DNA of 64,000 bases from Cryomorphaceae bacterium BACL29 MAG-121220-bin8 (lineage in GTDB: Bacteria > Bacteroidota > Bacteroidia > Flavobacteriales > Flavobacteriaceae). The position numbers and the translations under genes are program-made. Shown here piece after piece: positions 1 to 64,000 of the stretch. The stretch lies in contig CAJIYP010000003.1 in NCBI GenBank assembly GCA_905181705.1, positions 434,001 to 498,000 of the forward strand, given 5' to 3'. Below the pieces are notes generated by a model. That model made no database searches and had not been told where the DNA came from. It worked only from the letters and a program-made list of their open reading frames with translations. The number at the start of each line of letters is the position of its first letter. Positions within the stretch are counted from its first letter, which is position 1.

Positions 1-2802
1 AGATTTAATCAAGAAGGGACTTCTGCCACATTTATTAATGGGATAAAGGTTGATCGCTCAACTACAAACGGAACTGTGACATATCCAGGAAGAAGAACTG
101 AAATGGCTTTCACAGCAGACAATCAGCTGATAGTTTTGTGTATTGCTGTTCAACTTGATGGTGGTTATTATAGAGTAGTTCCTCGACTTTATAAAGGCTC
201 TATTGAAGAATGGATTTCAGGAAATTACAATGAATTAGACAAGCCAATTGATCAAGATGATGGTATTGAAGACTATGATTTTGCCAGAGGACAAGGTTAT
301 TACAGCGTTTCGTTAGCTGCACATCCAACTGATAAAAACAAAGTTTATGTTGGTGGGATAAATCTCTTTTTATCAAATCAAGGAGGTAAAGACTGGGGAC
401 AATTAACTCATCAAAGAGGAAGGTACGCTCAATATCTTCATGCAGATCAACACGCGGTTATATTTAATGAAAAAGACCCTAACAAAACACTTATAGGTAG
501 CGATGGAGGAATTGGATTTAAATCTCCTGGAGATTTAGTTCCTAGAAATAATAAGTTTCATACTGCCCAATATTACACAGTTTCTGTTGCGCCATCTGGT
601 ATGTTTGATAATTATTCTACTATCGTATCTGGGTATGATCCTTTAACTGGATCGTGGGATCCAGAAACAGAACGAACTGTATACACTAAGGAAACAACTA
701 TAAACGGGCATAAGGATGTTTTTGCCGGAGGAATGCAAGACAATGGAACATCGATTCAAGCAGACAACGATAATGGTTTTTCCGAGGGAAATGATTTTGG
801 GTCTGGCGATGGAGCTGCAACAATGTTTTCTCAAAATAATAGTAATAAATATGTAGTCTACAACTATGTTTACAACAACTCGGTACGAGTTCTAAACATG
901 AATAACCCTGGAAATGATGGTAGAAGTCGGTGGTGGAGAATCTCCTCAAACGACGATAATGAGGGAGATTTCATTAATAAACAAGCTCTTGACTCTAATT
1001 TTGGAATAATATACTCAAACGCTGGTAGTGGAAAGGTCAGAGCATATCACAACTGGGATGATTTCGTTAGCGGAACACAAGGATCAGTAAAAGACACATA
1101 TATAATTGATAATTTAGGTAATAATTTATCTGCACTAACAGTCTCTCCATTTCAAACCCAATCTTCAACTTTATATGCAGGAACTGACAATGGTCAATTG
1201 TGGAAAATAAAAGATGCACAAAATCCAAACACTCAAATAAAAGAACAAGTAATATGGGACGAATTTTCGGGTAGTATTTCTGATATTGAATTTGGTGAGG
1301 ATGAAAATCACATTTTTGTAACTTTTTACAATTATGGTATCGAAAGCATTTTTTACAGTAACGACGGAGGAGAGAATTGGTTAAAAAAAGAAGGGGATTT
1401 ACCTGATCTCCCAGTGTATAATATTCTACAAAGCCCATTGGATAAGGATGAAGTAATTATTGGAACTGAGCTAGGAGTTTGGTTTACAAATAATTTTAGC
1501 TCTGACAATCCCTCATGGAAACAAGCAAATGCTGGAATGAAAGATGTAAGAGTAACTGATATGGATTTAAGAAAAGGAGATAACAAAGTATTTATATCAA
1601 CTTATGGTCTAGGAATTTTTTCTGGAATTTTTCAAGATTCGGAACCTACGTTTGCAATTAACTCAACTACAAAATCTTTGGAAATTTTAGTAGGTGAAAA
1701 AAAGAGTTTTGATGTTGATTATAAAGTATATAATGATTTTGATGATGAGATTGTATTTACACTAGAAAATACTCCAGATGAATCTATAGTTTCTTACAGT
1801 CCCTCAAAAAAAATAGCAGTTAATAGTGACGGTAAATTAACAGTTGAATTAGAAATTGATAAAGATACAAATGTTGGAAATTATGATTTGGTATTAAAAG
1901 CTGTTTCAACCAGTAAGTCTAGAGAGTTGAAAATTAATTTGAAAGTCATTTCAAATGATAACGATAAAGACGGTATTTTAAATGATGTAGACAACTGTCC
2001 AAACACACCAAACGTAGACCAAAAAGATTTTGATAATGATGGGTATGGCGATGTTTGTGACCCTTACCCTATTCCAAGTGACACCCTAAAAGTTGAACAC
2101 ACAGACGAGACATGTAGAAGCTCTGATAATGGAAGCATCAAAGTAAGTATAAAAGGTGATCTAGGATTCTCATTTACTGTTGCTGTTTCTGGTGGTCCCT
2201 CTGGATTTTCCCATACTCCCGAACTTATTACAGGATCTGATTGGTCACTTACTGATTTAAAAGCAGGCTTGTATAAAGTATGTTTAACCACCGATGCTTT
2301 TCCAAATCTCAAACAATGTTTTGATGCCAATGTTGACCAGCCTCAAGACCTTGCAGTTTTGTCTGCTGTAAACAGAGAAAGCAGAAGAGTTTCTTTAGAT
2401 TTAAGTGGAGGAACTAAATACAACGTAATATTAAATGGTAATCTGATTACGACCTATGAAGACAACATTGACCTGTCTCTTAGCCCTGGTATAAATACCA
2501 TAAAAGTAACTGCCAATAAAGAGTGCCAAGGAATTTTTGAAGAAACAATCTTTATCTCTGAAAACATACTATTGAGTCCTAACCCGGCAAATGCTTCTTC
2601 CAAACTTTGGGTAGGTGGATTCGATGAAAATGTAAACATTACTCTGTTTGATATTACTGGAAGAGTAATATGGACTAGAAACGACAAAGTACCTTACTCA
2701 AGGTCCTTAAATGTTCCCTTCTCGAACGTGAGGTCAGGAATGTATATTCTGAAAGTAGACTCAGAAACAATTAAAAAATCAATTAAAGTAATTAGAGAAT
2801 GA
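1..2802 (+). CDS. T9SS-exported surface protein with BNR-type propeller and TSP3 repeats (5' partial)
   Basis: The frame is open from the left edge of the window, so the start and any signal peptide lie upstream; about 933 residues are visible. The N-terminal two thirds carry Asp-box/BNR-like motifs such as SNQGGKDW and SNDGGENW plus GSDGGIG and GMQDNGT blocks, which fit a sortilin/VPS10-like beta-propeller. Around nt 1950-2070 there is a thrombospondin type 3-like, Asp-rich calcium-binding stretch with DNCPNTP. The last about 80 residues (from LSPNPA through ITGRVIW and SGMYILKV) are a type A T9SS sorting domain, so the protein is expected to cross the outer membrane and be anchored or released. 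The substrate is unknown; propellers of this kind occur in adhesins and in glycosidase-like proteins. The next gene overlaps its stop codon. Confidence 0.85.
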   Translation, partial: RFNQEGTSATFINGIKVDRSTTNGTVTYPGRRTEMAFTADNQLIVLCIAVQLDGGYYRVVPRLYKGSIEEWISGNYNELDKPIDQDDGIEDYDFARGQGYYSVSLAAHPTDKNKVYVGGINLFLSNQGGKDWGQLTHQRGRYAQYLHADQHAVIFNEKDPNKTLIGSDGGIGFKSPGDLVPRNNKFHTAQYYTVSVAPSGMFDNYSTIVSGYDPLTGSWDPETERTVYTKETTINGHKDVFAGGMQDNGTSIQADNDNGFSEGNDFGSGDGAATMFSQNNSNKYVVYNYVYNNSVRVLNMNNPGNDGRSRWWRISSNDDNEGDFINKQALDSNFGIIYSNAGSGKVRAYHNWDDFVSGTQGSVKDTYIIDNLGNNLSALTVSPFQTQSSTLYAGTDNGQLWKIKDAQNPNTQIKEQVIWDEFSGSISDIEFGEDENHIFVTFYNYGIESIFYSNDGGENWLKKEGDLPDLPVYNILQSPLDKDEVIIGTELGVWFTNNFSSDNPSWKQANAGMKDVRVTDMDLRKGDNKVFISTYGLGIFSGIFQDSEPTFAINSTTKSLEILVGEKKSFDVDYKVYNDFDDEIVFTLENTPDESIVSYSPSKKIAVNSDGKLTVELEIDKDTNVGNYDLVLKAVSTSKSRELKINLKVISNDNDKDGILNDVDNCPNTPNVDQKDFDNDGYGDVCDPYPIPSDTLKVEHTDETCRSSDNGSIKVSIKGDLGFSFTVAVSGGPSGFSHTPELITGSDWSLTDLKAGLYKVCLTTDAFPNLKQCFDANVDQPQDLAVLSAVNRESRRVSLDLSGGTKYNVILNGNLITTYEDNIDLSLSPGINTIKVTANKECQGIFEETIFISENILLSPNPANASSKLWVGGFDENVNITLFDITGRVIWTRNDKVPYSRSLNVPFSNVRSGMYILKVDSETIKKSIKVIRE

Positions 2803-3509
2803 AAAATGTAAAACTAAAATCAATAATTCTAACTTTTTCAATTTTATTAGTCTCATGTGGCGGAAGTGGAGGAGACGACGGTAATAACGGAGTAGATAAT
2901 GGAGGAGGAAATCCAACAGGGCCAGTTGCTCCTAAGGCTGCAACACTTTCAAAACCAGCTAATAATTCAGAATGTTTAGAAGTTGAAGCTGTCAAATTTG
3001 AATGGAATAAATCTGATGATACTACTTCTTATACCATAATAATTAAAAATCTTTTAACACAAGAAAAAATATCTCAAACAACAGCCTCAACTAATGTAGA
3101 AATAACTTTAACTAAAGGATTTCCTTATTCATGGCAAATTATTTCCACTAATACGAGTTCATCAACTGCTTCGAGTGCAAAATGGAAATTTTATTTATCA
3201 GGAACTGCACAAAAAAATCACGCACCCTTTCCAGCTGACATTCTTACGCCGAAACCAGGAGCAACACTAGCTGTTGGAAACATTCAATTATCTTGGTCCT
3301 TCTCAGATGTAGACACTTCAGATAGTCATACATTTGATATTTACTTAGATAAAAAAGATGCTTCTACGTTAAATGTTAGCAACTATACAACAAACAAGAG
3401 AAATATTACCTTAAATGACAATGGCACATATTATTGGAGAGTAATAACTAAAGACAATCACGGAAGCACTTCGGATTCGGGGGTTTCTACTTTTGTATTA
3501 GTAGAGTGA
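2799..3509 (+). CDS. lipoprotein with two fibronectin III-like domains
   Basis: The 236-residue product starts with a short lipoprotein signal peptide ending in LLVSC (Cys20), followed by a Gly/Asp/Asn-rich flexible linker to about residue 42. Two beta-sandwich repeats follow, each with the alternating pattern ending in YSWQI or YYWRV that is typical of fibronectin III or SusE-like domains. ATGA overlap with the preceding T9SS protein suggests translational coupling, so it may be a surface partner of that protein. No enzymatic motif is visible. The exact function is unknown. Confidence 0.8.
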   Translation: MKNVKLKSIILTFSILLVSCGGSGGDDGNNGVDNGGGNPTGPVAPKAATLSKPANNSECLEVEAVKFEWNKSDDTTSYTIIIKNLLTQEKISQTTASTNVEITLTKGFPYSWQIISTNTSSSTASSAKWKFYLSGTAQKNHAPFPADILTPKPGATLAVGNIQLSWSFSDVDTSDSHTFDIYLDKKDASTLNVSNYTTNKRNITLNDNGTYYWRVITKDNHGSTSDSGVSTFVLVE

Positions 3510-3513
3510 TTTA

Positions 3514-4548
3514 TTAATTAAAGAAAGTTAATAAAAAATCGATTTCTTTTTCTTGATTGTAAAAACTAAAACTAACCCTGATTCCATTGCCTCTTTGGGA
3601 ACATATAATTTTATTTTTAATTAGCTTATTATAAAGACTCTTTCCTCCCTTAAGATTAAAAATATTAGAATGTTCTTTCCTATGTAAAACCTTCGTTTCT
3701 AAAAGACCTTTTTCAATAAATTTATTCTTTGCATAATTAGACAAACTAGTAAGTCTGTTTTCAATATTAGAAATACCAAAATCAGAGATTTTTTTTATAG
3801 AAAACAAAAGACTCCCAAAATTAAGAGTATCAATATTTCCGGGCTCAAAAGCTAAAGAAAACGATTCATCACCCCAATTTTTTAAATCTCTAGATAAAAA
3901 ATTCTGAACAATTTTTTTTTTTAATAATATAAATCCATTACCATAACCGCTATAAAGCCACTTATAACCACTTGATATCAAAACATCAAAAGGGGATTTT
4001 TCAAAATTAAAATCTTTTGTTCCACAAAACTGAGTTCCATCTGCAATAATTAATAGTTGCGGACACTTTTTCTTTAATTTTTTTAAAAAATTTATATCTA
4101 TCAAAAAACCATTTATATATTGTACGATAGTCAAAACTAAAACTTGAGGTTTATAATTCTCTATTCCAATTAAAATAGTCTCTTCCAATTTATTGTTGTT
4201 TTTAATTAAGGCATAATCAAAACCACAAGTTTTTACTTGCTCTAAAATAGAGGGATAATCGTTTTCAATAAGCAAGAATTTTAAATTAGAATCTAAAATA
4301 TTTAATAATGATTTGAACCCAACTGAAAAACTTTGAGTTAAATAAACATCCGCTTTATTTGTATAAAAAAAATTTCCTACTCCATTTCTAATTTCATCAA
4401 TAAAATCTTCTTTATCAGATCTAAACTGACTTCCTTTTTCCAGTAACATTCTATCGTGATTTTTTCTCCATTCAAAAAGCTCTTTATATATCCCGGAAGA
4501 TTTAGCTGAATCAAAATATGTATATTTTTTTGCTATCTTAAAATTCAC
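3514..4548 (-). CDS. aminotransferase class V-fold PLP enzyme
   Basis: A 344-residue fold-type I PLP enzyme. The Schiff-base lysine is K196 in SSGYKWLYSGYG, and D170 in IADGTQF is placed to contact the pyridine nitrogen, as in the cysteine desulfurase/kynureninase-like class V family. It is somewhat short for the family (usually 370-400) but has both landmarks. The start is GTG at 4548 because no ATG lies near the N-terminus. It converges with the upstream lipoprotein gene and is divergent from folA. There is no neighbouring Fe-S scaffold, so a SufS role is unlikely. The substrate cannot be told from sequence. Confidence 0.75.
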   Translation of the reverse strand: MNFKIAKKYTYFDSAKSSGIYKELFEWRKNHDRMLLEKGSQFRSDKEDFIDEIRNGVGNFFYTNKADVYLTQSFSVGFKSLLNILDSNLKFLLIENDYPSILEQVKTCGFDYALIKNNNKLEETILIGIENYKPQVLVLTIVQYINGFLIDINFLKKLKKKCPQLLIIADGTQFCGTKDFNFEKSPFDVLISSGYKWLYSGYGNGFILLKKKIVQNFLSRDLKNWGDESFSLAFEPGNIDTLNFGSLLFSIKKISDFGISNIENRLTSLSNYAKNKFIEKGLLETKVLHRKEHSNIFNLKGGKSLYNKLIKNKIICSQRGNGIRVSFSFYNQEKEIDFLLTFFN

Positions 4549-4614
4549 ATATTAAAGTTAAGGCATTAATAATTTATTTTAAAATCTTACTTTTACCATT
4601 TAAGATTTTAATTT

Positions 4615-5508
4615 ATGCCAATTAAAAGTAATGACAGAATTAATCAAGATCAAATAAATCTTGTTGAAAATGCCCAAAACAGAATAAGACAAAAAAAAAG
4701 ATTATTCTACCATTTTTCTATTATGTTTTTTGGGAACATTTCCTTTCTAACATTTAATTTATTATTTGGGTTTAAAGATGAAGTTGTGCTTTTTGACTAT
4801 CCCTGGTCTTATTTAGCTATTGCATTATGGTTTTTAATATTCTTGATACACTTTTATAACGTTTTTATAACGAATAAATTTATGGGTGATAAATGGGAAA
4901 GAGAGCAAATAAAAAAATTAGTTTCCAAACAAGAATTAAAAATTACCAAGTTAAAAATGGAATTTGAAAAAGAAGCAAGAATTAAAGCAGAATCAGAAAT
5001 ATTCAATCAAAATAATTCAAGTAGTTGTATTACTCTAATTGCTGCTGCATCTGCAAATAATGTAATAGGAAATAACAATAAATTGATTTGGCATCTTTCT
5101 GATGACTTAAAACACTTTAAAGAACTTACAAAAGGTCACTGTGTAATTATGGGTCGTAAGACTTTTGAATCTATGCCTAAAGCTCTACCCAACAGAACCA
5201 ATATAGTTGTGACAAGAAAGCTTGATTACATAGCTAAAGATGCTACTGTAGTTCACTCTATACACGAAGCATTAGAAAAAGCCAAGGATGACAAACAACC
5301 ATTTATTATTGGAGGGGGAGAGATATATAGTCAAAGCATGGTATTGTCTGATAGAATTGAATTAACAAGGGTTCATACTGAATCACAAGGAGATGCATAT
5401 TTCCCTGAAATTGATTACAAACTGTGGAACGAAGTTAGTAGAGAAGAAAGATTTAAAGATGAAAAGCATCAGTTTGACTTTACTTTTATTCGATATAATA
5501 AAAAATAA
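4615..5508 (+). CDS. folA: membrane-anchored dihydrofolate reductase (2TM domain-DHFR fusion)
   Basis: Two domains are joined in one 297-residue frame. Residues 20-105 form a 2TM-type module with two hydrophobic helices (about 33-52 and 66-85) and charged flanks. Residues 106-130 are a Lys/Glu-rich, probably coiled linker. Residues 139-296 are a complete DHFR: LIAAASANNVIG, the W-H-L-S-D-D substrate segment (D163 or D164 is the catalytic acid position), the NADPH-binding MGRKTFESMP and the IIGGGEIY loop. DHFR reduces dihydrofolate with NADPH and is normally soluble; here it would be tethered to the inner membrane with DHFR in the cytoplasm. No Met is present between the linker and DHFR, so separate translation is not obvious. 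fabD follows 3 bases later. Confidence 0.88.
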   Translation: MPIKSNDRINQDQINLVENAQNRIRQKKRLFYHFSIMFFGNISFLTFNLLFGFKDEVVLFDYPWSYLAIALWFLIFLIHFYNVFITNKFMGDKWEREQIKKLVSKQELKITKLKMEFEKEARIKAESEIFNQNNSSSCITLIAAASANNVIGNNNKLIWHLSDDLKHFKELTKGHCVIMGRKTFESMPKALPNRTNIVVTRKLDYIAKDATVVHSIHEALEKAKDDKQPFIIGGGEIYSQSMVLSDRIELTRVHTESQGDAYFPEIDYKLWNEVSREERFKDEKHQFDFTFIRYNKK

Positions 5509-5511
5509 CAC

Positions 5512-6393
5512 ATGAAATCATACGTTTTTCCTGGTCAAGGATCACAATTCCCAGGAATGTGTAATGACCTCTATCAAAAACATACTTTTTTAAAAGAAAT
5601 GTTTAATAATGCTGAAGATATTTTAGGATTTAATATAGCTAAAATTATGTTTGATGGAACAAAGGAAGATTTAACACAAACTAAAGTAACTCAACCTGCA
5701 ATTTTTATCCACTCAATAGCTATTCTTAAAGTATTGGGGGATTCTTTTAAACCTAATAAAGTAGCTGGTCATTCTCTTGGAGAATTTTCTGCTCTCGTAG
5801 CGTCAGATGTTTTAAGTTTTGAAGATGGTCTGAAGCTTGTTTCTGTTAGAGCAAAGGCTATGCAAAAAGCTTGTGAAAACTCAGAAGGCACTATGGCTGC
5901 TATCCTTGCTCTTGACAACGAAATCATTGAAAGTGTATGTAAAAATATTAATGGAACAGTGGTCGCTGCAAATTATAACTGTCCAGGCCAAGTTGTTATT
6001 TCTGGTGAAAAAAGAGCTGTTAAACAGGCTTGTGAAATACTAACAGAAAAAGGAGCTAGAAGAGCTTTAATTCTTCCTGTAGGCGGAGCATTTCATTCTG
6101 AATTAATGATCGAAGCAAAAAAAGAATTGTCAAATGCTATTTATGAGACGGAGTTTAATAAACCGACTTGTCCAATATATCAAAATGTTAATGGTATTGG
6201 AGAAATTTCTGTTAATAGAATAAAAGAAAATTTAATTTCACAGTTAACCTCTCCAGTAAGATGGACCCAAAGTATTAACCAAATGATTAATGATGGTACA
6301 TCCGAGTTCATTGAAGTTGGACCTGGAAAAGTTTTACAAGGCTTGATTAAAAAAATTAACAGAGAAGCATTAGTCAGTGCACCTTTACTTTAA
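5512..6393 (+). CDS. fabD: malonyl-CoA:ACP transacylase
   Basis: A full-length 293-residue FabD, which moves malonyl groups from CoA to acyl carrier protein to feed fatty-acid elongation in the cytoplasm. Visible landmarks are the N-terminal FPGQGSQFPGM oxyanion loop, the nucleophile S88 in GHSLGE, the catalytic His195 in GGAFHS, and the C-terminal FIEVGPGKVLQGL. It sits 3 bases after folA, so the two are probably co-transcribed. Its 3' end overlaps the convergent DegT gene by 9 bases. Confidence 0.95.
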   Translation: MKSYVFPGQGSQFPGMCNDLYQKHTFLKEMFNNAEDILGFNIAKIMFDGTKEDLTQTKVTQPAIFIHSIAILKVLGDSFKPNKVAGHSLGEFSALVASDVLSFEDGLKLVSVRAKAMQKACENSEGTMAAILALDNEIIESVCKNINGTVVAANYNCPGQVVISGEKRAVKQACEILTEKGARRALILPVGGAFHSELMIEAKKELSNAIYETEFNKPTCPIYQNVNGIGEISVNRIKENLISQLTSPVRWTQSINQMINDGTSEFIEVGPGKVLQGLIKKINREALVSAPLL

Positions 6394-7536
6394 AAAAGAA
6401 TTTATTTTTTCACAAATAAAATTAATTTGATCTAATTCTAGTTCTGAGTGCATTGGAAGAGAGATGACTTGCTCACTTAAAAGATTAGTATTAAAAAAAT
6501 CATTTTCATTATATCTTGAATCCAAATAAGCTTTTTGCTTATGTAGAGGAATTGGATAATAAATACCAAAAGGAATATTTAAATCTGACAAATACTTTGC
6601 CAGGCTATCTCTTTTGTTATTTAATATACGAATAGTGTATTGATGAAATACGTGGCAATCGCAATTTTCACAAATTTGTGTACACTTTTTTCCAGCTTTA
6701 GGAGTTATTAGGCCTTCTATATTCTTTAAAGCATCTGTGTAGGCGCGTGCAGCATTTTGACGTGCTTTATTGTATGAATCTAAATATGGTATTTTTACAT
6801 TAAGAACTGCAGCTTGAATAGAATCTAATCTCGAGTTTACTCCAACCACATCGTGGTGATAACGCTTATACATTCCGTGATTTACTATTCCTCTTATTGC
6901 GTGAGCTAGATCATCATCATTAGTAAACAAAGCTCCTCCATCTCCAAAACAACCAAGGTTTTTTGAAGGAAAGAAAGAAGTTGTACCAATATTACCAATA
7001 GTTCCTGTTTTTACTTTTTCACCTGAGCTAAATTCATATTCCGATCCTATTGCTTGTGCATTATCTTCAATCACAAACAGATTATTTTCATCTGCAATTT
7101 TCATTATCTCTTCCATATTTGCTGATTGTCCAAATAAATGAACAGGAACAATTGCTTTAGTTTTTGAGGTAATAGCTTTTTTTATTTTATCACAATCTAT
7201 GTTAAAAGTTTCCAAATCTACGTCAACCAAAACTGGTGTTAAATTTAATAGAGAGATGACTTCAACTGTAGCGGCAAAAGTAAAATCTGCCGTAATCACC
7301 TCATCTCCTGGCTTTAAGCTTAAACCCATCATTGCTATTTGTAGGGCATCAGTACCATTTGCACAAGGAATTACATGCTTTATATTTAAATAATTTTCTA
7401 AATTTTTTTGAAAACTTTTTACAGATGGTCCATTAATAAATGAAGCGTTTTCCATAATGTTTATTACAGAAACGTCCACTTTCTCCTTTATATCCTTGTA
7501 CTGACTTTGTAGGTCAACCATTTGGATTTTTTTCAT
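6385..7536 (-). CDS. DegT/DnrJ/EryC1-type sugar aminotransferase
   Basis: A 383-residue PLP-dependent nucleotide-sugar aminotransferase, the family that makes amino sugars for surface glycans. The PLP lysine is K192 in FFPSKNLGCFGDGGAL, and the N-terminal CANGTDALQIA phosphate-binding turn and the C-terminal CHVFHQYTIRI segment match the family. A four-cysteine cluster at C285, C289, C292 and C294 (CTQICENCDC) sits just before the HVFHQY strand and could hold a metal. The neighbour on the other strand is waaA, so a lipopolysaccharide or surface-glycan role is reasonable. The exact sugar is unknown. Confidence 0.85.
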   Translation of the reverse strand: MKKIQMVDLQSQYKDIKEKVDVSVINIMENASFINGPSVKSFQKNLENYLNIKHVIPCANGTDALQIAMMGLSLKPGDEVITADFTFAATVEVISLLNLTPVLVDVDLETFNIDCDKIKKAITSKTKAIVPVHLFGQSANMEEIMKIADENNLFVIEDNAQAIGSEYEFSSGEKVKTGTIGNIGTTSFFPSKNLGCFGDGGALFTNDDDLAHAIRGIVNHGMYKRYHHDVVGVNSRLDSIQAAVLNVKIPYLDSYNKARQNAARAYTDALKNIEGLITPKAGKKCTQICENCDCHVFHQYTIRILNNKRDSLAKYLSDLNIPFGIYYPIPLHKQKAYLDSRYNENDFFNTNLLSEQVISLPMHSELELDQINFICEKINSFLK

Positions 7537-7624
7537 ATATTAAATTTTATACCAAATTAATAAATTAAAAAGCTTTAATATTAAATATATTTACAAAATA
7601 CTACATTAGTATAATTATTATAGA

Positions 7625-8461
7625 ATGAACACGCTCTACAATTTATTTATCTTTATAATTCAATTAATTCTGCATGTTTGTAAACACTTTAACAAGAAGA
7701 TTTTTAAATTCATTAACGAAAGGAAAGAAACTTTTAACGAATTAAAATTATATGTTTCTAAAAGTGAAAAATACATATGGATTCATGTGGCTTCCTTAGG
7801 GGAATACGAACAAGGACTTCCTGTATTTAAAGAAATAAAATCCTTATATAATGATCATAAAATAATTCTTTCTTTCTTTTCTTCTTCAGGCTATGAATTG
7901 AGAAAAAATAACTTAATAAGTGACCTTACCGTTTATTTACCAATAGATTCCCATTACAATGCCAAAACATTTATTGAATTAATTGATCCAAAAATTGCAA
8001 TATTTGTTAAATACGAGTTTTGGCCAAATTTTTTAAAATTTCTTGAAAAAAAGAAAATACCAACCTATCTTATTGTTGGATCTTTTAGAGAAAATCATTG
8101 GTTTTTCAAACCCTGGGGATTTTGGATGAAAAAAAATTTAAAAGTATTCAGTCATTTTTTTGTTCAAAATGAAATCTCAAAAAATTTATTAAATAAAAAT
8201 AATTTTGATAATTGTAGTATAATGGGAGACTCTAGATTTGAAAGAGTTATAGAACTTCCAAACCAAAACAAAAAAATCGAACATCTTAGTGAATTTAAGG
8301 GTTCTAAAAAATGCATAGTTGCAGGCAGTACATGGGAAAAAGATGAGAAAATAATTATTAAGTTCATCAATAATTATATAAAAGAGGATGTATGTTTTAT
8401 AATTGCTCCTCATGAAATTGATTTAGTTAAAATAAAGAATAATGAGGAGTCTTATTCATAG
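7625..8461 (+). pseudogene. waaA: Kdo transferase, N-terminal part (gene broken by +1 frameshift)
   Basis: The first 278 codons of a 3-deoxy-D-manno-octulosonate transferase, which adds Kdo to lipid A at the inner membrane. A hydrophobic N-terminal anchor is followed by HVASLGEYEQG, which carries the catalytic Glu of the WaaA SxGE motif, and by IFVKYEFWPNF. The frame stops at a TAG at 8459-8461, after IIAPHEID in the second Rossmann domain. The rest of the protein continues in another frame from about 8442. Together the two parts span 1243 bases, one more than a multiple of three, so one extra base explains the break. This is either a true mutation or a sequence error; the gene is normally essential. 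Confidence 0.85.
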
Positions 8462-8867
8462 AAATACAGTTTTAATGTCCGATCTCAAAAAGTCAAACAG
8501 AAAGGATTTTTCTGTTATTATTATAGATTCTGTTGGGATGTTGACATCTGTTTATGCCTATGCTGACATTGCATATGTGGGTGGAGGAATGGGAAACACT
8601 GGGCTTCATAACACCTTAGAACCTGCAGTTTTCAAAATTCCTGTTATAATTGGGAAAAATTTTCAAAAATTCCCAGAAGTTAGTGAGCTTATTAAATTAA
8701 AAGGTTTTCTAAGTATTAAAGATGACCTCTCTTTTAAGACTAAACTAGAGGGTTTATTGGATAATAAAAAAACTAGAGAAAAAATGGGGCAAATTAATTT
8801 TAACTTTATAAAAGAAAATCAAGGAGCTACTAAAAAAGTTGTCTCTTATTTAAAACAAAAAAAATGA
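8442..8867 (+). pseudogene. waaA: Kdo transferase, C-terminal part (gene broken by +1 frameshift)
   Basis: Continuation of waaA in the next frame. From about NTVLMSDLKK onward it matches the C-terminal Rossmann half: FSVIIIDSVGMLTSVYAYAD, the donor-binding YVGGGMGNTGLHNTLEPAVF, and PVIIGKNFQKFPE. The ATG at 8442 is probably not a real start, since the homologous region begins only after the break. The ATGA at 8864 couples it to the next gene. Repaired, the protein would be about 413 residues, the usual length for the family. It could be expressed as a separate fragment only if translation restarts. Confidence 0.85.
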
Positions 8868-9574
8868 AAAAAACAATCATTCTGATAATATTTATATTAT
8901 CAATAACAAATACTAACGCACAAAGTTTTGTTGGAGCTTGGGAAAGAAATCATGTTTCAGAACAAGGGGAAGAATTAAAAAGTGTAGTGATTTTCTCTGA
9001 CGGATTTCAATCAATAAGCACATATGAAGCTCAAACAGGTAAATTCATTTATTCTAATGGTGGAACTTGGGAATTATCTGGAGATACTATGACTGAAAAG
9101 GTGGAATTTGATACAAATGATTCGAGTCGAGTTGGCTCAGAAGTAAATTTTAAAGTTATAATTAGTGATTCTACAATGGCTATTGTTGGTAGTGAAATGA
9201 AATTTAAAAGAATTGATAATGGAAAACCTGGGAAGCTTGAAGGTCCTTGGTTGATGTCTGCCAGAATTAGAGAAGAAAAAAAACAATCAAGAGATACAAG
9301 CAAACCCAGAAAGACGATGAAGATTTTATCTGGAACTCGATTTCAATGGATAGCTTACAACACAGAAACTAAAAAATTTATGGGAACGGGTGGAGGCACT
9401 TATACAACAAAAGACGGTAAGTACTCTGAAAATATTGAATTTTTCTCAAGAGATAATTCTAAGGCTGGTCTTAGTTTAAAGTTTGATTATGAATTATTAG
9501 ATGGAAAATGGCATCACAAGGGTTTTAGCAGTAAAGGTGATCCTATACACGAAATATGGTCAAAAAGAAATTAA
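8864..9574 (+). CDS. secreted protein with two lipocalin-like repeats
   Basis: A 236-residue product with an N-terminal signal peptide (hydrophobic stretch ending near NTNAQSF). The mature part has two related halves, about residues 21-110 and 125-236. Each starts with a G-x-W-like segment (VGAWERN, EGPWLMS) and has a central strand pair around GTW or GTY (NGGTWELSGD and GGGTYTTKDGK). The second half ends with HEIWSKRN. This resembles DUF4488/lipocalin-like proteins common in Bacteroidota. The start codon overlaps the waaA stop. No catalytic residues are recognised and the ligand is unknown. Confidence 0.7.
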   Translation: MKKTIILIIFILSITNTNAQSFVGAWERNHVSEQGEELKSVVIFSDGFQSISTYEAQTGKFIYSNGGTWELSGDTMTEKVEFDTNDSSRVGSEVNFKVIISDSTMAIVGSEMKFKRIDNGKPGKLEGPWLMSARIREEKKQSRDTSKPRKTMKILSGTRFQWIAYNTETKKFMGTGGGTYTTKDGKYSENIEFFSRDNSKAGLSLKFDYELLDGKWHHKGFSSKGDPIHEIWSKRN

Positions 9575-9596
9575 AATATAAGTGTAATAATTAAAT

Positions 9597-9628
9597 AAAA
9601 AAAACCCAACTTATAGTTGGGTTTTTTT
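9597..9628. terminator. bidirectional intrinsic terminator
   Basis: A perfect stem CCCAAC (9605-9610)/GTTGGG (9616-9621) closes a 5-base loop and is flanked by 8 A on one side and 7 T on the other. It ends the transcript of the secreted protein gene on the plus strand and that of tRNA-Leu on the minus strand. Confidence 0.9.
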
Positions 9629-9630
9629 GT

Positions 9631-9711
9631 GCGGGTGAAGGGACTCGAACCCCCAAGCCGCGAAGCACTAGATCCTAAGTCTAGCGTGTCTACCAATTTC
9701 ACCACACCCGC
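9631..9711 (-). tRNA. tRNA-Leu(TAG)
   Basis: An 81-base class II tRNA read on the minus strand. The acceptor strands GCGGGTG and CACCCGC pair. The D-loop contains AATTGGTAGACAC, the anticodon stem CTAGA/TCTAG encloses CTTAGGA (anticodon TAG at 9675-9677), there is a long variable arm, and the T-arm reads GGGGTTCGAGTCCC. CCA is not encoded. The anticodon decodes CUA and, by wobble, other CUN leucine codons. Confidence 0.97.
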
Positions 9712-9721
9712 AAAAGGGAAT

Positions 9722-9729
9722 CAAATATA
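9722..9729 (-). promoter_or_regulatory. TATATTTG -7 promoter element of tRNA-Leu
   Basis: On the minus strand this is an exact Bacteroidota -7 box (TAnnTTTG), ending 10 bases before the tRNA-Leu 5' end, which puts transcription start just upstream of the tRNA. A good -33 TTTG is not seen at the usual distance. Confidence 0.55.
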
Positions 9730-9809
9730 AGCAAGATTATTATAATATCCCTATAGATTTCGCTATGTCAAAAAAACATATTTAATTACATTTACAGAAA
9801 AAAATAATA

Positions 9810-11207
9810 TTGGAAAATTTTAAAAATTATATTGAAAAAAATTCAGATCGTTTTTTAAATGAATTATTTGAACTACTCAGAATTCCGTCTATAAGTGCAA
9901 TTAAAGAAAATGATTCTGACACTAGATTAGCTGCCAACTTAATTTTAAAACATCTTGTAGATTTAGGTCTAGATAATTGTGAAATTTGTGAAACTAAGGG
10001 ACATCCAATTGTTTATGGAGAAAAAATAATAGACAACAATCTTCCTACCATACTTGTTTATGGCCATTATGATGTTCAACCTGTTGATCCATTAAATTTA
10101 TGGGATCAGGATCCATTTCAGCCATATATTAAAAAAACTAAAATTCATCCCGAAGGTGCTATTTTTGCTCGGGGAGCATGTGATGACAAGGGGCAAATGT
10201 TTATGCATGTAAAAGCTTTGGAAGTTATGCTTGAGCACGATGGATTTCCTTGTAATGTTAAGTTTATGATTGAAGGGGAAGAAGAGATAGGAAGTGATAA
10301 TCTTGAAATATTTGTTAAGGATAATAAAGAGAAACTTTCAAATGATATTATTTTAGTTTCTGATACTGGAATGATTAGTAAAACCATTCCATCTATAACT
10401 ACTGGACTTAGAGGACTTTCTTACATGGAAGTTGAAATAACAGGTCCAAATAGAGATTTACATTCAGGACATTATGGGGGGACAGTTGCAAATCCAATAA
10501 ACATTTTATCATCAATGATTGCATCATTACATGATTCTAATAATAAAATAACAATTCCTGGGTTTTATGACAAAGTGTTAGATTCATCTGAAGATGAAAA
10601 AAAAGCAAGTTCTTTAATCCCTTTTAATATTGATGAGTTCAAAGATTCTATCGGCATTAATTCAGAACATGGCGAACAGGGTTACTCTACCATTGAGAGA
10701 CAATCAATAAGACCTGCTTTAGACGTTAATGGAATTTGGGGAGGATACACTGATGAAGGGTCTAAAACAGTATTACCTAGTAAAGCTAATGCTAAAATTT
10801 CTATGAGACTAGTTCCTGGTCAAAATTGGAGAGAAATAAGTGCTCTTTTTTCCGAGCATATTAAAAACATCACTCCAAAAGGTGTTAACTCTAAAGTAAC
10901 TGAACATCACGGAGGAGAACCTTATGTAGCTCCAACTAACACAGTTGGTTTTAAAGCAGCAAGCAATGCTTACGAAGATGTTTTTGATTTAAAACCGATT
11001 CCAACAAGGGATGGAGGGAGTATTCCGATAATTGCTTTATTTGAAAAAGAACTTGATAGTAAAACTATACTAATGGGCTTTGGCTTGGACAGTGATGCAA
11101 TTCATTCTCCAAACGAACATTATGGAGTTTCTAATTTTTTCAATGGAATTGAAACGATATCTAAATTCTATTATCACTTTACTAGACTGTTTAAAGCTAA
11201 TTCTTAA
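9810..11207 (+). CDS. M20 family dipeptidase/peptidase
   Basis: A 465-residue zinc peptidase of the ArgE/DapE/CPG2 family, without a signal peptide and so cytoplasmic. Metal-site motifs are H86 and D88 in VYGHYDVQP, the D125/D126 pair in RGACDDKGQ, and the E157/E158 pair in EGEEEIGS. A dimerisation domain occupies the middle, and the C-terminal H in DAIHSPNEH completes the site. The start is TTG at 9810; no ATG is available before the first family motif. A TACATTTA box at 9787-9794 may be its promoter. It probably cleaves dipeptides taken up by the cell. It overlaps hemW tail to tail by 11 bases. Confidence 0.9.
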   Translation: MENFKNYIEKNSDRFLNELFELLRIPSISAIKENDSDTRLAANLILKHLVDLGLDNCEICETKGHPIVYGEKIIDNNLPTILVYGHYDVQPVDPLNLWDQDPFQPYIKKTKIHPEGAIFARGACDDKGQMFMHVKALEVMLEHDGFPCNVKFMIEGEEEIGSDNLEIFVKDNKEKLSNDIILVSDTGMISKTIPSITTGLRGLSYMEVEITGPNRDLHSGHYGGTVANPINILSSMIASLHDSNNKITIPGFYDKVLDSSEDEKKASSLIPFNIDEFKDSIGINSEHGEQGYSTIERQSIRPALDVNGIWGGYTDEGSKTVLPSKANAKISMRLVPGQNWREISALFSEHIKNITPKGVNSKVTEHHGGEPYVAPTNTVGFKAASNAYEDVFDLKPIPTRDGGSIPIIALFEKELDSKTILMGFGLDSDAIHSPNEHYGVSNFFNGIETISKFYYHFTRLFKANS

Positions 11208-12330
11208 GATTAACTATAAATAATTCAGAGGAAATTCCATCAGATAAAAATCTTCCAGTATCTGTTGTAATTATAGAACTATTTTCTATTTTAAGATGTT
11301 TGGAATCAATAAATTTTTTACACTTTTCAATGAAATGATTTTTATAATTTATACCAAAATTATCATTTAAATAATCTGTAGAAACACCCCACATAGTTCT
11401 TAATCCAATCATCACGTACTCATTATATTTGTCATTTTTACTTAAATTTTCTGATTCATAATACATGTTATTGTTTTCTATTGCTTTAATATATAAGTTA
11501 TTATTAGATACATTCCAACTTCTTGAAAAGCCATCAAAACTGTGAGCAGAAGGCCCTATTCCGATATATTTTTTTCCAAGCCAGTAGGCAGTATTATTTT
11601 TAGAAAAAAAACCATCTTTGGCAAAACTCGATAATTCATAATTAATATAATTTACGCTAGCTAACTTTTTTAACATTAGCTGATACTGTTTAAAAACAAT
11701 TTCTTCATCTAATGATTTTAGAACACCTTTTTGAATAAACTTTTCTAAAGCAGTTTTTGGTTCTAAGGTCAAAGCATAAGCTGAAATATGGTTGGTATTA
11801 TATAAAATAGCTAAATCTAGATTATATTCCCAGGAATCTAAGTTACTTTCAGGGATTCCATACATTAAATCGATTGAGATATTTTTATAATAATTTTTTG
11901 AATTCTCAATACATTTTTTGGACTCCTCGGAATTGTGAGCTCTATTCATGATTTTTAAATCATTATCTACGAAAGACTGGATACCTATACTCAATCTATT
12001 TATATGAGTTTCTGATAATTTTTTTAATTTAATTTTAGTTAAGTCATCAGGATTTGCTTCTAAAGTAATTTCTAAATTTGAAGAAACTTTAAAGTTTTTA
12101 TACACCATTTCTATCAATCGATTAATTTCATCTATTTCTAAAAAAGATGGGGTTCCTCCTCCAAAATAAATAGTTTCTATTGATTCATTAATAAAATTTG
12201 ATTTTACATATATTTCTTTTAACATAGCTTCAACTACTGCGTCTTTATTTTTTAAAGAAGTTGAAAAATGAAAATTACAATAGTGACAAGCTTGTTTGCA
12301 ATAAGGTATATGAATGTATATTCCTGACAA
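11197..12330 (-). CDS. hemW: HemW-type radical SAM heme chaperone
   Basis: A 377-residue radical SAM protein. The CxxxCxxC cluster (C11, C15, C18 in CKQACHYCNF) directly follows IYIHIPY, and YFGGGTPSFL and EANPDDLT follow. HemW-like proteins are often mis-called coproporphyrinogen dehydrogenase HemN; the short N-terminus and the CHYCNF motif fit HemW, a heme-binding chaperone that inserts heme into proteins. TTG at 12330 must be the start because the cluster begins 10 residues later and no ATG precedes it. ruvC is 6 bases upstream. Confidence 0.9.
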   Translation of the reverse strand: MSGIYIHIPYCKQACHYCNFHFSTSLKNKDAVVEAMLKEIYVKSNFINESIETIYFGGGTPSFLEIDEINRLIEMVYKNFKVSSNLEITLEANPDDLTKIKLKKLSETHINRLSIGIQSFVDNDLKIMNRAHNSEESKKCIENSKNYYKNISIDLMYGIPESNLDSWEYNLDLAILYNTNHISAYALTLEPKTALEKFIQKGVLKSLDEEIVFKQYQLMLKKLASVNYINYELSSFAKDGFFSKNNTAYWLGKKYIGIGPSAHSFDGFSRSWNVSNNNLYIKAIENNNMYYESENLSKNDKYNEYVMIGLRTMWGVSTDYLNDNFGINYKNHFIEKCKKFIDSKHLKIENSSIITTDTGRFLSDGISSELFIVNLKN

Positions 12331-12336
12331 ATTTTA

Positions 12337-12900
12337 TTATTTTAATCTAGAGGGATTCTTTTTAATAAATGATTCCCAACCACTATATTTATTTCCAGAA
12401 ATAATGGAATTGGAATTATAAAAATGGCAAACAGCTGCAGCTAAACCATCTGTTGAATCTAAATTTTTAGGCAACTCTTTAATAGACAATAGACTCTGTA
12501 ACATCTTAGCCACTTGTTCTTTAGACGCATTACCATTACCAGTAACTGCCATCTTAATTTTCTTTGGAGAATATTCCGTTATAGGTATCTCTCTTGATAA
12601 ACCAGCTGCCATAGCCACGCCTTGAGCTCTTCCTAATTTAAGCATAGACTGAACGTTTTTTCCAAAAAAAGGAGCCTCAATAGCAATCTCATCAGGATTG
12701 TATTTATCAATTAACTCAATCGTTCTTTCAAAAATATGCTTTAGTCTTAGATAATGATCATCATACTTTTTTAATATCAATTCGTTTAGTTGTAAAAAAA
12801 ACATTTTTTTATCTATTACCTTAATTAGTCCAAAACCCATAATTGTGGTTCCTGGATCAATACCTAAAATTATTCTCTCTTTCTTTGATTCCAAAATCAA
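12337..12900 (-). CDS. ruvC: Holliday junction resolvase RuvC
   Basis: A 187-residue RuvC that cuts four-way junctions during recombination. All four catalytic acids are in place: D15 in LGIDPGTT, E75 in AIEAPFFG, and D148 and D151 in DSTDGLAAAVCH. The start is TTG at 12900 or TTG two codons later; no ATG occurs before the catalytic Asp. It lies between a lipoprotein gene (5 bases) and hemW (6 bases), a likely three-gene transcript. No ruvA or ruvB is in the window. Confidence 0.95.
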   Translation of the reverse strand: MILESKKERIILGIDPGTTIMGFGLIKVIDKKMFFLQLNELILKKYDDHYLRLKHIFERTIELIDKYNPDEIAIEAPFFGKNVQSMLKLGRAQGVAMAAGLSREIPITEYSPKKIKMAVTGNGNASKEQVAKMLQSLLSIKELPKNLDSTDGLAAAVCHFYNSNSIISGNKYSGWESFIKKNPSRLK

Positions 12901-12905
12901 TAAAC

Positions 12906-13373
12906 TTAATTTGTTGTTAGTATTAAGGGTAATTCCAAACGAGAACTAACTTGAACACCTATGTTCGTTTTAGTTGCAGGCAGTATTATTGGCAATTCAC
13001 TAATAGCCTTTTTTAATATAGTATCAATTAATGGTATTTGACTCTTTATTTGAAAAGAAATAGAGGTGTTTAAAAATGAAATTTTACCGTATTGATCAAT
13101 AAGTAAAGAAAGGATTAATGTATCATTTAATTTTTTTTCTACAGTAATTTCACTGAAATCAATATTATCATAAATTAATCTTAGTAATTTTTCCTGAAAA
13201 CAGATATTCCTTTCTGACTCTGAACTAATTTCATCACAAAGTTTAATGGATGGTGGTTCGTCGTTTACATTCCATTTAATAACACTGGGTGGAATTTCTA
13301 TTTTTTTTTGAGTATAATTTTCCTTACAACCTAAAATTAAAAATATTAAAAGAAAAAGATTTATTATTTTCAT
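12906..13373 (-). CDS. lipoprotein with TonB C-terminal-like domain
   Basis: A 155-residue protein with a lipoprotein signal ending in LILGC (Cys16). The second half (about 85-152) shows the TonB C-terminal fold pattern: a strand LILSLLIDQYGKI, a helix with LIDTILKKAISELP and a last strand RLELPLILTTN. TonB-like lipoproteins of this size are common in flavobacteria, but this one lacks the usual proline-rich spanner and N-terminal transmembrane helix, so a role in energising an outer-membrane transporter is not assured. Co-directional with ruvC and hemW. Confidence 0.65.
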   Translation of the reverse strand: MKIINLFLLIFLILGCKENYTQKKIEIPPSVIKWNVNDEPPSIKLCDEISSESERNICFQEKLLRLIYDNIDFSEITVEKKLNDTLILSLLIDQYGKISFLNTSISFQIKSQIPLIDTILKKAISELPIILPATKTNIGVQVSSRLELPLILTTN

Positions 13374-13429
13374 TATTGATGTAAATTACAAAAATTCGAA
13401 TTTATATTTCACTATTTTATTCTATTTTA

Positions 13430-13915
13430 ATGGACATATTTTTTTTAATAATTGGCTTATTGCTTTGCATAATTGGACTAATTGGAAGTTTTGTACCAAT
13501 AATTCCTGGACCAATAACCAGCTGGTTAGGGTTATTAATATTACACTTAACATCCATCATTAATCTGAATTATACTTTTCTTGTTGGAACTTTTACAATA
13601 GCTATTTCCGTTTTTATTCTAGACATGATTATTCCATTAATTGGTTTAAAAAAACTTGGCGGAACAAAAAAAGGAATTATTGGTGCTACTATTGGATTAC
13701 TACTTGGATTTTTTATGGGTCCAATTGGAATATTATCAGGTCCATTTATCGGAGCTCTTTCGGGAGAGTTAACAAATAATTTGGGTTTTACTAAAGCATT
13801 AAAAGCAGCAATTGGAACACTTATTGGGTTTCTAGCAGGAATTGCAATGAAATTCTCAGTTTCATTTGCTTTTTTAATAATATTTCTTTACAAGTCTGTG
13901 TCAGCTTTTTTTTAA
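13430..13915 (+). CDS. DUF456 family membrane protein
   Basis: A 161-residue, very hydrophobic protein with four or five predicted transmembrane helices. It begins LIIGLLLCIIGLIGSFVPII and has a Gly-rich central part (KKGIIGATIGLLLGFFMGP) with GxxxG spacing, as in DUF456. The function of the family is unknown; small glycine-zipper membrane proteins of this sort are seen across Gram-negatives. It is divergent from the lipoprotein gene and converges with ppiD with a 4-base overlap. Confidence 0.8.
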   Translation: MDIFFLIIGLLLCIIGLIGSFVPIIPGPITSWLGLLILHLTSIINLNYTFLVGTFTIAISVFILDMIIPLIGLKKLGGTKKGIIGATIGLLLGFFMGPIGILSGPFIGALSGELTNNLGFTKALKAAIGTLIGFLAGIAMKFSVSFAFLIIFLYKSVSAFF

Positions 13916-16020
13916 TAATATATAGATCTATTATCTATAATTTCAGACGATTCTTTAGCAGCTTGAAAAACATTACTCAAGACATTAGATCTAGAAGGAA
14001 CCAACAATTGATTTGTGTAAGATGAGTAATTTTCTAAATTACTAGATTTATTGTTTTTTAATACTTTAATTTTATAAACTCCATTCTCTCCAATAATAAA
14101 ATCAGAAATTTCATTTATTTTCAATCCAAATGCATAACCAACTAAAAGAGGTTCTCTACCAGCACCACTGATAGTAGCATTCTTTTGATTAAGAGCCAAA
14201 GCTTTTTTAATTTCTGAGTTATTGGCAGAAGCTAATTCATCTAGGGATTGGAAAGATTTATTTTGTTTAATTATTAGCTGTGCTTTTTTCTGATTTCTAA
14301 CTTTAGGGACTGCAGTAAAAGAAGCATCCTGAACTGATGACAAACCATCTTGCTTTATAGCTTTTACTTGGGCTATCAAGTATCCACCATTAGATAAGTC
14401 AAATCTTTTATATGAATCGATTTTTACTTCATCTGTAAACAACCATTGAACTAACCTTCTTTGATTAGTTAATCCAGGTAAATTATCATCTAATATTTTA
14501 ATTCCGCTAGCTATTTTTATTTCATAATTATTTTCTTTAGCTAAAGTGTTTAAGTTATTATTTTTTGAAAGGTTAATTTCAAATTTAGTAGCCATATTAA
14601 ATGTTTTATCACTTGTTTCATCGGACGGAATATTTTTAATAGCAACAGAAGCAAGAAGTACTATATCTTCTTTAGCAACAACATTTATGACGTGAAATCC
14701 AAAATCTGTTTCAACTAGACCAATACTTCCTTCTCTTTTAGAAAAAACAAAGTCATTAAAAGGTTTTGCCATCTGATTTTCTTGAAAAAAACCAAGATCT
14801 CCGCCACTTGATTTTGAAGGGCCATCAGAAAATTCAAATGCTAAAGCAGAAAAAGAGTCGGGATTTTTTCTCACTAATTTTAAAATTCTATTCGCTTCTT
14901 TTTTTGCCTCAGATTTAGATCTATTAATTTGAGAAGAAGCTCGTTGAGAACCCTCATAAGAAATTAAAATATGACTTGCTCTTACATTTCCTCCTGTTTT
15001 TCTGTCCAACATTCTAGAAATTTTAAAATACTCCCCATCTAAATAAGGTCCATAAGTTTGGTCTTTATTTAAATTAAATAAAATATTAGCGTCGTTAGTT
15101 GGTAAAGAACCTTTAGGAAGATATATAGAATCAAATTTAATTTCTGAATACTGATTAATAAATTCTGTTAGATTTTTAGCAGTCAATAAACTTGGGCTAG
15201 TTTCCTCTAATTTTGAAACATTATTATATTCAGTTTTTTCTATCAAAAATTCCTGCAATATTTTCTTGGTGTCATTTTCATCTTCTAAAGAAGGTTTTTC
15301 CTCAAATAAAACATATTCAATATTCCTTGAAGCTTCCACTTTAAAATCTGATTCGTTTGATTTAATAAACTTTTCAACTTCTGAGTTTTTAAGTTTTATT
15401 ACACTATCTGGAACTGAACTGTAAGGGATTTGGACATATTCAATATCTACTCTATCGTTTTGCAATAAATATTCGTACTCACCGTCTTTAAAAGAGTAAT
15501 TTATCCCAGCTTTAATTAAGTCAAAGTAAATTTTTTCATTTGATTGACTTTCAAAAATAGATTCTTGCTTTTGCCATTGCTCATAAGATTGTGAACTATT
15601 TGTTTTAAGTTCAACTATAAAATCAACAAACTTTTCTGTTTCAAAAATCCCAGCATCATTCAAAAACCTAGGATCCGAGTTAAATTTTGGGTTTTGGGCT
15701 ATTATAAATTCAATGTGATCTCTTCCTGAACTAACTCCACTTAAATCAAATTGCTTGTTGAGAACAGAATTTCTTACGGTTTGATCCCAAACATTATTAA
15801 CTGCCATCATTCCGGATAAATTATATGATGTTTCTAGAAAATCTACTTGATTTCTAAACTCTTCAATAGAAATTTCCTGGTCATCAACTAAACCAATTGG
15901 TTCTTGAGAAGAATAACCCTTTCCGTCAAATACCCCTGCTATAACAAAAGCAAATAATGCCATTCCAATAACAGAAATTAAAACAAAAGAATTTTTTCTA
16001 AGATTTCCTAAAACAGCCAT
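13912..16020 (-). CDS. ppiD: PpiD-type periplasmic folding chaperone (peptidylprolyl isomerase)
   Basis: A 702-residue protein with one N-terminal transmembrane helix (about residues 11-31) and a SurA/PpiD-like N-terminal chaperone region. A parvulin domain at about 347-448 starts RASHILISY and includes GGDLGFF and FGFHVINV. A long C-terminal region follows. It would be anchored in the inner membrane with its folded part in the periplasm, assisting outer-membrane protein maturation. It is the last gene of the long minus-strand envelope run that starts near coaX. On the minus strand a TTG-N17-TTCGTTTG arrangement upstream could be its own promoter, though the match is imperfect. Confidence 0.92.
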   Translation of the reverse strand: MAVLGNLRKNSFVLISVIGMALFAFVIAGVFDGKGYSSQEPIGLVDDQEISIEEFRNQVDFLETSYNLSGMMAVNNVWDQTVRNSVLNKQFDLSGVSSGRDHIEFIIAQNPKFNSDPRFLNDAGIFETEKFVDFIVELKTNSSQSYEQWQKQESIFESQSNEKIYFDLIKAGINYSFKDGEYEYLLQNDRVDIEYVQIPYSSVPDSVIKLKNSEVEKFIKSNESDFKVEASRNIEYVLFEEKPSLEDENDTKKILQEFLIEKTEYNNVSKLEETSPSLLTAKNLTEFINQYSEIKFDSIYLPKGSLPTNDANILFNLNKDQTYGPYLDGEYFKISRMLDRKTGGNVRASHILISYEGSQRASSQINRSKSEAKKEANRILKLVRKNPDSFSALAFEFSDGPSKSSGGDLGFFQENQMAKPFNDFVFSKREGSIGLVETDFGFHVINVVAKEDIVLLASVAIKNIPSDETSDKTFNMATKFEINLSKNNNLNTLAKENNYEIKIASGIKILDDNLPGLTNQRRLVQWLFTDEVKIDSYKRFDLSNGGYLIAQVKAIKQDGLSSVQDASFTAVPKVRNQKKAQLIIKQNKSFQSLDELASANNSEIKKALALNQKNATISGAGREPLLVGYAFGLKINEISDFIIGENGVYKIKVLKNNKSSNLENYSSYTNQLLVPSRSNVLSNVFQAAKESSEIIDNRSIYY

Positions 16021-16088
16021 AATATTTTTTTTGTAGCAAACGAAAATACGATATCCTAATCAATTAAAAAAAAAGACTAACACTTAAT

Positions 16089-17357
16089 TTAATTAAGAAT
16101 TTTTAACTCTATTGTTTCTATTTTGGTATTAGTTACCTCTCTTACGATAAACTCAAAAGATGATATTTTTAAAACTTCTCCGTTCTTAGGAATATCTTGA
16201 GTGTTGTGAACAATAAAACCACCCAATGTTTCGTATTGATCGCTTTCTGGTATATTAAATTTATATTTATTATTTAAGTAATCCACTTCTAGTCTTGCGG
16301 AAAAAAGAAAAGAATTTGTATCTATTTTTTTTTCTAAGAACTTAGGAGAATCATGTTCATCTTCAATTTCACCAAAAAGCTCTTCTATAATATCCTCAAT
16401 TGTAATAATCCCAGATGTTCCTCCATATTCATCAATTACAACAGCAATACTTTTTCTTTTTCTGGTTAATAAATTCATGACATCATTAATCAACATTGAT
16501 TCAGGGACAAATTCAACTGGATGGATAATTGATTTAATATTATCTGGTTCGTTGAACATATCCAATAGACTTACATAGCCAACAACATGGTCTATGTTTT
16601 CTCTATGAATTAAAATCTTAGATAACCCGTTTTCAATAAACATTTTTTTAATGTTGGTAGAAATACTGTACCTATCAGTAGAAATTATTTCTGATCTTGG
16701 AACCATTACTTCTCTAGCTCTTACATTAGAAAATTCTAAAGCATTTTGAAAAATTTTAATTTCTGAATCTATATCTTTTATTTCTGAATCATTAGCCAAC
16801 TCTTCATTAATATAATCTCCTAACTCATCTTTACTAAATACAATTCTTAATTCATCTTCTTTAGTTTTAAAATACTTACTTAAAACACTGTCAGAAATTG
16901 AATTTAAAATATAAGTAATTGGACTTAGCAGAATATAAAACATGTATGATGGAAATGACAAGTACTTCAATAATAAATTAGCATAAATTTGAAATAATAC
17001 TTTAGGTAAAAATTCTGCAGTAATTAAAATTACAAATGTTGAAATCAAAGTTTGATAAAATATATATATGAAATCTAGAGATTGAGAACTATTTATATGC
17101 GGAAATAATAATTCTAAAATTAGTTTACCTGAATAAAGACCATATACTACTAAAGCAATATTATTACCTAATAGCATAGTGGCTATGAATTTCGAAGGGC
17201 TCTGAGTTATTCTTTTTAAAATACCAGAAAAAAAACCACTTTGTTTTTTTTCAATTTCTAAATAAATTTTATTTGAAGAAACAAATGCAATCTCCATCCC
17301 AGAGAAAAAAGCAGAAAATAAAATTGAAATTAAAATAACAGTAATTTGAGTATCCAT
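16089..17357 (-). CDS. CNNM/CBS/CorC-HlyC membrane protein (hemolysin-family, GldE-like)
   Basis: A 422-residue inner-membrane protein. An N-terminal CNNM domain (to about residue 195) has three to four helices. Two CBS repeats follow, from REVMVPR (216-221) to about 332, the second including VVIDEYGGTSGIITIEDIIEE, and a CorC/HlyC domain ends the protein (about 345-420). The hemolysin name is historical; the family is linked to Mg2+/Co2+ homeostasis and CBS nucleotide sensing. In flavobacteria the paralogue GldE supports gliding, but gldD is not next to this copy. It lies in a tight run between ppiD and a 60-residue membrane protein (5 bases). Confidence 0.88.
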   Translation of the reverse strand: MDTQITVILISILFSAFFSGMEIAFVSSNKIYLEIEKKQSGFFSGILKRITQSPSKFIATMLLGNNIALVVYGLYSGKLILELLFPHINSSQSLDFIYIFYQTLISTFVILITAEFLPKVLFQIYANLLLKYLSFPSYMFYILLSPITYILNSISDSVLSKYFKTKEDELRIVFSKDELGDYINEELANDSEIKDIDSEIKIFQNALEFSNVRAREVMVPRSEIISTDRYSISTNIKKMFIENGLSKILIHRENIDHVVGYVSLLDMFNEPDNIKSIIHPVEFVPESMLINDVMNLLTRKRKSIAVVIDEYGGTSGIITIEDIIEELFGEIEDEHDSPKFLEKKIDTNSFLFSARLEVDYLNNKYKFNIPESDQYETLGGFIVHNTQDIPKNGEVLKISSFEFIVREVTNTKIETIELKILN

Positions 17358-17362
17358 TAAAT

Positions 17363-17545
17363 TTAATTATTTCTTTTTTGAAATTTTTTTCTAAAATACC
17401 TTCTAAAGAAAAACATAAATAAAGACACTAAAGCAAAAATTAGTAATATATTTTTTCTATTAGATTCATCATTTGGACCTAAAAAATAATCAAAGGAAGC
17501 AATGAAAAAAATTAATAAATAAGCTATTTCTGAAATTTTTCGCAT
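17363..17545 (-). CDS. small two-helix membrane protein (60 residues)
   Basis: An unrecognised short protein with two hydrophobic segments (about 7-22 and 34-47) separated by a polar loop GPNDESNRK. A strongly basic tail (RRYFRKKFQKR) should stay in the cytoplasm. It is packed between lptC (6 bases) and the CNNM gene (5 bases) with an ATG start, so it is most likely expressed as part of that run. The tight placement and clean start support it being real. It could be a small regulator or assembly factor for either neighbour; this is inference. Confidence 0.65.
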   Translation of the reverse strand: MRKISEIAYLLIFFIASFDYFLGPNDESNRKNILLIFALVSLFMFFFRRYFRKKFQKRNN

Positions 17546-17551
17546 TTTAAT

Positions 17552-18103
17552 CTATTTTTTTTCGTTTTCACTTTCTTCAATCATAACTTTTCCATCAAGT
17601 TCACCTGTATTAAAAATTGTAAATGATCTATTAGCATCTAATCTTGTAGCAATTATATCATAATCTACATTTTTGAAACTAAATTTTTCTTCAGTAAACA
17701 ACCATTCTTGTTCTGGATCCCAAAAAAGTTGAGATGTTTTTAAAATAGATCCATCGTGAATATTAATTACTACATCTCCAATTAAATCTACAATATTTGT
17801 TTTATTGTAAGTTATAGCATAGTCAGAGGTAACTACAGTCTGATTTTTATTTTCGTCAAAAAAAGTAATTTTGATTCCATTGGGGAATTCTGAATAGGGA
17901 AAGTTTTGATTAGTATAATCTTTATTAACAGGAGAAGTTAAAATAGCTTTAACTTTAGCTGAATCAGTATATATTAACTTAATTTCTTCAGCAATCCCTA
18001 TTGGAAAGCTGTCAAGATTATTAATTTTTTTAATTTCCTGAAAATTATCTTCACAAGAAAAAAAACAAAAACAAATTAAAATGAAAAATTTAAATTCATT
18101 CAT
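17552..18103 (-). CDS. lptC: LptC-like LPS export periplasmic lipoprotein
   Basis: A 183-residue protein with a lipoprotein signal ending in FFSC (Cys16) and a beta-jellyroll-like body characteristic of LptC/OstA-type LPS transport proteins (DSAKVKAILTSP, SDYAITYNKTNIVDLIGDVVI). LptC links the LptBFG ABC transporter to the periplasmic LptA bridge. Most proteobacterial LptC have an uncleaved helix; the lipoprotein form is usual in Bacteroidota. It is 3 bases after the TPR gene and just before the 60-residue protein. lptA and lptB are not in the window. Confidence 0.85.
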   Translation of the reverse strand: MNEFKFFILICFCFFSCEDNFQEIKKINNLDSFPIGIAEEIKLIYTDSAKVKAILTSPVNKDYTNQNFPYSEFPNGIKITFFDENKNQTVVTSDYAITYNKTNIVDLIGDVVINIHDGSILKTSQLFWDPEQEWLFTEEKFSFKNVDYDIIATRLDANRSFTIFNTGELDGKVMIEESENEKK

Positions 18104-18106
18104 TCT

Positions 18107-19489
18107 TTATAAAGAAGGAACGGTGACATTTTTACCAATCCAACATTTAATAGAAATAATTTCTCCAGATTTTCCTTCTGTAAATATATCTGTCTTCGAG
18201 GGGGCCCTTCCTTCGTAACTAATTGCAGTTTTATTAGCAATTTTTCTTGTTGAGGCATCCACTGAAGCAGCTTTCCTAGCTTCTTTAGCAGCCAACCAAT
18301 ATATTGCTCTTTTTTCAAACTGTGTATTACCACAATTATTAGCACTAGCAGCATATAAATTAGAAATCAATAAATATGCATTTCCTAATGAAGGCTGGTA
18401 TTTTAAAGCTTTATTGGCGTAACTCCTAGATTTACTATATTGTCTTGATTTTTTAAATTTAATAGCAATTTTATAAAGTGTTTTAGCCTTTTTTATTTTA
18501 TCTGTTTCCAAATCTATAGATTCAGTATAATATTGAATAGCTAATTTAGTGTCACCCTTCTTGTCATTTAAAAGACCTAAATAATAAGCAGAATTAGCAG
18601 AAGGATTTAATTGATGTAATGCTTCAACTAATTCTACAAATAATGGATCGTCTGAGCAATCTTTACTATCCATTCTGCTAGCGGCTCTGTTAAGCCAGAC
18701 CGGATCAGATTTAAATTTATCAAAATTCTTTCTGTATAAAGGAATTAAATTTTCACAAGAAGCCTCTTTTGCGATTATAGCATTTAAATTCTTTAAATAA
18801 GTTGAACAAGCTAATAAATTAACCTCATAGACTTTTTTATTTCTAGTTTCTCTTCCTGAAAGAGGATCACCATTATCTTCTTTTTTTAATAGGCCATCTA
18901 ATTTAGTAGAATAAACAGCCATTTCAAATTCAAATTTCTCAGTTAATTCCTCGTATTTTTCAAATACAGCTTCTAAGGATACTGATGAACTATCTAATTT
19001 ATATAAATTAAAATATATCTTAAAATAGTTGTATAAACCTTTGGGAGAAATAAAACTATTTGAATCTTCTTTAAATGCTCTATCATAAACATTATAAATT
19101 TCCTGGTTATCAGCAAGTTTATAATCAAGCATTGATTGAGCTTTTATAGCTAATATTTTACCGGTCTGATTTTTACCGCTTTTGGATTTTGAAAAATAAT
19201 TTAGCCATTGGTCATAAAGACCTAAAAGATCTTTTTCATATTTAACTTTATCACTTCCTTCTGATTTCTTTATAAAATCTTTTAATATTCTCTCTCCATA
19301 TACGTAAATAGCAGAGTTTATGTCTGGGCAAGCCTCTTTAACATTCATCCAAGGCTGATAAGCAGCGTCATAATTTTTAACCTTAGCATATTCTGCAAAA
19401 ATAGAAAGGTTCGAGAGGCAATCTTCTTGAGATTGGCTAAAACTAATCATACTAAAAAATAGTATTAAAGAATAAAGTATTCTGTTCAT
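18107..19489 (-). CDS. TPR-repeat secreted protein
   Basis: A 460-residue protein with a signal peptide (LILFFSMISFSQSQ) and several tetratricopeptide-like helix pairs. The clearest are around AYYLGLLNDKKGDTKLAIQYYTES, then KKAKTLYKIAIKF and SKSRSYANKALKYQPSLGNAYL. A paired Cys set (for example CPDI, CSDD and CGN) may form disulfides in the periplasm. It is co-directional with, and upstream of, lptC by 3 bases. TPR proteins are scaffolds, so a partner in the envelope machinery of this run is likely but not shown. Confidence 0.8.
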   Translation of the reverse strand: MNRILYSLILFFSMISFSQSQEDCLSNLSIFAEYAKVKNYDAAYQPWMNVKEACPDINSAIYVYGERILKDFIKKSEGSDKVKYEKDLLGLYDQWLNYFSKSKSGKNQTGKILAIKAQSMLDYKLADNQEIYNVYDRAFKEDSNSFISPKGLYNYFKIYFNLYKLDSSSVSLEAVFEKYEELTEKFEFEMAVYSTKLDGLLKKEDNGDPLSGRETRNKKVYEVNLLACSTYLKNLNAIIAKEASCENLIPLYRKNFDKFKSDPVWLNRAASRMDSKDCSDDPLFVELVEALHQLNPSANSAYYLGLLNDKKGDTKLAIQYYTESIDLETDKIKKAKTLYKIAIKFKKSRQYSKSRSYANKALKYQPSLGNAYLLISNLYAASANNCGNTQFEKRAIYWLAAKEARKAASVDASTRKIANKTAISYEGRAPSKTDIFTEGKSGEIISIKCWIGKNVTVPSL

Positions 19490-19510
19490 TATGTATGTTT
19501 AATAATTGAT

Positions 19511-19534
19511 AAATAGTTTCTTATAAAACTATTT
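19511..19534. repeat. 9-base inverted repeat between porin-like and TPR genes
   Basis: AAATAGTTT and AAACTATTT are separated by 6 bases and form a perfect but AT-only hairpin in the 69-base gap. There is no long T-run on either strand, so it is not a standard terminator. It could be a weak terminator, a processing site or an operator. Confidence 0.4.
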
Positions 19535-19558
19535 AATTCAAAAATGAAGCCAAATTTA

Positions 19559-20815
19559 TTAATTATACTTGTTTTTAACAAACCAACGATCGTTTAAGGT
19601 AATTCCAAGTCTTACACTAGCAAAATTTTCTTGAACTAATCCCCCTTTTACAGTTCCTCTTTTTCCAACTTCAAAACCTAAATTAATGTTTTGGAAAGCT
19701 TGAAAAGGCAATCCAAATCCAAAGTTAATTCCATATTCGTTAATTGATTGATTTTGAATATTAAGTCCAGTTTTTTCAATTCGAATTCCAGCCCGGTAAA
19801 CTATTCTACTAAAGTAGCTTGTAAAAGAGTTATAATTAGGAATATAGAAACCTCCAAATGCTATTTTAGATCCTTTTTTATATTCTACATCTTTTAAATT
19901 AAATAATTTATTTTCTAATCCGCCCCCGCTAGTCAAAGTATAGTCAAATCCCATAAACCATTTTGTTTCTTTTCCTATACCTAATCCAAAAGAATTAGAC
20001 GAAGGAATACTTATTTTAGTTTTATCTAATTTCAAAGCAGCTAAATCAATTTCTTCAGAATCTCCACCATAGCCTCCTAATCCAGGGATGGTAAATAATG
20101 TTTGAGTATTATTTGAACTAAGTTTTGAAGTTGGATTTATAATATATGTTGCATGTAAAGTTAAATCATTCGATATTTTTTCTTTGAAAAGTATTGAATA
20201 ATTGAAACTTACTCCACTTAGAGAAGAATTGCTTTGAACTCTTGTATATAATTCTACTCCATCAAGAAATCTGGAATTTGAATGTTCTAAACTTCCGAAA
20301 TCATAATTTGCAGAAATTCCCAGCCTGATTTTTTTGAAAACTTTAAACCCAAAAGAAAGAAATGCAGTATTTACTCCGCCGTCTCCTTCATACCTATCAA
20401 CTTGGTTTGGAATCTTTGAATCATCTTTTGATTCTAAAAGGTAACCTACTGATGTTTTTGGAATAAGTCCAAAACCAAAAACAAGACGTTTTGTGGGTAT
20501 AGCAACTGCGAGATAATTAATACTTGCAGTGGTAACTTTTTCATTTGAGGTTTCAGTTTTAAGACTAATATTACTGTAATCAATTCCTACAGAATAGTTT
20601 ACAAGTTCTAATTCAGTGTAAGCAGCCGGATTAGTAAGGTTTAAGTGGATACTATCGCTATATACATTTAAACCTCCCATGGACCTATTTTCCATTGTTC
20701 CTTTAAATGTGTTTTCTCCTATTCCATAAAAAGAATATGGAGATAAACTACCAGACTGACTAAAAATTAATGTCAGATTGAAAATAAAAAAAACAGGTAG
20801 TAAAAATTTTTTCAT
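19559..20815 (-). CDS. outer-membrane beta-barrel protein, FadL/OmpP1-like
   Basis: A 418-residue protein with an N-terminal signal peptide (LLPVFFIFNLTLIFSQSGS). The body has many short amphipathic strands such as LVFGFGLIPKTSVGYLL and FGLGIGKETKWFMGFDYTL, and it ends in a FASVRLGITLNDRWFVK-like terminal strand, consistent with an outer-membrane barrel. An early NRSMGGLNV segment resembles the N-terminal region of FadL/OmpP1-like proteins. It overlaps coaX by 1 base, so the two are translated together. The solute, if any, is unknown. Confidence 0.75.
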   Translation of the reverse strand: MKKFLLPVFFIFNLTLIFSQSGSLSPYSFYGIGENTFKGTMENRSMGGLNVYSDSIHLNLTNPAAYTELELVNYSVGIDYSNISLKTETSNEKVTTASINYLAVAIPTKRLVFGFGLIPKTSVGYLLESKDDSKIPNQVDRYEGDGGVNTAFLSFGFKVFKKIRLGISANYDFGSLEHSNSRFLDGVELYTRVQSNSSLSGVSFNYSILFKEKISNDLTLHATYIINPTSKLSSNNTQTLFTIPGLGGYGGDSEEIDLAALKLDKTKISIPSSNSFGLGIGKETKWFMGFDYTLTSGGGLENKLFNLKDVEYKKGSKIAFGGFYIPNYNSFTSYFSRIVYRAGIRIEKTGLNIQNQSINEYGINFGFGLPFQAFQNINLGFEVGKRGTVKGGLVQENFASVRLGITLNDRWFVKNKYN

Positions 20816-21537
20816 TATTTTTTATTCAATTCAATTAAATAATTAAGTCCTAAAAGAAGGAAATTTGAATTCGCAAAGATGCTGTTTTTTATCTTCTTGG
20901 ACAAGAATTTAGAGTCACCACCTGTTAAAATTATCCTAATTTCTTTAAATTCACTTTTATAATAGTCTACAGTTCCATTTATCTCAAATATTATTCCGTT
21001 TACTACGCCTGAATGAATAGAATCTTCTGTGTTTTCTCCAATCCTATCATCAATTTTTTTTGGATTTAATAAAGGAAGATTAGCTGTAAAACTATTTAAT
21101 GCTTTATATCTCATATTTAATCCAGGTGAAATAGCACCTCCTATATACTCGTTTTCAACACTAATAAAATCATATGTTATACATGAACCTAAATCAATTA
21201 TTAATACATTATTATTAGGAAATTGTTTAGCAGCAGAGGAAACAAGTACTAGCCTATCTTGTCCTAAAGTACTTTTAGTTTTATAATTATTTTTAAAGGG
21301 GATTTTTAATAAAGAATCTATTTTAATTAATTTTGTTTTGGCTGATAATAATTCCATTATTTCTTTATTTGAATCTGAAACATTAGAAACTATTGAATTT
21401 AAAATTGTATTAGATTCTAAAATATTTTTAACATTATTATGGTAATCCTTATCAAACTCATAATAATTTATACAAATATTATTTTTGAACAGTCCTATTT
21501 TTAAGAGAGAATTACCAATATCTATAGCTAAATTCAA
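20815..21537 (-). CDS. coaX: type III pantothenate kinase
   Basis: Phosphorylates pantothenate, the first step of CoA synthesis, in the cytoplasm. Type III landmarks are AIDIGNSLLKIGLF at the N-terminus, LGQDRLVL, DLGSCITYDFI, GGAISPGLNMRYKAL and LTGGDSKFL near the end. The start is set at TTG 21537, giving about 240 residues, the usual length. A longer TTG start at 21606 would add 23 residues unlike the family and would run into the tRNA-Phe promoter on the opposite strand. It is the first gene of the envelope run. Type III enzymes need K+ and resist feedback by CoA. Confidence 0.9.
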   Translation of the reverse strand: MNLAIDIGNSLLKIGLFKNNICINYYEFDKDYHNNVKNILESNTILNSIVSNVSDSNKEIMELLSAKTKLIKIDSLLKIPFKNNYKTKSTLGQDRLVLVSSAAKQFPNNNVLIIDLGSCITYDFISVENEYIGGAISPGLNMRYKALNSFTANLPLLNPKKIDDRIGENTEDSIHSGVVNGIIFEINGTVDYYKSEFKEIRIILTGGDSKFLSKKIKNSIFANSNFLLLGLNYLIELNKK

Positions 21538-21585
21538 ATGCTTATTATTAAATAGTAAAAATACAGAAGATTTTTCACATGATTT

Positions 21586-21616
21586 TTTGTTGCTCTCATA
21601 AAACAAATTATATTTG
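21586..21616 (+). promoter_or_regulatory. -33 TTTG / -7 TATATTTG promoter of tRNA-Phe
   Basis: TTTG at 21586-21589 and TATATTTG at 21609-21616 are separated by 19 bases, the Bacteroidota consensus spacing. Transcription would start about 21623, 15 bases before the tRNA. This is the best-matching promoter in the window. Confidence 0.85.
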
Positions 21617-21637
21617 CTCAGCTGAAAAAACAGCCAT

Positions 21638-21710
21638 GGTACCTTAGCTCAGTTGGTAGAGCAAAGGACTGAAAATCCTTGTGTCCGCAGTTCGATTCTG
21701 CGAGGTACCA
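21638..21710 (+). tRNA. tRNA-Phe(GAA)
   Basis: A 73-base cloverleaf. The acceptor stem GGTACCT pairs with AGGTACC (21703-21709), with discriminator A at 21710. The D-arm is TAGCTCAGTTGGTAGAGC. The anticodon stem AAGGA/TCCTT encloses CTGAAAA with anticodon GAA at 21671-21673. The T-loop is TTCGATT. CCA is not encoded. Confidence 0.98.
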
Positions 21711-21714
21711 CATT

Positions 21715-21750
21715 AAAACCTCATTAATAATATTATAAATGAGGTTTTTT
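21715..21750. terminator. intrinsic terminator after tRNA-Phe
   Basis: AAAACCTCATT (21715-21725) and AATGAGGTTTT (21738-21748) form an 11-base stem around an AT loop, followed by T-rich sequence. It ends tRNA-Phe and, being flanked by A-rich sequence on the other side, can also end the minus-strand gluconate-dehydrogenase-subunit gene that stops at 21755. Confidence 0.9.
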
Positions 21751-21754
21751 ATTT

Positions 21755-22462
21755 TTATGTGATCAGATTTCCTTCTTCGTCCCAAACAGCAGTGTCATTT
21801 CTTTTGGATTGATCTATGCATTTATCTATCCAATCTTTATCATAAGATAAACCATATTGATCTAATACATCTTGAGGGACTCCGTCCCAAACATTTGGTG
21901 TGTTTCCAACATAACCTAATTCTTCAATTCCGACCTTAGAAGTGTAATAACCAGTCATAGTTAAGTTTCTCATTAAACTAAACCATTTTACTTCTTTCTT
22001 TTGTTCAGAGCTTGATAGTTCTGGGTCGGGATAAGCCATTTCATTTAAGAATGTTTTTTGTTGATTTTCTTCACATTCAAAAAAAGACTTTTGATGTTTT
22101 TTATTTGAAACCTCATTTAATAATGACAACCCCTCCTTGATTGGTGCTTCATAACTAGGAATATCTTTAGCCATAAATTCAATAAGTTCTGGTACTTCGG
22201 CATCTTCAATAGAACCAAATTCATTAGGTGGCAGAATTAAATTACACAATTGTTTAATTGTTTTCAGTTCTTTATCATTAAAACATTTTACAGAAAAAAG
22301 CTTTTTATCATAAGCTAATTCTTTTTTAGTCCTTCCATACTGGAATTTAGAAATAGCTTTCTTGACCTCTTCACTACTTACGCCAGTAGAACAGCCTTCA
22401 AAAAGCACACCAAATCCAATGGAGCCTAACATAATTGACTTAATACTATCTCTTCTGTCCAT
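21755..22462 (-). CDS. gluconate 2-dehydrogenase subunit 3-like small subunit
   Basis: A 235-residue small subunit of a periplasmic sugar dehydrogenase. The N-terminus MDRRDSIKSIML with a hydrophobic stretch ending FEGC suggests twin-arginine export as a lipoprotein. The middle has the family helix LKTIKQLCNLILPPNEFG with acidic AEVPELIEF. These subunits form a complex with a GMC-type flavoprotein and help its export and electron transfer. The GMC gene is directly upstream with a one-base overlap, which fits a two-subunit enzyme. Confidence 0.85.
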   Translation of the reverse strand: MDRRDSIKSIMLGSIGFGVLFEGCSTGVSSEEVKKAISKFQYGRTKKELAYDKKLFSVKCFNDKELKTIKQLCNLILPPNEFGSIEDAEVPELIEFMAKDIPSYEAPIKEGLSLLNEVSNKKHQKSFFECEENQQKTFLNEMAYPDPELSSSEQKKEVKWFSLMRNLTMTGYYTSKVGIEELGYVGNTPNVWDGVPQDVLDQYGLSYDKDWIDKCIDQSKRNDTAVWDEEGNLIT

Positions 22463-24180
22463 TAAAAATTTTGTTTTTTAAATTGTTCAATTATATAATC
22501 TGAACTACGCCAAGCTAAAGCCATAATTGTCCACGTAGGATTTTTATCAGCTTGTGACACAAAAGGCCCTGCATCAACTACAAAAACATTTGAAACATCA
22601 TGAAGCTGCTCAAACTCATTAACAACTGAGTTTTTCGGATCTTTTCCCATTCTAGTTGTACCGACCTCATGAATAATTTCACCTGGCTTGGTTAGACCAA
22701 AATTAGAACTCTTATCTGCTTTGTTTCCAAGTGGAATAGCACCCATATTATGTATAATTTCCTCAAACGTATCTTGCATGTGTTTTGCTTGATTAACTTC
22801 ATGCTCGGACCATTTATATTTAAACCTTAAAGTTGGAACTCCAAATTCATCTACCTGATTAGGGTCAATTTCACAGTAATTACTTTTCATAGCAATAGAT
22901 TCTCCTCTTCCGTCCATACCAACTAAAGAACCATAGTACTTACGCATATCTTTTCTTAACAAATCCCCATAACCACCTACTGGTAATCCAAAAAATTTAT
23001 TAAAATCATTTACATTAAAACCTGTTCCATAAGATGGAGCACCCATGCCTCCCCAAACTTCAATATGGTACCCTCTGGGGAAATTTAATTTTTTATTGTC
23101 TAACCACCAAGGCGAATAAACATGCATTCCTCCAACTCCATCTTCATTATAAATTTTTCTGTCGATTAGGTCTGGAATAAAAGCCATTCTTCCTCCCCCC
23201 GTTGAATCATGTAAATATTTTCCTACAACGTCGCTACTATTTCCTAGTCCATTTGGATGTTGCTTACTTTTTGAGTTAAGTAAAATTCTGGCTGAACTAC
23301 ATGCTGAAGCAGCTAATACTACCACCTTACCTTTTAATTTATATTCCTTTTTATCTTCTTTGTCAATATATGAAACCCCCGTAGCTTTTCCTTCCTCATT
23401 TGTTAACACAGTTCTTACCATAGCATTGACATACATGTCAATCTGACCACCAGATTTTTGAGCTGGGAAAATCAAACATGAACCAGACGAAAAATCTGCA
23501 TAAGTCATACAGCTTCTAGCACATTGTCTACAGTAAAAGCAGACTCCTCTATCGTTGTTAATTCTTTTTGTCAAAATTGATAACCTTGACGGCATTACTT
23601 TTACATTACTTTTTCTTGCTCCTTTTATATAAAACAATTCATGAAGTCTAGGTTTTGGTGGTGGGAGAAAAAAACCATCTGGATCATTAGGTAGATTTTC
23701 TTTGCTACCAAAAACACCTATTAATTTATCTACTTTATCATAATATGGTTTGATGTCATCATAACTAATTGGCCAATCCTCACCTAAGCCATCTATAGAT
23801 TTTTTTCTAAAATCATCTGGACCAAATCTTAATGATATTCTTCCCCAATGATTAGTTCTTCCACCCAACATTCTAGATCTAAACCACCTAAACTCGGAAT
23901 CATCAACTTGTGAATAAGGCTCTCCTTCAATCTCCCACCCACCATATGCTTGATCAAAGTCTCCAAATGCTCTTGTGGTTCCTGCACCTCTTCTGGGAGA
24001 ATCATATGGCCATTTCATTTGAGTCATTTGATCTGGATTTGCTGGGTCATAAAAAGGCCCAGCCTCTACAATGGCTACAGAAAGTCCTGCTTCAGACAAA
24101 ACCTTAGTTGCCATTCCTCCTCCAGCACCAGACCCTACTATTATCACATCATATTCCTTTGAGTTTTCTTTAATCTGCAT
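22462..24180 (-). CDS. GMC-family FAD oxidoreductase (glycoside/sugar 3-dehydrogenase-like)
   Basis: A 572-residue flavoprotein. The FAD-binding Rossmann motif is VGSGAGGGMATKVL at residues 15-28, and the C-terminal GMC domain has HEVGTTRMG and KNPTWTIMALAWRSSDYI. A Cys cluster at C214, C217, C220 and C224 (CFYCRQCARSC) matches the iron-sulfur site of bacterial glucose/fructose/glucoside 3-dehydrogenases. There is no signal peptide, so export in complex with the Tat-type small subunit is likely. By analogy the enzyme oxidises a sugar hydroxyl (C3 of glucosides) and passes electrons to a respiratory acceptor. The sugar specificity is not readable. Confidence 0.88.
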   Translation of the reverse strand: MQIKENSKEYDVIIVGSGAGGGMATKVLSEAGLSVAIVEAGPFYDPANPDQMTQMKWPYDSPRRGAGTTRAFGDFDQAYGGWEIEGEPYSQVDDSEFRWFRSRMLGGRTNHWGRISLRFGPDDFRKKSIDGLGEDWPISYDDIKPYYDKVDKLIGVFGSKENLPNDPDGFFLPPPKPRLHELFYIKGARKSNVKVMPSRLSILTKRINNDRGVCFYCRQCARSCMTYADFSSGSCLIFPAQKSGGQIDMYVNAMVRTVLTNEEGKATGVSYIDKEDKKEYKLKGKVVVLAASACSSARILLNSKSKQHPNGLGNSSDVVGKYLHDSTGGGRMAFIPDLIDRKIYNEDGVGGMHVYSPWWLDNKKLNFPRGYHIEVWGGMGAPSYGTGFNVNDFNKFFGLPVGGYGDLLRKDMRKYYGSLVGMDGRGESIAMKSNYCEIDPNQVDEFGVPTLRFKYKWSEHEVNQAKHMQDTFEEIIHNMGAIPLGNKADKSSNFGLTKPGEIIHEVGTTRMGKDPKNSVVNEFEQLHDVSNVFVVDAGPFVSQADKNPTWTIMALAWRSSDYIIEQFKKQNF

Positions 24181-24270
24181 ATCGATTTTTAGTTAAGCTA
24201 AAATTATACAAGCTTTCATAAATAAAATTAAAATTTCTATTTTTTGTATTTATAGTTGAATATGAATGCC

Positions 24271-25026
24271 TTATAGTTCTAAAATTTTAATATTTCTAAA
24301 TGAAATAACACCAGGATGGTCTTGAATAGAAATTTTTCCTGTTTTAAATTTTCCAAAGTCACAATTTTGCCATGGTTCTTCATCACAATTATTAAACTTA
24401 GTAGGTTCAACCATTGCATCCCAAACCTCACCACTCAAAGGAAAATTGACTATTTCCTCTCCATTATGAACTACCACCCCTTTGTTAGAATTATGATCAA
24501 TAGTTATGTCATAACTATTCCATTCTCCAGCAGGATTTGTAACCCACTTTGAGGGTGCAATCATTCCGTATAAAGCGCCAGCTTGTGTCAAAGGGCCGTC
24601 TGGCATTTCAGGGTCTAAAATTTGAATCTCAGGTCCAGTTACAAAAGGATACTCATATTTTATATCTTCTTTTACACCCCAAAAAAAACCACTATTAGAC
24701 ATAGAACTAACTTTCCATTCTAAATGAATTTTAAAACTTGTGTATTCTTTATCACTTACAAGACTTTTATCTCCTTCTCCTTTTGCGTTAGCTGAAGTAA
24801 AAGTTAGTACTCCATTTTTTATATCCCATCCCGACTTTTTCCCATCGTCCTGAAAGTAGTGCCAGCCTTCCATTGTATTTTCTTGAATTAATGAAACCCA
24901 TTTTTCTTCAGATGATGATTCCATTAGATTTTCAAGAGAAATAGCTTTAGTCTGTTTTTTAGAATTGTTATTACAACTTAAAATAAAAAAAGAAATAAAA
25001 ATTAATAAGTAATTTATTGTTTTCAT
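24271..25026 (-). CDS. DUF1080 lipoprotein (3-keto-glycoside hydrolase-like)
   Basis: A 251-residue lipoprotein with a signal ending in ILSC (Cys18) and the DUF1080 concanavalin-like jelly roll: GWHYFQDDGKKSGWDIKNGVL, FKIHLEWKV, GFFWGVKED and a late FRNIKILEL. DUF1080 proteins have been shown to cleave 3-keto-glycosides in a pathway where a dehydrogenase first oxidises the sugar. It lies 90 bases after the GMC gene on the same strand. It is therefore likely to act outside the inner membrane on the oxidised product. The gene has no catalytic motif that can be read unaided. Confidence 0.85.
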   Translation of the reverse strand: MKTINYLLIFISFFILSCNNNSKKQTKAISLENLMESSSEEKWVSLIQENTMEGWHYFQDDGKKSGWDIKNGVLTFTSANAKGEGDKSLVSDKEYTSFKIHLEWKVSSMSNSGFFWGVKEDIKYEYPFVTGPEIQILDPEMPDGPLTQAGALYGMIAPSKWVTNPAGEWNSYDITIDHNSNKGVVVHNGEEIVNFPLSGEVWDAMVEPTKFNNCDEEPWQNCDFGKFKTGKISIQDHPGVISFRNIKILEL

Positions 25027-25099
25027 AGTTCTAAAGTATTTATGTTATTTTAATATAATTAAAAATTTAGACCAAACATAAAATAATGTCTTTAAAAAT

Positions 25100-26530
25100 T
25101 TACAACTGCCATCCTTTTCTTCTGTTTCTGCCTACAAATTGATTTGCCAAATCAAAATTTGTAATTCTAGTATTTTGACCATCCCAAAGAAGTTTTTTTC
25201 TACCTATAAAATCATTTCCATCTTTAATCATGTAACTTCTTAAAGCAAGATTTCCCATTAAAACTGTTTCTGTGAAAGGTCCTGCATATTCAAATGGAGA
25301 TGTAAGTTTGTCATAAGATTTACTTCCATATCCTTCTTTGCATGCATTAATCCATTCCATATGGTGAATATCATCTAAATCATTATTTTTATTATAAATT
25401 AAATCTGTATTCAAATGCAATACTTTTTCTCCTTTTCTATAAAGCTTTGGATTTAATCCATAAACTCCGGATGAAATGACTCCCTTATCTCCAATAATAA
25501 AAAGACCATTTTTATTTCCTTTTTCTCCCAAATAATCTTCAGCCGGAATAACTTCAGGGCGCGGAGGTATAATCCCTCCATCCATCCAAATCATTTCCAA
25601 ATCAGAATTTGTTTTAATACTTTTATTAAAATGAAGGGTAACTATTGAGGCTGGTGGACATCCCTCTGGATAATAATTCGCGTTCCACATTTTTTCATAA
25701 ATGGTTGCTACACTACACTCAACATCTTTTGGATGACCTAAGGATAATGTTTTGTATGGAACGTCCAGAATATGACAACCCATATCTCCTAGAGCTCCTG
25801 TTCCGTAATCCCACCACCCCCTCCAATTAAATGGATGAAACTCTGGTCTGTATTCTCTATATTTTGCTGGTCCTAACCACAAATCCCACTCTAAATCTTT
25901 TGGTTTGGATACAGAAGGGTCTGGCATTTTAAAACCCTGAGGCCATACTGGTCTATTAGTCCAAGCATATACTTTATTAATATTTCCAATCATTTTGGAA
26001 TCTATCCAGTCCTTGATTTTATTAACTCCAATACAAGACCCACCTTGGTTACCCATTTGAGTAACAACTTTATTTTTTTTTGCAGTTATAGTTAATTGTC
26101 TTGCTTCCTCTATATTATGGGTTAAAGGTTTTTGAATATAAACATGCAATCCCTTATTCATGGCTCTATTGCCTATCACCCCATGAGTATGATCTGGTGT
26201 GCTAATCGTGACTGCATCTAAATCTTTTTCTTTGTCTAAAAGCTCATTAAAATCAACATAAAAATTAGCTTTTGGATATTTTTTTCTTGATTGAACTACG
26301 CCATGATTTCCTTCTAAATGTACATCACAAAGAGCAATTACTCTTTCATTAGATGCCCAAGAATTTTGAATATCAGACCCCTTACCCCCAGAACCAATTG
26401 ATGCTATATTTAATTGATCACTAGGTGGAGTAAAACCGACTCCACCTAAAACATTTCTTGGAACAATAAAAAACCCAATACCTAAAGTAGAGGAATTTTT
26501 AATAAAATTTCTTCTTGATTTTTTAGTCAT
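25100..26530 (-). CDS. Tat-exported Gfo/Idh/MocA-family oxidoreductase
   Basis: A 476-residue NAD(P)-type oxidoreductase with a twin-arginine signal (SRRNFIKNSSTLGIG) followed by a hydrophobic stretch, so it is exported folded. The dinucleotide motif is IASIGSGGKGSDI. The catalytic-region motif reads VYIQKPLTHN, with Gln in place of the more common Glu of the EKP motif. GALGDMGCHILD supplies the usual Asp/His. An exported Gfo enzyme carrying its cofactor fits interconversion of keto and hydroxy sugars. It is 73 bases from the DUF1080 gene, on the same strand. Confidence 0.85.
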   Translation of the reverse strand: MTKKSRRNFIKNSSTLGIGFFIVPRNVLGGVGFTPPSDQLNIASIGSGGKGSDIQNSWASNERVIALCDVHLEGNHGVVQSRKKYPKANFYVDFNELLDKEKDLDAVTISTPDHTHGVIGNRAMNKGLHVYIQKPLTHNIEEARQLTITAKKNKVVTQMGNQGGSCIGVNKIKDWIDSKMIGNINKVYAWTNRPVWPQGFKMPDPSVSKPKDLEWDLWLGPAKYREYRPEFHPFNWRGWWDYGTGALGDMGCHILDVPYKTLSLGHPKDVECSVATIYEKMWNANYYPEGCPPASIVTLHFNKSIKTNSDLEMIWMDGGIIPPRPEVIPAEDYLGEKGNKNGLFIIGDKGVISSGVYGLNPKLYRKGEKVLHLNTDLIYNKNNDLDDIHHMEWINACKEGYGSKSYDKLTSPFEYAGPFTETVLMGNLALRSYMIKDGNDFIGRKKLLWDGQNTRITNFDLANQFVGRNRRKGWQL

Positions 26531-26632
26531 TTTTTAATAATATAGATTTTTAAACTTAGTTAAAATAAAAAATACAGACTAATGAAAATAAATTATTTTT
26601 ATAAATAATGTCGTAAATTGTTATAATATTTG

Positions 26633-27349
26633 ATGAAAAGAATTTTTATAATATTATTGATTTCTATTATTTCTCAAAACCTTATTTATTCTCAATCTTT
26701 AGAAAATAAAAATGTTTTAGTTGTTTGGGGAGGATATAAACCACATCAACCTAAACTGTTTGCTAAAAATGTAATAAACTGGTTAAAAAAAGAAAAGGCA
26801 AATGTTCAAGAATCTAATAATTTAAATATTTATTCAAATTATGATTCTTTGATAAAGTTTGATTTAATAATACAATCTGTAACAATGATGAATCTTTCCT
26901 CCAAACAAGGAAAAAATTTGACAAATGCTGTAAAAAATGGAGTAGGTATTGCAGGTTCTCATGGGGGTTTAGCCGATTCATTTAGAAATAATACTGCTTA
27001 CCAATTTATGATTGGCGGACAATTTGTAGCACACCCCGGAGGAAAAGTTAATTTCAAAGTTGAAATGAATAAAAACAAATTCACAAAAGGGCTTAAAAGT
27101 TTTAATATTTTTAGTGAACAATATTATCTGCACTACGACCCAAATATTGAAATATTGGCTACTACTAAATTTAACGGAAATACTTATCCATGGATAAATG
27201 ATGTTGTAATGCCTGTAGCTTGGAAAAAAACGTATGGAAAAGGAAAGGTTTTTTACATTTCAATCGGACACGATCCAAATGAATTCATTAAACATCCTGA
27301 GGGTTGGAAACTATTAACCAGAGGGTTTGAATGGGCTAGTAAAAACTAA
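26633..27349 (+). CDS. ThuA domain-containing secreted protein
   Basis: A 238-residue protein with a signal peptide (MKRIFIILLISIISQ... to YSQS) and a ThuA/glutamine-amidotransferase-like fold: VLVVWGGYKPHQPK, then AGSHGGLADSFRN and a late ISIGHDPNEF. ThuA is linked to trehalose/trehalulose utilisation and to keto-sugar metabolism. The start is the ATG at 26633; the TTG three bases upstream is unnecessary. It is divergent from the Gfo gene, sharing a short AT-rich promoter region, and its end overlaps the pseudouridine-synthase gene by 4 bases. Confidence 0.85.
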   Translation: MKRIFIILLISIISQNLIYSQSLENKNVLVVWGGYKPHQPKLFAKNVINWLKKEKANVQESNNLNIYSNYDSLIKFDLIIQSVTMMNLSSKQGKNLTNAVKNGVGIAGSHGGLADSFRNNTAYQFMIGGQFVAHPGGKVNFKVEMNKNKFTKGLKSFNIFSEQYYLHYDPNIEILATTKFNGNTYPWINDVVMPVAWKKTYGKGKVFYISIGHDPNEFIKHPEGWKLLTRGFEWASKN

Positions 27350-28059
27350 AAACTTTTTAAGTTAATTAATTCTTGTTTTGAAATATTTCTCCATTGTCCT
27401 CTCGATAAATCTTTTTTTGTAAAATTTGAAAAAAGAACTCTATCAAGTGAAATAATGTTATAGTTAAAATCTAAAAAAAGTTTTTCTAAATCTTTAATAT
27501 TGTGAATAGCTAGTTCAATACCAATTTCATTTTTATTTGCGCCTTCCACATAATTAATCGATTTAATTTTTGATTTATCGCTAAACTCTAAATCTTTTAT
27601 ATTTTTTAAATCTTTTTTCAAAAAATCTACATCAAGTTTTAAATGAAAAATTTGATTTATCAGATTTTTTTTTTCGTTTATTTGGTTTACAAATTGAGTA
27701 TCATTAGACAAAATAATAAGTCCAGTATGACTTTCTTTTAAGAAATCTAAAGATATTATTCTATTTCCTTCATTAATTGAAGACAAAAGAGTAAAAACAG
27801 TTTTTGGATTATTGTTTGTGGAAATACAATGAAATCCTTTTGGTTTATTTAAAATAATATACTGCATTTTAATAGGAAATATTTCTCTTCCGTCTAACTT
27901 GACACTGTCCTTTAAAAAAACCTTCGAGCCAAGTCTAACAATAATTTTATTATTTACAGACACTCTACCTTGGCTTATATAATCATCTGCTTGTCTTCTG
28001 TTACAAAAACCTGAATTTGAAATAAATTTATTTAATCTAATTGTATTTTGGAGTGTCAT
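27346..28059 (-). CDS. RsuA/RluB-type pseudouridine synthase homologue lacking catalytic motifs
   Basis: 237 residues. An intact S4 RNA-binding domain (IRLNKFISNSGFCNRRQAD through residue 60) is followed by YIILNKPKGFHC, typical of the 23S rRNA pseudouridine synthase RluB/F family. The catalytic GRLDxxTxGL block aligns with DFLKESHTGL (105-114), so the catalytic Asp position is Lys108. The RRM motif of the C-terminal region aligns with EKL (192-194). The conserved end, LDRVLFSNFTKKDL, is retained. Without those residues it cannot act by the known mechanism; it may be an RNA-binding relic or a chaperone. Confidence 0.8.
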   Translation of the reverse strand: MTLQNTIRLNKFISNSGFCNRRQADDYISQGRVSVNNKIIVRLGSKVFLKDSVKLDGREIFPIKMQYIILNKPKGFHCISTNNNPKTVFTLLSSINEGNRIISLDFLKESHTGLIILSNDTQFVNQINEKKNLINQIFHLKLDVDFLKKDLKNIKDLEFSDKSKIKSINYVEGANKNEIGIELAIHNIKDLEKLFLDFNYNIISLDRVLFSNFTKKDLSRGQWRNISKQELINLKSF

Positions 28060-28069
28060 AATTTAAATA

Positions 28070-28954
28070 TCAAAAGCCGTGCAATATAATACTAAAAAGA
28101 CCTGCAACAATCAGAGTTTTCAAAGAATTATGTAATATTTCATAATATTTTTTATGATTAAAATTCCACAATAAATAGATAAAAGGAATGAAAAAAGGAA
28201 TAGTAAGTATATAATAGAATTTCATCATATAAATCTCATAGTTTGAGATTAGATTCATACATATTAAAATTACAAGTAATGAGTATATAGTAATGAACAT
28301 TTTGGTATTTCTTTCACCATAAACCACTGGGATAGTTTTATAGTTCATAGTGAAATCTCCTTTTAAATTTTCTAAATCTTTAATTAATTCCTTAATTAAA
28401 ATAACAAAAAAAAGAAATATCGCATGAGTGAAAATTTCTAATGAAAAATTATTATAATAAACAGTAATTGCAAAAAAAGGAGTAATTACTAAAACAACAG
28501 ATAAAAAATTTCTAATAAAAAGAAATCTACTTAATTTAATGGAGTAAATAAAAATGACAAGTGTATAAAAACTAAAAAAAAGTAAAGCTTTTAATGAAAC
28601 TAACACAGAAAAAAATAATGTTAAAATATTAAGAAAAACATATGCACTTAATTTAGTTTTCCCTGAAATTTCGTTTTCCAAAAGAGTTTTTAATGGTCTA
28701 TTTATTAAATCTTTTTCTGAATCATAAAAATTATTAATTATGTAACCGGCAGAAATGGATGTTGAAGACGAAAAAATTATGAGCCAAATATTCAAATCTG
28801 AAATAATATTATAAATATTATTTGATGTGGAGAAAATAAAAATAGATGAGACTAATTGAGCAAAAGCGATAAATATCACATTATATCCTCTAACCACAGA
28901 AAATAAACTCAGTATTTTTAATAAAAATTTCTTGTTTAATGAAGAAATAAACAT
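28070..28954 (-). CDS. UbiA-family prenyltransferase (geranylgeranylglycerol-phosphate-type)
   Basis: A 294-residue polytopic membrane enzyme (about eight helices) with two Asp-rich motifs: NNFYDSEKDLINRP (74-87) and KELIKDLENLKGD (188-200), where Mg2+ and the prenyl diphosphate bind. The first motif reads N-N instead of the usual N-D, but D78 and D82 remain. UbiA enzymes attach a polyprenyl chain to an aromatic ring or, in archaea-like cases, to geranylgeranylglycerol phosphate. Its place beside mevalonate kinase and decarboxylase points to isoprenoid use. The acceptor is unknown. Confidence 0.85.
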   Translation of the reverse strand: MFISSLNKKFLLKILSLFSVVRGYNVIFIAFAQLVSSIFIFSTSNNIYNIISDLNIWLIIFSSSTSISAGYIINNFYDSEKDLINRPLKTLLENEISGKTKLSAYVFLNILTLFFSVLVSLKALLFFSFYTLVIFIYSIKLSRFLFIRNFLSVVLVITPFFAITVYYNNFSLEIFTHAIFLFFVILIKELIKDLENLKGDFTMNYKTIPVVYGERNTKMFITIYSLLVILICMNLISNYEIYMMKFYYILTIPFFIPFIYLLWNFNHKKYYEILHNSLKTLIVAGLFSIILHGF

Positions 28955-28959
28955 TGGGA

Positions 28960-29889
28960 TTAAAAGTTGTAGACGACCTCTAATTTATAATCTTTTAATG
29001 CTAATTTTGCTTTTTCAAAATCCTCTGAAAAGCCTAAAATGTAGCCTCCTCCTCCAGATCCACATAGTTTTAAATAATAATCATTTGATTCTATTCCTTT
29101 AGCCCATAATTGGTGAAAATTTTTCGGAATCATAGGTTTGAAATTTTCGAGAACAACTTTTGAAAGTTTTTTAATGTCTAAAAACAATGATTTAAAATCA
29201 CCTGATAAGAAATCCTCGACACATGAATCAGTGATTTTAATAAAATCTTCTCTTATTATTTTACTGTAATTTTTATTTTCCATCGATTTAAAAAAAATAT
29301 CTACCATTGGGGCAGTTTCACTAGATTTTCCGCTATCTAATAAAAAAACAGCTCCTTTTCCAATTGAAGATTGCAGAGGAATTCCAGTTGTTTCAATTTG
29401 ATTTTTGGAGTGAATCAATATTGGAAGACTTAAATAACTATTAAGGGGATCTAAACCTGAAGATTTTCCATGGAAATAGGATTCCATTTTAGAAAAAATA
29501 TTTTTTAGTATTATTATTTTATCTCTTGTTAAATTTTCTAAAACCGTTATTTTATTTTCTGTATAACGATCATAAAAAGCCGCTACTAAAGCTCCACTAC
29601 TGCCAACTCCATATCCCTGAGGAATTGTACTATCAAAATACAACCCTTCAATAAGTTCGTTATTCATTTTATTAAAATCAAAAATAATAATTGAACTATC
29701 TATTTTTTTTAAAAAATCTCTAAATAGACTAAGACTTTTATTTGATTTTTTTATGATATCAGAGTCTAGATTTCCTAATTTCAATCCGCCTTTATAAAAA
29801 TTATATGGAATAGATAAACCTTTAGAATTTTTTATAATACCATATTCTCCGAAAAGTAAAATTTTTGAATAAAATAGGGGAGCTCTCAT
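28960..29889 (-). CDS. mevalonate kinase (GHMP family)
   Basis: A 309-residue GHMP kinase. The N-terminus has SKILLFGEYGII, and the ATP-binding loop is PQGYGVGSSGALVA (90-103, GSSGA form). The C-terminal LKLCGSGGGGYILGF glycine-rich loop is also present. It sits 5 bases from the prenyltransferase and 9 bases from mevalonate diphosphate decarboxylase, so the mevalonate assignment rests on family plus context. It would phosphorylate mevalonate to mevalonate-5-phosphate in the cytoplasm. The alternative, a phosphomevalonate kinase, cannot be excluded. Confidence 0.8.
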   Translation of the reverse strand: MRAPLFYSKILLFGEYGIIKNSKGLSIPYNFYKGGLKLGNLDSDIIKKSNKSLSLFRDFLKKIDSSIIIFDFNKMNNELIEGLYFDSTIPQGYGVGSSGALVAAFYDRYTENKITVLENLTRDKIIILKNIFSKMESYFHGKSSGLDPLNSYLSLPILIHSKNQIETTGIPLQSSIGKGAVFLLDSGKSSETAPMVDIFFKSMENKNYSKIIREDFIKITDSCVEDFLSGDFKSLFLDIKKLSKVVLENFKPMIPKNFHQLWAKGIESNDYYLKLCGSGGGGYILGFSEDFEKAKLALKDYKLEVVYNF

Positions 29890-29898
29890 GTTGTAAAT

Positions 29899-30972
29899 TT
29901 ACAATTTAAATGGTCCATTACCAATCTTGTCATTTATAAATTCTCCTAAATGGCAAAATTTCAACAAATCACTCTTAATAAATAATTGCACTTTGGCATA
30001 TTCATTTTCTGGATAAATCAAATGAATATTTGCTCCGGCGTCCAGAGTGAAACATATTTTTGATTTCTTTTCCTTTCGATATTTCCAAACCAAGTTTATA
30101 ATTTCTAACGTATTGGGCTTCATTAATATAAAATAAGGTAAAGATGTCATCATCATGGCGTGTAAAGACAAAGCTTCTAATTCAACTATCTTGATAAACA
30201 AATCATAGTTCCCATTTTCTAAAGCATCTTTTAATTTATTTAAATTGGAGTTCGCTTGATCTAAACGATCATTAGAGTACGCATGGCCTTTCATTAACTG
30301 GTGTCCAATTGTGCTAGACACCTCTTTTTCTCTTTTATCAACTATTAAAACTGTATCGCATAAATCATTAAATATATTATGAATCTTACTTGAAAACCTT
30401 GTGGCATATAAATCACTGCTATGATCTAAAATACTAGTCTGCCCCCAGGAGGAAAAAGATCCAATAATACTTCTACACGCACTTCCAGATCCTAATCTAG
30501 CTAGAAAAGAAGCTTTTTGAAAAAAATATTTATCATCAATTGCTGGGTTTAATTTTTTTTCTATGTCCATTATACACAAAGAAAGTGCACTGTAAGAAGA
30601 TGCTGAAGAAGCAATTCCACTACTATGTGGAAAGGAATTATTAGATTCAATTTTCAGTTCTAATAATGATAAAAATGAGCAATATTTCTCGATTCTATTA
30701 AAAAATTGATTTAATTTTTCCTCAAAACTTAATTTGGCTTTACCTTCAAAAAAAAATTCAAAATTTTTTCCAATTTTATTTCTAGTTTGATAAGAAACCT
30801 CTGTTATAGTATAGCAATTGTTTAAGGTAATACTCAAAGAAGTATTTAATGGAATTTGATTTGGTTTTTTCCCCCAATATTTTATTAAAGCAATATTACT
30901 AGGAGATCTCCATTTACAAGTTCCTTTAATATTTTGAATCTTATTTGAATTATATATAAAATCATTAATCAT
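29899..30972 (-). CDS. mvaD: mevalonate diphosphate decarboxylase
   Basis: A 357-residue enzyme that turns mevalonate-5-diphosphate into isopentenyl diphosphate. Landmarks are WRSPSNIALIKYWGK (21-35), the ATP loop PHSSGIASSASSYSALS, MEDLRDxx-equivalent SACRSIIGSF, and the C-terminal TLDAGANIH with catalytic Asp at residue 311. It lies 3 bases after the FNR gene and 9 bases before mevalonate kinase. The pathway is mevalonate-based, as usual in flavobacteria. Confidence 0.92.
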   Translation of the reverse strand: MINDFIYNSNKIQNIKGTCKWRSPSNIALIKYWGKKPNQIPLNTSLSITLNNCYTITEVSYQTRNKIGKNFEFFFEGKAKLSFEEKLNQFFNRIEKYCSFLSLLELKIESNNSFPHSSGIASSASSYSALSLCIMDIEKKLNPAIDDKYFFQKASFLARLGSGSACRSIIGSFSSWGQTSILDHSSDLYATRFSSKIHNIFNDLCDTVLIVDKREKEVSSTIGHQLMKGHAYSNDRLDQANSNLNKLKDALENGNYDLFIKIVELEALSLHAMMMTSLPYFILMKPNTLEIINLVWKYRKEKKSKICFTLDAGANIHLIYPENEYAKVQLFIKSDLLKFCHLGEFINDKIGNGPFKL

Positions 30973-30975
30973 ATA

Positions 30976-32034
30976 TTAATCAATCGATTTAATTATTGCC
31001 GATTCAGATTTCTTTTTAGAACCATCAAAACCATTAACACCTGAAACGGTAGTATATCGCAAAATATTTTTTTTCTCAGGATAAATAATTTTGAAAGCTG
31101 CTTGACACATTAAAGTAGCTTCATGAAAGCCACATAATATTAACTTTAATTTACCTGGGTAAGTATTAACATCCCCAATTGCAAAAACTCCAGGAATATT
31201 AGTTTGATAATCCAAGGCATTATTGACACAAATTGAGTTCTTTTCAATTTCCAAGCCCCAATTGGAGATTTTACCTAATTTAGGAATTAGCCCAAAAAGA
31301 GGAATAAAAAAATCTGTTTTGATTACTTTTTCATTATCACCAACTTTTATCACTACACTACTTAATTCATTTTTTCCGTCTATTCCTACTACTTCAGCTG
31401 GCGTTATTACATCAATTAAAAAATCGTTTTTAAGTTTTTGAACTTTTTCAACAGAGTCAAATGCTCCTCTAAACTCACTTCTCCTATGAACTAAAGTAAC
31501 TTTTTTAGCAATTTTCTGTAATTCAATAGTCCAGTCCAAAGCAGAATCTCCTCCTCCAGAAATTACTACATTTTTGTTTTTAAAAAATTTAGGATCTTTA
31601 ACCATATATTCCAATCCATTTCCTTCAAACTTTTCTAAACCATTAATTAAAGGTTTTCTTGGCTCAAAACTACCTAATCCCCCTGCTATAGCTACTACTT
31701 TCGCATTATGAACAGTTCCTTTATTGGTAGTTACATTAAAAGAACCATCTTTTTGCTTTTCTAGCACATCAGCCGATTCTGCTAATGTGTAACCAGGCGT
31801 AAATGGTTTAATTTGCTCTAACAAATCGTCTATCAATTTTCCTGCTAAAATTTGAGGAATAGCTGGAATATCAAATATTGGTTTTTTAGGGTATATTTCA
31901 ACGCATTGTCCTCCAGGCTTTGTTAAAGTATCTATGATATGACATTTTAAACCCAATAGCCCTGCTTCAAATACTGTGAATAATCCAGTAGGTCCGCCAC
32001 CAATTATTAAAATATCTGTTTTAATTATATTCAT
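30976..32034 (-). CDS. thioredoxin reductase-like ferredoxin/flavodoxin-NADP+ reductase
   Basis: About 352 residues. FAD-binding ILIIGGGPTGLFTVFEAG is followed by KPGGQCVEIYPKK, an NADPH-binding VISGGGDSALDWTI and the C-terminal FAIGDVNTYPGKLKLI. The thioredoxin reductase CxxC is absent, so this is the YumC/ferredoxin-NADP reductase type, which shuttles electrons between NADPH and ferredoxin or flavodoxin. The start is the ATG at 32034; a GTG at 32049 would overlap the Nfu gene by 11 bases. It closes the Mrp-Nfu-FNR group. Confidence 0.88.
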   Translation of the reverse strand: MNIIKTDILIIGGGPTGLFTVFEAGLLGLKCHIIDTLTKPGGQCVEIYPKKPIFDIPAIPQILAGKLIDDLLEQIKPFTPGYTLAESADVLEKQKDGSFNVTTNKGTVHNAKVVAIAGGLGSFEPRKPLINGLEKFEGNGLEYMVKDPKFFKNKNVVISGGGDSALDWTIELQKIAKKVTLVHRRSEFRGAFDSVEKVQKLKNDFLIDVITPAEVVGIDGKNELSSVVIKVGDNEKVIKTDFFIPLFGLIPKLGKISNWGLEIEKNSICVNNALDYQTNIPGVFAIGDVNTYPGKLKLILCGFHEATLMCQAAFKIIYPEKKNILRYTTVSGVNGFDGSKKKSESAIIKSID

Positions 32035-32038
32035 TTTC

Positions 32039-32275
32039 TTATTCAACACTAAGAACTTCTTGAATTTGAGGAGCGTGTTTTTTGATAGTCATCTCAACAC
32101 CATTTTTCAAAGTCATCTGGTTAACAGAACAACTGACACAATTACCCATTAACTGGACTTTAACAATATTTTTTTCTATTGATATTAATGAAATATCTCC
32201 TCCGTCAGAAAGAAGAAAGGGTCTTATTTCATCTAAAGCTAATTCAACTTTTTTCTTTAATAAATCTTTATTCAT
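32039..32275 (-). CDS. NifU/Nfu C-terminal domain protein
   Basis: A 78-residue protein consisting only of the Nfu domain: ALDEIRPFLLSDGGDISLI and GNCVSCSVNQMTLKNGVE with the CxxC pair that binds and hands over a 4Fe-4S cluster. It is a late-acting iron-sulfur carrier. It is 5 bases from Mrp and close to the FNR gene, so it is probably co-expressed as a small Fe-S assembly unit. Confidence 0.92.
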   Translation of the reverse strand: MNKDLLKKKVELALDEIRPFLLSDGGDISLISIEKNIVKVQLMGNCVSCSVNQMTLKNGVEMTIKKHAPQIQEVLSVE

Positions 32276-32280
32276 AATAT

Positions 32281-33411
32281 TTATTTAATTGCAGAGCAAC
32301 CTGACATGGTTTTGATTTTAATAACTTCAGTTACTGGAAGTTTTTCGTTTCTTATTAAAAGTTCCGAAATCATTTTTTTTGATATTTCGTTAAAAACATT
32401 TTTAATTATTGAACCATCCTGAAGAGATGCCGGTCTTCCAATATCACCAGCTTCTCTTATACTTTGAATTAAGGGAATTTCTCCTAAAAAAGGTACATCT
32501 AAATCAACTGATAAATTTTTAGCACCTTCTTTTCCAAATAAATAATATTTATTGTTAGGTAATTCCTCTGGGATAAAGTAAGCCATATTTTCTATAATTC
32601 CCAAAACTGGAACGTTTATATTTTCTTGCTTAAACATTGAAACCCCTTTTCTTGCATCAATCAAAGCTACATTTTGAGGAGTACTAACCACCACAGAACC
32701 AGAAATGGGTAATGACTGCATGATACTTAGGTGAATATCTCCCGTTCCTGGCGGTAAATCTACTAACAGAAAATCTAGTTCTCCCCAATCAGCATCGAAA
32801 ATCATTTGATTTAATGCCTTTGATGCCATAGGTCCTCTCCAAATAACTGCCTGGTCTATTTTTGTAAAAAATCCGATTGATAAAATTTTTATTCCAAAGC
32901 TTTCAACTGGTTTCATTTTAGACTTTCCATTGGACTGAACAGCTGATGGTTTTTTTTCTGCTACGTCAAACATTACTGGAATTGAAGGGCCGTAGATATC
33001 AGCATCTAAAATTCCTACGGAAAAACCCATACTATTTAAAGAAATAGCTAAATTAGCCGTAACTGTTGATTTTCCAACACCTCCTTTTCCAGATGATACA
33101 GCAATAATATTTTGAACATTCTTTAAAACTTTTTCATCATTTAAAATTGTTTGGTTTAAAGCTTTAGCTACTTTAAAATTTATTTTTATTTCAAATTGAT
33201 TTTCAAATTCTTTATTAAGGACATCAATAATTAAGGCTTTTACTTTATTTTTAGACTGTAAAGTAGGATTTTCTATTTCTAAATCAATTAAAATTTCATT
33301 TTCAAAAACGACAACATTAGTAACTGAATTATTAGAAACAATATCAAACTTTTCATTATTTAAATGAACAGTTCTTAGAGTTGATAAAATTTTATCCTTA
33401 GTTGATTTCAA
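32281..33411 (-). CDS. mrp: Mrp/NBP35-type Fe-S cluster carrier ATPase
   Basis: A 376-residue protein. An N-terminal DUF59/MIP18-like part (to about 85) is followed by a P-loop ATPase with the deviant Walker A SSGKGGVGKSTVTANL and DLPPGTGDIHL. It ends in SGCSAIK with a single Cys, so the canonical CxxC is not seen at the end. It carries Fe-S clusters to apoproteins. The start is TTG at 33411 (no ATG nearby in frame). A TATATTTG element 20 bases upstream supports transcription from here through Nfu and FNR. Confidence 0.9.
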   Translation of the reverse strand: MKSTKDKILSTLRTVHLNNEKFDIVSNNSVTNVVVFENEILIDLEIENPTLQSKNKVKALIIDVLNKEFENQFEIKINFKVAKALNQTILNDEKVLKNVQNIIAVSSGKGGVGKSTVTANLAISLNSMGFSVGILDADIYGPSIPVMFDVAEKKPSAVQSNGKSKMKPVESFGIKILSIGFFTKIDQAVIWRGPMASKALNQMIFDADWGELDFLLVDLPPGTGDIHLSIMQSLPISGSVVVSTPQNVALIDARKGVSMFKQENINVPVLGIIENMAYFIPEELPNNKYYLFGKEGAKNLSVDLDVPFLGEIPLIQSIREAGDIGRPASLQDGSIIKNVFNEISKKMISELLIRNEKLPVTEVIKIKTMSGCSAIK

Positions 33412-33430
33412 AAAAAATTATTTTAAAATA

Positions 33431-33438
33431 CAAATATA
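33431..33438 (-). promoter_or_regulatory. TATATTTG -7 element upstream of mrp
   Basis: Reads TATATTTG on the minus strand, an exact TAnnTTTG box, 20 bases before the mrp TTG start. No clear -33 element is seen. It sits in the only gap between this group and the alkyltransferase-like gene. Confidence 0.5.
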
Positions 33439-33454
33439 AGCTTAAGAATATAAT

Positions 33455-33796
33455 TTATTGTAATTCTAAAGAGGGATCCCAAAAAATAATTTTAAAATTC
33501 ACAACTTGATCATTCTTTACTTCAATACCTTCATTTTCCAATAATTGTCTCATCAAATTATTTCCAAAAAAATGGTTTTTACCTGACAATAGTCCTATTC
33601 TATTAACTACTCTGTGTGCGGGAATATTTTCTTTAGAATGAGAAGCGTTCATAGCCCAACCAACTACTCTAGCGCTTTTTTTTGAACCTAGATAATTTGC
33701 AATAGCTCCATAAGTAGTTACCTTACCAAAGGGAACTTTAGAGACAACATTATATACTTTACTGAAAAAATCAGATTTGGAAATGTTTTTAATCAT
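33455..33796 (-). CDS. MGMT-family alkyltransferase-like (ATL) protein
   Basis: A 113-residue DNA-binding protein of the MGMT/Ada C-terminal family: FGKVTTYGAIANYLG, ARVVGWAM and a motif IPAHRVVNR in place of the methyl-acceptor PCHRV. With Ala for the active-site Cys it cannot take up alkyl groups; ATL proteins instead flip and flag alkylguanine for nucleotide excision repair. It is 2 bases from trmB, on the same strand. Confidence 0.9.
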   Translation of the reverse strand: MIKNISKSDFFSKVYNVVSKVPFGKVTTYGAIANYLGSKKSARVVGWAMNASHSKENIPAHRVVNRIGLLSGKNHFFGNNLMRQLLENEGIEVKNDQVVNFKIIFWDPSLELQ

Positions 33797-33798
33797 AA

Positions 33799-34470
33799 TT
33801 AAAGCTTAAAACACAAATATGATATACTTTTTTTAGTTTCTAAAAATAATTTTTCATAATGGGTTTTGATATTTATCACATCACTAGGAGCATTGTTGTT
33901 TTTATAAATATCATGATTAGAAAATAGTGGCTTTATATCTAAACCTTCTAAAATACCAAGAGTATAACCATGAAGAAATTCACTATCAGTTTTGAGATGA
34001 ATAAGTCCTTCATTATTTATGATTTTTTTATATAATTTTAAAAAAGTGGGATTTGTTAAGCGATGTTTTCTTCTTTGATATTTTATTTGAGGATCCGGAA
34101 AGGTTAGCCATATTTCACTTACTTCCTGGTCATCAAAAATAAAATCAATCAATTCAATTTGAGTTCTAATAAAAATAACATTATCTAATTTTTGTTCCAA
34201 AGAAGTCTTAGCTCCTCTCCAAAATCTTGCCCCTTTAACATCTATTCCTACATAGTTTTTATTAGGATTTAATTTAGCTAGATTAACAGTGTATTCTCCC
34301 TTACCACAACCAAGTTCTATGACAATTGGGTTATTATTTTTAAAATATAATTTATTCCAGTTACCCTTTAAATTAAATTTTTCAGAAAGAAGCTTTTCTC
34401 TTTTAGGTTGTATTACATTTGAAAAACTTTCGTTTTCGATAAATTTTTTTAATTTGTTTTTACTGCCCAA
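33799..34470 (-). CDS. trmB: tRNA (guanine46-N7)-methyltransferase
   Basis: A 223-residue SAM-dependent enzyme that makes m7G46 in tRNA. Landmarks are ELGCGKGEYTVNLA (SAM loop), NYVGIDVKGARFWRGA and the signature LTFPDPQIKYQRRKHRL. The C-terminus contains THYEKLF. The start is TTG at 34470; there is no ATG before the family core. The neighbouring ATL gene is 2 bases downstream. Confidence 0.95.
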   Translation of the reverse strand: MGSKNKLKKFIENESFSNVIQPKREKLLSEKFNLKGNWNKLYFKNNNPIVIELGCGKGEYTVNLAKLNPNKNYVGIDVKGARFWRGAKTSLEQKLDNVIFIRTQIELIDFIFDDQEVSEIWLTFPDPQIKYQRRKHRLTNPTFLKLYKKIINNEGLIHLKTDSEFLHGYTLGILEGLDIKPLFSNHDIYKNNNAPSDVINIKTHYEKLFLETKKSISYLCFKL

Positions 34471-34511
34471 GAATTTATTTTATTTAAATAATGAAACAAA
34501 ATTAAAAATAA

Positions 34512-35540
34512 TTAATTTGATTTTTGTAAGGTAAATGAAAATTCAGAGCCTACTCCAAAATCACTCTCAACATATATCTTCTCATTGTGAGCATCTATTA
34601 TATGCTTGACTATTGCTAAGCCAAGTCCAGAACCACCAGTTGATCTGTTACCTGAGTTTTCTACTCGATAAAACCTTTCAAACAATCTTTTAAAATGAAC
34701 TTTTTTAATTCCATTTCCATTATCGGTTATTCTAAGAATAATTTTATTTTCTATTATGTCTTCTACTGAAACTTCGGTAGTTCCAGATTCTTTACCATAT
34801 TTAACGGAATTCTCTATTAGATTTGTCAATACTTGATGTATTTTTTCTTGGTCACCATTAACATTTACTGATTTATTTTTTGAATTTAAAATTAATGAGA
34901 TTTTCTTTTTATTGGATTGTAATTCCAACATTTCAAAAACATTTTTTACTAAAGAAATTATATTGAATTTCGATTTCTCTAGTTTTAGTCCTTCAGATTC
35001 TAACTTAGTAATTAAATCTAAATCTTTAACAATAAAAATTAATCTTTCTATAGCTTTTTCTGCAATTTTTAAATATTTTAAATTAACATGCTCATCTTTT
35101 AATGCACCATCAATTAAAGTTAGAAGGTAACTTTGAGATGTAAATAAGGGAGTTTTTAATTCATGAGCTAAATTTCCAATAAAATCTCTTCTAAAGTTTT
35201 CTTTTTCTTGCATAGATTTTATTTCAGTCTGGCTTTCTTCAGAAAATCGTTTTAAATCATTAATTAATGTGTCCATGTTTGTATTAACTAAAGAATTTTC
35301 AATATTTTCTTTTGGTATTAAGTCTCGGTAGAGGTTTTTGATTTTTTTAAAAATGAAAAATTCAAAATAAATAAAAACAAATAAAAAAGAAATTAAAAAT
35401 AACGGAATGACAAGAAATAATAAATGATTTACATTTTCATGTGAAAAGGAATTATAAAGTAAAAGTGTAATTATTGTAAGTAAACTTAAAATAAAAGAGA
35501 TGAATAATGATTGGACTTTAGATTTATTAAATAATGACAT
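34512..35540 (-). CDS. PhoR-like sensor histidine kinase
   Basis: About 342 residues. Two transmembrane helices (about 10-30 and 40-60 of the mature frame) bracket a very short extracytoplasmic loop, followed by a linker and a HisKA domain with FIGNLAHELKTPLF (phosphorylated His about residue 126). The N-box ENSVKYG and the G-boxes ITDNGNGI and GGSGLGLAIVKHI follow. ATG at 35540 is chosen over a TTG at 35555 that overlaps the regulator. With so small a loop the signal is probably sensed in the membrane. It pairs with the response regulator next to it. Confidence 0.9.
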   Translation of the reverse strand: MSLFNKSKVQSLFISFILSLLTIITLLLYNSFSHENVNHLLFLVIPLFLISFLFVFIYFEFFIFKKIKNLYRDLIPKENIENSLVNTNMDTLINDLKRFSEESQTEIKSMQEKENFRRDFIGNLAHELKTPLFTSQSYLLTLIDGALKDEHVNLKYLKIAEKAIERLIFIVKDLDLITKLESEGLKLEKSKFNIISLVKNVFEMLELQSNKKKISLILNSKNKSVNVNGDQEKIHQVLTNLIENSVKYGKESGTTEVSVEDIIENKIILRITDNGNGIKKVHFKRLFERFYRVENSGNRSTGGSGLGLAIVKHIIDAHNEKIYVESDFGVGSEFSFTLQKSN

Positions 35541-35544
35541 AAAA

Positions 35545-36225
35545 TCATTGGGCAAACTTGTAACCTACCCCTTTTATAGTTTTAAAATACGAATTTCCAA
35601 CTTTTTCTCTTAATTTTCTAATATGAACATCAATTGTTCTATCCCCAACTATCACGTTAGAACCCCATACTTTATTCATTATATCAAATCTGGTAAAAAC
35701 ATTTCCAGGTTTAGATGCTAATAAATAAAATAATTCAAATTCTTTTCTAGGTAATACAATGTCAACTCCATCTTTAACAACTTTATATTCCATCCTGTTA
35801 ATTATAATGTTTTTTAACTCAATTGTTGATTTATCATTATTTACAGATTTTAATCTTTTTAAAATGGATTCTATTTTTTTTAATAAAATTTTGGGTCTTA
35901 CAGGCTTGGTTATATAATCATCTCCACCAGCATCAAAAGCTGCAATTTGTGTGAAATCTTCACTTCTAGCACTTAAAAAAACAATAATTGTATCAAATAA
36001 TTTTGGAATAGTCTTGATTTGAGTACAAGCTTTAATACCATCCATTTCAGGCATCATAATATCCAATAAAATAATGTCTGGAATAAATAATTTAGCTTTT
36101 TTTATAGCTTCTTTTCCGTTAATTGCAATTTTTACATTGTATCCCGCCAGACAAAGGTTATATTTTAATATCTCTAATATATCAGAATCATCATCGACTA
36201 TTAAAATTTTAGGAATACTATTCAT
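35545..36225 (-). CDS. OmpR/PhoB-family response regulator
   Basis: 226 residues. The receiver domain has the DDD cluster (D11-D13) and phosphorylated D55 in IILLDIMMPEMDG, and the switch Lys in YITKPVRP. The winged-helix DNA-binding domain at the C-terminus has RKEFELFYLLASKPG and TIDVHIRKLREKVG. It is directly upstream of the histidine kinase (4 bases when the kinase starts at 35540). The 119-base gap upstream, shared with the divergent LuxE-like gene, holds TTAACAA at 36276 and 36310, possible self-binding sites. Confidence 0.93.
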   Translation of the reverse strand: MNSIPKILIVDDDSDILEILKYNLCLAGYNVKIAINGKEAIKKAKLFIPDIILLDIMMPEMDGIKACTQIKTIPKLFDTIIVFLSARSEDFTQIAAFDAGGDDYITKPVRPKILLKKIESILKRLKSVNNDKSTIELKNIIINRMEYKVVKDGVDIVLPRKEFELFYLLASKPGNVFTRFDIMNKVWGSNVIVGDRTIDVHIRKLREKVGNSYFKTIKGVGYKFAQ

Positions 36226-36344
36226 TTAATTAATTTATGTTAAAATTAATTGATTTTATATATTTAATGTTTTTCTTAACAATAAATTAATATTTGACTT
36301 AAGATTTAATTAACAAAGTTTTTATAGCTGTCTTTTAATTAAAT

Positions 36345-37316
36345 TTGAAAAATAAAAATTTGAATACATTTAACATTAATTCGGAATTAAATTTTAAGAA
36401 TAAAGCACTCACTTTATTTCAAAAACAATTCAATGATAATTTAATTTATAATCAATATTGTAAGTTATTGAAAATAAAAACAAAAAATATTAAGGAATTA
36501 TATGAAATTCCTTTTCTCCCTATTCAATTTTTTAAAACCCATAAAGTAGTATCTCTTGAAAAAAAAATCACTCACATCTTTAAAAGTAGTGGCACAACTG
36601 GAAATAGAAGTATAAATTACGTCAGTCACATAAATCAATACATCAAAAGTTTCAGGAAATCATTTGAAATTTTTTATGGCTCAACTAAAGATTATGTTTT
36701 TTTAGGTCTTCTACCATCTTACCTTGAGCAAAAAAATTCATCACTTGTTTTTATGATAGATGATTTTATAAAAACTTCCAATTATTCTGAAAGCGAATTT
36801 TATCTCAATGATTTTAGAAAACTATTTGATGTTTTAAAAAAAATAAAAAATAAAAAAATAATTTTATTTGGAGTTAGTTATGCTTTGTTAGATTTTGCAG
36901 AAAGATTTCCAGTAAACATGAAAGATTTAATAGTAATAGAAACTGGAGGCATGAAGGGAAGAAAAAAAGAGATAAGCAGAAACGAATTACACTACAAGCT
37001 TAAAAAAGGATTTGGAGTAGAAAATGTCCATTCAGAATATGGTATGACCGAACTATTTTCTCAAGCATACTCCACTAAAAATGGGGAATTTGAAAATCCC
37101 CCTTGGATGAAAACATTTGTCAGGGATATAAACAACCCTTTGTTTGTTTCTAAAAACGGAAAAGGGGCAATAAATATTATCGATTTGGCAAATGAACACT
37201 CCTGTGCTTTTATTGCAACTGATGATCTTGGAGAAGTTTTTAAAAATGAAAAATACACAATAAGCGGAAGACTAAGTGAATCAGAAATTAGAGGATGTAA
37301 TCTAATGTTTAATTAA
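36345..37316 (+). CDS. LuxE-like acyl-protein synthetase/acyltransferase
   Basis: A 323-residue protein of the LuxE/AMP-binding group: HIFKSSGTTGNRSIN (AMP-binding P-loop-like) and a SEYGMTELFSQAY segment. LuxE activates fatty acids for luciferase, but no luxCDAB genes are near, so it probably activates another acid. Flavobacteria carry stand-alone copies. The start is TTG at 36345 or TTG at 36360, as no ATG lies near. It ends overlapping the convergent tyrS by 8 bases. Confidence 0.8.
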   Translation: MKNKNLNTFNINSELNFKNKALTLFQKQFNDNLIYNQYCKLLKIKTKNIKELYEIPFLPIQFFKTHKVVSLEKKITHIFKSSGTTGNRSINYVSHINQYIKSFRKSFEIFYGSTKDYVFLGLLPSYLEQKNSSLVFMIDDFIKTSNYSESEFYLNDFRKLFDVLKKIKNKKIILFGVSYALLDFAERFPVNMKDLIVIETGGMKGRKKEISRNELHYKLKKGFGVENVHSEYGMTELFSQAYSTKNGEFENPPWMKTFVRDINNPLFVSKNGKGAINIIDLANEHSCAFIATDDLGEVFKNEKYTISGRLSESEIRGCNLMFN

Positions 37317-38601
37317 CAACAATTAAAAAATAATTCTTTTTTCCTCTTTGCACTAAAATATATTTACTACAAATCAAATTAGATTTTGACAAAGAAAAAC
37401 TAGAATCTCTTTTTTCTTTATTAATTGAAATTGAGTTTTCATTGATGGCTCTAATAATTTCTGATTTTGAAGATAAAAATCCAGCTTTAACAAGAAAATC
37501 AACAATAGAGGGATTTGTTGTTAAATAATTCATAGACAAACTTATCTTTGGAACGCCATCAAAAACGTCAAGAAAAGTTTTTTCATCTAATAATCCTAAG
37601 TCTTCTGATGTGGATTTTCCAAACAAAATATTTGAAGCTATAATTGACTTTTCTAAATCTGCTTTAGAATGAACTAATTTTGTAAGATCTGATGCAATTA
37701 TTTTTTGTAAAGATCTTAGGTGAGGAGACTCTTTGTGTATTCTAATAAATTCAATAATTTCATTTTGAGAATAAAAACTAAAAATTTTTATGTATTTGAA
37801 AGCATCCTCGTCAGAAATATTTAGCCAATATTGATAAAATTTATAAGGTGAGGTTCTTTTTCTATCTAACCAAATGTTACCTTCTTCTGTTTTTCCAAAT
37901 TTAGTTCCGTCAGCTTTAGTTATTAATGGACAAGTTAAGGCGAAAACTTTTTCGCCAGTTTTTTTTCTAATTAATTCAGTACCACTAGTAATATTACCCC
38001 ATTGGTCACTACCCCCCATTTGAACAAGACAGTTTTCATTCTTGAATAAATGATAAAAGTCATAAGCTTGAATAATTTGATAAGTAAATTCAGTAAAAGA
38101 CATTCCTTCTTTAGAATCCTTGCTCAATCTTTTTTTGACGGAATCTTTTGCAACCATATAATTTACGGTTAAATGTTTTCCAATATCTCTTATGAAATCG
38201 ATTAGATTAATACTATCAAACCAATCATTATTATTACATATAACAGCTGAATTCTTTTCTTTAATATCAAAATTTAAAAATTGAGAAAGCTGAGACTTTA
38301 TTCCATTAATATTTCTATCTAACTCGTTTTTAGTCAATAAATTTCTTTCAGAAGATTTTCCAGATGGATCACCTATCATCCCTGTAGCTCCACCTATCAA
38401 AACAATAGGTTTGTGGCCTGCTTTTTGAAAATGCATCAAAATTAATATCTGCACTAAACTCCCTATATGTAATGAATCTGCGGTAGGATCAAAACCTATG
38501 TAGCCACAAGTTGACTTTTCTAATAATTTTTCTTCGCATCCGGGAATAATATCTTGAAGCATTCCTCTCCAACGCAATTCATTAATAAAGTTCTTTGGCA
38601 C
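37309..38601 (-). CDS. tyrS: tyrosyl-tRNA synthetase
   Basis: 430 residues, the length of bacterial TyrS. The class I signature reads HIGS (H45-S48) in DPTADSLHIGSL, and the KMSKS equivalent is KFGKT in KADGTKFGKT. An S4 RNA-binding domain lies at the C-terminus (about 365-430). The start is GTG at 38601, just before PKNFINELRWRGM; the N-terminus is otherwise typical. It charges tRNA-Tyr in the cytoplasm. A TATATTTG -7 box lies 14 bases upstream. Confidence 0.95.
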   Translation of the reverse strand: MPKNFINELRWRGMLQDIIPGCEEKLLEKSTCGYIGFDPTADSLHIGSLVQILILMHFQKAGHKPIVLIGGATGMIGDPSGKSSERNLLTKNELDRNINGIKSQLSQFLNFDIKEKNSAVICNNNDWFDSINLIDFIRDIGKHLTVNYMVAKDSVKKRLSKDSKEGMSFTEFTYQIIQAYDFYHLFKNENCLVQMGGSDQWGNITSGTELIRKKTGEKVFALTCPLITKADGTKFGKTEEGNIWLDRKRTSPYKFYQYWLNISDEDAFKYIKIFSFYSQNEIIEFIRIHKESPHLRSLQKIIASDLTKLVHSKADLEKSIIASNILFGKSTSEDLGLLDEKTFLDVFDGVPKISLSMNYLTTNPSIVDFLVKAGFLSSKSEIIRAINENSISINKEKRDSSFSLSKSNLICSKYILVQRGKKNYFLIVVN

Positions 38602-38615
38602 GTTACAAATTTTAA

Positions 38616-38623
38616 CAAATATA
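38616..38623 (-). promoter_or_regulatory. TATATTTG -7 element of tyrS
   Basis: An exact TAnnTTTG box on the minus strand, 14 bases before the tyrS GTG start, implying a short leader. A TTTG upstream exists but at 29 bases, longer than the consensus, so only the -7 part is firm. Confidence 0.5.
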
Positions 38624-38674
38624 TACCTCTTAAACTAAAGAAAAAAGTAATTCAAAAAATAGTACATTAGTCAA

Positions 38675-39676
38675 ATGATTTTAGTAACGGGAGGAACAGG
38701 ATTAGTTGGTTGTCACTTATTGTATTTATTAGTTAAAAACAATAAACAAGTATCGGCATTACATAGAAAAAATAGCAATTTAGAAAAGGTTAAAAAAGTT
38801 TTTTCTTCATACTCTCGAAATTTTCAAGAAATATTTGAAAAAATAAATTGGATTGAAGGTGATATTAATGATTTAGAAAGTCTAAATATTGCTTTTAAAA
38901 ATATTGAAGAGATTTATCACTGTGCGGCATTTATTTCATTTGATAAAAATGACTTAGAGTCTATGAAAAAAATAAACATTGAAGGAACAGCCAACATGGT
39001 TAATGTTGCCTTGGATTATAAAATTAAAAAATTTTGCTATGTAAGTACAATCGCAGCAATTGGGTTAAGTACTAATAAATTTACTGATGAAGAAACTGAA
39101 TGGGTCGATAATTCAAATCCATATTCTCAAACCAAAAAAAATGCTGAAATGGAAGTTTGGAGAGGGATTGCTGAAGGTTTAAACGCTACTATAGTCAATC
39201 CTGGAGTAATAATTGGAAGTGGTTTTTGGAGGAGAGGAAGTGGTGCTTTTTTTACCCAAATAAGTAGAGGTATGAATTATTATCCCTCAGGAAAGACTGG
39301 TTTTATTTGTGTAAAAGATGTAGTGCAAATCATGTATGATTTAATGGAAAAAAATATTTTTTCGGAAAGGTTTATTTTAGTTGCAGAAAACTGGTCTTTT
39401 AAAGACTTTTTCCGTAGAGTAAGTCTTTACTTAAATTTAAATCCTCCAAAGAAAGAGGCAGGAAAGACATTAATGACATTGGCATTGATATTGGATTTTA
39501 TAAATAGTCTGATCTCAGGCAAAAAAAGAAAATTAAATAGCTCCTCAATAGAATCATCTATTTCTACAAGTCATTACTCGAACACTAAAATTTTATCCAA
39601 ACTTAATTATGATTTCATAAAAATAGACAAATCTATTGAGGAGACATGTAAGGTCTTTAAAAGTCGTTTAGATTGA
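38675..39676 (+). CDS. NAD-dependent epimerase/dehydratase (extended SDR)
   Basis: A 333-residue Rossmann protein: VTGGTGLVGCHLLYLL (the GxxGxxG cofactor loop), then a catalytic YxxxK in NPYSQTKKNAE. The C-terminal region is longer than in most sugar epimerases. Such proteins act on nucleotide sugars or on terpenoid/phenylpropanoid-like carbonyls. It stands alone in its direction and its end overlaps the convergent DUF4296 gene. The substrate is not readable. Confidence 0.85.
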   Translation: MILVTGGTGLVGCHLLYLLVKNNKQVSALHRKNSNLEKVKKVFSSYSRNFQEIFEKINWIEGDINDLESLNIAFKNIEEIYHCAAFISFDKNDLESMKKINIEGTANMVNVALDYKIKKFCYVSTIAAIGLSTNKFTDEETEWVDNSNPYSQTKKNAEMEVWRGIAEGLNATIVNPGVIIGSGFWRRGSGAFFTQISRGMNYYPSGKTGFICVKDVVQIMYDLMEKNIFSERFILVAENWSFKDFFRRVSLYLNLNPPKKEAGKTLMTLALILDFINSLISGKKRKLNSSSIESSISTSHYSNTKILSKLNYDFIKIDKSIEETCKVFKSRLD

Positions 39677-40051
39677 ATTTTTTAACGAATCTTGTCTTTT
39701 TTTAGTGTAATCATCCATAACTTTTGACACAGAATCTTTTAAATTACTTAATTTTTTTTCTAATTTGGAGTAGATTTTTAAATAAATCTTTGGGTTAGAA
39801 GCATAATAAAAATTACTATCGGAAAACGTAATAGAATCTATTTTATGTTTTTTAAACAAGAGAGAGTCTTTAATATTATAATAATTAAGTTCAGATCTAT
39901 TTCTGAAAGCTCTACTTGAATTAATTATATTAATATCAAATAAAAAATTTACCATTTCATCCTCTGACATTAGGTTTTCAGGTTTATTTTTTTCGACATT
40001 AGAACATGACAAAAACAAAAAAAAAGTCAATACAAAAATTAAATTTTTCAT
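39668..40051 (-). CDS. DUF4296 lipoprotein
   Basis: A 127-residue small lipoprotein with signal ending FLSC (Cys16). The body is helical with a central SNFYYASNPKIYLKIYSKLEKKL, the usual DUF4296 pattern, and a C-terminal KKRQDSLK. The family is a short, flavobacteria-rich domain of unknown role. The start overlaps the pyrC stop by 4 bases (ATGA-type), so it is translated with pyrC. Confidence 0.75.
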   Translation of the reverse strand: MKNLIFVLTFFLFLSCSNVEKNKPENLMSEDEMVNFLFDINIINSSRAFRNRSELNYYNIKDSLLFKKHKIDSITFSDSNFYYASNPKIYLKIYSKLEKKLSNLKDSVSKVMDDYTKKRQDSLKNSI

Positions 40052-41385
40052 CTTTCAAAAGTTAATCTTCTACCTTGTAATTTAGAATCAAACTCGCCTT
40101 CATTAAACACCAACTTTCCATTTACAAAAGTTTGTGTTACTCTTGAATCAAAAACAACATTTTCAAATGGAGACCAACCACACTTATAGAGGATATTTTT
40201 CTTATCTACTTTCCAAGGACAATTTAAGTCTATTAAGACTAAATCTGCAAAATATCCTTTTCTAATATAACCTCTTTTTTCTATTTCAAATAAATCTGCC
40301 GGATTATGGCACATTTTGGTGACAATTTTCTCTAAAGTTATTTTTTTATTTAAGTAATGTTGCATCATTGAAACTAAACCATGTTGAACTAAGGGACCTC
40401 CAGAGGGACACTCCAAATATTTTTTAGATTTTTCTTCAATAGTATGCGGAGCATGATCAGTAGCTATAATATCTATTCTATCATTATTTAACGCATCCCA
40501 AAGAGCCTCTCTATCTTGTTTAGTTTTTATAGCAGGGTTCCATTTTATAAAAGATTGCTTTTCTTTATAATCCTCACCTGAAAACCATAAGTGATGTACA
40601 CACACTTCTGCTGTAATTTGTTTTTTTCTCAAGGGAATTTCATTATCAAATAAAAGAGTTTCGCTTTTTGTAGACAAATGAAACACATGAAGTCTAGCTC
40701 CCGTCAATTTTGCTAAATCTATAATTTTCTTGGTAGATTTTAAACATGCTTCTTCAGATCTGATTTGAGGATGACAATTAAAAGGAATCTCATCTCCAAA
40801 TTTTGACTTAAACAATCTCAAATTATTATTAATAATTTTTTCGTCTTCACTGTGAACTGCGATCAACAGGTCTGTACTTTCAAAAATCTCTTTTAAAACC
40901 TTTTGATCATCCACTAACATATTACCTGTTGATGACCCTAAAAAAAGTTTTAATGCTGGCACAGTTTTATTGTCTAACTTTTTAATTTCATCAATATTAT
41001 CATTAGTTCCTCCAAACATAAAAGAGTAATTAGCATATGAGTTATTTTTAGCTAACTGAAACTTATTTTCTAATTCTTTTAACGTCGTAGTTTGAGGAAT
41101 TGTATTTGGCATTTCAATAAAAGATGTTATTCCACCTGCAATTGCTGCTTTTGATTCAGAATTAATAGTTGCTTTATGCGTCAATCCCGGTTCTCTAAAA
41201 TGAACTTGATCATCGATCACACCTGGTATAAGTAGTTTGTTTTTTGCATCAATCAGCCTGTAATTTTCTTTATGTACTATTTTGTTTGAAATTTCACTTA
41301 TAAAATCTCCTTTAATTAAAATATCAGATTTAAAGATTTTACCTTCATTTACAACTTGGGCGTTTTTAATTAATATTTCTGACAT
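40048..41385 (-). CDS. pyrC: dihydroorotase
   Basis: A 445-residue amidohydrolase that closes carbamoyl aspartate to dihydroorotate in pyrimidine synthesis. Landmarks are GVIDDQVHFREPGLTHK, VFHLST, TAEVCVHHLW and ATDHAPHT. The first metal-site motif is QVH instead of HVH (Q60), a change I recognise from Bacteroidota copies. It is 2 bases from the glycosyltransferase and overlaps DUF4296, giving a three-gene transcript. Confidence 0.9.
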   Translation of the reverse strand: MSEILIKNAQVVNEGKIFKSDILIKGDFISEISNKIVHKENYRLIDAKNKLLIPGVIDDQVHFREPGLTHKATINSESKAAIAGGITSFIEMPNTIPQTTTLKELENKFQLAKNNSYANYSFMFGGTNDNIDEIKKLDNKTVPALKLFLGSSTGNMLVDDQKVLKEIFESTDLLIAVHSEDEKIINNNLRLFKSKFGDEIPFNCHPQIRSEEACLKSTKKIIDLAKLTGARLHVFHLSTKSETLLFDNEIPLRKKQITAEVCVHHLWFSGEDYKEKQSFIKWNPAIKTKQDREALWDALNNDRIDIIATDHAPHTIEEKSKKYLECPSGGPLVQHGLVSMMQHYLNKKITLEKIVTKMCHNPADLFEIEKRGYIRKGYFADLVLIDLNCPWKVDKKNILYKCGWSPFENVVFDSRVTQTFVNGKLVFNEGEFDSKLQGRRLTFER

Positions 41386-41387
41386 TT

Positions 41388-42122
41388 CTATTTATTAATA
41401 TTATAAAAATAACTATAGATTTTTAATTTGATTAATCCAAAAATAGCTTCAAAAATTATATCACCATTCATTTTAGAATCTCCATAAATTCTATCCTTAA
41501 ATATTATGGGAATTTCTAAAATTCTAAAATTATTTTTGTAAGCTTTAAACTTTAATTCTATTTGGAAAGCATAACCATTAAATAAAATAGAATTTAAATT
41601 CATTTTTTCAAATACTTCTCTTTTGTAACCGACAAATCCAGATGTGGCATCCTTAACGGGAAGACCTGTTATAAGTCTCGAATAAATTGAAGCTAGATAT
41701 GATAAAATTATTCTACTTAATGGCCAGTTTACTACATTGATTCCTCTTACATACCTTGACCCAATCACTACATCACAGTTAGACTCGTCAAGTTCCTTGT
41801 ACATTCTAATTAGATCCTCTGGATTATGAGAAAGGTCTGCATCCATTTCAAAAATATATTCAAAATCTCTTTCTAAAGCCCAAACAAAACCATGAGTATA
41901 AGCTTTGCCTAATCCTTCTTTTTTATTTCTAGATTCTAAAAAGACTCTAGAATTATATTTGTCAATATGTTTTTCAACTAACAAGGCTGTTCCATCAGGT
42001 GAATTGTCATCAACAATTAATACATTAAATAAAATTTTAAGATTAAGAACTTTGTCCAAAACATTAGAAATATTTTCTATTTCGTTATATGTAGGAATAA
42101 TAACAAGAGCTTTGGACATCAT
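41388..42122 (-). CDS. family 2 glycosyltransferase (polyprenol-phosphate mannosyltransferase-like)
   Basis: A 244-residue GT-A enzyme without the long membrane region of full DPM synthases: VIIPTYNEIENISNVL, VDDNSPDGTA and FEMDADLSHNPEDL (DxD). The C-terminal part RILEIPIIFKDRIYGDSKM matches dolichyl-phosphate mannosyltransferase-like proteins. It would transfer a hexose from a nucleotide sugar to polyprenyl phosphate at the inner membrane face. It is next to pyrC, which is common in flavobacteria. Confidence 0.88.
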   Translation of the reverse strand: MMSKALVIIPTYNEIENISNVLDKVLNLKILFNVLIVDDNSPDGTALLVEKHIDKYNSRVFLESRNKKEGLGKAYTHGFVWALERDFEYIFEMDADLSHNPEDLIRMYKELDESNCDVVIGSRYVRGINVVNWPLSRIILSYLASIYSRLITGLPVKDATSGFVGYKREVFEKMNLNSILFNGYAFQIELKFKAYKNNFRILEIPIIFKDRIYGDSKMNGDIIFEAIFGLIKLKIYSYFYNINK

Positions 42123-42133
42123 TATCTTTTAAA

Positions 42134-42141
42134 CAAAAATA
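42134..42141 (-). promoter_or_regulatory. TATTTTTG -7 element of the glycosyltransferase-pyrC run
   Basis: An exact TAnnTTTG box on the minus strand, 11 bases before the glycosyltransferase start. It faces away from the plus-strand promoter at 42172-42200, making a divergent promoter pair. No clear -33 element is seen. Confidence 0.45.
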
Positions 42142-42171
42142 CAGATTTAAAAAACTAAATAGTATTTTCAA

Positions 42172-42200
42172 TTTGAACATCTAAAATAATGCTAATTTTG
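42172..42200 (+). promoter_or_regulatory. TTTG-N17-TAATTTTG promoter of DUF4271 gene and hemD
   Basis: TTTG (42172-42175) and TAATTTTG (42193-42200) are 17 bases apart, within the Bacteroidota -33/-7 range. The start codon follows 4 bases later, so the transcript would be nearly leaderless. Confidence 0.65.
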
Positions 42201-42204
42201 AATA

Positions 42205-42864
42205 ATGAATGAATTGATTTTTAAACAAGAATTTGTTGAAAACTGGGTGAAAATCTTATTGATTATTTCAACATTATTAATTGTAACTGGGAGAATAATT
42301 AATGGAGAAAAATTTGAATTTTTAATAAAATTTTGGAATATTCACAGGTATTTCATTTATAAGTACGGATCTACAATTCCCTTTTTTACGACTCTAAATG
42401 CTTTAATGTTTTTTCTGAGGGTTATTATTTTTTCACTTTTTTTTTCATTGTTTATTTTTCCAAATAAATTTGATGAATTTCAATTCAAAAATTTTATAAT
42501 TATTTCTCTATTAATGGTTTGTTATATAATTTTAAAATATTTAATTGAAAAAACACTTTCAGTTTTACTTAATTATAATAATATTTTAATTGAAATTAAC
42601 AGATATAGAATCGGACTAAAAAACCTGATTGCTATTCACTTTTATTTTTATTTTATAATACTAATTTTTAATCCGATTTCATATAACTCAACAATAGCAT
42701 TGAGTTTTATACTTTTTTCTATTTATTTATTTTTTACCAGTTCATATGTCCTTAAAAAATATTCGAACAAAACCTTTAAAGGGCTTGTATGTTTTATTTT
42801 GTACCTTTGCACGGTCGAAATAGCACCTGCTTCAATAGTGATGTGGCAAGCTTTTAAATTTTAA
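42205..42864 (+). CDS. DUF4271 membrane protein
   Basis: A 219-residue polytopic membrane protein with about six helices. It has the DUF4271 layout: an N-terminal short helix (WVKILLIISTLLIVTGRII), a central NRYRIGLKN cytoplasmic turn, and the conserved end FILYLCTVEIAPASIVMW. DUF4271 is found almost only in Bacteroidota, usually next to the uroporphyrinogen synthase gene as here (4-base gap). Function is unknown; a role in heme or cell-envelope biology is only suggested by the pairing. Confidence 0.85.
   Translation: MNELIFKQEFVENWVKILLIISTLLIVTGRIINGEKFEFLIKFWNIHRYFIYKYGSTIPFFTTLNALMFFLRVIIFSLFFSLFIFPNKFDEFQFKNFIIISLLMVCYIILKYLIEKTLSVLLNYNNILIEINRYRIGLKNLIAIHFYFYFIILIFNPISYNSTIALSFILFSIYLFFTSSYVLKKYSNKTFKGLVCFILYLCTVEIAPASIVMWQAFKF
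42785..42809 (+). promoter_or_regulatory. possible intragenic TACCTTTG promoter for hemD
   Basis: TACCTTTG at 42802-42809, a near-ideal Bacteroidota -7 box, lies in the 3' end of the DUF4271 gene, 59 bases before hemD. The nearest TTG (42785-42787) is 14 bases upstream, shorter than the preferred spacing, so this is a candidate only. Confidence 0.4.
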
Positions 42865-42868
42865 AAAA

Positions 42869-43615
42869 ATGAAGGTAAAAACTATTTTAATTTCTCAACC
42901 AAAACCATCTATTGAGAATTCGCCATATTCACATTTAAAAACTAAAAGAAAAGTAAAAATTGATTTTGTTCCTTTTATTCACGTTGAAGGAGTTAGCGCT
43001 CGAGAAGTTCGTCATCAAAAAATTGATCTTTCTAAATTTTCTGCTATTATTTTAACAAGTAGAAATGCTGTTGACCATTTTTTTAGAGTTGCTGAAGAAA
43101 TGAGGTTTCCAATTCCCAACGCACTTAAGTATTTTTGTTTATCTGAAGCAGTTGCATTTTATCTTCAAAAATATGTTGTTTACAGAAAAAGGAAGATTTA
43201 TGTTGGAGAAAGAACTTTCGAAGATTTATCATCCCAAATTGCTAAATACAATGAGGAAAGTTATTTAATCCCTAGTTCAAATGTTTTGTCTCCATCCATC
43301 CCTAAAAAACTAGATGAACTTGGAGTTAAATGGGTTCAGGGAACATTCTATAATACGGTCATTAGTGATCTTTCGAATTTAAAAAATGTTTCTTATGATG
43401 TTCTTGTTTTTTTCAGTCCCTCTGGAATAGATTCATTGATGTCTAATTTTCCTGATTTCAAACAAAATGGAACTAGAATCGCCGCTTATGGTCTTACAAC
43501 AGAAAAAGCAGCAAAAAAAGCAGGTTTAAGAATTGATATTTCTGCTCCTTCACCTAAAGTTTCCTCTATGTCAAAAGCTTTAGATATTTATATTGAAAAG
43601 GCAAATAAAAAATAA
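42869..43615 (+). CDS. hemD: uroporphyrinogen-III synthase
   Basis: A 248-residue HemD that closes the linear tetrapyrrole hydroxymethylbilane to uroporphyrinogen III. It has the family features: an N-terminal ILISQPKPS segment, a mid LTSRNAVDHFF, a KYFCLSEAV loop and a late VLVFFSPSGIDSLM with AAYGLTTEKAAKKAGL. HemD is poorly conserved, so the call rests on fold pattern, length and the DUF4271 neighbour seen in flavobacteria. It converges with the thioredoxin gene 2 bases away. Confidence 0.88.
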   Translation: MKVKTILISQPKPSIENSPYSHLKTKRKVKIDFVPFIHVEGVSAREVRHQKIDLSKFSAIILTSRNAVDHFFRVAEEMRFPIPNALKYFCLSEAVAFYLQKYVVYRKRKIYVGERTFEDLSSQIAKYNEESYLIPSSNVLSPSIPKKLDELGVKWVQGTFYNTVISDLSNLKNVSYDVLVFFSPSGIDSLMSNFPDFKQNGTRIAAYGLTTEKAAKKAGLRIDISAPSPKVSSMSKALDIYIEKANKK

Positions 43616-43617
43616 AA

Positions 43618-44169
43618 CTATCCTCTCAATTTACTTTTAAAGTTTTTAATAAATTTATCAAAGTCTTCCTGAGATTTTATTAGTTTGTAACTATCTTTTT
43701 TAAAAAGTTCAAGATAAATTTCTAATTGCTGAGGTACTAAATATCCTTTAACTGGGGTTATCAGATTCATTTGATCATCAAAAAAAAGTGTAGTAGGGTA
43801 TGCATTTATACCTAAAAACTGTGCAAACTGATGCGAAGAGTTTCTAGAATTAGATTTACTTTTATCATATCTGATATTTTCAAATTTTCTTCCCTTAAAA
43901 TTTATAATTTCATTTCCTTCTGCATTAAATTTTACCGCATAATAATACTTGTTAATATATTCTGAAATAAATTTATTTTGGAAAGTGTTTTTATCCATTA
44001 ATTTGCATGGCCCACACCAATTAGTGTAAGCATCCAATATTAAGTTTTTAGGAATGGTTTTTTGAGCCTCCATAGCTTTCTCCAAACTCATCCAATTAAT
44101 TTCCTGTGAGTAATTTCCAAAAAAACTAACAATAAAAATTACAGAAAAAAAGCTTTGCTTTAAAAACAT
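43618..44169 (-). CDS. secreted thioredoxin-family protein
   Basis: A 183-residue periplasmic protein with a signal peptide (FFSVIFIVSFFGNYSQE). The thioredoxin domain has the intact WCGPC (C52, C55) in DAYTNWCGPCKLMD and the cis-Pro-like AYPTTLFF. This fits a DUF255/thiol-disulfide family reductase or oxidase in the periplasm. It ends the seven-gene minus-strand run (18 bases after the POT transporter). Confidence 0.85.
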   Translation of the reverse strand: MFLKQSFFSVIFIVSFFGNYSQEINWMSLEKAMEAQKTIPKNLILDAYTNWCGPCKLMDKNTFQNKFISEYINKYYYAVKFNAEGNEIINFKGRKFENIRYDKSKSNSRNSSHQFAQFLGINAYPTTLFFDDQMNLITPVKGYLVPQQLEIYLELFKKDSYKLIKSQEDFDKFIKNFKSKLRG

Positions 44170-44187
44170 TCCAATACTTTAAAAAAT

Positions 44188-45690
44188 TTATTCTGCATTA
44201 TGAGTCAACCTTTTTAAAGGTTTTAATATTAATATAACCAGAACTCCAAAAATTGAACAAAAAATAGTTATTCCTGTAAAGGTTTGAAAATCGCCTGCTT
44301 CGCTAGCGTTTTCTCCAATTAATCCTGCTACTTTATTACCTAATCCGGTAGCGGCAAAATAAGCCCCCATCATAAAAGCTCCCCAACGAGCTGGAGATAA
44401 TTTTGTTATGAATGAAAGAGCGACTGGAGATGCACATAATTCTCCGATTGTGTGAAAAAGATATGCTAAAACTAACCAATACATAGCAGATTTTTTAGTT
44501 ATTTCTCCGGTTGAGTCGTAAACCACCTCACTAGAAGCCATTGACATGAAAAAGAAACCAAACCCCATGATAATAACACCAAGTGCCATTTTAAAAAGAG
44601 AGGAATATTCGTACCCTCTTTTTTTCCACCATATCCAAAAAGATCCAACTGACGTGGCAAAAATTAAAATAAAAATTGCATTAACTGATTGAAACCAACT
44701 AGCAGGAACCATAAAGCTTCCCAAAGACAAATCAGTTTTTTGTGAAGCATAAAGATTCATTAATCCACCTGCCTGTTCAAAAGCTCCCCAAAAAACTATA
44801 ACAATTAAAAAAGCCAAATAAGTGACTAAAATTCTATCTTTTTCTACTTTATTTCCATCATTATACACTACTATTCCAAACCCTACAGCAAAAGCAACTG
44901 CTATTATCAAAAATCCATAATTCCAATCTCCACTATATCCAACATACAAACCAAGAAGTGCAGTCAAAGAAAATCCTAACAGAGAATTAGACTTTTTGAA
45001 AATTTGTAAAAATAAATTTTCAGATTTCCCTTCATTTGAAGATTCTAATTCTATTAAATTACCAACATGACTTAAATACTTTTGACCTTTCCAATAACCA
45101 ATTTGTCCAATAGCCATTCCAATACCGGCAAGACCAAATCCGTAATGCCAATTATAAACTTCTCCAATATACCCTACTACTATTGCAGAAACAGCAGCTC
45201 CAATATTAATTCCCATATAAAAAATATAAAAACCCATATCTCTGTGATCTGAATCTTCTTTATTATATAAACCTCCTACCATCGTAGAAATATTACCTTT
45301 TAAACAACCTACTCCCAAAACAATAAAAGTTAATCCAGTATAAAATGCCCACAATGCCTCAACCGCCAAAATTCCATGACCAAAACAAAGTAGAAGACCG
45401 CCAACCATAACAGATTTTCTTTGGCCTAAAAACCTATCTGCCAAAATTCCACCTGGAATAGTAGCTAAATAAACAAACATAGTATACCATCCGTACAATG
45501 CTATTGCTGAACTTTCACTCCAACCCATTCCTGGGTTTTCACCTGATGTTTCAGAGACTAAATACAATACTAAAATTGCTCTCATTCCGTAGTAACTAAA
45601 CCTTTCCCATATCTCTGTAAAAAAGAGAACAAATAAACCAGCAGGATGTCCGAAAATTGATTTTTGATGAATTTCAGTGTTAGTGTTCAT
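44188..45690 (-). CDS. POT/PTR-family proton-coupled peptide transporter
   Basis: A 500-residue MFS protein with about 12-14 helices. The diagnostic ExxERFxYY motif is in EIWERFSYYGMRAILVLYL, and GGILADRFLGQRKSV is the second family motif. It imports di- and tripeptides with protons across the inner membrane. It is 9 bases from cutC. The context of amino-sugar genes hints that peptides from sulfated or amino-sugar glycoconjugates could be its substrates. Confidence 0.92.
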   Translation of the reverse strand: MNTNTEIHQKSIFGHPAGLFVLFFTEIWERFSYYGMRAILVLYLVSETSGENPGMGWSESSAIALYGWYTMFVYLATIPGGILADRFLGQRKSVMVGGLLLCFGHGILAVEALWAFYTGLTFIVLGVGCLKGNISTMVGGLYNKEDSDHRDMGFYIFYMGINIGAAVSAIVVGYIGEVYNWHYGFGLAGIGMAIGQIGYWKGQKYLSHVGNLIELESSNEGKSENLFLQIFKKSNSLLGFSLTALLGLYVGYSGDWNYGFLIIAVAFAVGFGIVVYNDGNKVEKDRILVTYLAFLIVIVFWGAFEQAGGLMNLYASQKTDLSLGSFMVPASWFQSVNAIFILIFATSVGSFWIWWKKRGYEYSSLFKMALGVIIMGFGFFFMSMASSEVVYDSTGEITKKSAMYWLVLAYLFHTIGELCASPVALSFITKLSPARWGAFMMGAYFAATGLGNKVAGLIGENASEAGDFQTFTGITIFCSIFGVLVILILKPLKRLTHNAE

Positions 45691-45699
45691 ATTTATGAA

Positions 45700-46323
45700 T
45701 TAATAATTAATAATTTTTTTTCCGTGATAATGTTTTGATTTAATTTGATTATGGAGTTCATTAAAATTTTCAAAAGTAATTCCGCCGGCACAAATAATTT
45801 CAAAACTATCAGGTGCTAAATCTAGCATTTTTTTTAGAGTTTCTATAGAATCTTTTGCAAATTGCTGACCACCAGATGTTAACACTCCATTAATTTTTTT
45901 GTTTTTAATCAATAATGATAAAGAATCTATTACCGAATTAGTAGAATCAATTGCTTTATGGATTATAACATTTAAAGGTTTTGCGAACTTAGTCAACAAA
46001 TCTATTTGCTCTATATTTAGATGTGAATTCTTGTTTAGACAACCCAAAACAACTCCATCAACACCTAATTCTTTACAAAATATAATAGATTTCAACATTA
46101 ATCTAATTTCCTCCTCAGAGTAAATAAACGAAGGGTGCTTTGGCCTTATCATTACTCTAATTGGAATATTTAATTTAGAAAAAACTTTACTTATTAGTTT
46201 TTTTGATGGTGTCAATCCATCTAAATCTAATCTTGAACATAATTCAATTCTATTCGCACCATTTTTCTCGGCATTAATTGCGTCCTCAAGCGAATCAACA
46301 CACACTTCTTTTAAGATTTGCAT
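45700..46323 (-). CDS. cutC: CutC-family protein
   Basis: A 207-residue TIM-barrel protein with LKEVCVDSLEDAINAEKNGANR and RIELCSRLDLDGLTPS. An IRVMIRPKHPSFIYSEEEI strand and VLTSGGQQFA are also family features. CutC was once linked to copper homeostasis; its enzyme activity is not settled. Here it lies 12 bases from a NagB fusion and 9 from a peptide transporter, a sugar-use setting. It is somewhat shorter than many copies (about 240). Confidence 0.9.
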   Translation of the reverse strand: MQILKEVCVDSLEDAINAEKNGANRIELCSRLDLDGLTPSKKLISKVFSKLNIPIRVMIRPKHPSFIYSEEEIRLMLKSIIFCKELGVDGVVLGCLNKNSHLNIEQIDLLTKFAKPLNVIIHKAIDSTNSVIDSLSLLIKNKKINGVLTSGGQQFAKDSIETLKKMLDLAPDSFEIICAGGITFENFNELHNQIKSKHYHGKKIINY

Positions 46324-46335
46324 TCAGAAATATAC

Positions 46336-48237
46336 CTAAAAGTGATGTCTTTTGAAAGTCTCCATAGCAGAATAGTCTGACATACCTAGGTCATGGAAGG
46401 TTTTAGCAATTGCTCTGTTTCTATCCTCAGTTCTAACCCAAAACTCTCTGTTGTCATCTCCTTGAAACATAACATTATCTTTTTGAGTTTGATGATAGAA
46501 AATAGCTTTTCTTTTTCTTAAAACTTGATTTGGACTCATAGGAACTGACATATCTATTTCATGAACTTCCCACTCGTGCCAAGCTCCTCTGTATAACCAA
46601 ACCCAACAATCTTTCATGAAACTTTTTTCCTTTATTAATTCTAAAACATTAAAAAGAATGTCTAAACAAACTTTATGAGTCCCATGTGGATCAGCAAGAT
46701 CTCCAGCAGCATAAATCTGATGAGGTTTAATACTGGAAATTATATCAGTAATTATTTTTTGATCAGCACTTGCAGGGGGCATTTTTTTAACAGTACCTGT
46801 TTCGTAAAATGGTAGCTTTAAAAAATGAACGTTAGCATCTGGAATTCCTACAAATCTTGTTGCAGCCAATGACTCTTTTTCTCTTATTAATGATGCTATT
46901 TTTCTAATCTCTTTATTAGCTAATATTTCATTATTCCCTTTAAGAATACTAATTAAATCTTTTGAACTTTTATTAGAATCTAAATTAATTTCTGAACAAA
47001 CCTCAAGATATTTTAATACATCTGAATTATTTACAGCAATATTTCCAGATGTTTGATATGCAACATGAACCTCATGACCTTGATTGACTAGTCTAGAGAA
47101 AGTTCCTCCCATCGAAATTACATCGTCGTCTGGATGAGGACTAAAAATAAGTATTCTTTTTTTAGATGGCTGAGCCCTTTCTGGTCTATAACTATCGTCT
47201 GCATTTGGTTTGCCACCTGGCCATCCAGTTATAGTTCTATCTATCTTATTAAAAACCTCTATATTGATATCATAAGGAGATTGATAAATTAATAATTCTG
47301 ATAAATTATTTTCATTATAATCTGACTCGGTTAAGTTTAGGATAGATTTTTTTGTTTTTTGACAAAGCCAAACTAACGCTTTAGCCTTAAGCTCTTTCGT
47401 CCAATTACAAGAACCTACTTTCCATGGTGTTTTGATTCTTGTCAAATCAGAAGCTGAAGTATTATCTAAAACAAATGTTACATTTTTATGTTTTTGTAAA
47501 AAGCTTGCTGGAAGATTAGAATCAACTTCACCTTCAATAGCATCTTTAATTACTTTTGATTTGTTTTGACCCCAAGCTAAAAGAACTATTCTTTTTGATT
47601 TTCTAATGGTATTAATACCCATTGTAATTGCTGTTGTTGGAACATTTTCTATTCCATAAAAAGCTTTTCTAGCATCATTTCTGGTAATATAGTTTAAGTG
47701 TACGATTCGAGTTAATGAATTATAATTTGATCCAGGTTCATTAAATCCAATATGTCCCGTTCTTCCAATACCTAAAAGCTGAAAATCAATTCCTCCAAGA
47801 CTTGCGATGATTTTATCATATTTCTTACAATGATTGTTTACTTCATCTATTTCTAAATTCCCGTCTGGAATATAAATATTTTCTGAATTAATATCCACAT
47901 GAGAAAATAAGTGGACATTCATAAAATGATGATAACTCTGAGAATCTGAGCTATTCATCGGAAAATACTCATCCAAATTGAAAGAAATTACATTTGAAAA
48001 ACTAAGCCCATCTTCTTTGTGCATCCTTACAAGCTCTTGATAAACTGAAATTGGAGAAGAACCAGTAGCCAAACCCAATACACAAGACTTTTTTTCTTTT
48101 TGTTTTTTTTTAATTAAAATTGCTATTTCATTTGCAACCATTTTAGAAGCTTCTTTTGATTCATCAAAAATCACACTATGTATTTTTTCAAATCTAGTTT
48201 GCTCTAAAGTTCCAGGCGATTTATAATCTATTATCAT
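46336..48237 (-). CDS. nagB: glucosamine-6-phosphate deaminase fused to PIG-L deacetylase-like domain
   Basis: Residues 1-280 are NagB: ATGSSPISVYQEL, NLDEYF (D89) and GIGRTGHIGFNEPGS with H162, turning glucosamine-6-phosphate into fructose-6-phosphate. Residues about 357-600 are a PIG-L/LmbE zinc domain with FSPHPDDDVISMGGTF (H368, D370, D371). Bacteroidota often carry this two-domain NagB; the second domain may remove acetyl or other groups from amino sugars. It overlaps the sodium symporter by 4 bases. This is the clearest marker of amino-sugar breakdown in the window. Confidence 0.93.
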   Translation of the reverse strand: MIIDYKSPGTLEQTRFEKIHSVIFDESKEASKMVANEIAILIKKKQKEKKSCVLGLATGSSPISVYQELVRMHKEDGLSFSNVISFNLDEYFPMNSSDSQSYHHFMNVHLFSHVDINSENIYIPDGNLEIDEVNNHCKKYDKIIASLGGIDFQLLGIGRTGHIGFNEPGSNYNSLTRIVHLNYITRNDARKAFYGIENVPTTAITMGINTIRKSKRIVLLAWGQNKSKVIKDAIEGEVDSNLPASFLQKHKNVTFVLDNTSASDLTRIKTPWKVGSCNWTKELKAKALVWLCQKTKKSILNLTESDYNENNLSELLIYQSPYDINIEVFNKIDRTITGWPGGKPNADDSYRPERAQPSKKRILIFSPHPDDDVISMGGTFSRLVNQGHEVHVAYQTSGNIAVNNSDVLKYLEVCSEINLDSNKSSKDLISILKGNNEILANKEIRKIASLIREKESLAATRFVGIPDANVHFLKLPFYETGTVKKMPPASADQKIITDIISSIKPHQIYAAGDLADPHGTHKVCLDILFNVLELIKEKSFMKDCWVWLYRGAWHEWEVHEIDMSVPMSPNQVLRKRKAIFYHQTQKDNVMFQGDDNREFWVRTEDRNRAIAKTFHDLGMSDYSAMETFKRHHF

Positions 48238-50042
48238 TTTAGCTTTTTTAATTTATCCCAATTATATTTAAGAAATAATGCAAATGAAATCCCAATTATT
48301 AAAAAGGATATTCCACTATTTAAGTCTCCGTAAATAAAATGTCCTGTTGAAAATAAAAAAGAATAAATAGCAAAACTCCCTAACAACATACATATAATTC
48401 CTAAAGGAACAGACCACTTATTATCAGTCTTATCATTAAAGGAAATATTATTCTTTAAAGCTTCTTCTTTTATTTTTTTCCAACCTGGCCCACCTGGATT
48501 CGTTTTTTTACAAAAATTAATTAAATCTTCAAAAGAATCTGGCTTTGTTAAAAAAGTAACTATTATCCAAATAAGTGTGGTGAATAATACAACCGCTGGG
48601 AATTTATAATACGAAGGGTAAAATCCTAAATCAGAGAATAATATTTCACCAAGAGAGGTGAAATTTAAAAGAATGGAGATAAATCCAGAAACAAACATAG
48701 CTGAAATTTCACTCCAAGCGTTGATTCTCCACCAAAACCATCTCAAGATAAAAATCAATCCAGTACCTGCTCCAAACATTAGAATAACATCAAACAATTG
48801 AAGAGCATTTGTTAACAATAATGCAAAAACTGCACTTAGACAAAATAAAGTTACAGTTGAAATTCTACCAACATTAACAAGCTGTTTTTCAGTGGCATTT
48901 TTATTTACTTGTTGCTTATAAAAATCATTAACGATATACGAAGAACCCCAATTAAGATGTGTAGATATAGTTGACATATATGCTGCTACAAGCGATGCCA
49001 CAACCAAACCTAATAATCCGGATGGAAGCATAGTCATCATAGCGGGATAAGCTAGGTCGTGTCCAAGTTTATCTTCAGAAACATTAGGAAAGGCTTCTTG
49101 AATGCTCGCTAGATCTGGAAACACTATTAATGAAGCTAATGCTACAATTATCCATGGCCATGGTCTAAGAGCATAATGCATTACGTTAAAGAAAAATGTA
49201 GCACCAATTGCGTGATTTTCATTCTTAGCAGCTAGCATTCGCTGAGCAATGTATCCTCCACCTCCAGGTTCCGCTCCAGGATACCAAGAACTCCACCATT
49301 GAACGGCAAGAGGAACTATTAATAATGGAACATAAATATTAGGATCATCAAGACTTGGAGTCATAGATAATATTTCAGGTGGAGTTTTAGCAATTAAATT
49401 TGCCATTCCACCAACTTCAGGAAGATTGACTAAATAATAAGCTGCACCTATGGAACCAGCCATTGCAGCAAAAAACAATATAAAATCTGTGTACACAACT
49501 CCTCTAAAACCTCCAACAGTACTAAATACAACAGTGATGGATCCAGCATATAAAATTGTTTCCATTGGTGAAAGACCTAACATTATCTCACCAATTTTAA
49601 TTGCAGCGAGAGTTACTCCTGACATTGCCATAACATTAAAAATAACTCCTAAGTATATAGCTCTAAATCCTCTTAAAAACTTACCTCCCCAACCACTGTA
49701 TCTTAATTCGTAAAACTCCATATCAGTGGCTACATTAGATCTTCTCCACAACTTGGCGTAAACAAAAACTGTCAACAAACCTGTTAAAAGAAATGCCCAC
49801 CAAACCCAGTTACCAGCAACGCCTTTTGTTCTGACTATATCAGTAACTAAATTTGGTGTGTCAGTAGAGAAAGTTGTGGCTACCATTGAAATACCTAATA
49901 ACCACCATGGCATATTGCGGCCAGAAAGAAAATATTCTGAAGAACTTGAGGAGGATTTTTTGGAAACTAAAAATCCTATAATTAAAGTTATTGAAAAAAA
50001 ACTTGCTATGATGCTGTAGTCTAATGTAGATAATTCAATCAT
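48234..50042 (-). CDS. sodium:solute symporter (SSS family)
   Basis: A 602-residue transporter with about 14 helices. It has the SSS pattern: an N-terminal IIASFFSITLIIGFLV, the early SSEYFLSGRNMPWWLLG, and a later GTGLIFILRWFWWR with a polar stretch KPDSFEDLINFCKK. SSS proteins import sugars, amino acids or other solutes with Na+. Its place next to NagB suggests a sugar or amino sugar. Two helices plus a hydrophilic C-terminal loop around residue 515 add length to the usual 500-550. Confidence 0.88.
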   Translation of the reverse strand: MIELSTLDYSIIASFFSITLIIGFLVSKKSSSSSSEYFLSGRNMPWWLLGISMVATTFSTDTPNLVTDIVRTKGVAGNWVWWAFLLTGLLTVFVYAKLWRRSNVATDMEFYELRYSGWGGKFLRGFRAIYLGVIFNVMAMSGVTLAAIKIGEIMLGLSPMETILYAGSITVVFSTVGGFRGVVYTDFILFFAAMAGSIGAAYYLVNLPEVGGMANLIAKTPPEILSMTPSLDDPNIYVPLLIVPLAVQWWSSWYPGAEPGGGGYIAQRMLAAKNENHAIGATFFFNVMHYALRPWPWIIVALASLIVFPDLASIQEAFPNVSEDKLGHDLAYPAMMTMLPSGLLGLVVASLVAAYMSTISTHLNWGSSYIVNDFYKQQVNKNATEKQLVNVGRISTVTLFCLSAVFALLLTNALQLFDVILMFGAGTGLIFILRWFWWRINAWSEISAMFVSGFISILLNFTSLGEILFSDLGFYPSYYKFPAVVLFTTLIWIIVTFLTKPDSFEDLINFCKKTNPGGPGWKKIKEEALKNNISFNDKTDNKWSVPLGIICMLLGSFAIYSFLFSTGHFIYGDLNSGISFLIIGISFALFLKYNWDKLKKLK

Positions 50043-50057
50043 GGTAACATTAATTTA

Positions 50058-50086
50058 CAAAATTAAACTGTCAACTTACAAATTTA
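50058..50086 (-). promoter_or_regulatory. candidate TAnnTTTG elements upstream of the symporter
   Basis: On the minus strand TAATTTTG (50058-50065) and TAAATTTG (50079-50086) both fit the -7 consensus, 16 and 37 bases before the symporter start. Spacing of -33 elements is not ideal for either, so which is used is uncertain. They would let the symporter to thioredoxin part be expressed apart from the sulfatase. Confidence 0.35.
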
Positions 50087-50129
50087 ATAAATAAATAGCT
50101 CAAGCATGTTATAATGTAGATGAAGAACT

Positions 50130-50975
50130 TCAAGAAAGATATTTATGTAACCCAATTATATCATTTTTAGAAGTTAAGTCTAGAACGTCATCATTCATGA
50201 GCAGAGCTTTAATATTTTTTTTATTGTCCACAATCATTTTTTTTAAAACATCAGGTATTTCTTTCTCATTTCTTGTATTATTAACTCTACAATTCTTGAA
50301 AAAAGTATAACATATTTCTCCATCAAATTTAAAAAGATTCATACTCACTCTAATCTTTCCTAATGAGTCTTTAGATTTATTAACCATTTGTTTGTCAGGC
50401 TTTTCTATTATATCAATCAAAAAATTCTTGTTATCGATTTTAGCAATTGCAAAAGAAGAAATTCTTTCCTTAGAAAATTTCAAACCCTGTTTATCATAAG
50501 CAATAAAAGCATTTTTGGATAAAGTAGATTTGATTTCTTTTAATGAATTAACAGAATATAAATTATCTCCATTACAAACACAAAAAGATTGATATTTTAG
50601 GATAGGGAATTGTTCCATTGTTTGAAATACCGCATCTGCAGTACCCAAAGGTTTTTTGCGATTAATAGGCAAGTACTGTACAGAAAAATAAATATTACAA
50701 TTATTTAAATCCATTTTCAAAATATCATTGAAATTATTTCTAAAAAAAGATGCATCTTCAGATGAAACGATGTAAATGTTTTTAAAACCAGAATTAATTA
50801 TATTTAAAATTAAATAGCTAATAAAAGGTTTTGATTCACGTCCAAACTCAATCAAAACTTTACTTTTTGAGTTAGCGGACTCAATTTGTTCTTTTGATAA
50901 TTCGTTCTCAAAACTGGGCTGTTTCATTCTAGAGGATGCCCCGGCCGCCATAATAATAATAGAATCTGTCATCAT
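50130..50975 (-). CDS. nucleotidyltransferase family protein (sugar-nucleotide type)
   Basis: 281 residues of NTP-transferase fold. SIIIMAAGASSRMK is the N-terminal nucleotide loop. A VLIEFG element, an NGDNLYS metal site and IIEKPDKQ follow in order. It resembles sugar-phosphate nucleotidyltransferases that make NDP-sugars. A long insert after the first loop (residues 20-40) is unusual. It sits 21 bases from the sulfatase and 87 bases upstream of the symporter; the reason for an activating enzyme in a breakdown cluster is unclear. Confidence 0.8.
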   Translation of the reverse strand: MMTDSIIIMAAGASSRMKQPSFENELSKEQIESANSKSKVLIEFGRESKPFISYLILNIINSGFKNIYIVSSEDASFFRNNFNDILKMDLNNCNIYFSVQYLPINRKKPLGTADAVFQTMEQFPILKYQSFCVCNGDNLYSVNSLKEIKSTLSKNAFIAYDKQGLKFSKERISSFAIAKIDNKNFLIDIIEKPDKQMVNKSKDSLGKIRVSMNLFKFDGEICYTFFKNCRVNNTRNEKEIPDVLKKMIVDNKKNIKALLMNDDVLDLTSKNDIIGLHKYLS

Positions 50976-50996
50976 TAATTTATTAAAATATATAAA

Positions 50997-52514
50997 TTAT
51001 TCTAATGAAGGTATTATGAAACTCTTTATGTAAGGAGTAGTGTGAGCTTCTTTTAGATAGTTTTCCAATTCAATAACTATTTTTGGAAAATTCTGAGAGA
51101 CATCATTTAGTTCTTTAAGATCATTAGAAAGATCATATAGTTCAAGATTAGATTTTCCTTTAAAAAGATTCGTTTTTAAACCTTTCCACTTTCCCATTCT
51201 AATTGCTTGTAATCCTCCACTTGCTGGGTACTCCCAATACAAATATTTATGTTTTTTTTGTTTCTCCCCTTTTAGTTCAGGATAAAAACTAATACCATCT
51301 GTTTGAATTGGCGACTCTATACTAGCCACATCAAGAGCTGTTTCAAAAAAATCATAAAATGCAGAAATATGATTAGAGGAGGTTCCAGGTTCAATTTCAT
51401 TTGGCCAACTTGCAATCATGGGAACCCTTATTCCTCCCTCATTCACACTTCCTTTCATCGTATTTCTTGAATTAACAAAAATTCCTGTACTGTTAAAAAA
51501 TTCAGAATCCACCTGTGGAACATGAGAAGGTCCATTGTCACTAGTAAAAATTATAAGAGTGTTTTCATACTGTCCAATTTCCTTAAGCTTGGCAATAATT
51601 TCTCCAACTTGCTCGTCTAAATAAGAAATCATAGCAGCATAAGTAGCCCTTGGTGTCCTGTTGGGGTAATATGATCTTCCAACATAAGGTTCCTCATCAC
51701 CAAACTTTTCATTGTAATATTTAACCCAATCCTCGGGGGCTTGTAAAGGTAAATGTGGAAGAGGCGAAGCATAATAAAGAAAAAATGCATTCTTTTTATT
51801 TTGCTCAATAAAACTCAGAGCCTCATTGTGCATTAAAGTAGGAGCATAATCGCTTTGATTATATTTCTTATAGGATTCTTGATTATAAGGGTCTTTATCA
51901 CCAAGAGTTTCATTCTTATTAACAATGTAATTATTTAGAATATGTCTGTTTTCATTTCTCCATAAGTGAGTTGGGTATAGGGTGTGTGCTTGTCTTTGAC
52001 AATTATAACCATAGAAAAAATCAAAGCCTTTTTTATTTGGAACACTACTAGTCAAAGGAGCTCCTAATCCCCATTTCCCAACCATTCCTGTTTTATAACC
52101 ATTATCTTTCAAAACTTTAGCAACTGTTAAAATAGAATCCAACAATGGTCTTTGACCTTCTAAATTTGGATCATCAAACATCGCTTGAAAACTCCATACA
52201 TCACCTCTTTCACTCCATTCACCATTTGCTCTAATATGAGTATTTCCCTGATGCATTCCTGTCATTAGCACACTCCTTGCTGGGGCACAAACTGGAGCAC
52301 CAGAATAATGATTAGTAAAAAGCATTCCTGTTTTAGATAGATTATCGATGTTAGGTGTTTCAATATGTTTTTGTCCAAAAACTCCGAGCTCACCATAACC
52401 TAAATCATCAGCTAAAATGTAAACTATATTGGGTTTTACTTTTTTATTTTGTTCGCAACCAAAAAGAACTAAGGCTATAAAAAAAACAAGGAAATAATTT
52501 AATAAAATTTTCAT
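50997..52514 (-). CDS. sulfatase (arylsulfatase-type) lipoprotein
   Basis: A 505-residue sulfatase with lipoprotein signal LVLFGC (Cys20). The active-site core C-A-P-A-R (C76 in GAPVCAPARSVLMTG) is converted to formylglycine; metal ligands are in ILADDLGYGELG and FTSDNGPSH. It removes sulfate esters, most likely from marine polysaccharides. Being a lipoprotein it should face the periplasm or the surface. The Cys-type site needs a formylglycine-generating enzyme, found at 54938-56041. It starts the seven-gene run ending at the thioredoxin. Confidence 0.93.
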   Translation of the reverse strand: MKILLNYFLVFFIALVLFGCEQNKKVKPNIVYILADDLGYGELGVFGQKHIETPNIDNLSKTGMLFTNHYSGAPVCAPARSVLMTGMHQGNTHIRANGEWSERGDVWSFQAMFDDPNLEGQRPLLDSILTVAKVLKDNGYKTGMVGKWGLGAPLTSSVPNKKGFDFFYGYNCQRQAHTLYPTHLWRNENRHILNNYIVNKNETLGDKDPYNQESYKKYNQSDYAPTLMHNEALSFIEQNKKNAFFLYYASPLPHLPLQAPEDWVKYYNEKFGDEEPYVGRSYYPNRTPRATYAAMISYLDEQVGEIIAKLKEIGQYENTLIIFTSDNGPSHVPQVDSEFFNSTGIFVNSRNTMKGSVNEGGIRVPMIASWPNEIEPGTSSNHISAFYDFFETALDVASIESPIQTDGISFYPELKGEKQKKHKYLYWEYPASGGLQAIRMGKWKGLKTNLFKGKSNLELYDLSNDLKELNDVSQNFPKIVIELENYLKEAHTTPYIKSFIIPSLE

Positions 52515-52564
52515 TTTTATTTTTTAATAGTAGTAAATGTCGTGAAAAATTATAAAAGGACATG

Positions 52565-52597
52565 TTTATTAATTAAATTTTACAATTGCTATCTTTA
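52565..52597 (+). promoter_or_regulatory. candidate promoter of HMG-CoA reductase gene
   Basis: TTTA (52565-52568) and TATCTTTA (52590-52597) are 21 bases apart. The -7 box has A for the final G of TAnnTTTG. The TTG start chosen for the gene lies 19 bases downstream, whereas the GTG at 52542 would be upstream of the promoter. Confidence 0.4.
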
Positions 52598-52616
52598 CAC
52601 AGTTAAAAAAGAAAAT

Positions 52617-53942
52617 TTGAAAAATAAAGTGGAAGGTTTCTCTAAATTATCCAAACTAGAAAAAATAAATTGGATTAATAAGACTTATTTTCATAACAAC
52701 CATAATTCATATAATTTTCTTAAACAATACTGGACTAGTGACAAAGAATTACAGAAAATTCATGATGAGTTTTCTGAAAATACGATCTCAAATTTTCTTT
52801 TACCACTAGGCATAGCTCCTAATTTTTTAATTGATGGTGAGGACTATACAATTCCTATGGCAATCGAGGAAAGTTCAGTGGTTGCAGCTGCCTGTAAAGC
52901 AGCAAAATTTTGGAGGAAAAGAGGTGGCTTTAAAACAAAAATAATCAACTTCAAAAAATCGGGACAAGTACATTTTATATTCAATGGTAATGTAGAAAAA
53001 TTAAATATTTTTTTTTTAAAAATAAAAAAACTACTAATTAAAGATTGTCAAAAAATTAGTCATAATATGACTAACAGAGGAGGTGGAATTTTGGATATAG
53101 AAATATTAGATAAAACCAATGATATAGAAAATTATTTTCAGCTAAATGCCTTTTTTGACACTGTAGATTCTATGGGTGCTAACTTTATTAATTCTTGCTT
53201 AGAACAATTTGCTAAAACAATTAAAAGAGAAGCTTTAGAATTTGAAAATTTTTCTGTAAGTGAAAAGAACATTGAGATTATAATGAGTATTCTTTCCAAT
53301 TATGTTCCAGAATGCTTAGTAAGAGCTGAGGTAAGCTGTCCTATTGAAGATTTAGATGTAGAATCTGAGTTAAACCCTAATCAATTTGCTGAAAAATTTA
53401 AACAAGCAATCGAAATTGCAAAAACTCAAAAAGAAAGAGCGGTAACTCATAACAAAGGTATTATGAATGGAATAGATTCTGTTATTATTGCAACTGGAAA
53501 TGATTTTAGAGCAATTGAAGCAGGTGTACATGCTTATGCATCTAAAAAAGGATATTATACCAGTCTATCTGATGTAAGTATTGAAAACGGAGTATTTAAA
53601 TTTTGGACTGAATTACCAATTTCACTTGGAACTGTTGGGGGAATAACAAGTATTCATCCTCTAGTAAAATGGTCTCTGAGATTACTTAAAAATCCAACAG
53701 GAAAAGATTTAATGAAAATTGTAGCTGTAGCAGGACTTGCCCAAAATTTTGGGGCTCTATCTTCCTTAATCTCATCTGGAATTCAAAAAGGACATATGAA
53801 AATGCATTTAATTAATATTTTAAATACATTAAATTCAAGTGAAGATGAAAAAAATAAATTAATTCATTATTTTAAATCGAACGTAGTTTCTTTTAGTTCT
53901 GTTGAAAAAGAACTATTAAATATTAGGAACAATGAATTATAA
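52617..53942 (+). CDS. mvaA: hydroxymethylglutaryl-CoA reductase, class II type
   Basis: A 441-residue enzyme from TTG 52617 (VEGFSKLS starts 4 residues in; a GTG at 52542 adds 25 residues unlike the family). HMG-CoA reductase reduces HMG-CoA to mevalonate, the committed step. The core has PMAIEESSVVAAACKAAKFW, the FDTVDSMGANFIN motif, THNKGIMNGIDSV (catalytic Lys) and GTVGGITSIHPLVKW. It is the class II, bacterial or degradative-like type, and in flavobacteria it feeds synthesis. It overlaps the GYDIA kinase by 11 bases. Confidence 0.92.
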   Translation: MKNKVEGFSKLSKLEKINWINKTYFHNNHNSYNFLKQYWTSDKELQKIHDEFSENTISNFLLPLGIAPNFLIDGEDYTIPMAIEESSVVAAACKAAKFWRKRGGFKTKIINFKKSGQVHFIFNGNVEKLNIFFLKIKKLLIKDCQKISHNMTNRGGGILDIEILDKTNDIENYFQLNAFFDTVDSMGANFINSCLEQFAKTIKREALEFENFSVSEKNIEIIMSILSNYVPECLVRAEVSCPIEDLDVESELNPNQFAEKFKQAIEIAKTQKERAVTHNKGIMNGIDSVIIATGNDFRAIEAGVHAYASKKGYYTSLSDVSIENGVFKFWTELPISLGTVGGITSIHPLVKWSLRLLKNPTGKDLMKIVAVAGLAQNFGALSSLISSGIQKGHMKMHLINILNTLNSSEDEKNKLIHYFKSNVVSFSSVEKELLNIRNNEL

Positions 53943-54834
53943 AACCAATAGTTATGGAAAAATATTAATTACATCAGAGTATGCAGTTCTACAAGGAGCT
54001 TTAGCACTGGCTATTCCAACTAAATTCAAACAGTCACTATCTTACATAAAAAACAACTCAAACTCATTAATTTGGAAAAGTTATAATTCAGAAAATAAAG
54101 TATGGTTTGATTGCGAATTTCTTTTGCCAAATCTTAAATTAATTCAAAATAGTGATAACAAAATAGGAGAAGATCTTCTCTCTATTTTATTTTCTGCAAA
54201 AAAATTAAATCCTTATTTTTTAAATATAGACTTTGGTGGAGTTGTAAGTACTGAACTTGATTTTCCAAATAACTGGGGACTAGGAAGTTCTTCTACCTTA
54301 ATTAATAATATTGCTAATTGGGCTAATATTAATCCTTTTGAATTACTATGGACTAATTTTAATGGAAGCGGTTATGATATAGCTTGCGCAAATAGTGATT
54401 CGCCTATTTTATATAAACTTGAAAACAATAAACCTATTGTTGATAAGGTATCTTTTGACCCAACATATTCAAATAATTTATTTTTTATTCATTTAAATAA
54501 AAAACAAAATACAAATGACGAAATAAAAAAATTTAATACTAAAAAATTATCTCAAAAACTTATTTTTAAATTTTCTGATTTAACTAGAAAGTTTCTAAAT
54601 TCTAAAAACATTATAGATTTTCAGATTTGTATAAAAGAACACGAATCAATTCTTTCAAAAGAACTTAACACAGTTTCTATTAAAAAAAAATTATTTGATG
54701 ATTATAAGGGAGAAATTAAAAGTTTAGGTGCTTGGGGAGGAGATTTTATCCTAGCAGCTGGTCCTATTGACTCTCCCTCATATTTTCAGAAAAAAGGATT
54801 TAAAACAATTATTCCTTTCAAAAAAATGTTTTAA
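53932..54834 (+). CDS. GYDIA-family GHMP kinase
   Basis: A 300-residue small-molecule kinase of the GHMP superfamily with the diagnostic GYDIA segment in FNGSGYDIACANSDSP, a YGKILITSEYAVLQGALALA N-terminus and the WGLGSSSTLINNIA phosphate loop. The family is seen in Bacteroidota and its substrate is not settled. It overlaps the HMG-CoA reductase gene, and this window has mevalonate kinase and decarboxylase but no recognised phosphomevalonate kinase; it may fill that role. That is inference. Confidence 0.85.
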   Translation: MNYKTNSYGKILITSEYAVLQGALALAIPTKFKQSLSYIKNNSNSLIWKSYNSENKVWFDCEFLLPNLKLIQNSDNKIGEDLLSILFSAKKLNPYFLNIDFGGVVSTELDFPNNWGLGSSSTLINNIANWANINPFELLWTNFNGSGYDIACANSDSPILYKLENNKPIVDKVSFDPTYSNNLFFIHLNKKQNTNDEIKKFNTKKLSQKLIFKFSDLTRKFLNSKNIIDFQICIKEHESILSKELNTVSIKKKLFDDYKGEIKSLGAWGGDFILAAGPIDSPSYFQKKGFKTIIPFKKMF

Positions 54835-54844
54835 AAAATTAAGT

Positions 54845-54861
54845 TTGGCACGATTAATGTA
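54845..54861 (+). promoter_or_regulatory. sigma-54-like promoter element in the gap after the GYDIA kinase gene
   Basis: TTGGCACG (54845-54852), 4 bases, then ATGTA (54857-54861) resembles the YTGGCACGrNNNTTGCW sigma-54 pattern. The -24 GG is perfect; the -12 element reads GT rather than GC. The only thing downstream on this strand is a terminator at 54901. Confidence 0.45.
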
Positions 54862-54900
54862 AAGAGTATTATATAATATTTTTGGTTAGTTGTTGTTAAA

Positions 54901-54937
54901 AATACCCCTGTGTTCCAAAACCAGGGGTATTTTGTTT
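54901..54937. terminator. bidirectional terminator between convergent genes
   Basis: AATACCCCTG (54901-54910) and CAGGGGTATT (54922-54931) form a perfect 10-base stem with an 11-base loop and T-rich flanks. It serves the plus-strand GYDIA kinase gene (ends 54834) and the minus-strand FGE gene (ends 54938), and would end a transcript started at the sigma-54-like site. Confidence 0.9.
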
Positions 54938-56041
54938 TTAATTACTTACATCCACTACTGTTCTAAATCCAGCATGCATGGAACTTGAATCTGGAGTGCT
55001 TTTCATTCTCATGGAATTTCTATACCCACTACAATAAGAATCATTACATAAAAAACTTCCTCCTCTCATCACTTTTTTAGGGCTGTAAGGTTCGTTAGGG
55101 TCATAACTAGATTTTGGACCTTTAGGATTAATAGCTGTTTTTTCTGAACTCATTTTATAATATTCTGAGTGATACCAATCTGAGCACCATTCCCAAACAT
55201 TTCCTGCAAGGTCATAGAATCCGTATGCGTTAGGTTGAAAAGATTTTACGGGTGCAGTATAATAATATTGATCATTTGTATTATTATTAGATGGGAACTT
55301 TCCTTCCCAGGTATTTGCTTTTGATTTTCCTTCGTAAATTAATTCATTTCCCCAACTATATATGTTATTCTTTAATCCCCCTCTGGAGGCATATTCAAAT
55401 TCTGCTTCTGTAGGAAGTCTTTTACCAGCCCACTTGCAATAGGCCAAAGCATCATCCCAACTAATATGAATAACTGGATGATTACCTTTTCCATTAATAT
55501 TACTGTCTTTTCCTAGTGGATTTCTCCAACTGGCATTTTTTTCGAGTTTCCACCATTGTGTAAAATCATTCATGTTTTCGGTTTCGATTTCATAAAAAAT
55601 CAATGAAGCTGGTGCCATCAAACTATCATGAGGCTTCGGAGTTCCTGGCGGAAGAATCTTTTTAATTTCGTTCCAATCAATTACTTTTTCTGCTGTGGTG
55701 ACAAATCCTGTTTCCTCAACAAATTCATTGAATTGGTCATTTGTAACTTCTGTTTCGTCCATCCAAAATGAATTGACTACTACTTTATGTTTTGGAAATT
55801 CATCTTGCATTGCTTGATTATTATCTCCTCCCATTTCAAATTCACCTCCTTCAACGAATATCATTCCTTCAGTATTTTCATTTAAAATAAATTCTGTCAC
55901 TTTTAAGTCCTCAGGGTTATTTTTGGAAAAGACCATAGATGGCATACAATTATGTGAGCTATTCACTTTAGGTTTTTTGTTTATAAAATCACATGATAAA
56001 AAACACGTGAAAAAAACTATTGTAATTAATCTATATTTCAT
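54938..56041 (-). CDS. formylglycine-generating enzyme lipoprotein (SUMF1/FGE)
   Basis: A 367-residue lipoprotein (signal ending FLSC) with the FGE-sulfatase fold: EGGEFEMGGDN, then DETEVTNDQF, LPTEAEFEYASRGG and NVWEWCSDW. The active-site pair is present (C332 and C337 in FLCNDSYC, with GYRNSMR), as in the human enzyme. So it should oxidise the sulfatase Cys to formylglycine. The sulfatase with a Cys-type site is only 2.4 kb away on the same strand. It could also act on sulfatases elsewhere in the genome. Confidence 0.9.
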   Translation of the reverse strand: MKYRLITIVFFTCFLSCDFINKKPKVNSSHNCMPSMVFSKNNPEDLKVTEFILNENTEGMIFVEGGEFEMGGDNNQAMQDEFPKHKVVVNSFWMDETEVTNDQFNEFVEETGFVTTAEKVIDWNEIKKILPPGTPKPHDSLMAPASLIFYEIETENMNDFTQWWKLEKNASWRNPLGKDSNINGKGNHPVIHISWDDALAYCKWAGKRLPTEAEFEYASRGGLKNNIYSWGNELIYEGKSKANTWEGKFPSNNNTNDQYYYTAPVKSFQPNAYGFYDLAGNVWEWCSDWYHSEYYKMSSEKTAINPKGPKSSYDPNEPYSPKKVMRGGSFLCNDSYCSGYRNSMRMKSTPDSSSMHAGFRTVVDVSN

Positions 56042-56141
56042 TTTAATTATTTTTAATATCTAAAAATAGTTGATTTGTATTGAAATTTTAAGGCATTAGT
56101 CTTTTTTTAGTAAGTCAAATGATTTAAAAAACATAAATTGG

Positions 56142-56179
56142 TTTAACATTAAAATAATAATTACATATTTTTAACATTA
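56142..56179 (+). repeat. direct repeat TTTAACATTA upstream of the symporter operon
   Basis: TTTAACATTA occurs at 56142-56151 and 56170-56179, 28 bases apart, in the 155-base gap between the divergent FGE gene and the DUF4212 gene. TTACAT at 56161 is a degenerate third copy. It is placed like an operator for the six-gene operon. Nothing else coding is seen in the gap. Confidence 0.4.
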
Positions 56180-56196
56180 TAATTTTATTTAAAAAA

Positions 56197-56448
56197 ATGG
56201 ATAAAAAACTTGCGGAAAAATATTGGAAAGAAAACATAAAATATCTTATCATTCTTTTGTCTATTTGGTTTACAGTTTCTTTTGGATTTGGAATTCTTTT
56301 GATAGAGGAATTAAATCAATTTAAAATTGGTGGGTTTAAATTAGGCTTTTGGTTTGCTCAACAAGGCTCCATTTACGTATTTGTAATATTGATATTTATT
56401 TATATCATTTTAATGAACAGATTAGATAAAAAATATAATTTAAAATAA
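56197..56448 (+). CDS. DUF4212 small subunit of a sodium/carboxylate symporter
   Basis: An 83-residue membrane protein with two helices (about 15-35 and 55-75) and the conserved YWKENIKYLIILLSIWF and FGFGILLIEELNQFKIGGFKLGFWF. DUF4212 subunits accompany an SSS-family transporter directly downstream (6 bases), as with the acetate/pyruvate systems of marine bacteria. It starts the six-gene plus-strand operon. Confidence 0.92.
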   Translation: MDKKLAEKYWKENIKYLIILLSIWFTVSFGFGILLIEELNQFKIGGFKLGFWFAQQGSIYVFVILIFIYIILMNRLDKKYNLK

Positions 56449-56454
56449 TCATTT

Positions 56455-58128
56455 ATGACTCTTCAACTTTGGATATGGCTAATGATTGGATTAACTTTTT
56501 CTCTTTATATTGGAATTGCTATTTGGTCTAAAGCAGGCTCAACTAAAGAATTTTATGTAGCCGGTTCTGGTGTTTCGCCCTTAGCAAACGGAATGGCTAC
56601 AGCCGCAGATTGGATGTCAGCAGCATCATTTATTTCAATGGCTGGTTTAATTTCCTTTATTGGTTATGATGGATCAGTTTACTTGATGGGTTGGACCGGA
56701 GGATATGTTTTACTTGCCCTTCTATTAGCACCTTATTTGAGAAAATTCGGAAAATTCACTGTTCCTGATTTTATAGGTGACAGATATTATTCAGACACTG
56801 CTAGAGTTGTAGCTGTATTTTGTGCATTAATTATCTCGTTTACCTACGTTGCTGGCCAAATGAGGGGAGTTGGACTGGTTTTTTCAAGATACTTAGAGGT
56901 CGATATAAACACAGGTGTTGTTATTGGAATGGCTATTGTTTTATTTTATGCTGTTTTAGGTGGAATGAAAGGAATAACTTACACTCAAGTCGCTCAATAT
57001 TGCGTATTGATTTTTGCTTTTATGGTTCCAGCTATTTTTATTTCTATACAAATGACTGGAAACCCTATCCCACAATTAGGGTTTGGATCTCAAGGATCAG
57101 ACGGAATTTATCTTTTAGACAAATTGGACGGTCTTAGTAGAGATTTAGGTTTTCATGAGTATACGACAGGGGAAAAATCAAAGCTTGATGTATTTTTTAT
57201 TACTGCTGCTTTAATGGTAGGAACGGCAGGACTTCCTCATGTTATTGTCAGGTTTTTCACTGTTAAAAAAGTAAGTGATGCAAGAAAGTCTGCTGGGTGG
57301 GCTCTACTATTCATAGCAATTTTATATACTACTGCCCCTGCAATTGCAGTTTTTGCTAGAACAAATCTAATCGAAACAGTAAGTGAGAAAAAATATGACG
57401 ATATGCCTGTTTGGTTTGAAAACTGGGAAAAAACTGGTCTTTTAACTTTTACTGATAAAAATAAAGACGGAGTTATTCAATATGTTGCAGATCCACAAAT
57501 AAACGAATTAACTATTGATAGAGATATAATGGTAATGGCTAACCCTGAAATTGCTGAGCTACCAAACTGGGTAATAGCGTTACTCGCAGCGGGTGCTTTA
57601 GCGGCAGCCTTGTCAACTGCAGCTGGACTTTTACTTGTCATATCCTCCTCAATATCCCATGATCTAATCAAAAAAATTATAAAACCCGATGTTAGTGAAA
57701 AAGGAGAACTAATTGCGGCTAGAGTTTCTGCCTTTTTTGCCGTTTTGTTAGCTGGTTATTTTGGAATTAATCCACCTGGATTTGTAGCGGCAGTAGTAGC
57801 TCTAGCGTTTGGTCTTGCGGCAGCTTCTTTTTTTCCAGCTATAGTAATGGGTATTTTTTATAAAAGAATGAATAAAGAAGGTGCGATTTCAGGGATGGTA
57901 ACCGGACTACTATTAATGCTTTTTTATATGACAAAATTTAAGTTTGGTTGGTTTGGAGGAGGAACTGAAGCAGATTGGTGGTTTGGAATATCTCCAGAGG
58001 GCTTTGGAACATTTGCTATGTTAGTTAATTTTGTTGTCTCTTTATCTGTTTGTCATTTAAATGCAAAACCACCTCAAGAAATACAGGAATTAGTAGAAAA
58101 TATTAGAATTCCAACAATTGAAAATTAA
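56455..58128 (+). CDS. sodium:solute symporter, cation-acetate/VC_2705-type large subunit
   Basis: A 557-residue SSS protein of about 13 helices starting [20 protein letters not shown] loop near residue 340 holds an EF-hand-like Asp-rich turn ([10 protein letters not shown]), a feature of this subfamily, and FVAGSGVSP marks the N-terminal part. Such transporters import acetate or related monocarboxylates with Na+. It depends on the preceding small subunit. The next gene overlaps by 1 base. Confidence 0.88.
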
Positions 58129-58886
58129 TGAAAAGCCTAAAATTAATTCTTTTCTTTTTTATCCTTAGTAATTCAAATGCCCAAGATCTTAATCAATATG
58201 AAAAAGAAGTCTTTGTATTTGAAAAAGAAACGCTGAATTACAGAATTTTAAAACCTTTAAATTATAACCCAAATAAACAATATCCTGTTCATTTGTTTTT
58301 ACACGGAGCTGGTGAAAGAGGAAATGATAATGTTTCTCAATTAGTACATGGAGGAAAACTTTTTTTAAAAAAAGAGAATAGAGAACAATATAACTCATGG
58401 GTCATATTTCCACAAGCTCCTAAAAACGATTGGTGGGGATACAAGGATCCGTATAAGTTTGATTATAACGTAAAAGAATCTAAAGCTATGGGTTTAGTTG
58501 TAAAGTTAATGGACGATTTTATTGAAAGAAAAGATGTTAATTCTAATAAAGTCTATGTAAGTGGACTGTCCATGGGAGGTATGGGAACTTTCGTGATTTT
58601 AAATTTGAGACCTGAAATGTTTGCAGCTGCAACTCCAATTTGTGGAGATGGAGATCCTAACTTAGTTGGTAACTATTCAAAAAAAGTTCCTGTTTGGATT
58701 TTTCACGGATCTGATGATATTACTGTTAGTCCAAAAAAATCTTTAAAAATGGCTAAAGCTATAATCGAAAACGGAGGAAGTCCAAAAATTACTTTCTATG
58801 AAAATACTGATCATGTGGGAGGCTGGGAAAATGCTTTTGCAGAAAAAAAATTTTTAAAATGGATTCACTCTAAAACTAAAAAATAA
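58128..58886 (+). CDS. secreted alpha/beta-hydrolase (carboxylesterase/phospholipase-like)
   Basis: A 252-residue protein with a signal peptide (LKLILFFFILSNSNAQD). The alpha/beta fold has the oxyanion VHLFLHGAGERG, nucleophile S148 in SGLSMGGMG, acid D196 or D197 in FHGSDDITV and H229 in TDHVGGW. Such esterases remove acyl groups from sugars or other esters. Its start codon overlaps the symporter stop. The fine substrate is unknown; it matches the predicted prolyl-oligopeptidase/dienelactone family in size. Confidence 0.85.
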   Translation: MKSLKLILFFFILSNSNAQDLNQYEKEVFVFEKETLNYRILKPLNYNPNKQYPVHLFLHGAGERGNDNVSQLVHGGKLFLKKENREQYNSWVIFPQAPKNDWWGYKDPYKFDYNVKESKAMGLVVKLMDDFIERKDVNSNKVYVSGLSMGGMGTFVILNLRPEMFAAATPICGDGDPNLVGNYSKKVPVWIFHGSDDITVSPKKSLKMAKAIIENGGSPKITFYENTDHVGGWENAFAEKKFLKWIHSKTKK

Positions 58887-58890
58887 AAAA

Positions 58891-59601
58891 ATGAATTTAA
58901 AAAAAATAATTACTATCATACTAATAATTTTTGCGATGTCAAATAATTCAAATGCTCAAGAAGTCGATATCCAAGGAGGAGGAACGCTAACCGATTGGGC
59001 TCACTTAAAAAAATATGAACAAAGTAACTCTAAACTTAAAAATATAAACGACCCGAATCGAGTTGTTTTTATGGGAAATTCAATAACAGAGGGGTGGTCT
59101 AATTTTGATGAAGATTTTTTTATAAATAATCCATTTATAAATAGAGGAATTAGTGGACAAACCACTCCACAAATGTTAATTAGATTTAGACCAGATGTGG
59201 TCAATTTAAATCCTAAAGCTGTTGTAATTTTAGCTGGAATAAATGATATAGCTGAAAATACTGGACCTGTAACTTTAGAAAATATAGCAGAAAACATCAT
59301 CTCAATGGCTGAAATTGCTAAAGCAAATGGTATTAAAGTATTAATTTGTACAACTCTTCCAGCAATTGATTTCCCTTGGTCACCTGGAATGGAACCTGGT
59401 CCAAAAGTAATTAAATTAAACTCTATTTTAAAAGCCTATTGTGATTCAAATGACATTACCTATGTAGATTATTTTTCAGCAATGTCTGATGAAAAAGGAG
59501 GGTTAAAAGTTCCTGAGTATACAACAGCCGATGATTTAGTACATCCTAATTTAGCTGGTTATAAAGTGATGGAGAAAATCATTCTTAAAGCACTTAAATA
59601 A
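58891..59601 (+). CDS. secreted SGNH/GDSL esterase
   Basis: A 236-residue SGNH hydrolase with signal peptide. Block I is FMGNSITEGW (Ser64), block II GISGQTTPQML, block III LAGINDIAEN, and block V DDLVHPN (Asp215, His218). Members of this family are acetylxylan or other deacetylases, lipases and thioesterases. Coupled with the previous esterase, it suggests removal of O-acetyl groups outside the cell. Spacing is 4 bases to the previous gene. Confidence 0.88.
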   Translation: MNLKKIITIILIIFAMSNNSNAQEVDIQGGGTLTDWAHLKKYEQSNSKLKNINDPNRVVFMGNSITEGWSNFDEDFFINNPFINRGISGQTTPQMLIRFRPDVVNLNPKAVVILAGINDIAENTGPVTLENIAENIISMAEIAKANGIKVLICTTLPAIDFPWSPGMEPGPKVIKLNSILKAYCDSNDITYVDYFSAMSDEKGGLKVPEYTTADDLVHPNLAGYKVMEKIILKALK

Positions 59602-59620
59602 TTTCATTAACTTTAGATTA

Positions 59621-61930
59621 ATGAAAAAAGATATTCGCAATAATCTTTTCTATTTTCTAATACCATTAATTGGGATTTTAGTCTTTAAGTACTTTTCAAC
59701 AAAACCTTCTGTTGATCAAATTTTAGTTAATTATAATACAATCCCAAACAAAGATTTCAAAGAAACTAACACCACGTTTCAAGCAGTTAATTTCAATTTC
59801 GACGTTAAACCAATATTGTCTGATAAATGCTACACTTGTCACGGCCCTGATGATAAAGCAAGAAAAGCTAATTTAAGACTAGACGTTCAAGAAGGTTTTT
59901 ATTCAGCACTTGAAGACAATCCAAATCATTTTGTAATTAATCAGAACAATCCCAATGAAAGTGAGATTTTAAAAAGAATTGATAGTGAAAATTTACAATA
60001 TTTAATGCCTCCACCCGAATCTAATTTAAAATTATCAGAAAGAGAAAAACAAATTTTAAAAAAGTGGGTTCTACAGGGTGGAAAATGGGAGCCTCATTGG
60101 GCGTATACCAAACCACAATTACCAGAAATTCCAGAAGTAAATATTGAAAATTGGACATCTAATGAAATAGATTTTTTTGTAGCCAACAAATTAGAATCTA
60201 AAGGGATGTCTCCGTCAAAAATTGAAGAAAAAGAAATATTAATTAGAAGAGCTTATTTTGATATAACTGGCCTTCCACCTTCTTTAGATGATATTGATAA
60301 ATTTGTTTCTGACACTAGTGAAGACGCTTATGAGCATGTTATTGACAATTTATTAGAATCTAAATCTTACGGAGAAAGAATGACTGCAATTTGGATGGAT
60401 TTATCTAGATACGGAGATAGTCATGGCTATCAAGATGATCAAGAACGAATCATGTGGCCATGGAGAGATTGGGTAATTCACGCTTATAATTCAAATATGC
60501 CATATGACAAGTTTATTACATGGCAAATGGCAGGAGACATGCTTCCAAACGCTACAAAAGAACAAATTTTAGCTTCTGGCTTCAACAGAAATCATAAAAT
60601 TACTCAAGAAGGTGGTGTTGTGCCTGAGGAATATAGAGTTGAATACGTTGCAGATCGAACGGTTACTTCTGCAAAAATCATGATGGGATTAACAGTCGAA
60701 TGTGCAAGATGTCATACTCACAAATATGATCCAATTTCTCACGATGAATTTTTTAGTTTTTATAGTTTTTTTAATAACGTTGATGAGGATGGTTTAATTG
60801 TTTATGGTGACACAGCACCAAAACCAAACTTAACTATTAGCGCAAAAGATATTAAAAAGGATTTACCTTTTGTAAACCTACCAGATAGTATCAATAACGT
60901 CACACTTATGGTAATGAAAGAAACTGAAAACTTAAGAAACACTTATGTTTTAAACAGAGGAAGTTATGACTCTCCAACTAGACTCGTTAAACCCAGCACT
61001 CCGGAAGTTGTATTAAAATTTGATGAGCAAAAATATTCATCCGACAGAGTAGGATTATCAAAATGGTTTTTTGACAAAGACAATCCTCTGACATCAAGAG
61101 TTACAGTCAATAGATTATGGCAACAATTTTTTGGAATTGGTATAGTAGCTACACCTGATGACTTTGGAAGTCAAGGTAATAAACCATTTAATCCTGAATT
61201 ATTAGATTGGTTAGCCTATACATTTCAAAATAAAGACAACTGGGATACTAAAAAGTTTATTAAAAGAATAGTAATGTCCTCTACTTACAAACAGTCTAGT
61301 AAAGTTAAGAAAGAAAACCGTTTAAGGGATTCTGATAATACATACCTAGCTAATTATCCAAGGCAAAAACTTTCAGCTGAAATGATTAGAGATAATGCTC
61401 TCGCTACAAGCGGAATGCTTGTTGAAAAAATTGGTGGTCCTAGTGTTAAACCAATGCAACCACCAAACCTATGGAATGAAGTTACAGGCGGTGGTGGTGG
61501 AAGTTTAGCATTCTATGTTCCAGATACAGGAGACAACTTATTTAGAAGAAGTTTATATACTTTTTGGAAAAGAACAGTTCCTCCTCCCTCTATGATGATA
61601 TTTGATGCTCCAACTAGAGATTTTTGTGTTCCAGTAAGGCAAAAAACCAGTACTCCATTACAATCTTTAGCATTAATGAATGATCCTCAGTATCAACTTG
61701 CTGCAGAAAATTTATCAGAATCAATTTTCAAAGAAAAAATCTCAATTGACGAAAAAATTTTAAAACTTTATAGAACTGTTACTGGAAGAACACCAATTGA
61801 AATTGAATTAATTAAGCTAAAAGAATTTTTTATCGAAATTAAAAAATTAAATGATATTGAAGACCAAAAAGCTTTCAATTCTTTAACAGTATTAGTTTAT
61901 AACTTAGATGAAACCACCCAAAAAAGTTAA
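59621..61930 (+). CDS. PSCyt1/DUF1549/DUF1553 protein with two c-type heme motifs
   Basis: 769 residues. One N-terminal membrane helix (about 10-24) precedes a cytochrome-c-like PSCyt1 domain with CYTCH (C70, C73, H74). DUF1549 follows, including a second CARCH (C361, C364, H365) in VECARCHTHKYDP. DUF1553 is the C-terminal half with KWFFDKDNPLTSRVTVNRLW and a final GRTP-type helix. It is shorter than the 900-1000-residue Planctomycete forms. The protein family is common in PVC bacteria and marine Bacteroidota; the role is unproven, possibly extracellular oxidation. It is 19 bases from the SGNH gene. Confidence 0.9.
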   Translation: MKKDIRNNLFYFLIPLIGILVFKYFSTKPSVDQILVNYNTIPNKDFKETNTTFQAVNFNFDVKPILSDKCYTCHGPDDKARKANLRLDVQEGFYSALEDNPNHFVINQNNPNESEILKRIDSENLQYLMPPPESNLKLSEREKQILKKWVLQGGKWEPHWAYTKPQLPEIPEVNIENWTSNEIDFFVANKLESKGMSPSKIEEKEILIRRAYFDITGLPPSLDDIDKFVSDTSEDAYEHVIDNLLESKSYGERMTAIWMDLSRYGDSHGYQDDQERIMWPWRDWVIHAYNSNMPYDKFITWQMAGDMLPNATKEQILASGFNRNHKITQEGGVVPEEYRVEYVADRTVTSAKIMMGLTVECARCHTHKYDPISHDEFFSFYSFFNNVDEDGLIVYGDTAPKPNLTISAKDIKKDLPFVNLPDSINNVTLMVMKETENLRNTYVLNRGSYDSPTRLVKPSTPEVVLKFDEQKYSSDRVGLSKWFFDKDNPLTSRVTVNRLWQQFFGIGIVATPDDFGSQGNKPFNPELLDWLAYTFQNKDNWDTKKFIKRIVMSSTYKQSSKVKKENRLRDSDNTYLANYPRQKLSAEMIRDNALATSGMLVEKIGGPSVKPMQPPNLWNEVTGGGGGSLAFYVPDTGDNLFRRSLYTFWKRTVPPPSMMIFDAPTRDFCVPVRQKTSTPLQSLALMNDPQYQLAAENLSESIFKEKISIDEKILKLYRTVTGRTPIEIELIKLKEFFIEIKKLNDIEDQKAFNSLTVLVYNLDETTQKS

Positions 61931-61932
61931 AA

Positions 61933-63396
61933 ATGGAAGAAATACATAAACACTTTCTAAACAACAACAGACGAAACTTTTTAAAAAAAGCTGGTTTAGG
62001 TATTGGTGGTTTAGCACTAGGCTCTATGCTAAATCCATTTGGAACAGGCAATGATACTGATCCTTTTTCATCATTAAAAAATGATTTAAACCTTCCTCAT
62101 TTTGCCCCAAAAGCAAAAAGAATTATTTATTTATTTCAAAGTGGAGGGCCATCGCAGTTAGACCTATTTGACTATAAACCAAAATTAAATCAATTTAGGG
62201 GAAGTGATTTACCAAAATCTGTCAGAGATGGTCAAAGATTAACAGGAATGACCTCAGGTCAAAATAATTTTCCATTGGTTGGAAGTAATTATAATTTTAA
62301 AAAATACGGAGAATCTAGAGCGTGGGTTAGTGAATTAATGCCCTACGTTGGTAAAATTGCTGATGAGTTATGTTTTGTGAAATCTATGCATACAGAAGCA
62401 ATAAATCATGATCCTGCGATAACTTTTTTTCAGACTGGATCACAACAACCAGGTAGACCTAGTATGGGTTCGTGGATGAGCTATGGTTTAGGTAGTCTAA
62501 ATAATAATATGCCATCATTTGTGGTTCTTCTTTCTAATGGTACAGGAAGACCTAAAGGTCAGCCTCTTTATTCTAGACTTTGGGGAAACGGGTTCCTAAG
62601 TTCTCTACACCAAGGGGTTCAATTTAGGGCAGCTAAAGATCCTGTTTTATATTTAAAAAATCCAGATGGTGTGACTGCTCAAGAAAGAAGAAAAATGCTA
62701 GATTATTTAGCAGAACTAAATCACCAACAGGAAGCTTCATTTGGGGATCCAGAAATTAGTAGTAGAATAGCTCAATATGAAATGGCTTATAGAATGCAGA
62801 CTTCTGTCCCTGAAACAATGGATATTTCTGATGAGCCTGACCATATTCTTCAAATGTATGGGCCTAATGCTCAGAAGCCAGGAACCTATGCTGCGAATTG
62901 TATTCAGGCTAGAAGATTAATTGAGAAAGATGTGAGATTTGTTCAGCTTTATCATATGGGATGGGATCAACATGAAAACCTACCTAACCAAATCAAGGGA
63001 CAATCAAGTGATGTTGATCAACCGACAGCTGCACTTATTATGGATCTAAAACAGAGAGGATTACTTGAAGATACACTCGTAGTATGGGGAGGAGAGTTTG
63101 GTAGAACTAACTATTGCCAGGGTACTTTATCAGACACTAATTATGGTAGAGACCACCACCCAAGATCATTTACAATTTTTATGGCAGGAGCAGGTATTAA
63201 GCCAGGATTTAGCTATGGAGAGACTGATGATTTAGGATATAATATAGTTAAAAATCCTGTTCATGTTCATGATTTACAAGCAACAATATTAAATCAATTT
63301 GGAGTTGATCATACAAGAATGGTATACAAACATCAAGGAAGAAGATTCAGATTAACTGATGTTTCAGGAAATGTAATTAAAGACTTACTTGCCTAA
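61933..63396 (+). CDS. DUF1501 protein with Tat signal
   Basis: 487 residues. The N-terminus NRRNFLKKAGLGIGGLALGS is a twin-arginine signal, so the protein is exported folded. The DUF1501 body has FQSGGPSQLDLFDYKPKL, DELCFVKSMHTEAINHDPA and VVWGGEFGRTNY, with the metal-binding pattern of the alkaline-phosphatase fold. DUF1501 genes nearly always follow a DUF1549/DUF1553 gene, as here (2 bases), and act as a pair. Its biochemical activity is not established. It ends the operon. Confidence 0.92.
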   Translation: MEEIHKHFLNNNRRNFLKKAGLGIGGLALGSMLNPFGTGNDTDPFSSLKNDLNLPHFAPKAKRIIYLFQSGGPSQLDLFDYKPKLNQFRGSDLPKSVRDGQRLTGMTSGQNNFPLVGSNYNFKKYGESRAWVSELMPYVGKIADELCFVKSMHTEAINHDPAITFFQTGSQQPGRPSMGSWMSYGLGSLNNNMPSFVVLLSNGTGRPKGQPLYSRLWGNGFLSSLHQGVQFRAAKDPVLYLKNPDGVTAQERRKMLDYLAELNHQQEASFGDPEISSRIAQYEMAYRMQTSVPETMDISDEPDHILQMYGPNAQKPGTYAANCIQARRLIEKDVRFVQLYHMGWDQHENLPNQIKGQSSDVDQPTAALIMDLKQRGLLEDTLVVWGGEFGRTNYCQGTLSDTNYGRDHHPRSFTIFMAGAGIKPGFSYGETDDLGYNIVKNPVHVHDLQATILNQFGVDHTRMVYKHQGRRFRLTDVSGNVIKDLLA

Positions 63397-64000
63397 TTAT
63401 TTTAAATGTTGTTTGAAAAATTTCCAGATTTCACTACTGGCACTTATATCTTTATTTCCCCATGAACCAGGCCAATCGTGACCTCCACCCGTAACAGTGT
63501 AAAGCCAAACTTCATTATTATTAAGACCTTCTTTTCTTTTAGTTAGAGAAACTGTTGATTTATCAGAAGAATCAATATCTGGAAAATCTATTTTTTCAGT
63601 TTTTGTAGTAGAATTTAATTCTGCCCAAAAATCCATGACTTTTAAAATATGTGGAGCCCCTCCCCACCCATATGCAGTTGACATGGTTCCATCCCATGGA
63701 ACTGTTGTGTCATTAGTTCCAGAAATCTGTAAAGCAGGTATTTTAAAAGCTGGGGCACAATTTTCCCAATCCTTTCGACTCATTGTTCCAGTAATTGATG
63801 CAATAGCTTTGAATACATCTGACTTTTCACAGCCTAATGTGTAGCTCATAAAACCTCCATTTGACATACCACTAGTAAAGGTATTCTCTAGATTAATTTT
63901 ATAATTAAATTGTATTTTCTTTGCTAATTGTGTTAAAAAATCAATATCATTTATTGAACTCATTTCTAAATTAGCATTCCAATGAGTTTGACCGGTGGCT
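63397..64000 (-). CDS. PHB-depolymerase-like secreted esterase (5' partial)
   Basis: The frame is open to the right edge, so the start and signal peptide are beyond the window; about 200 residues are visible. It has the PHB depolymerase/LpqC pattern: SGMSNGGFMSY with the catalytic Ser, a GTNDTTVPWDG acid region, and GGGHDWPGS with His. The Met 13 codons inside the visible frame is probably not the true start. Family members cut polyesters or feruloyl/acetyl esters. It converges with the DUF1501 gene with no gap. Confidence 0.8.
   Translation of the reverse strand, partial: ATGQTHWNANLEMSSINDIDFLTQLAKKIQFNYKINLENTFTSGMSNGGFMSYTLGCEKSDVFKAIASITGTMSRKDWENCAPAFKIPALQISGTNDTTVPWDGTMSTAYGWGGAPHILKVMDFWAELNSTTKTEKIDFPDIDSSDKSTVSLTKRKEGLNNNEVWLYTVTGGGHDWPGSWGNKDISASSEIWKFFKQHLK

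Follow-up and report, generated by a model that had tools for sequence, protein, structure and literature searches.

Gene content of the locus

Six open reading frames on the forward strand follow one another from position 56197 to position 63396 of the window, which is the whole 64,000-nucleotide stretch of DNA that was analysed (Table 1). The recomputed gaps between the genes are 6, -1, 4, 19 and 2 bases, and the positions, strand and gaps given in a preliminary description were all reproduced. Its family assignments were confirmed with Pfam: DUF4212, SSF, alpha/beta hydrolase, Lipase_GDSL_2, PSCyt1 with PSCyt2/DUF1549 and PSD1/DUF1553, and DUF1501. The signal peptides that it noted in the two esterases are visible at the N-termini, a reading made by eye.

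Table 1. Features of the six-gene stretch, in window positions
Feature	Position	Strand	Basis
Symporter small subunit, DUF4212, TIGR03647	56197-56448	+	Pfam, NCBIfam
Symporter large subunit, SSF, VC_2705 family TIGR03648 (867 bits)	56455-58128	+	Pfam, NCBIfam
Exported alpha/beta esterase, Peptidase_S9/DLH	58128-58886	+	Pfam; signal peptide by eye
Exported SGNH esterase, Lipase_GDSL_2	58891-59601	+	Pfam; signal peptide by eye
SGNH-DUF1553 seam, 19 bases in the window	59602-59620	+	Comparison with relatives
Membrane-anchored di-haem-motif protein PSCyt1-DUF1549-DUF1553	59621-61930	+	Pfam, motif scan
Hydrophobic N-terminal segment of the DUF1553 protein, residues 9-27	59645-59701	+	Sequence
First CxxCH of the DUF1553 protein, residues 70-74, PSCyt1 domain	59828-59842	+	
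Second CxxCH of the DUF1553 protein, residues 361-365, DUF1549 domain	60701-60715	+	
Tat-type exported DUF1501 protein, sulfatase-like fold	61933-63396	+	Pfam, NCBIfam, fold search
Twin-arginine motif RRNFLKK of the DUF1501 protein	61969-61989	+	Sequence, TIGR01409

Both TIGR03647 and TIGR03648 score above their NCBIfam cut-offs, which places the symporter in the VC_2705 family. Scores for ActP lie below the NCBIfam cut-offs (186 versus 750, 163 versus 850 and 146 versus 1099 bits). The nearest solved relative of the alpha/beta esterase is the esterase 3doh (E 1e-37), and that of the SGNH esterase is the GDSL-like lipase 3p94 (E 3e-76). For the symporter, 18 loci in 17 genomes from outside the genus were compared. 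It lies at most five genes from an acetyl-CoA synthetase cluster, one member of which was checked by Pfam, in 14 of these loci, so that acetate is a fair guess for its substrate. In the genome of the window, the acetyl-CoA synthetase gene sits on another contig. The symporter and the two exported esterases form a tight unit.

The three domains of the DUF1553 protein all pass the Pfam cut-off. The two haem motifs announced for it were found; among 40 aligned homologues, the first CxxCH is kept in 35 and the second in 39. Its structure model (pLDDT 84, pTM 0.85) gave no match in a fold search against the PDB (best E 3.9), and a profile search matched only the PSCyt1 part, to FoxE (E 3e-6). The genome carries one DUF1553 gene.

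The DUF1501 domain scores 525 bits against a Pfam cut-off of 27 bits, and the expected Tat export signal is above the TIGR01409 cut-off of NCBIfam (20.2 versus 16.7 bits). The fold matches those of a phosphonate monoester hydrolase and of sulfatases with an E of 2e-7 and a probability of 1.00, at TM-scores of only about 0.3-0.4, and hhalign paired the protein with a sulfatase-like profile at 93%, covering the C-terminal half. The sulfatase motif C/S-x-P-x-R was not found in the window protein, and the SDNG stretch of sulfatases is aligned opposite GGEF. The DUF1501 protein thus resembles sulfatases in fold but lacks their motif.

Conservation of the six genes

The same-genus sample comprised 18 loci, from the genome of the window and from those 17 of its 21 same-genus relatives in which DUF1553 was matched. 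All six genes are present in the same order in 12 loci; the other six loci end at contig ends, and the order is identical as far as it is visible. The order is also kept in L089 and L203, two relatives outside the genus sample, where the six genes remain together although the genes past DUF1501 are inverted. Conserved in the genus are also, on the left, a sulfatase, an HMG-CoA reductase, a 300-aa neighbour and an FGE-type gene (missing in three loci, the sole flank exception) and, on the right, PHB-depolymerase-like, GFO/IDH/MocA, TIM barrel and FGE-type genes. Because the flanks are conserved too, synteny within the genus does not single out these six. In the window, a sulfatase gene was assigned by Pfam at 50997-52514, and the gene at 53932-54834, which has no Pfam match, is presumably GHMP.

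The joint between the SGNH and DUF1553 genes is the variable one, with 19-218 bases or, in 4 of 15 readable same-genus loci, an inserted DUF1080-type gene. The joints from symporter to esterases measure -38 to 9 bases (13-14 same-genus loci readable per joint), 4-base overlaps occur at several joints, and very short joints hold together the front four genes and the rear two genes in every readable locus. A variable seam among short joints supports the reading that the locus consists of two units. The motif TANNTTTG, a Bacteroidota promoter consensus, occurs at one of the 18 loci, some of which have cut genes, in the 160 bases upstream of the DUF1553 start as called.

The same-genus genomes measure 1.1-1.9 Mb, and six genes without common function could have been packed together by chance as intergenic DNA was lost. 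Small genome size, the synteny of the entire block and the variable seam are in line with this. However, very short joints persist in all readable loci both among the first four genes and between the last two, and L089 and L203 keep the six together despite the inversion after DUF1501. We regard chance packing as unlikely.

Partners of DUF1501 in other genomes

The survey of DUF1501 covered 135 distinct loci, the window genus, L089 and L203 being left out. They were divided into the nearest clade, 23 loci from 16 genera, and 112 others, at a line of 73% identity that was set after the list was seen (L223, at 72.9%, is counted among the others). DUF1553 is immediately 5' of DUF1501 in 74 of 77 loci with a called DUF1501 frame, out of 79 named loci. 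The recurring order is DUF1553, DUF1501, an NHL protein, an Fn3-type protein and a DUF2231/PSCyt1 cytochrome. The cytochrome is nearby in all 23 nearest-clade loci and in 81 of the 112 others, the NHL protein in 18/23 and 43/112. Locus L226 (G260) has SusC, SusD, an FG-GAP-type protein (FG-GAP/ASPIC) and the five module genes in one row, the domains having been confirmed on window-genus or L226 members. Tallies of GH20 and of the Fn3-type protein were not counted as evidence, since both share Fn3_assoc/CHB_HEX domains with the PSCyt1 cytochrome, which inflates them.

No SGNH gene and no alpha/beta esterase gene was found near DUF1501 in the survey (0/135 each). The symporter is nearby in two loci (L225 and L235) and acetyl-CoA synthetase in two (L226 and L235). 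The preliminary description had linked the pair to the transporter and esterases, with recurrence of symporter and SGNH genes beside DUF1553-DUF1501 in related genomes as the test. This link holds inside the window lineage, and the recurrence mostly fails outside it, where the partners of the pair are the NHL protein, the Fn3-type protein and the PSCyt1 cytochrome, together with N-glycan enzymes in the nearest clade.

A coupled scheme had also been proposed, in which six proteins form one pathway: the esterases release acetate, the symporter imports it and the pair handles or oxidises the deacylated remainder. The tight symporter-esterase unit and the plausibility of acetate stand; a general link of the pair to symporter or SGNH found no support. 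The single pathway is favoured by the togetherness of the six genes in the genus, L089 and L203, by the 4-base overlaps and by the symporters that adjoin acetyl-CoA synthetase elsewhere, and L225, L226 and L235, where symporter or synthetase genes lie close to the module, speak for a genuine link to acetate. On the other side, the flanks are conserved as well, the joint before DUF1553 varies, the symporter genes of L235 are encoded on the opposite strand, the acetyl-CoA synthetase of the window's genome is on a different contig, and the survey counts near the pair are nil for SGNH and only two for the symporter. A common pathway of all six proteins is doubtful.

Glycan genes near the nearest clade

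GH92 mannosidase genes are nearby in 12 of the 23 nearest-clade loci (8 of 16 genera) versus 3 of the 112 others; the other eight genera have none within the stretch examined. The Fisher test gives p = 1e-8 for this excess, a value that overstates independence because the loci are related by descent. Glycosylasparaginase-type genes are nearby in 6/23 versus 0/112 loci and GH18 genes in 7/23 versus 1/112, example proteins of these N-glycan enzymes having been confirmed by Pfam. Control windows centred on the symporter contain GH92 in 1 of 18 cases (L084, 28% identity), and this one belongs to G044 and overlaps the stretch of L225. The module of the nearest clade often lies among glycoprotein-glycan loci, which would point to a role there. 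GH92 had no match in the window's genome, which is 87% complete; N-glycans are therefore not necessarily the substrate in the window genus.

The scattered module of the window's genome

The five module genes are not all adjacent in the window, which has the DUF1553-DUF1501 pair only, and the module is spread over three sites in the genome. The PSCyt1 cytochrome gene is on another contig, behind a glycosylasparaginase gene (E 2e-116 to the solved glycosylasparaginase 3ljq) and before SusC/SusD, which were assigned by Pfam on the relative L193; the locus also holds a sulfatase gene. The search for a complete cytochrome gene covered 16 same-genus genomes; 12 have one, and it is directly behind glycosylasparaginase in all 12. 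The best four matches of the cytochrome among the loci compared, L164, L057, L056 and L065, lie beside the closest DUF1501s. Its neighbours LytTR, His kinase, SusC, SusD (a 113 aa piece) and asparaginase match one G041 N-glycan locus, read in parts as L188, L056 and L189, at 49-63%. The NHL homologue is at a separate site (46% identity over its length).

Sulfatases both at 50997-52514 and beside the cytochrome gene, the sulfatase-like fold of DUF1501 and the profile match across its C-terminal half would suit a pair that serves sulfated glycans, with DUF1501 an active sulfatase- or phosphatase-like enzyme, and sulfatase genes near PSCyt genes are reported in the available part of PMC5615132. 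Against this, DUF1501 lacks C/S-x-P-x-R and has GGEF where sulfatases have SDNG, and sulfatase genes accompany the pair in 1 of 23 nearest-clade loci and in 15 of the 112 others. Such a role is quite improbable.

Proposed functions

From gene order and homology, it is somewhat probable that the locus joins two units turned neighbours, an acetate-type symporter with esterases, and one half of a cytochrome module of the cell envelope that is linked to glycans. In the first unit, the Na+ symporter would import acyl groups that the exported esterases release outside the cytoplasm. The second, DUF1553-DUF1501, would be part of a module with the NHL protein, the Fn3-type protein and the DUF2231/PSCyt1 membrane cytochrome; the survey suggests that the pair belongs to this larger set of cell-envelope cytochrome genes. 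SusC/D would carry a glycan or glyco-asparagine to the periplasm, where esterases, sulfatase and glycosylasparaginase may trim it. As the least certain step, the cytochrome module might accept electrons from periplasmic sugar oxidation, and the oxidised sugars could then be taken over by DUF1080, MocA and TIM-barrel enzymes, whose genes lie close by.

More specifically, the five module proteins might form an inner-membrane complex that takes electrons from glycan oxidation in the periplasm, with GMC/Gluconate_2-dh3 or GFO/IDH/MocA partners, so that glycoprotein sugars are opened oxidatively and not by plain hydrolysis; we consider this rather unlikely. If true, it would give the planctomycete-specific cytochromes a first function. 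GMC, Gluconate_2-dh3 and DUF1080 genes are present in the window at 21755-25026. In L204, a GMC oxidoreductase gene is followed 2 bases later by Gluconate_2-dh3 and another 10 bases later by DUF1553; apart from this, the window kind of GMC is matched near the module by a fragment of 47 residues in L066 and at 28% in L111.

A 3-ketoglycoside role was considered because of the DUF1080 gene at the seam in four same-genus loci and the MocA and TIM-barrel genes downstream. As DUF1080 is near the pair in 0/135 survey loci and MocA in 7/135, the idea rests mainly on the window lineage and L204; it was dropped as a general role of the pair and retained only inside the putative glycan-oxidation complex.

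The locus cautions that six closely packed genes of a small marine genome may stem from the joining of two older units. The recurrence of the nearest clade beside GH92, GH18 and glycosylasparaginase with constant partners names a substrate class and proteins to co-purify. This GH92-linked context offers a clue, open to test, to proteins that have long defied explanation. PSCyt/DUF1549/DUF1553 and DUF1501 genes are numerous in Planctomycetota.

Comparison with known systems

Literature searches for DUF1501 with DUF1553 and for planctomycete cytochromes with polysaccharide utilization found nothing, most subscription journals and preprints being outside their coverage. In the available text of PMC5615132, PSCyt1, PSCyt2/DUF1549 and PSD1/DUF1553 genes are described in freshwater Verrucomicrobia, with sulfatase genes nearby and an adjoining family of unknown genes, and their function is called unknown. 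Rhodopirellula also carries planctomycete-specific cytochrome genes, and R. baltica has 41 copies of each domain, PSCyt/DUF1549/DUF1553 and DUF1501, according to the accessible part of PMC2754498. The window protein has the same domains as these cytochromes. It differs in coming from a flavobacterial genome of marine type whose one DUF1553 gene adjoins a symporter and esterases, in having the membrane cytochrome and NHL protein encoded elsewhere, and in a nearest clade that lies among GH92 genes.

The VC_2705-family symporters beside acetyl-CoA synthetase are of the same two-subunit type as that of the window, where esterases follow and the synthetase is on another contig. With the LacABC-type periplasmic glycoside 3-dehydrogenase and its DUF1080 proteins, as described in the portion of PMC9007349 available, the window would share periplasmic sugar oxidation. 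The likeness lies in the GMC, Gluconate_2-dh3 and DUF1080 genes of the window, and in GMC and Gluconate_2-dh3 directly 5' of the L204 module. It comes from gene context, and the GMC set of the window is about 35 kb from the pair.

The Bacteroidota N-glycan loci of PMC10154615 contain GH18 and GH92, and the nearest-clade modules lie among GH18, GH92, GH20, GH123, GHL10 and glycosylasparaginase-type genes. The former are described without a cytochrome in the available part of that paper, for which a word count gave 0 occurrences of cytochrome, whereas the nearest-clade loci carry one.

Composition and conservation of the six-gene directon

Recomputation of coordinates and gaps (Table) confirmed six co-directional genes separated by short gaps, as the preliminary description had observed, and the gene families that it had named were borne out by Pfam and NCBIfam. 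The own genome of the window (1.84 Mb, 87% complete) contains one DUF1553 gene. A DUF1553 match is present in 17 of the 21 other genomes of the genus, and all six genes stand in order at 12 of 18 loci, the own locus counted, the remaining six being cut by contig ends. The joints linking the small and large (SSS) symporter subunits, the alpha/beta esterase and the SGNH esterase measure −38 to 9 bases in the genus, and the DUF1553-DUF1501 joint −26 to 6 bases, both −26 values being due to an alternative start. The SGNH-DUF1553 joint measures 19 bases at three loci, 56–218 at eight and 812–911 at three. A DUF1080-cluster gene, identified by a Pfam check on one member, occupies this joint at the three long-joint loci and at L033. 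The genes flanking the run on either side are likewise conserved in the genus. All six genes are retained at L089 (MED-G118) and L203 (genus g173, 1.4 Mb genome), where the FGE, TIM, MocA and PHB-depolymerase-like genes come after DUF1501 and share its orientation; those of the window's genus point towards it. Given these joints and the gene order, the six genes are a real directon, composed of four front genes, for symporter and esterases, and two rear genes, DUF1553 and DUF1501.

Table. Coordinates of the gene sets discussed (positions in the window unless a locus is named)
Gene set	Position	Strand	Remarks
Six-gene run	56197-63396	+	Gaps 6, -1, 4, 19, 2
GMC oxidoreductase, Gluconate_2-dh3, DUF1080, MocA	within 21755-26530	-	Gene types like GMC/Gluconate_2-dh3 of L204, plus DUF1080, MocA
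POT transporter, CutC, glucosamine-6-phosphate isomerase/PIG-L deacetylase fusion, SSF symporter, nucleotidyl transferase	44188-50975	-	Looks like an amino-sugar cluster
FGE, TIM barrel, MocA, PHB-depolymerase-like, one further gene	L089:10001-16974		Short gaps, after DUF1501
The same	L203:9216-16235		Short gaps, after DUF1501
SusC of the own genome	L178:11340-14445		Two ORFs, 517 + 511 aa
NHL homologue of the own genome	G000:C3:792 kb		Alone amid unrelated genes

Partners of the DUF1553/DUF1501 pair

A single scan across named genomes yielded 79 loci, for the most part from Bacteroidota, with some from Verrucomicrobiota, Planctomycetota and others. Adding same-family loci and removing two duplicates as well as L089 and L203 left 135 distinct loci. 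An SGNH gene was found near the pair at none of the 135, the symporter at two (L225, L235) and an acetyl-CoA synthetase at two (L226, L235). The link of symporter and esterases to the pair, from which a coupled scheme had been drawn, thus stands within one lineage, to which it is peculiar, and mostly fails elsewhere. Two partners are constant: a PSCyt1 cytochrome, present at 23/23 loci of the nearest clade (those with the DUF1501 closest to the window's) and 81/112 others, and an NHL protein (18/23 and 43/112). The full order of this module is DUF1553, DUF1501, NHL, Fn3-type protein and DUF2231/PSCyt1 membrane cytochrome.

The module is scattered in the own genome. A second PSCyt1 protein is built like the module cytochrome, with DUF2231 (below cut-off), PSCyt1 and Fn3_assoc, and its best matches among the loci then compared were the cytochromes adjoining the closest DUF1501s. 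Its gene stands behind an asparaginase matching solved glycosylasparaginases; a search of 16 same-genus genomes found a full cytochrome copy in 12, directly preceded by the asparaginase in 12/12. Sulfatase, histidine kinase and LytTR genes lie upstream of these two genes; downstream come SusC, SusD and a protein of the FG-GAP/ASPIC kind. Neighbours of the cytochrome gene match the N-glycan locus of another genome (G041), and in G260 both halves of the module stand in one row. SusC reads as two ORFs in the own genome (Table) and at L197, and is a single ORF of 1022–1034 aa in several relatives; the two-ORF form may reflect a frameshift, an assembly error or decay.

N-glycan genes around the nearest relatives

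The DUF1501 proteins of the nearest clade share 73–80% identity with that of the window, a step above the others in the identity list, and a tree that predates the addition of most loci groups L056, L057, L065 and L089 with the window. Clade counts (n = 23) omit the window's genus, L089 and L203. A GH92 mannosidase occurs in the stretch examined at 12/23 clade loci (8/16 genera) versus 3/112 others (L064, L223, L237). Clade loci also exceed the others in glycosylasparaginase type (6/23 versus 0/112), GH18 (7/23 versus 1/112), GHL10 (9/23 versus 3/112) and GH123 (4/23 versus 0/112), and Pfam confirmed representative proteins of L056, L057, L206 and L213. Among 18 control windows centred on the symporter, GH92 occurred in one, L084, which overlaps the L225 stretch. 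The p value of 1e-8 for the GH92 excess is an upper measure of its strength, since the loci are related by common ancestry and the cut at 73% was chosen with the list in view. The glycoprotein-glycan setting of the nearest relatives is a better lead to the function of the pair than the symporter/esterase link. As GH92 was sought and not found in the own genome, 87% complete, the scattered module of this genus may have a target that falls short of a complete N-glycan.

The symporter and acetate

Outside the genus, the symporter is separate from DUF1553 at 18 loci (17 genomes), and a member of an acetyl-CoA synthetase cluster lies within five genes of it at 14 of them. The own acetyl-CoA synthetase is on a different contig from the six genes, and NCBIfam assigns the large subunit to the VC_2705 family, not ActP. 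Weighing these observations, acetate is a likely substrate. For the four front genes, the proposed coupling, in which esterases free acyl groups that the symporter imports, is plausible.

At L225, L226 and L235 (three genera, DUF1501 68–69%), the symporter and/or an acetyl-CoA synthetase lies in the stretch around the module; the acetate cluster borders the module at L226, where it includes a DUF294 gene, and at L235. This is either chance or a second link.

Redox clues and the fold of DUF1501

A hydrophobic segment lies at the N-terminus of the DUF1553 protein, whose two CxxCH motifs are conserved in 35/40 and 39/40 homologues. A fold search with DUF1549-DUF1553 returned no solved relative. 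At L204, GMC and Gluconate_2-dh3 genes directly precede the module. The haem motifs, the membrane cytochrome partner, these L204 genes and the window's own oxidation genes (Table) are clues that suggest a redox role. Taken with a ThuA gene on the + strand, the − strand oxidation genes of the window (21755-27349 overall) resemble a set for oxidising glycosides in the periplasm. The whole own genome holds nine DUF1080 (3-keto-disaccharide hydrolase) matches in seven open frames, and two Gluconate_2-dh3.

DUF1501 carries a twin-arginine motif and passed the Tat model. Its predicted structure has a sulfatase-like fold; the C/S-x-P-x-R sulfatase motif was searched for in it and not found, and GGEF stands at the position of the sulfatase SDNG. 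Conserved His, Asp and Glu residues (H159, D345, H347, E388, D407-H409) could bind a metal.
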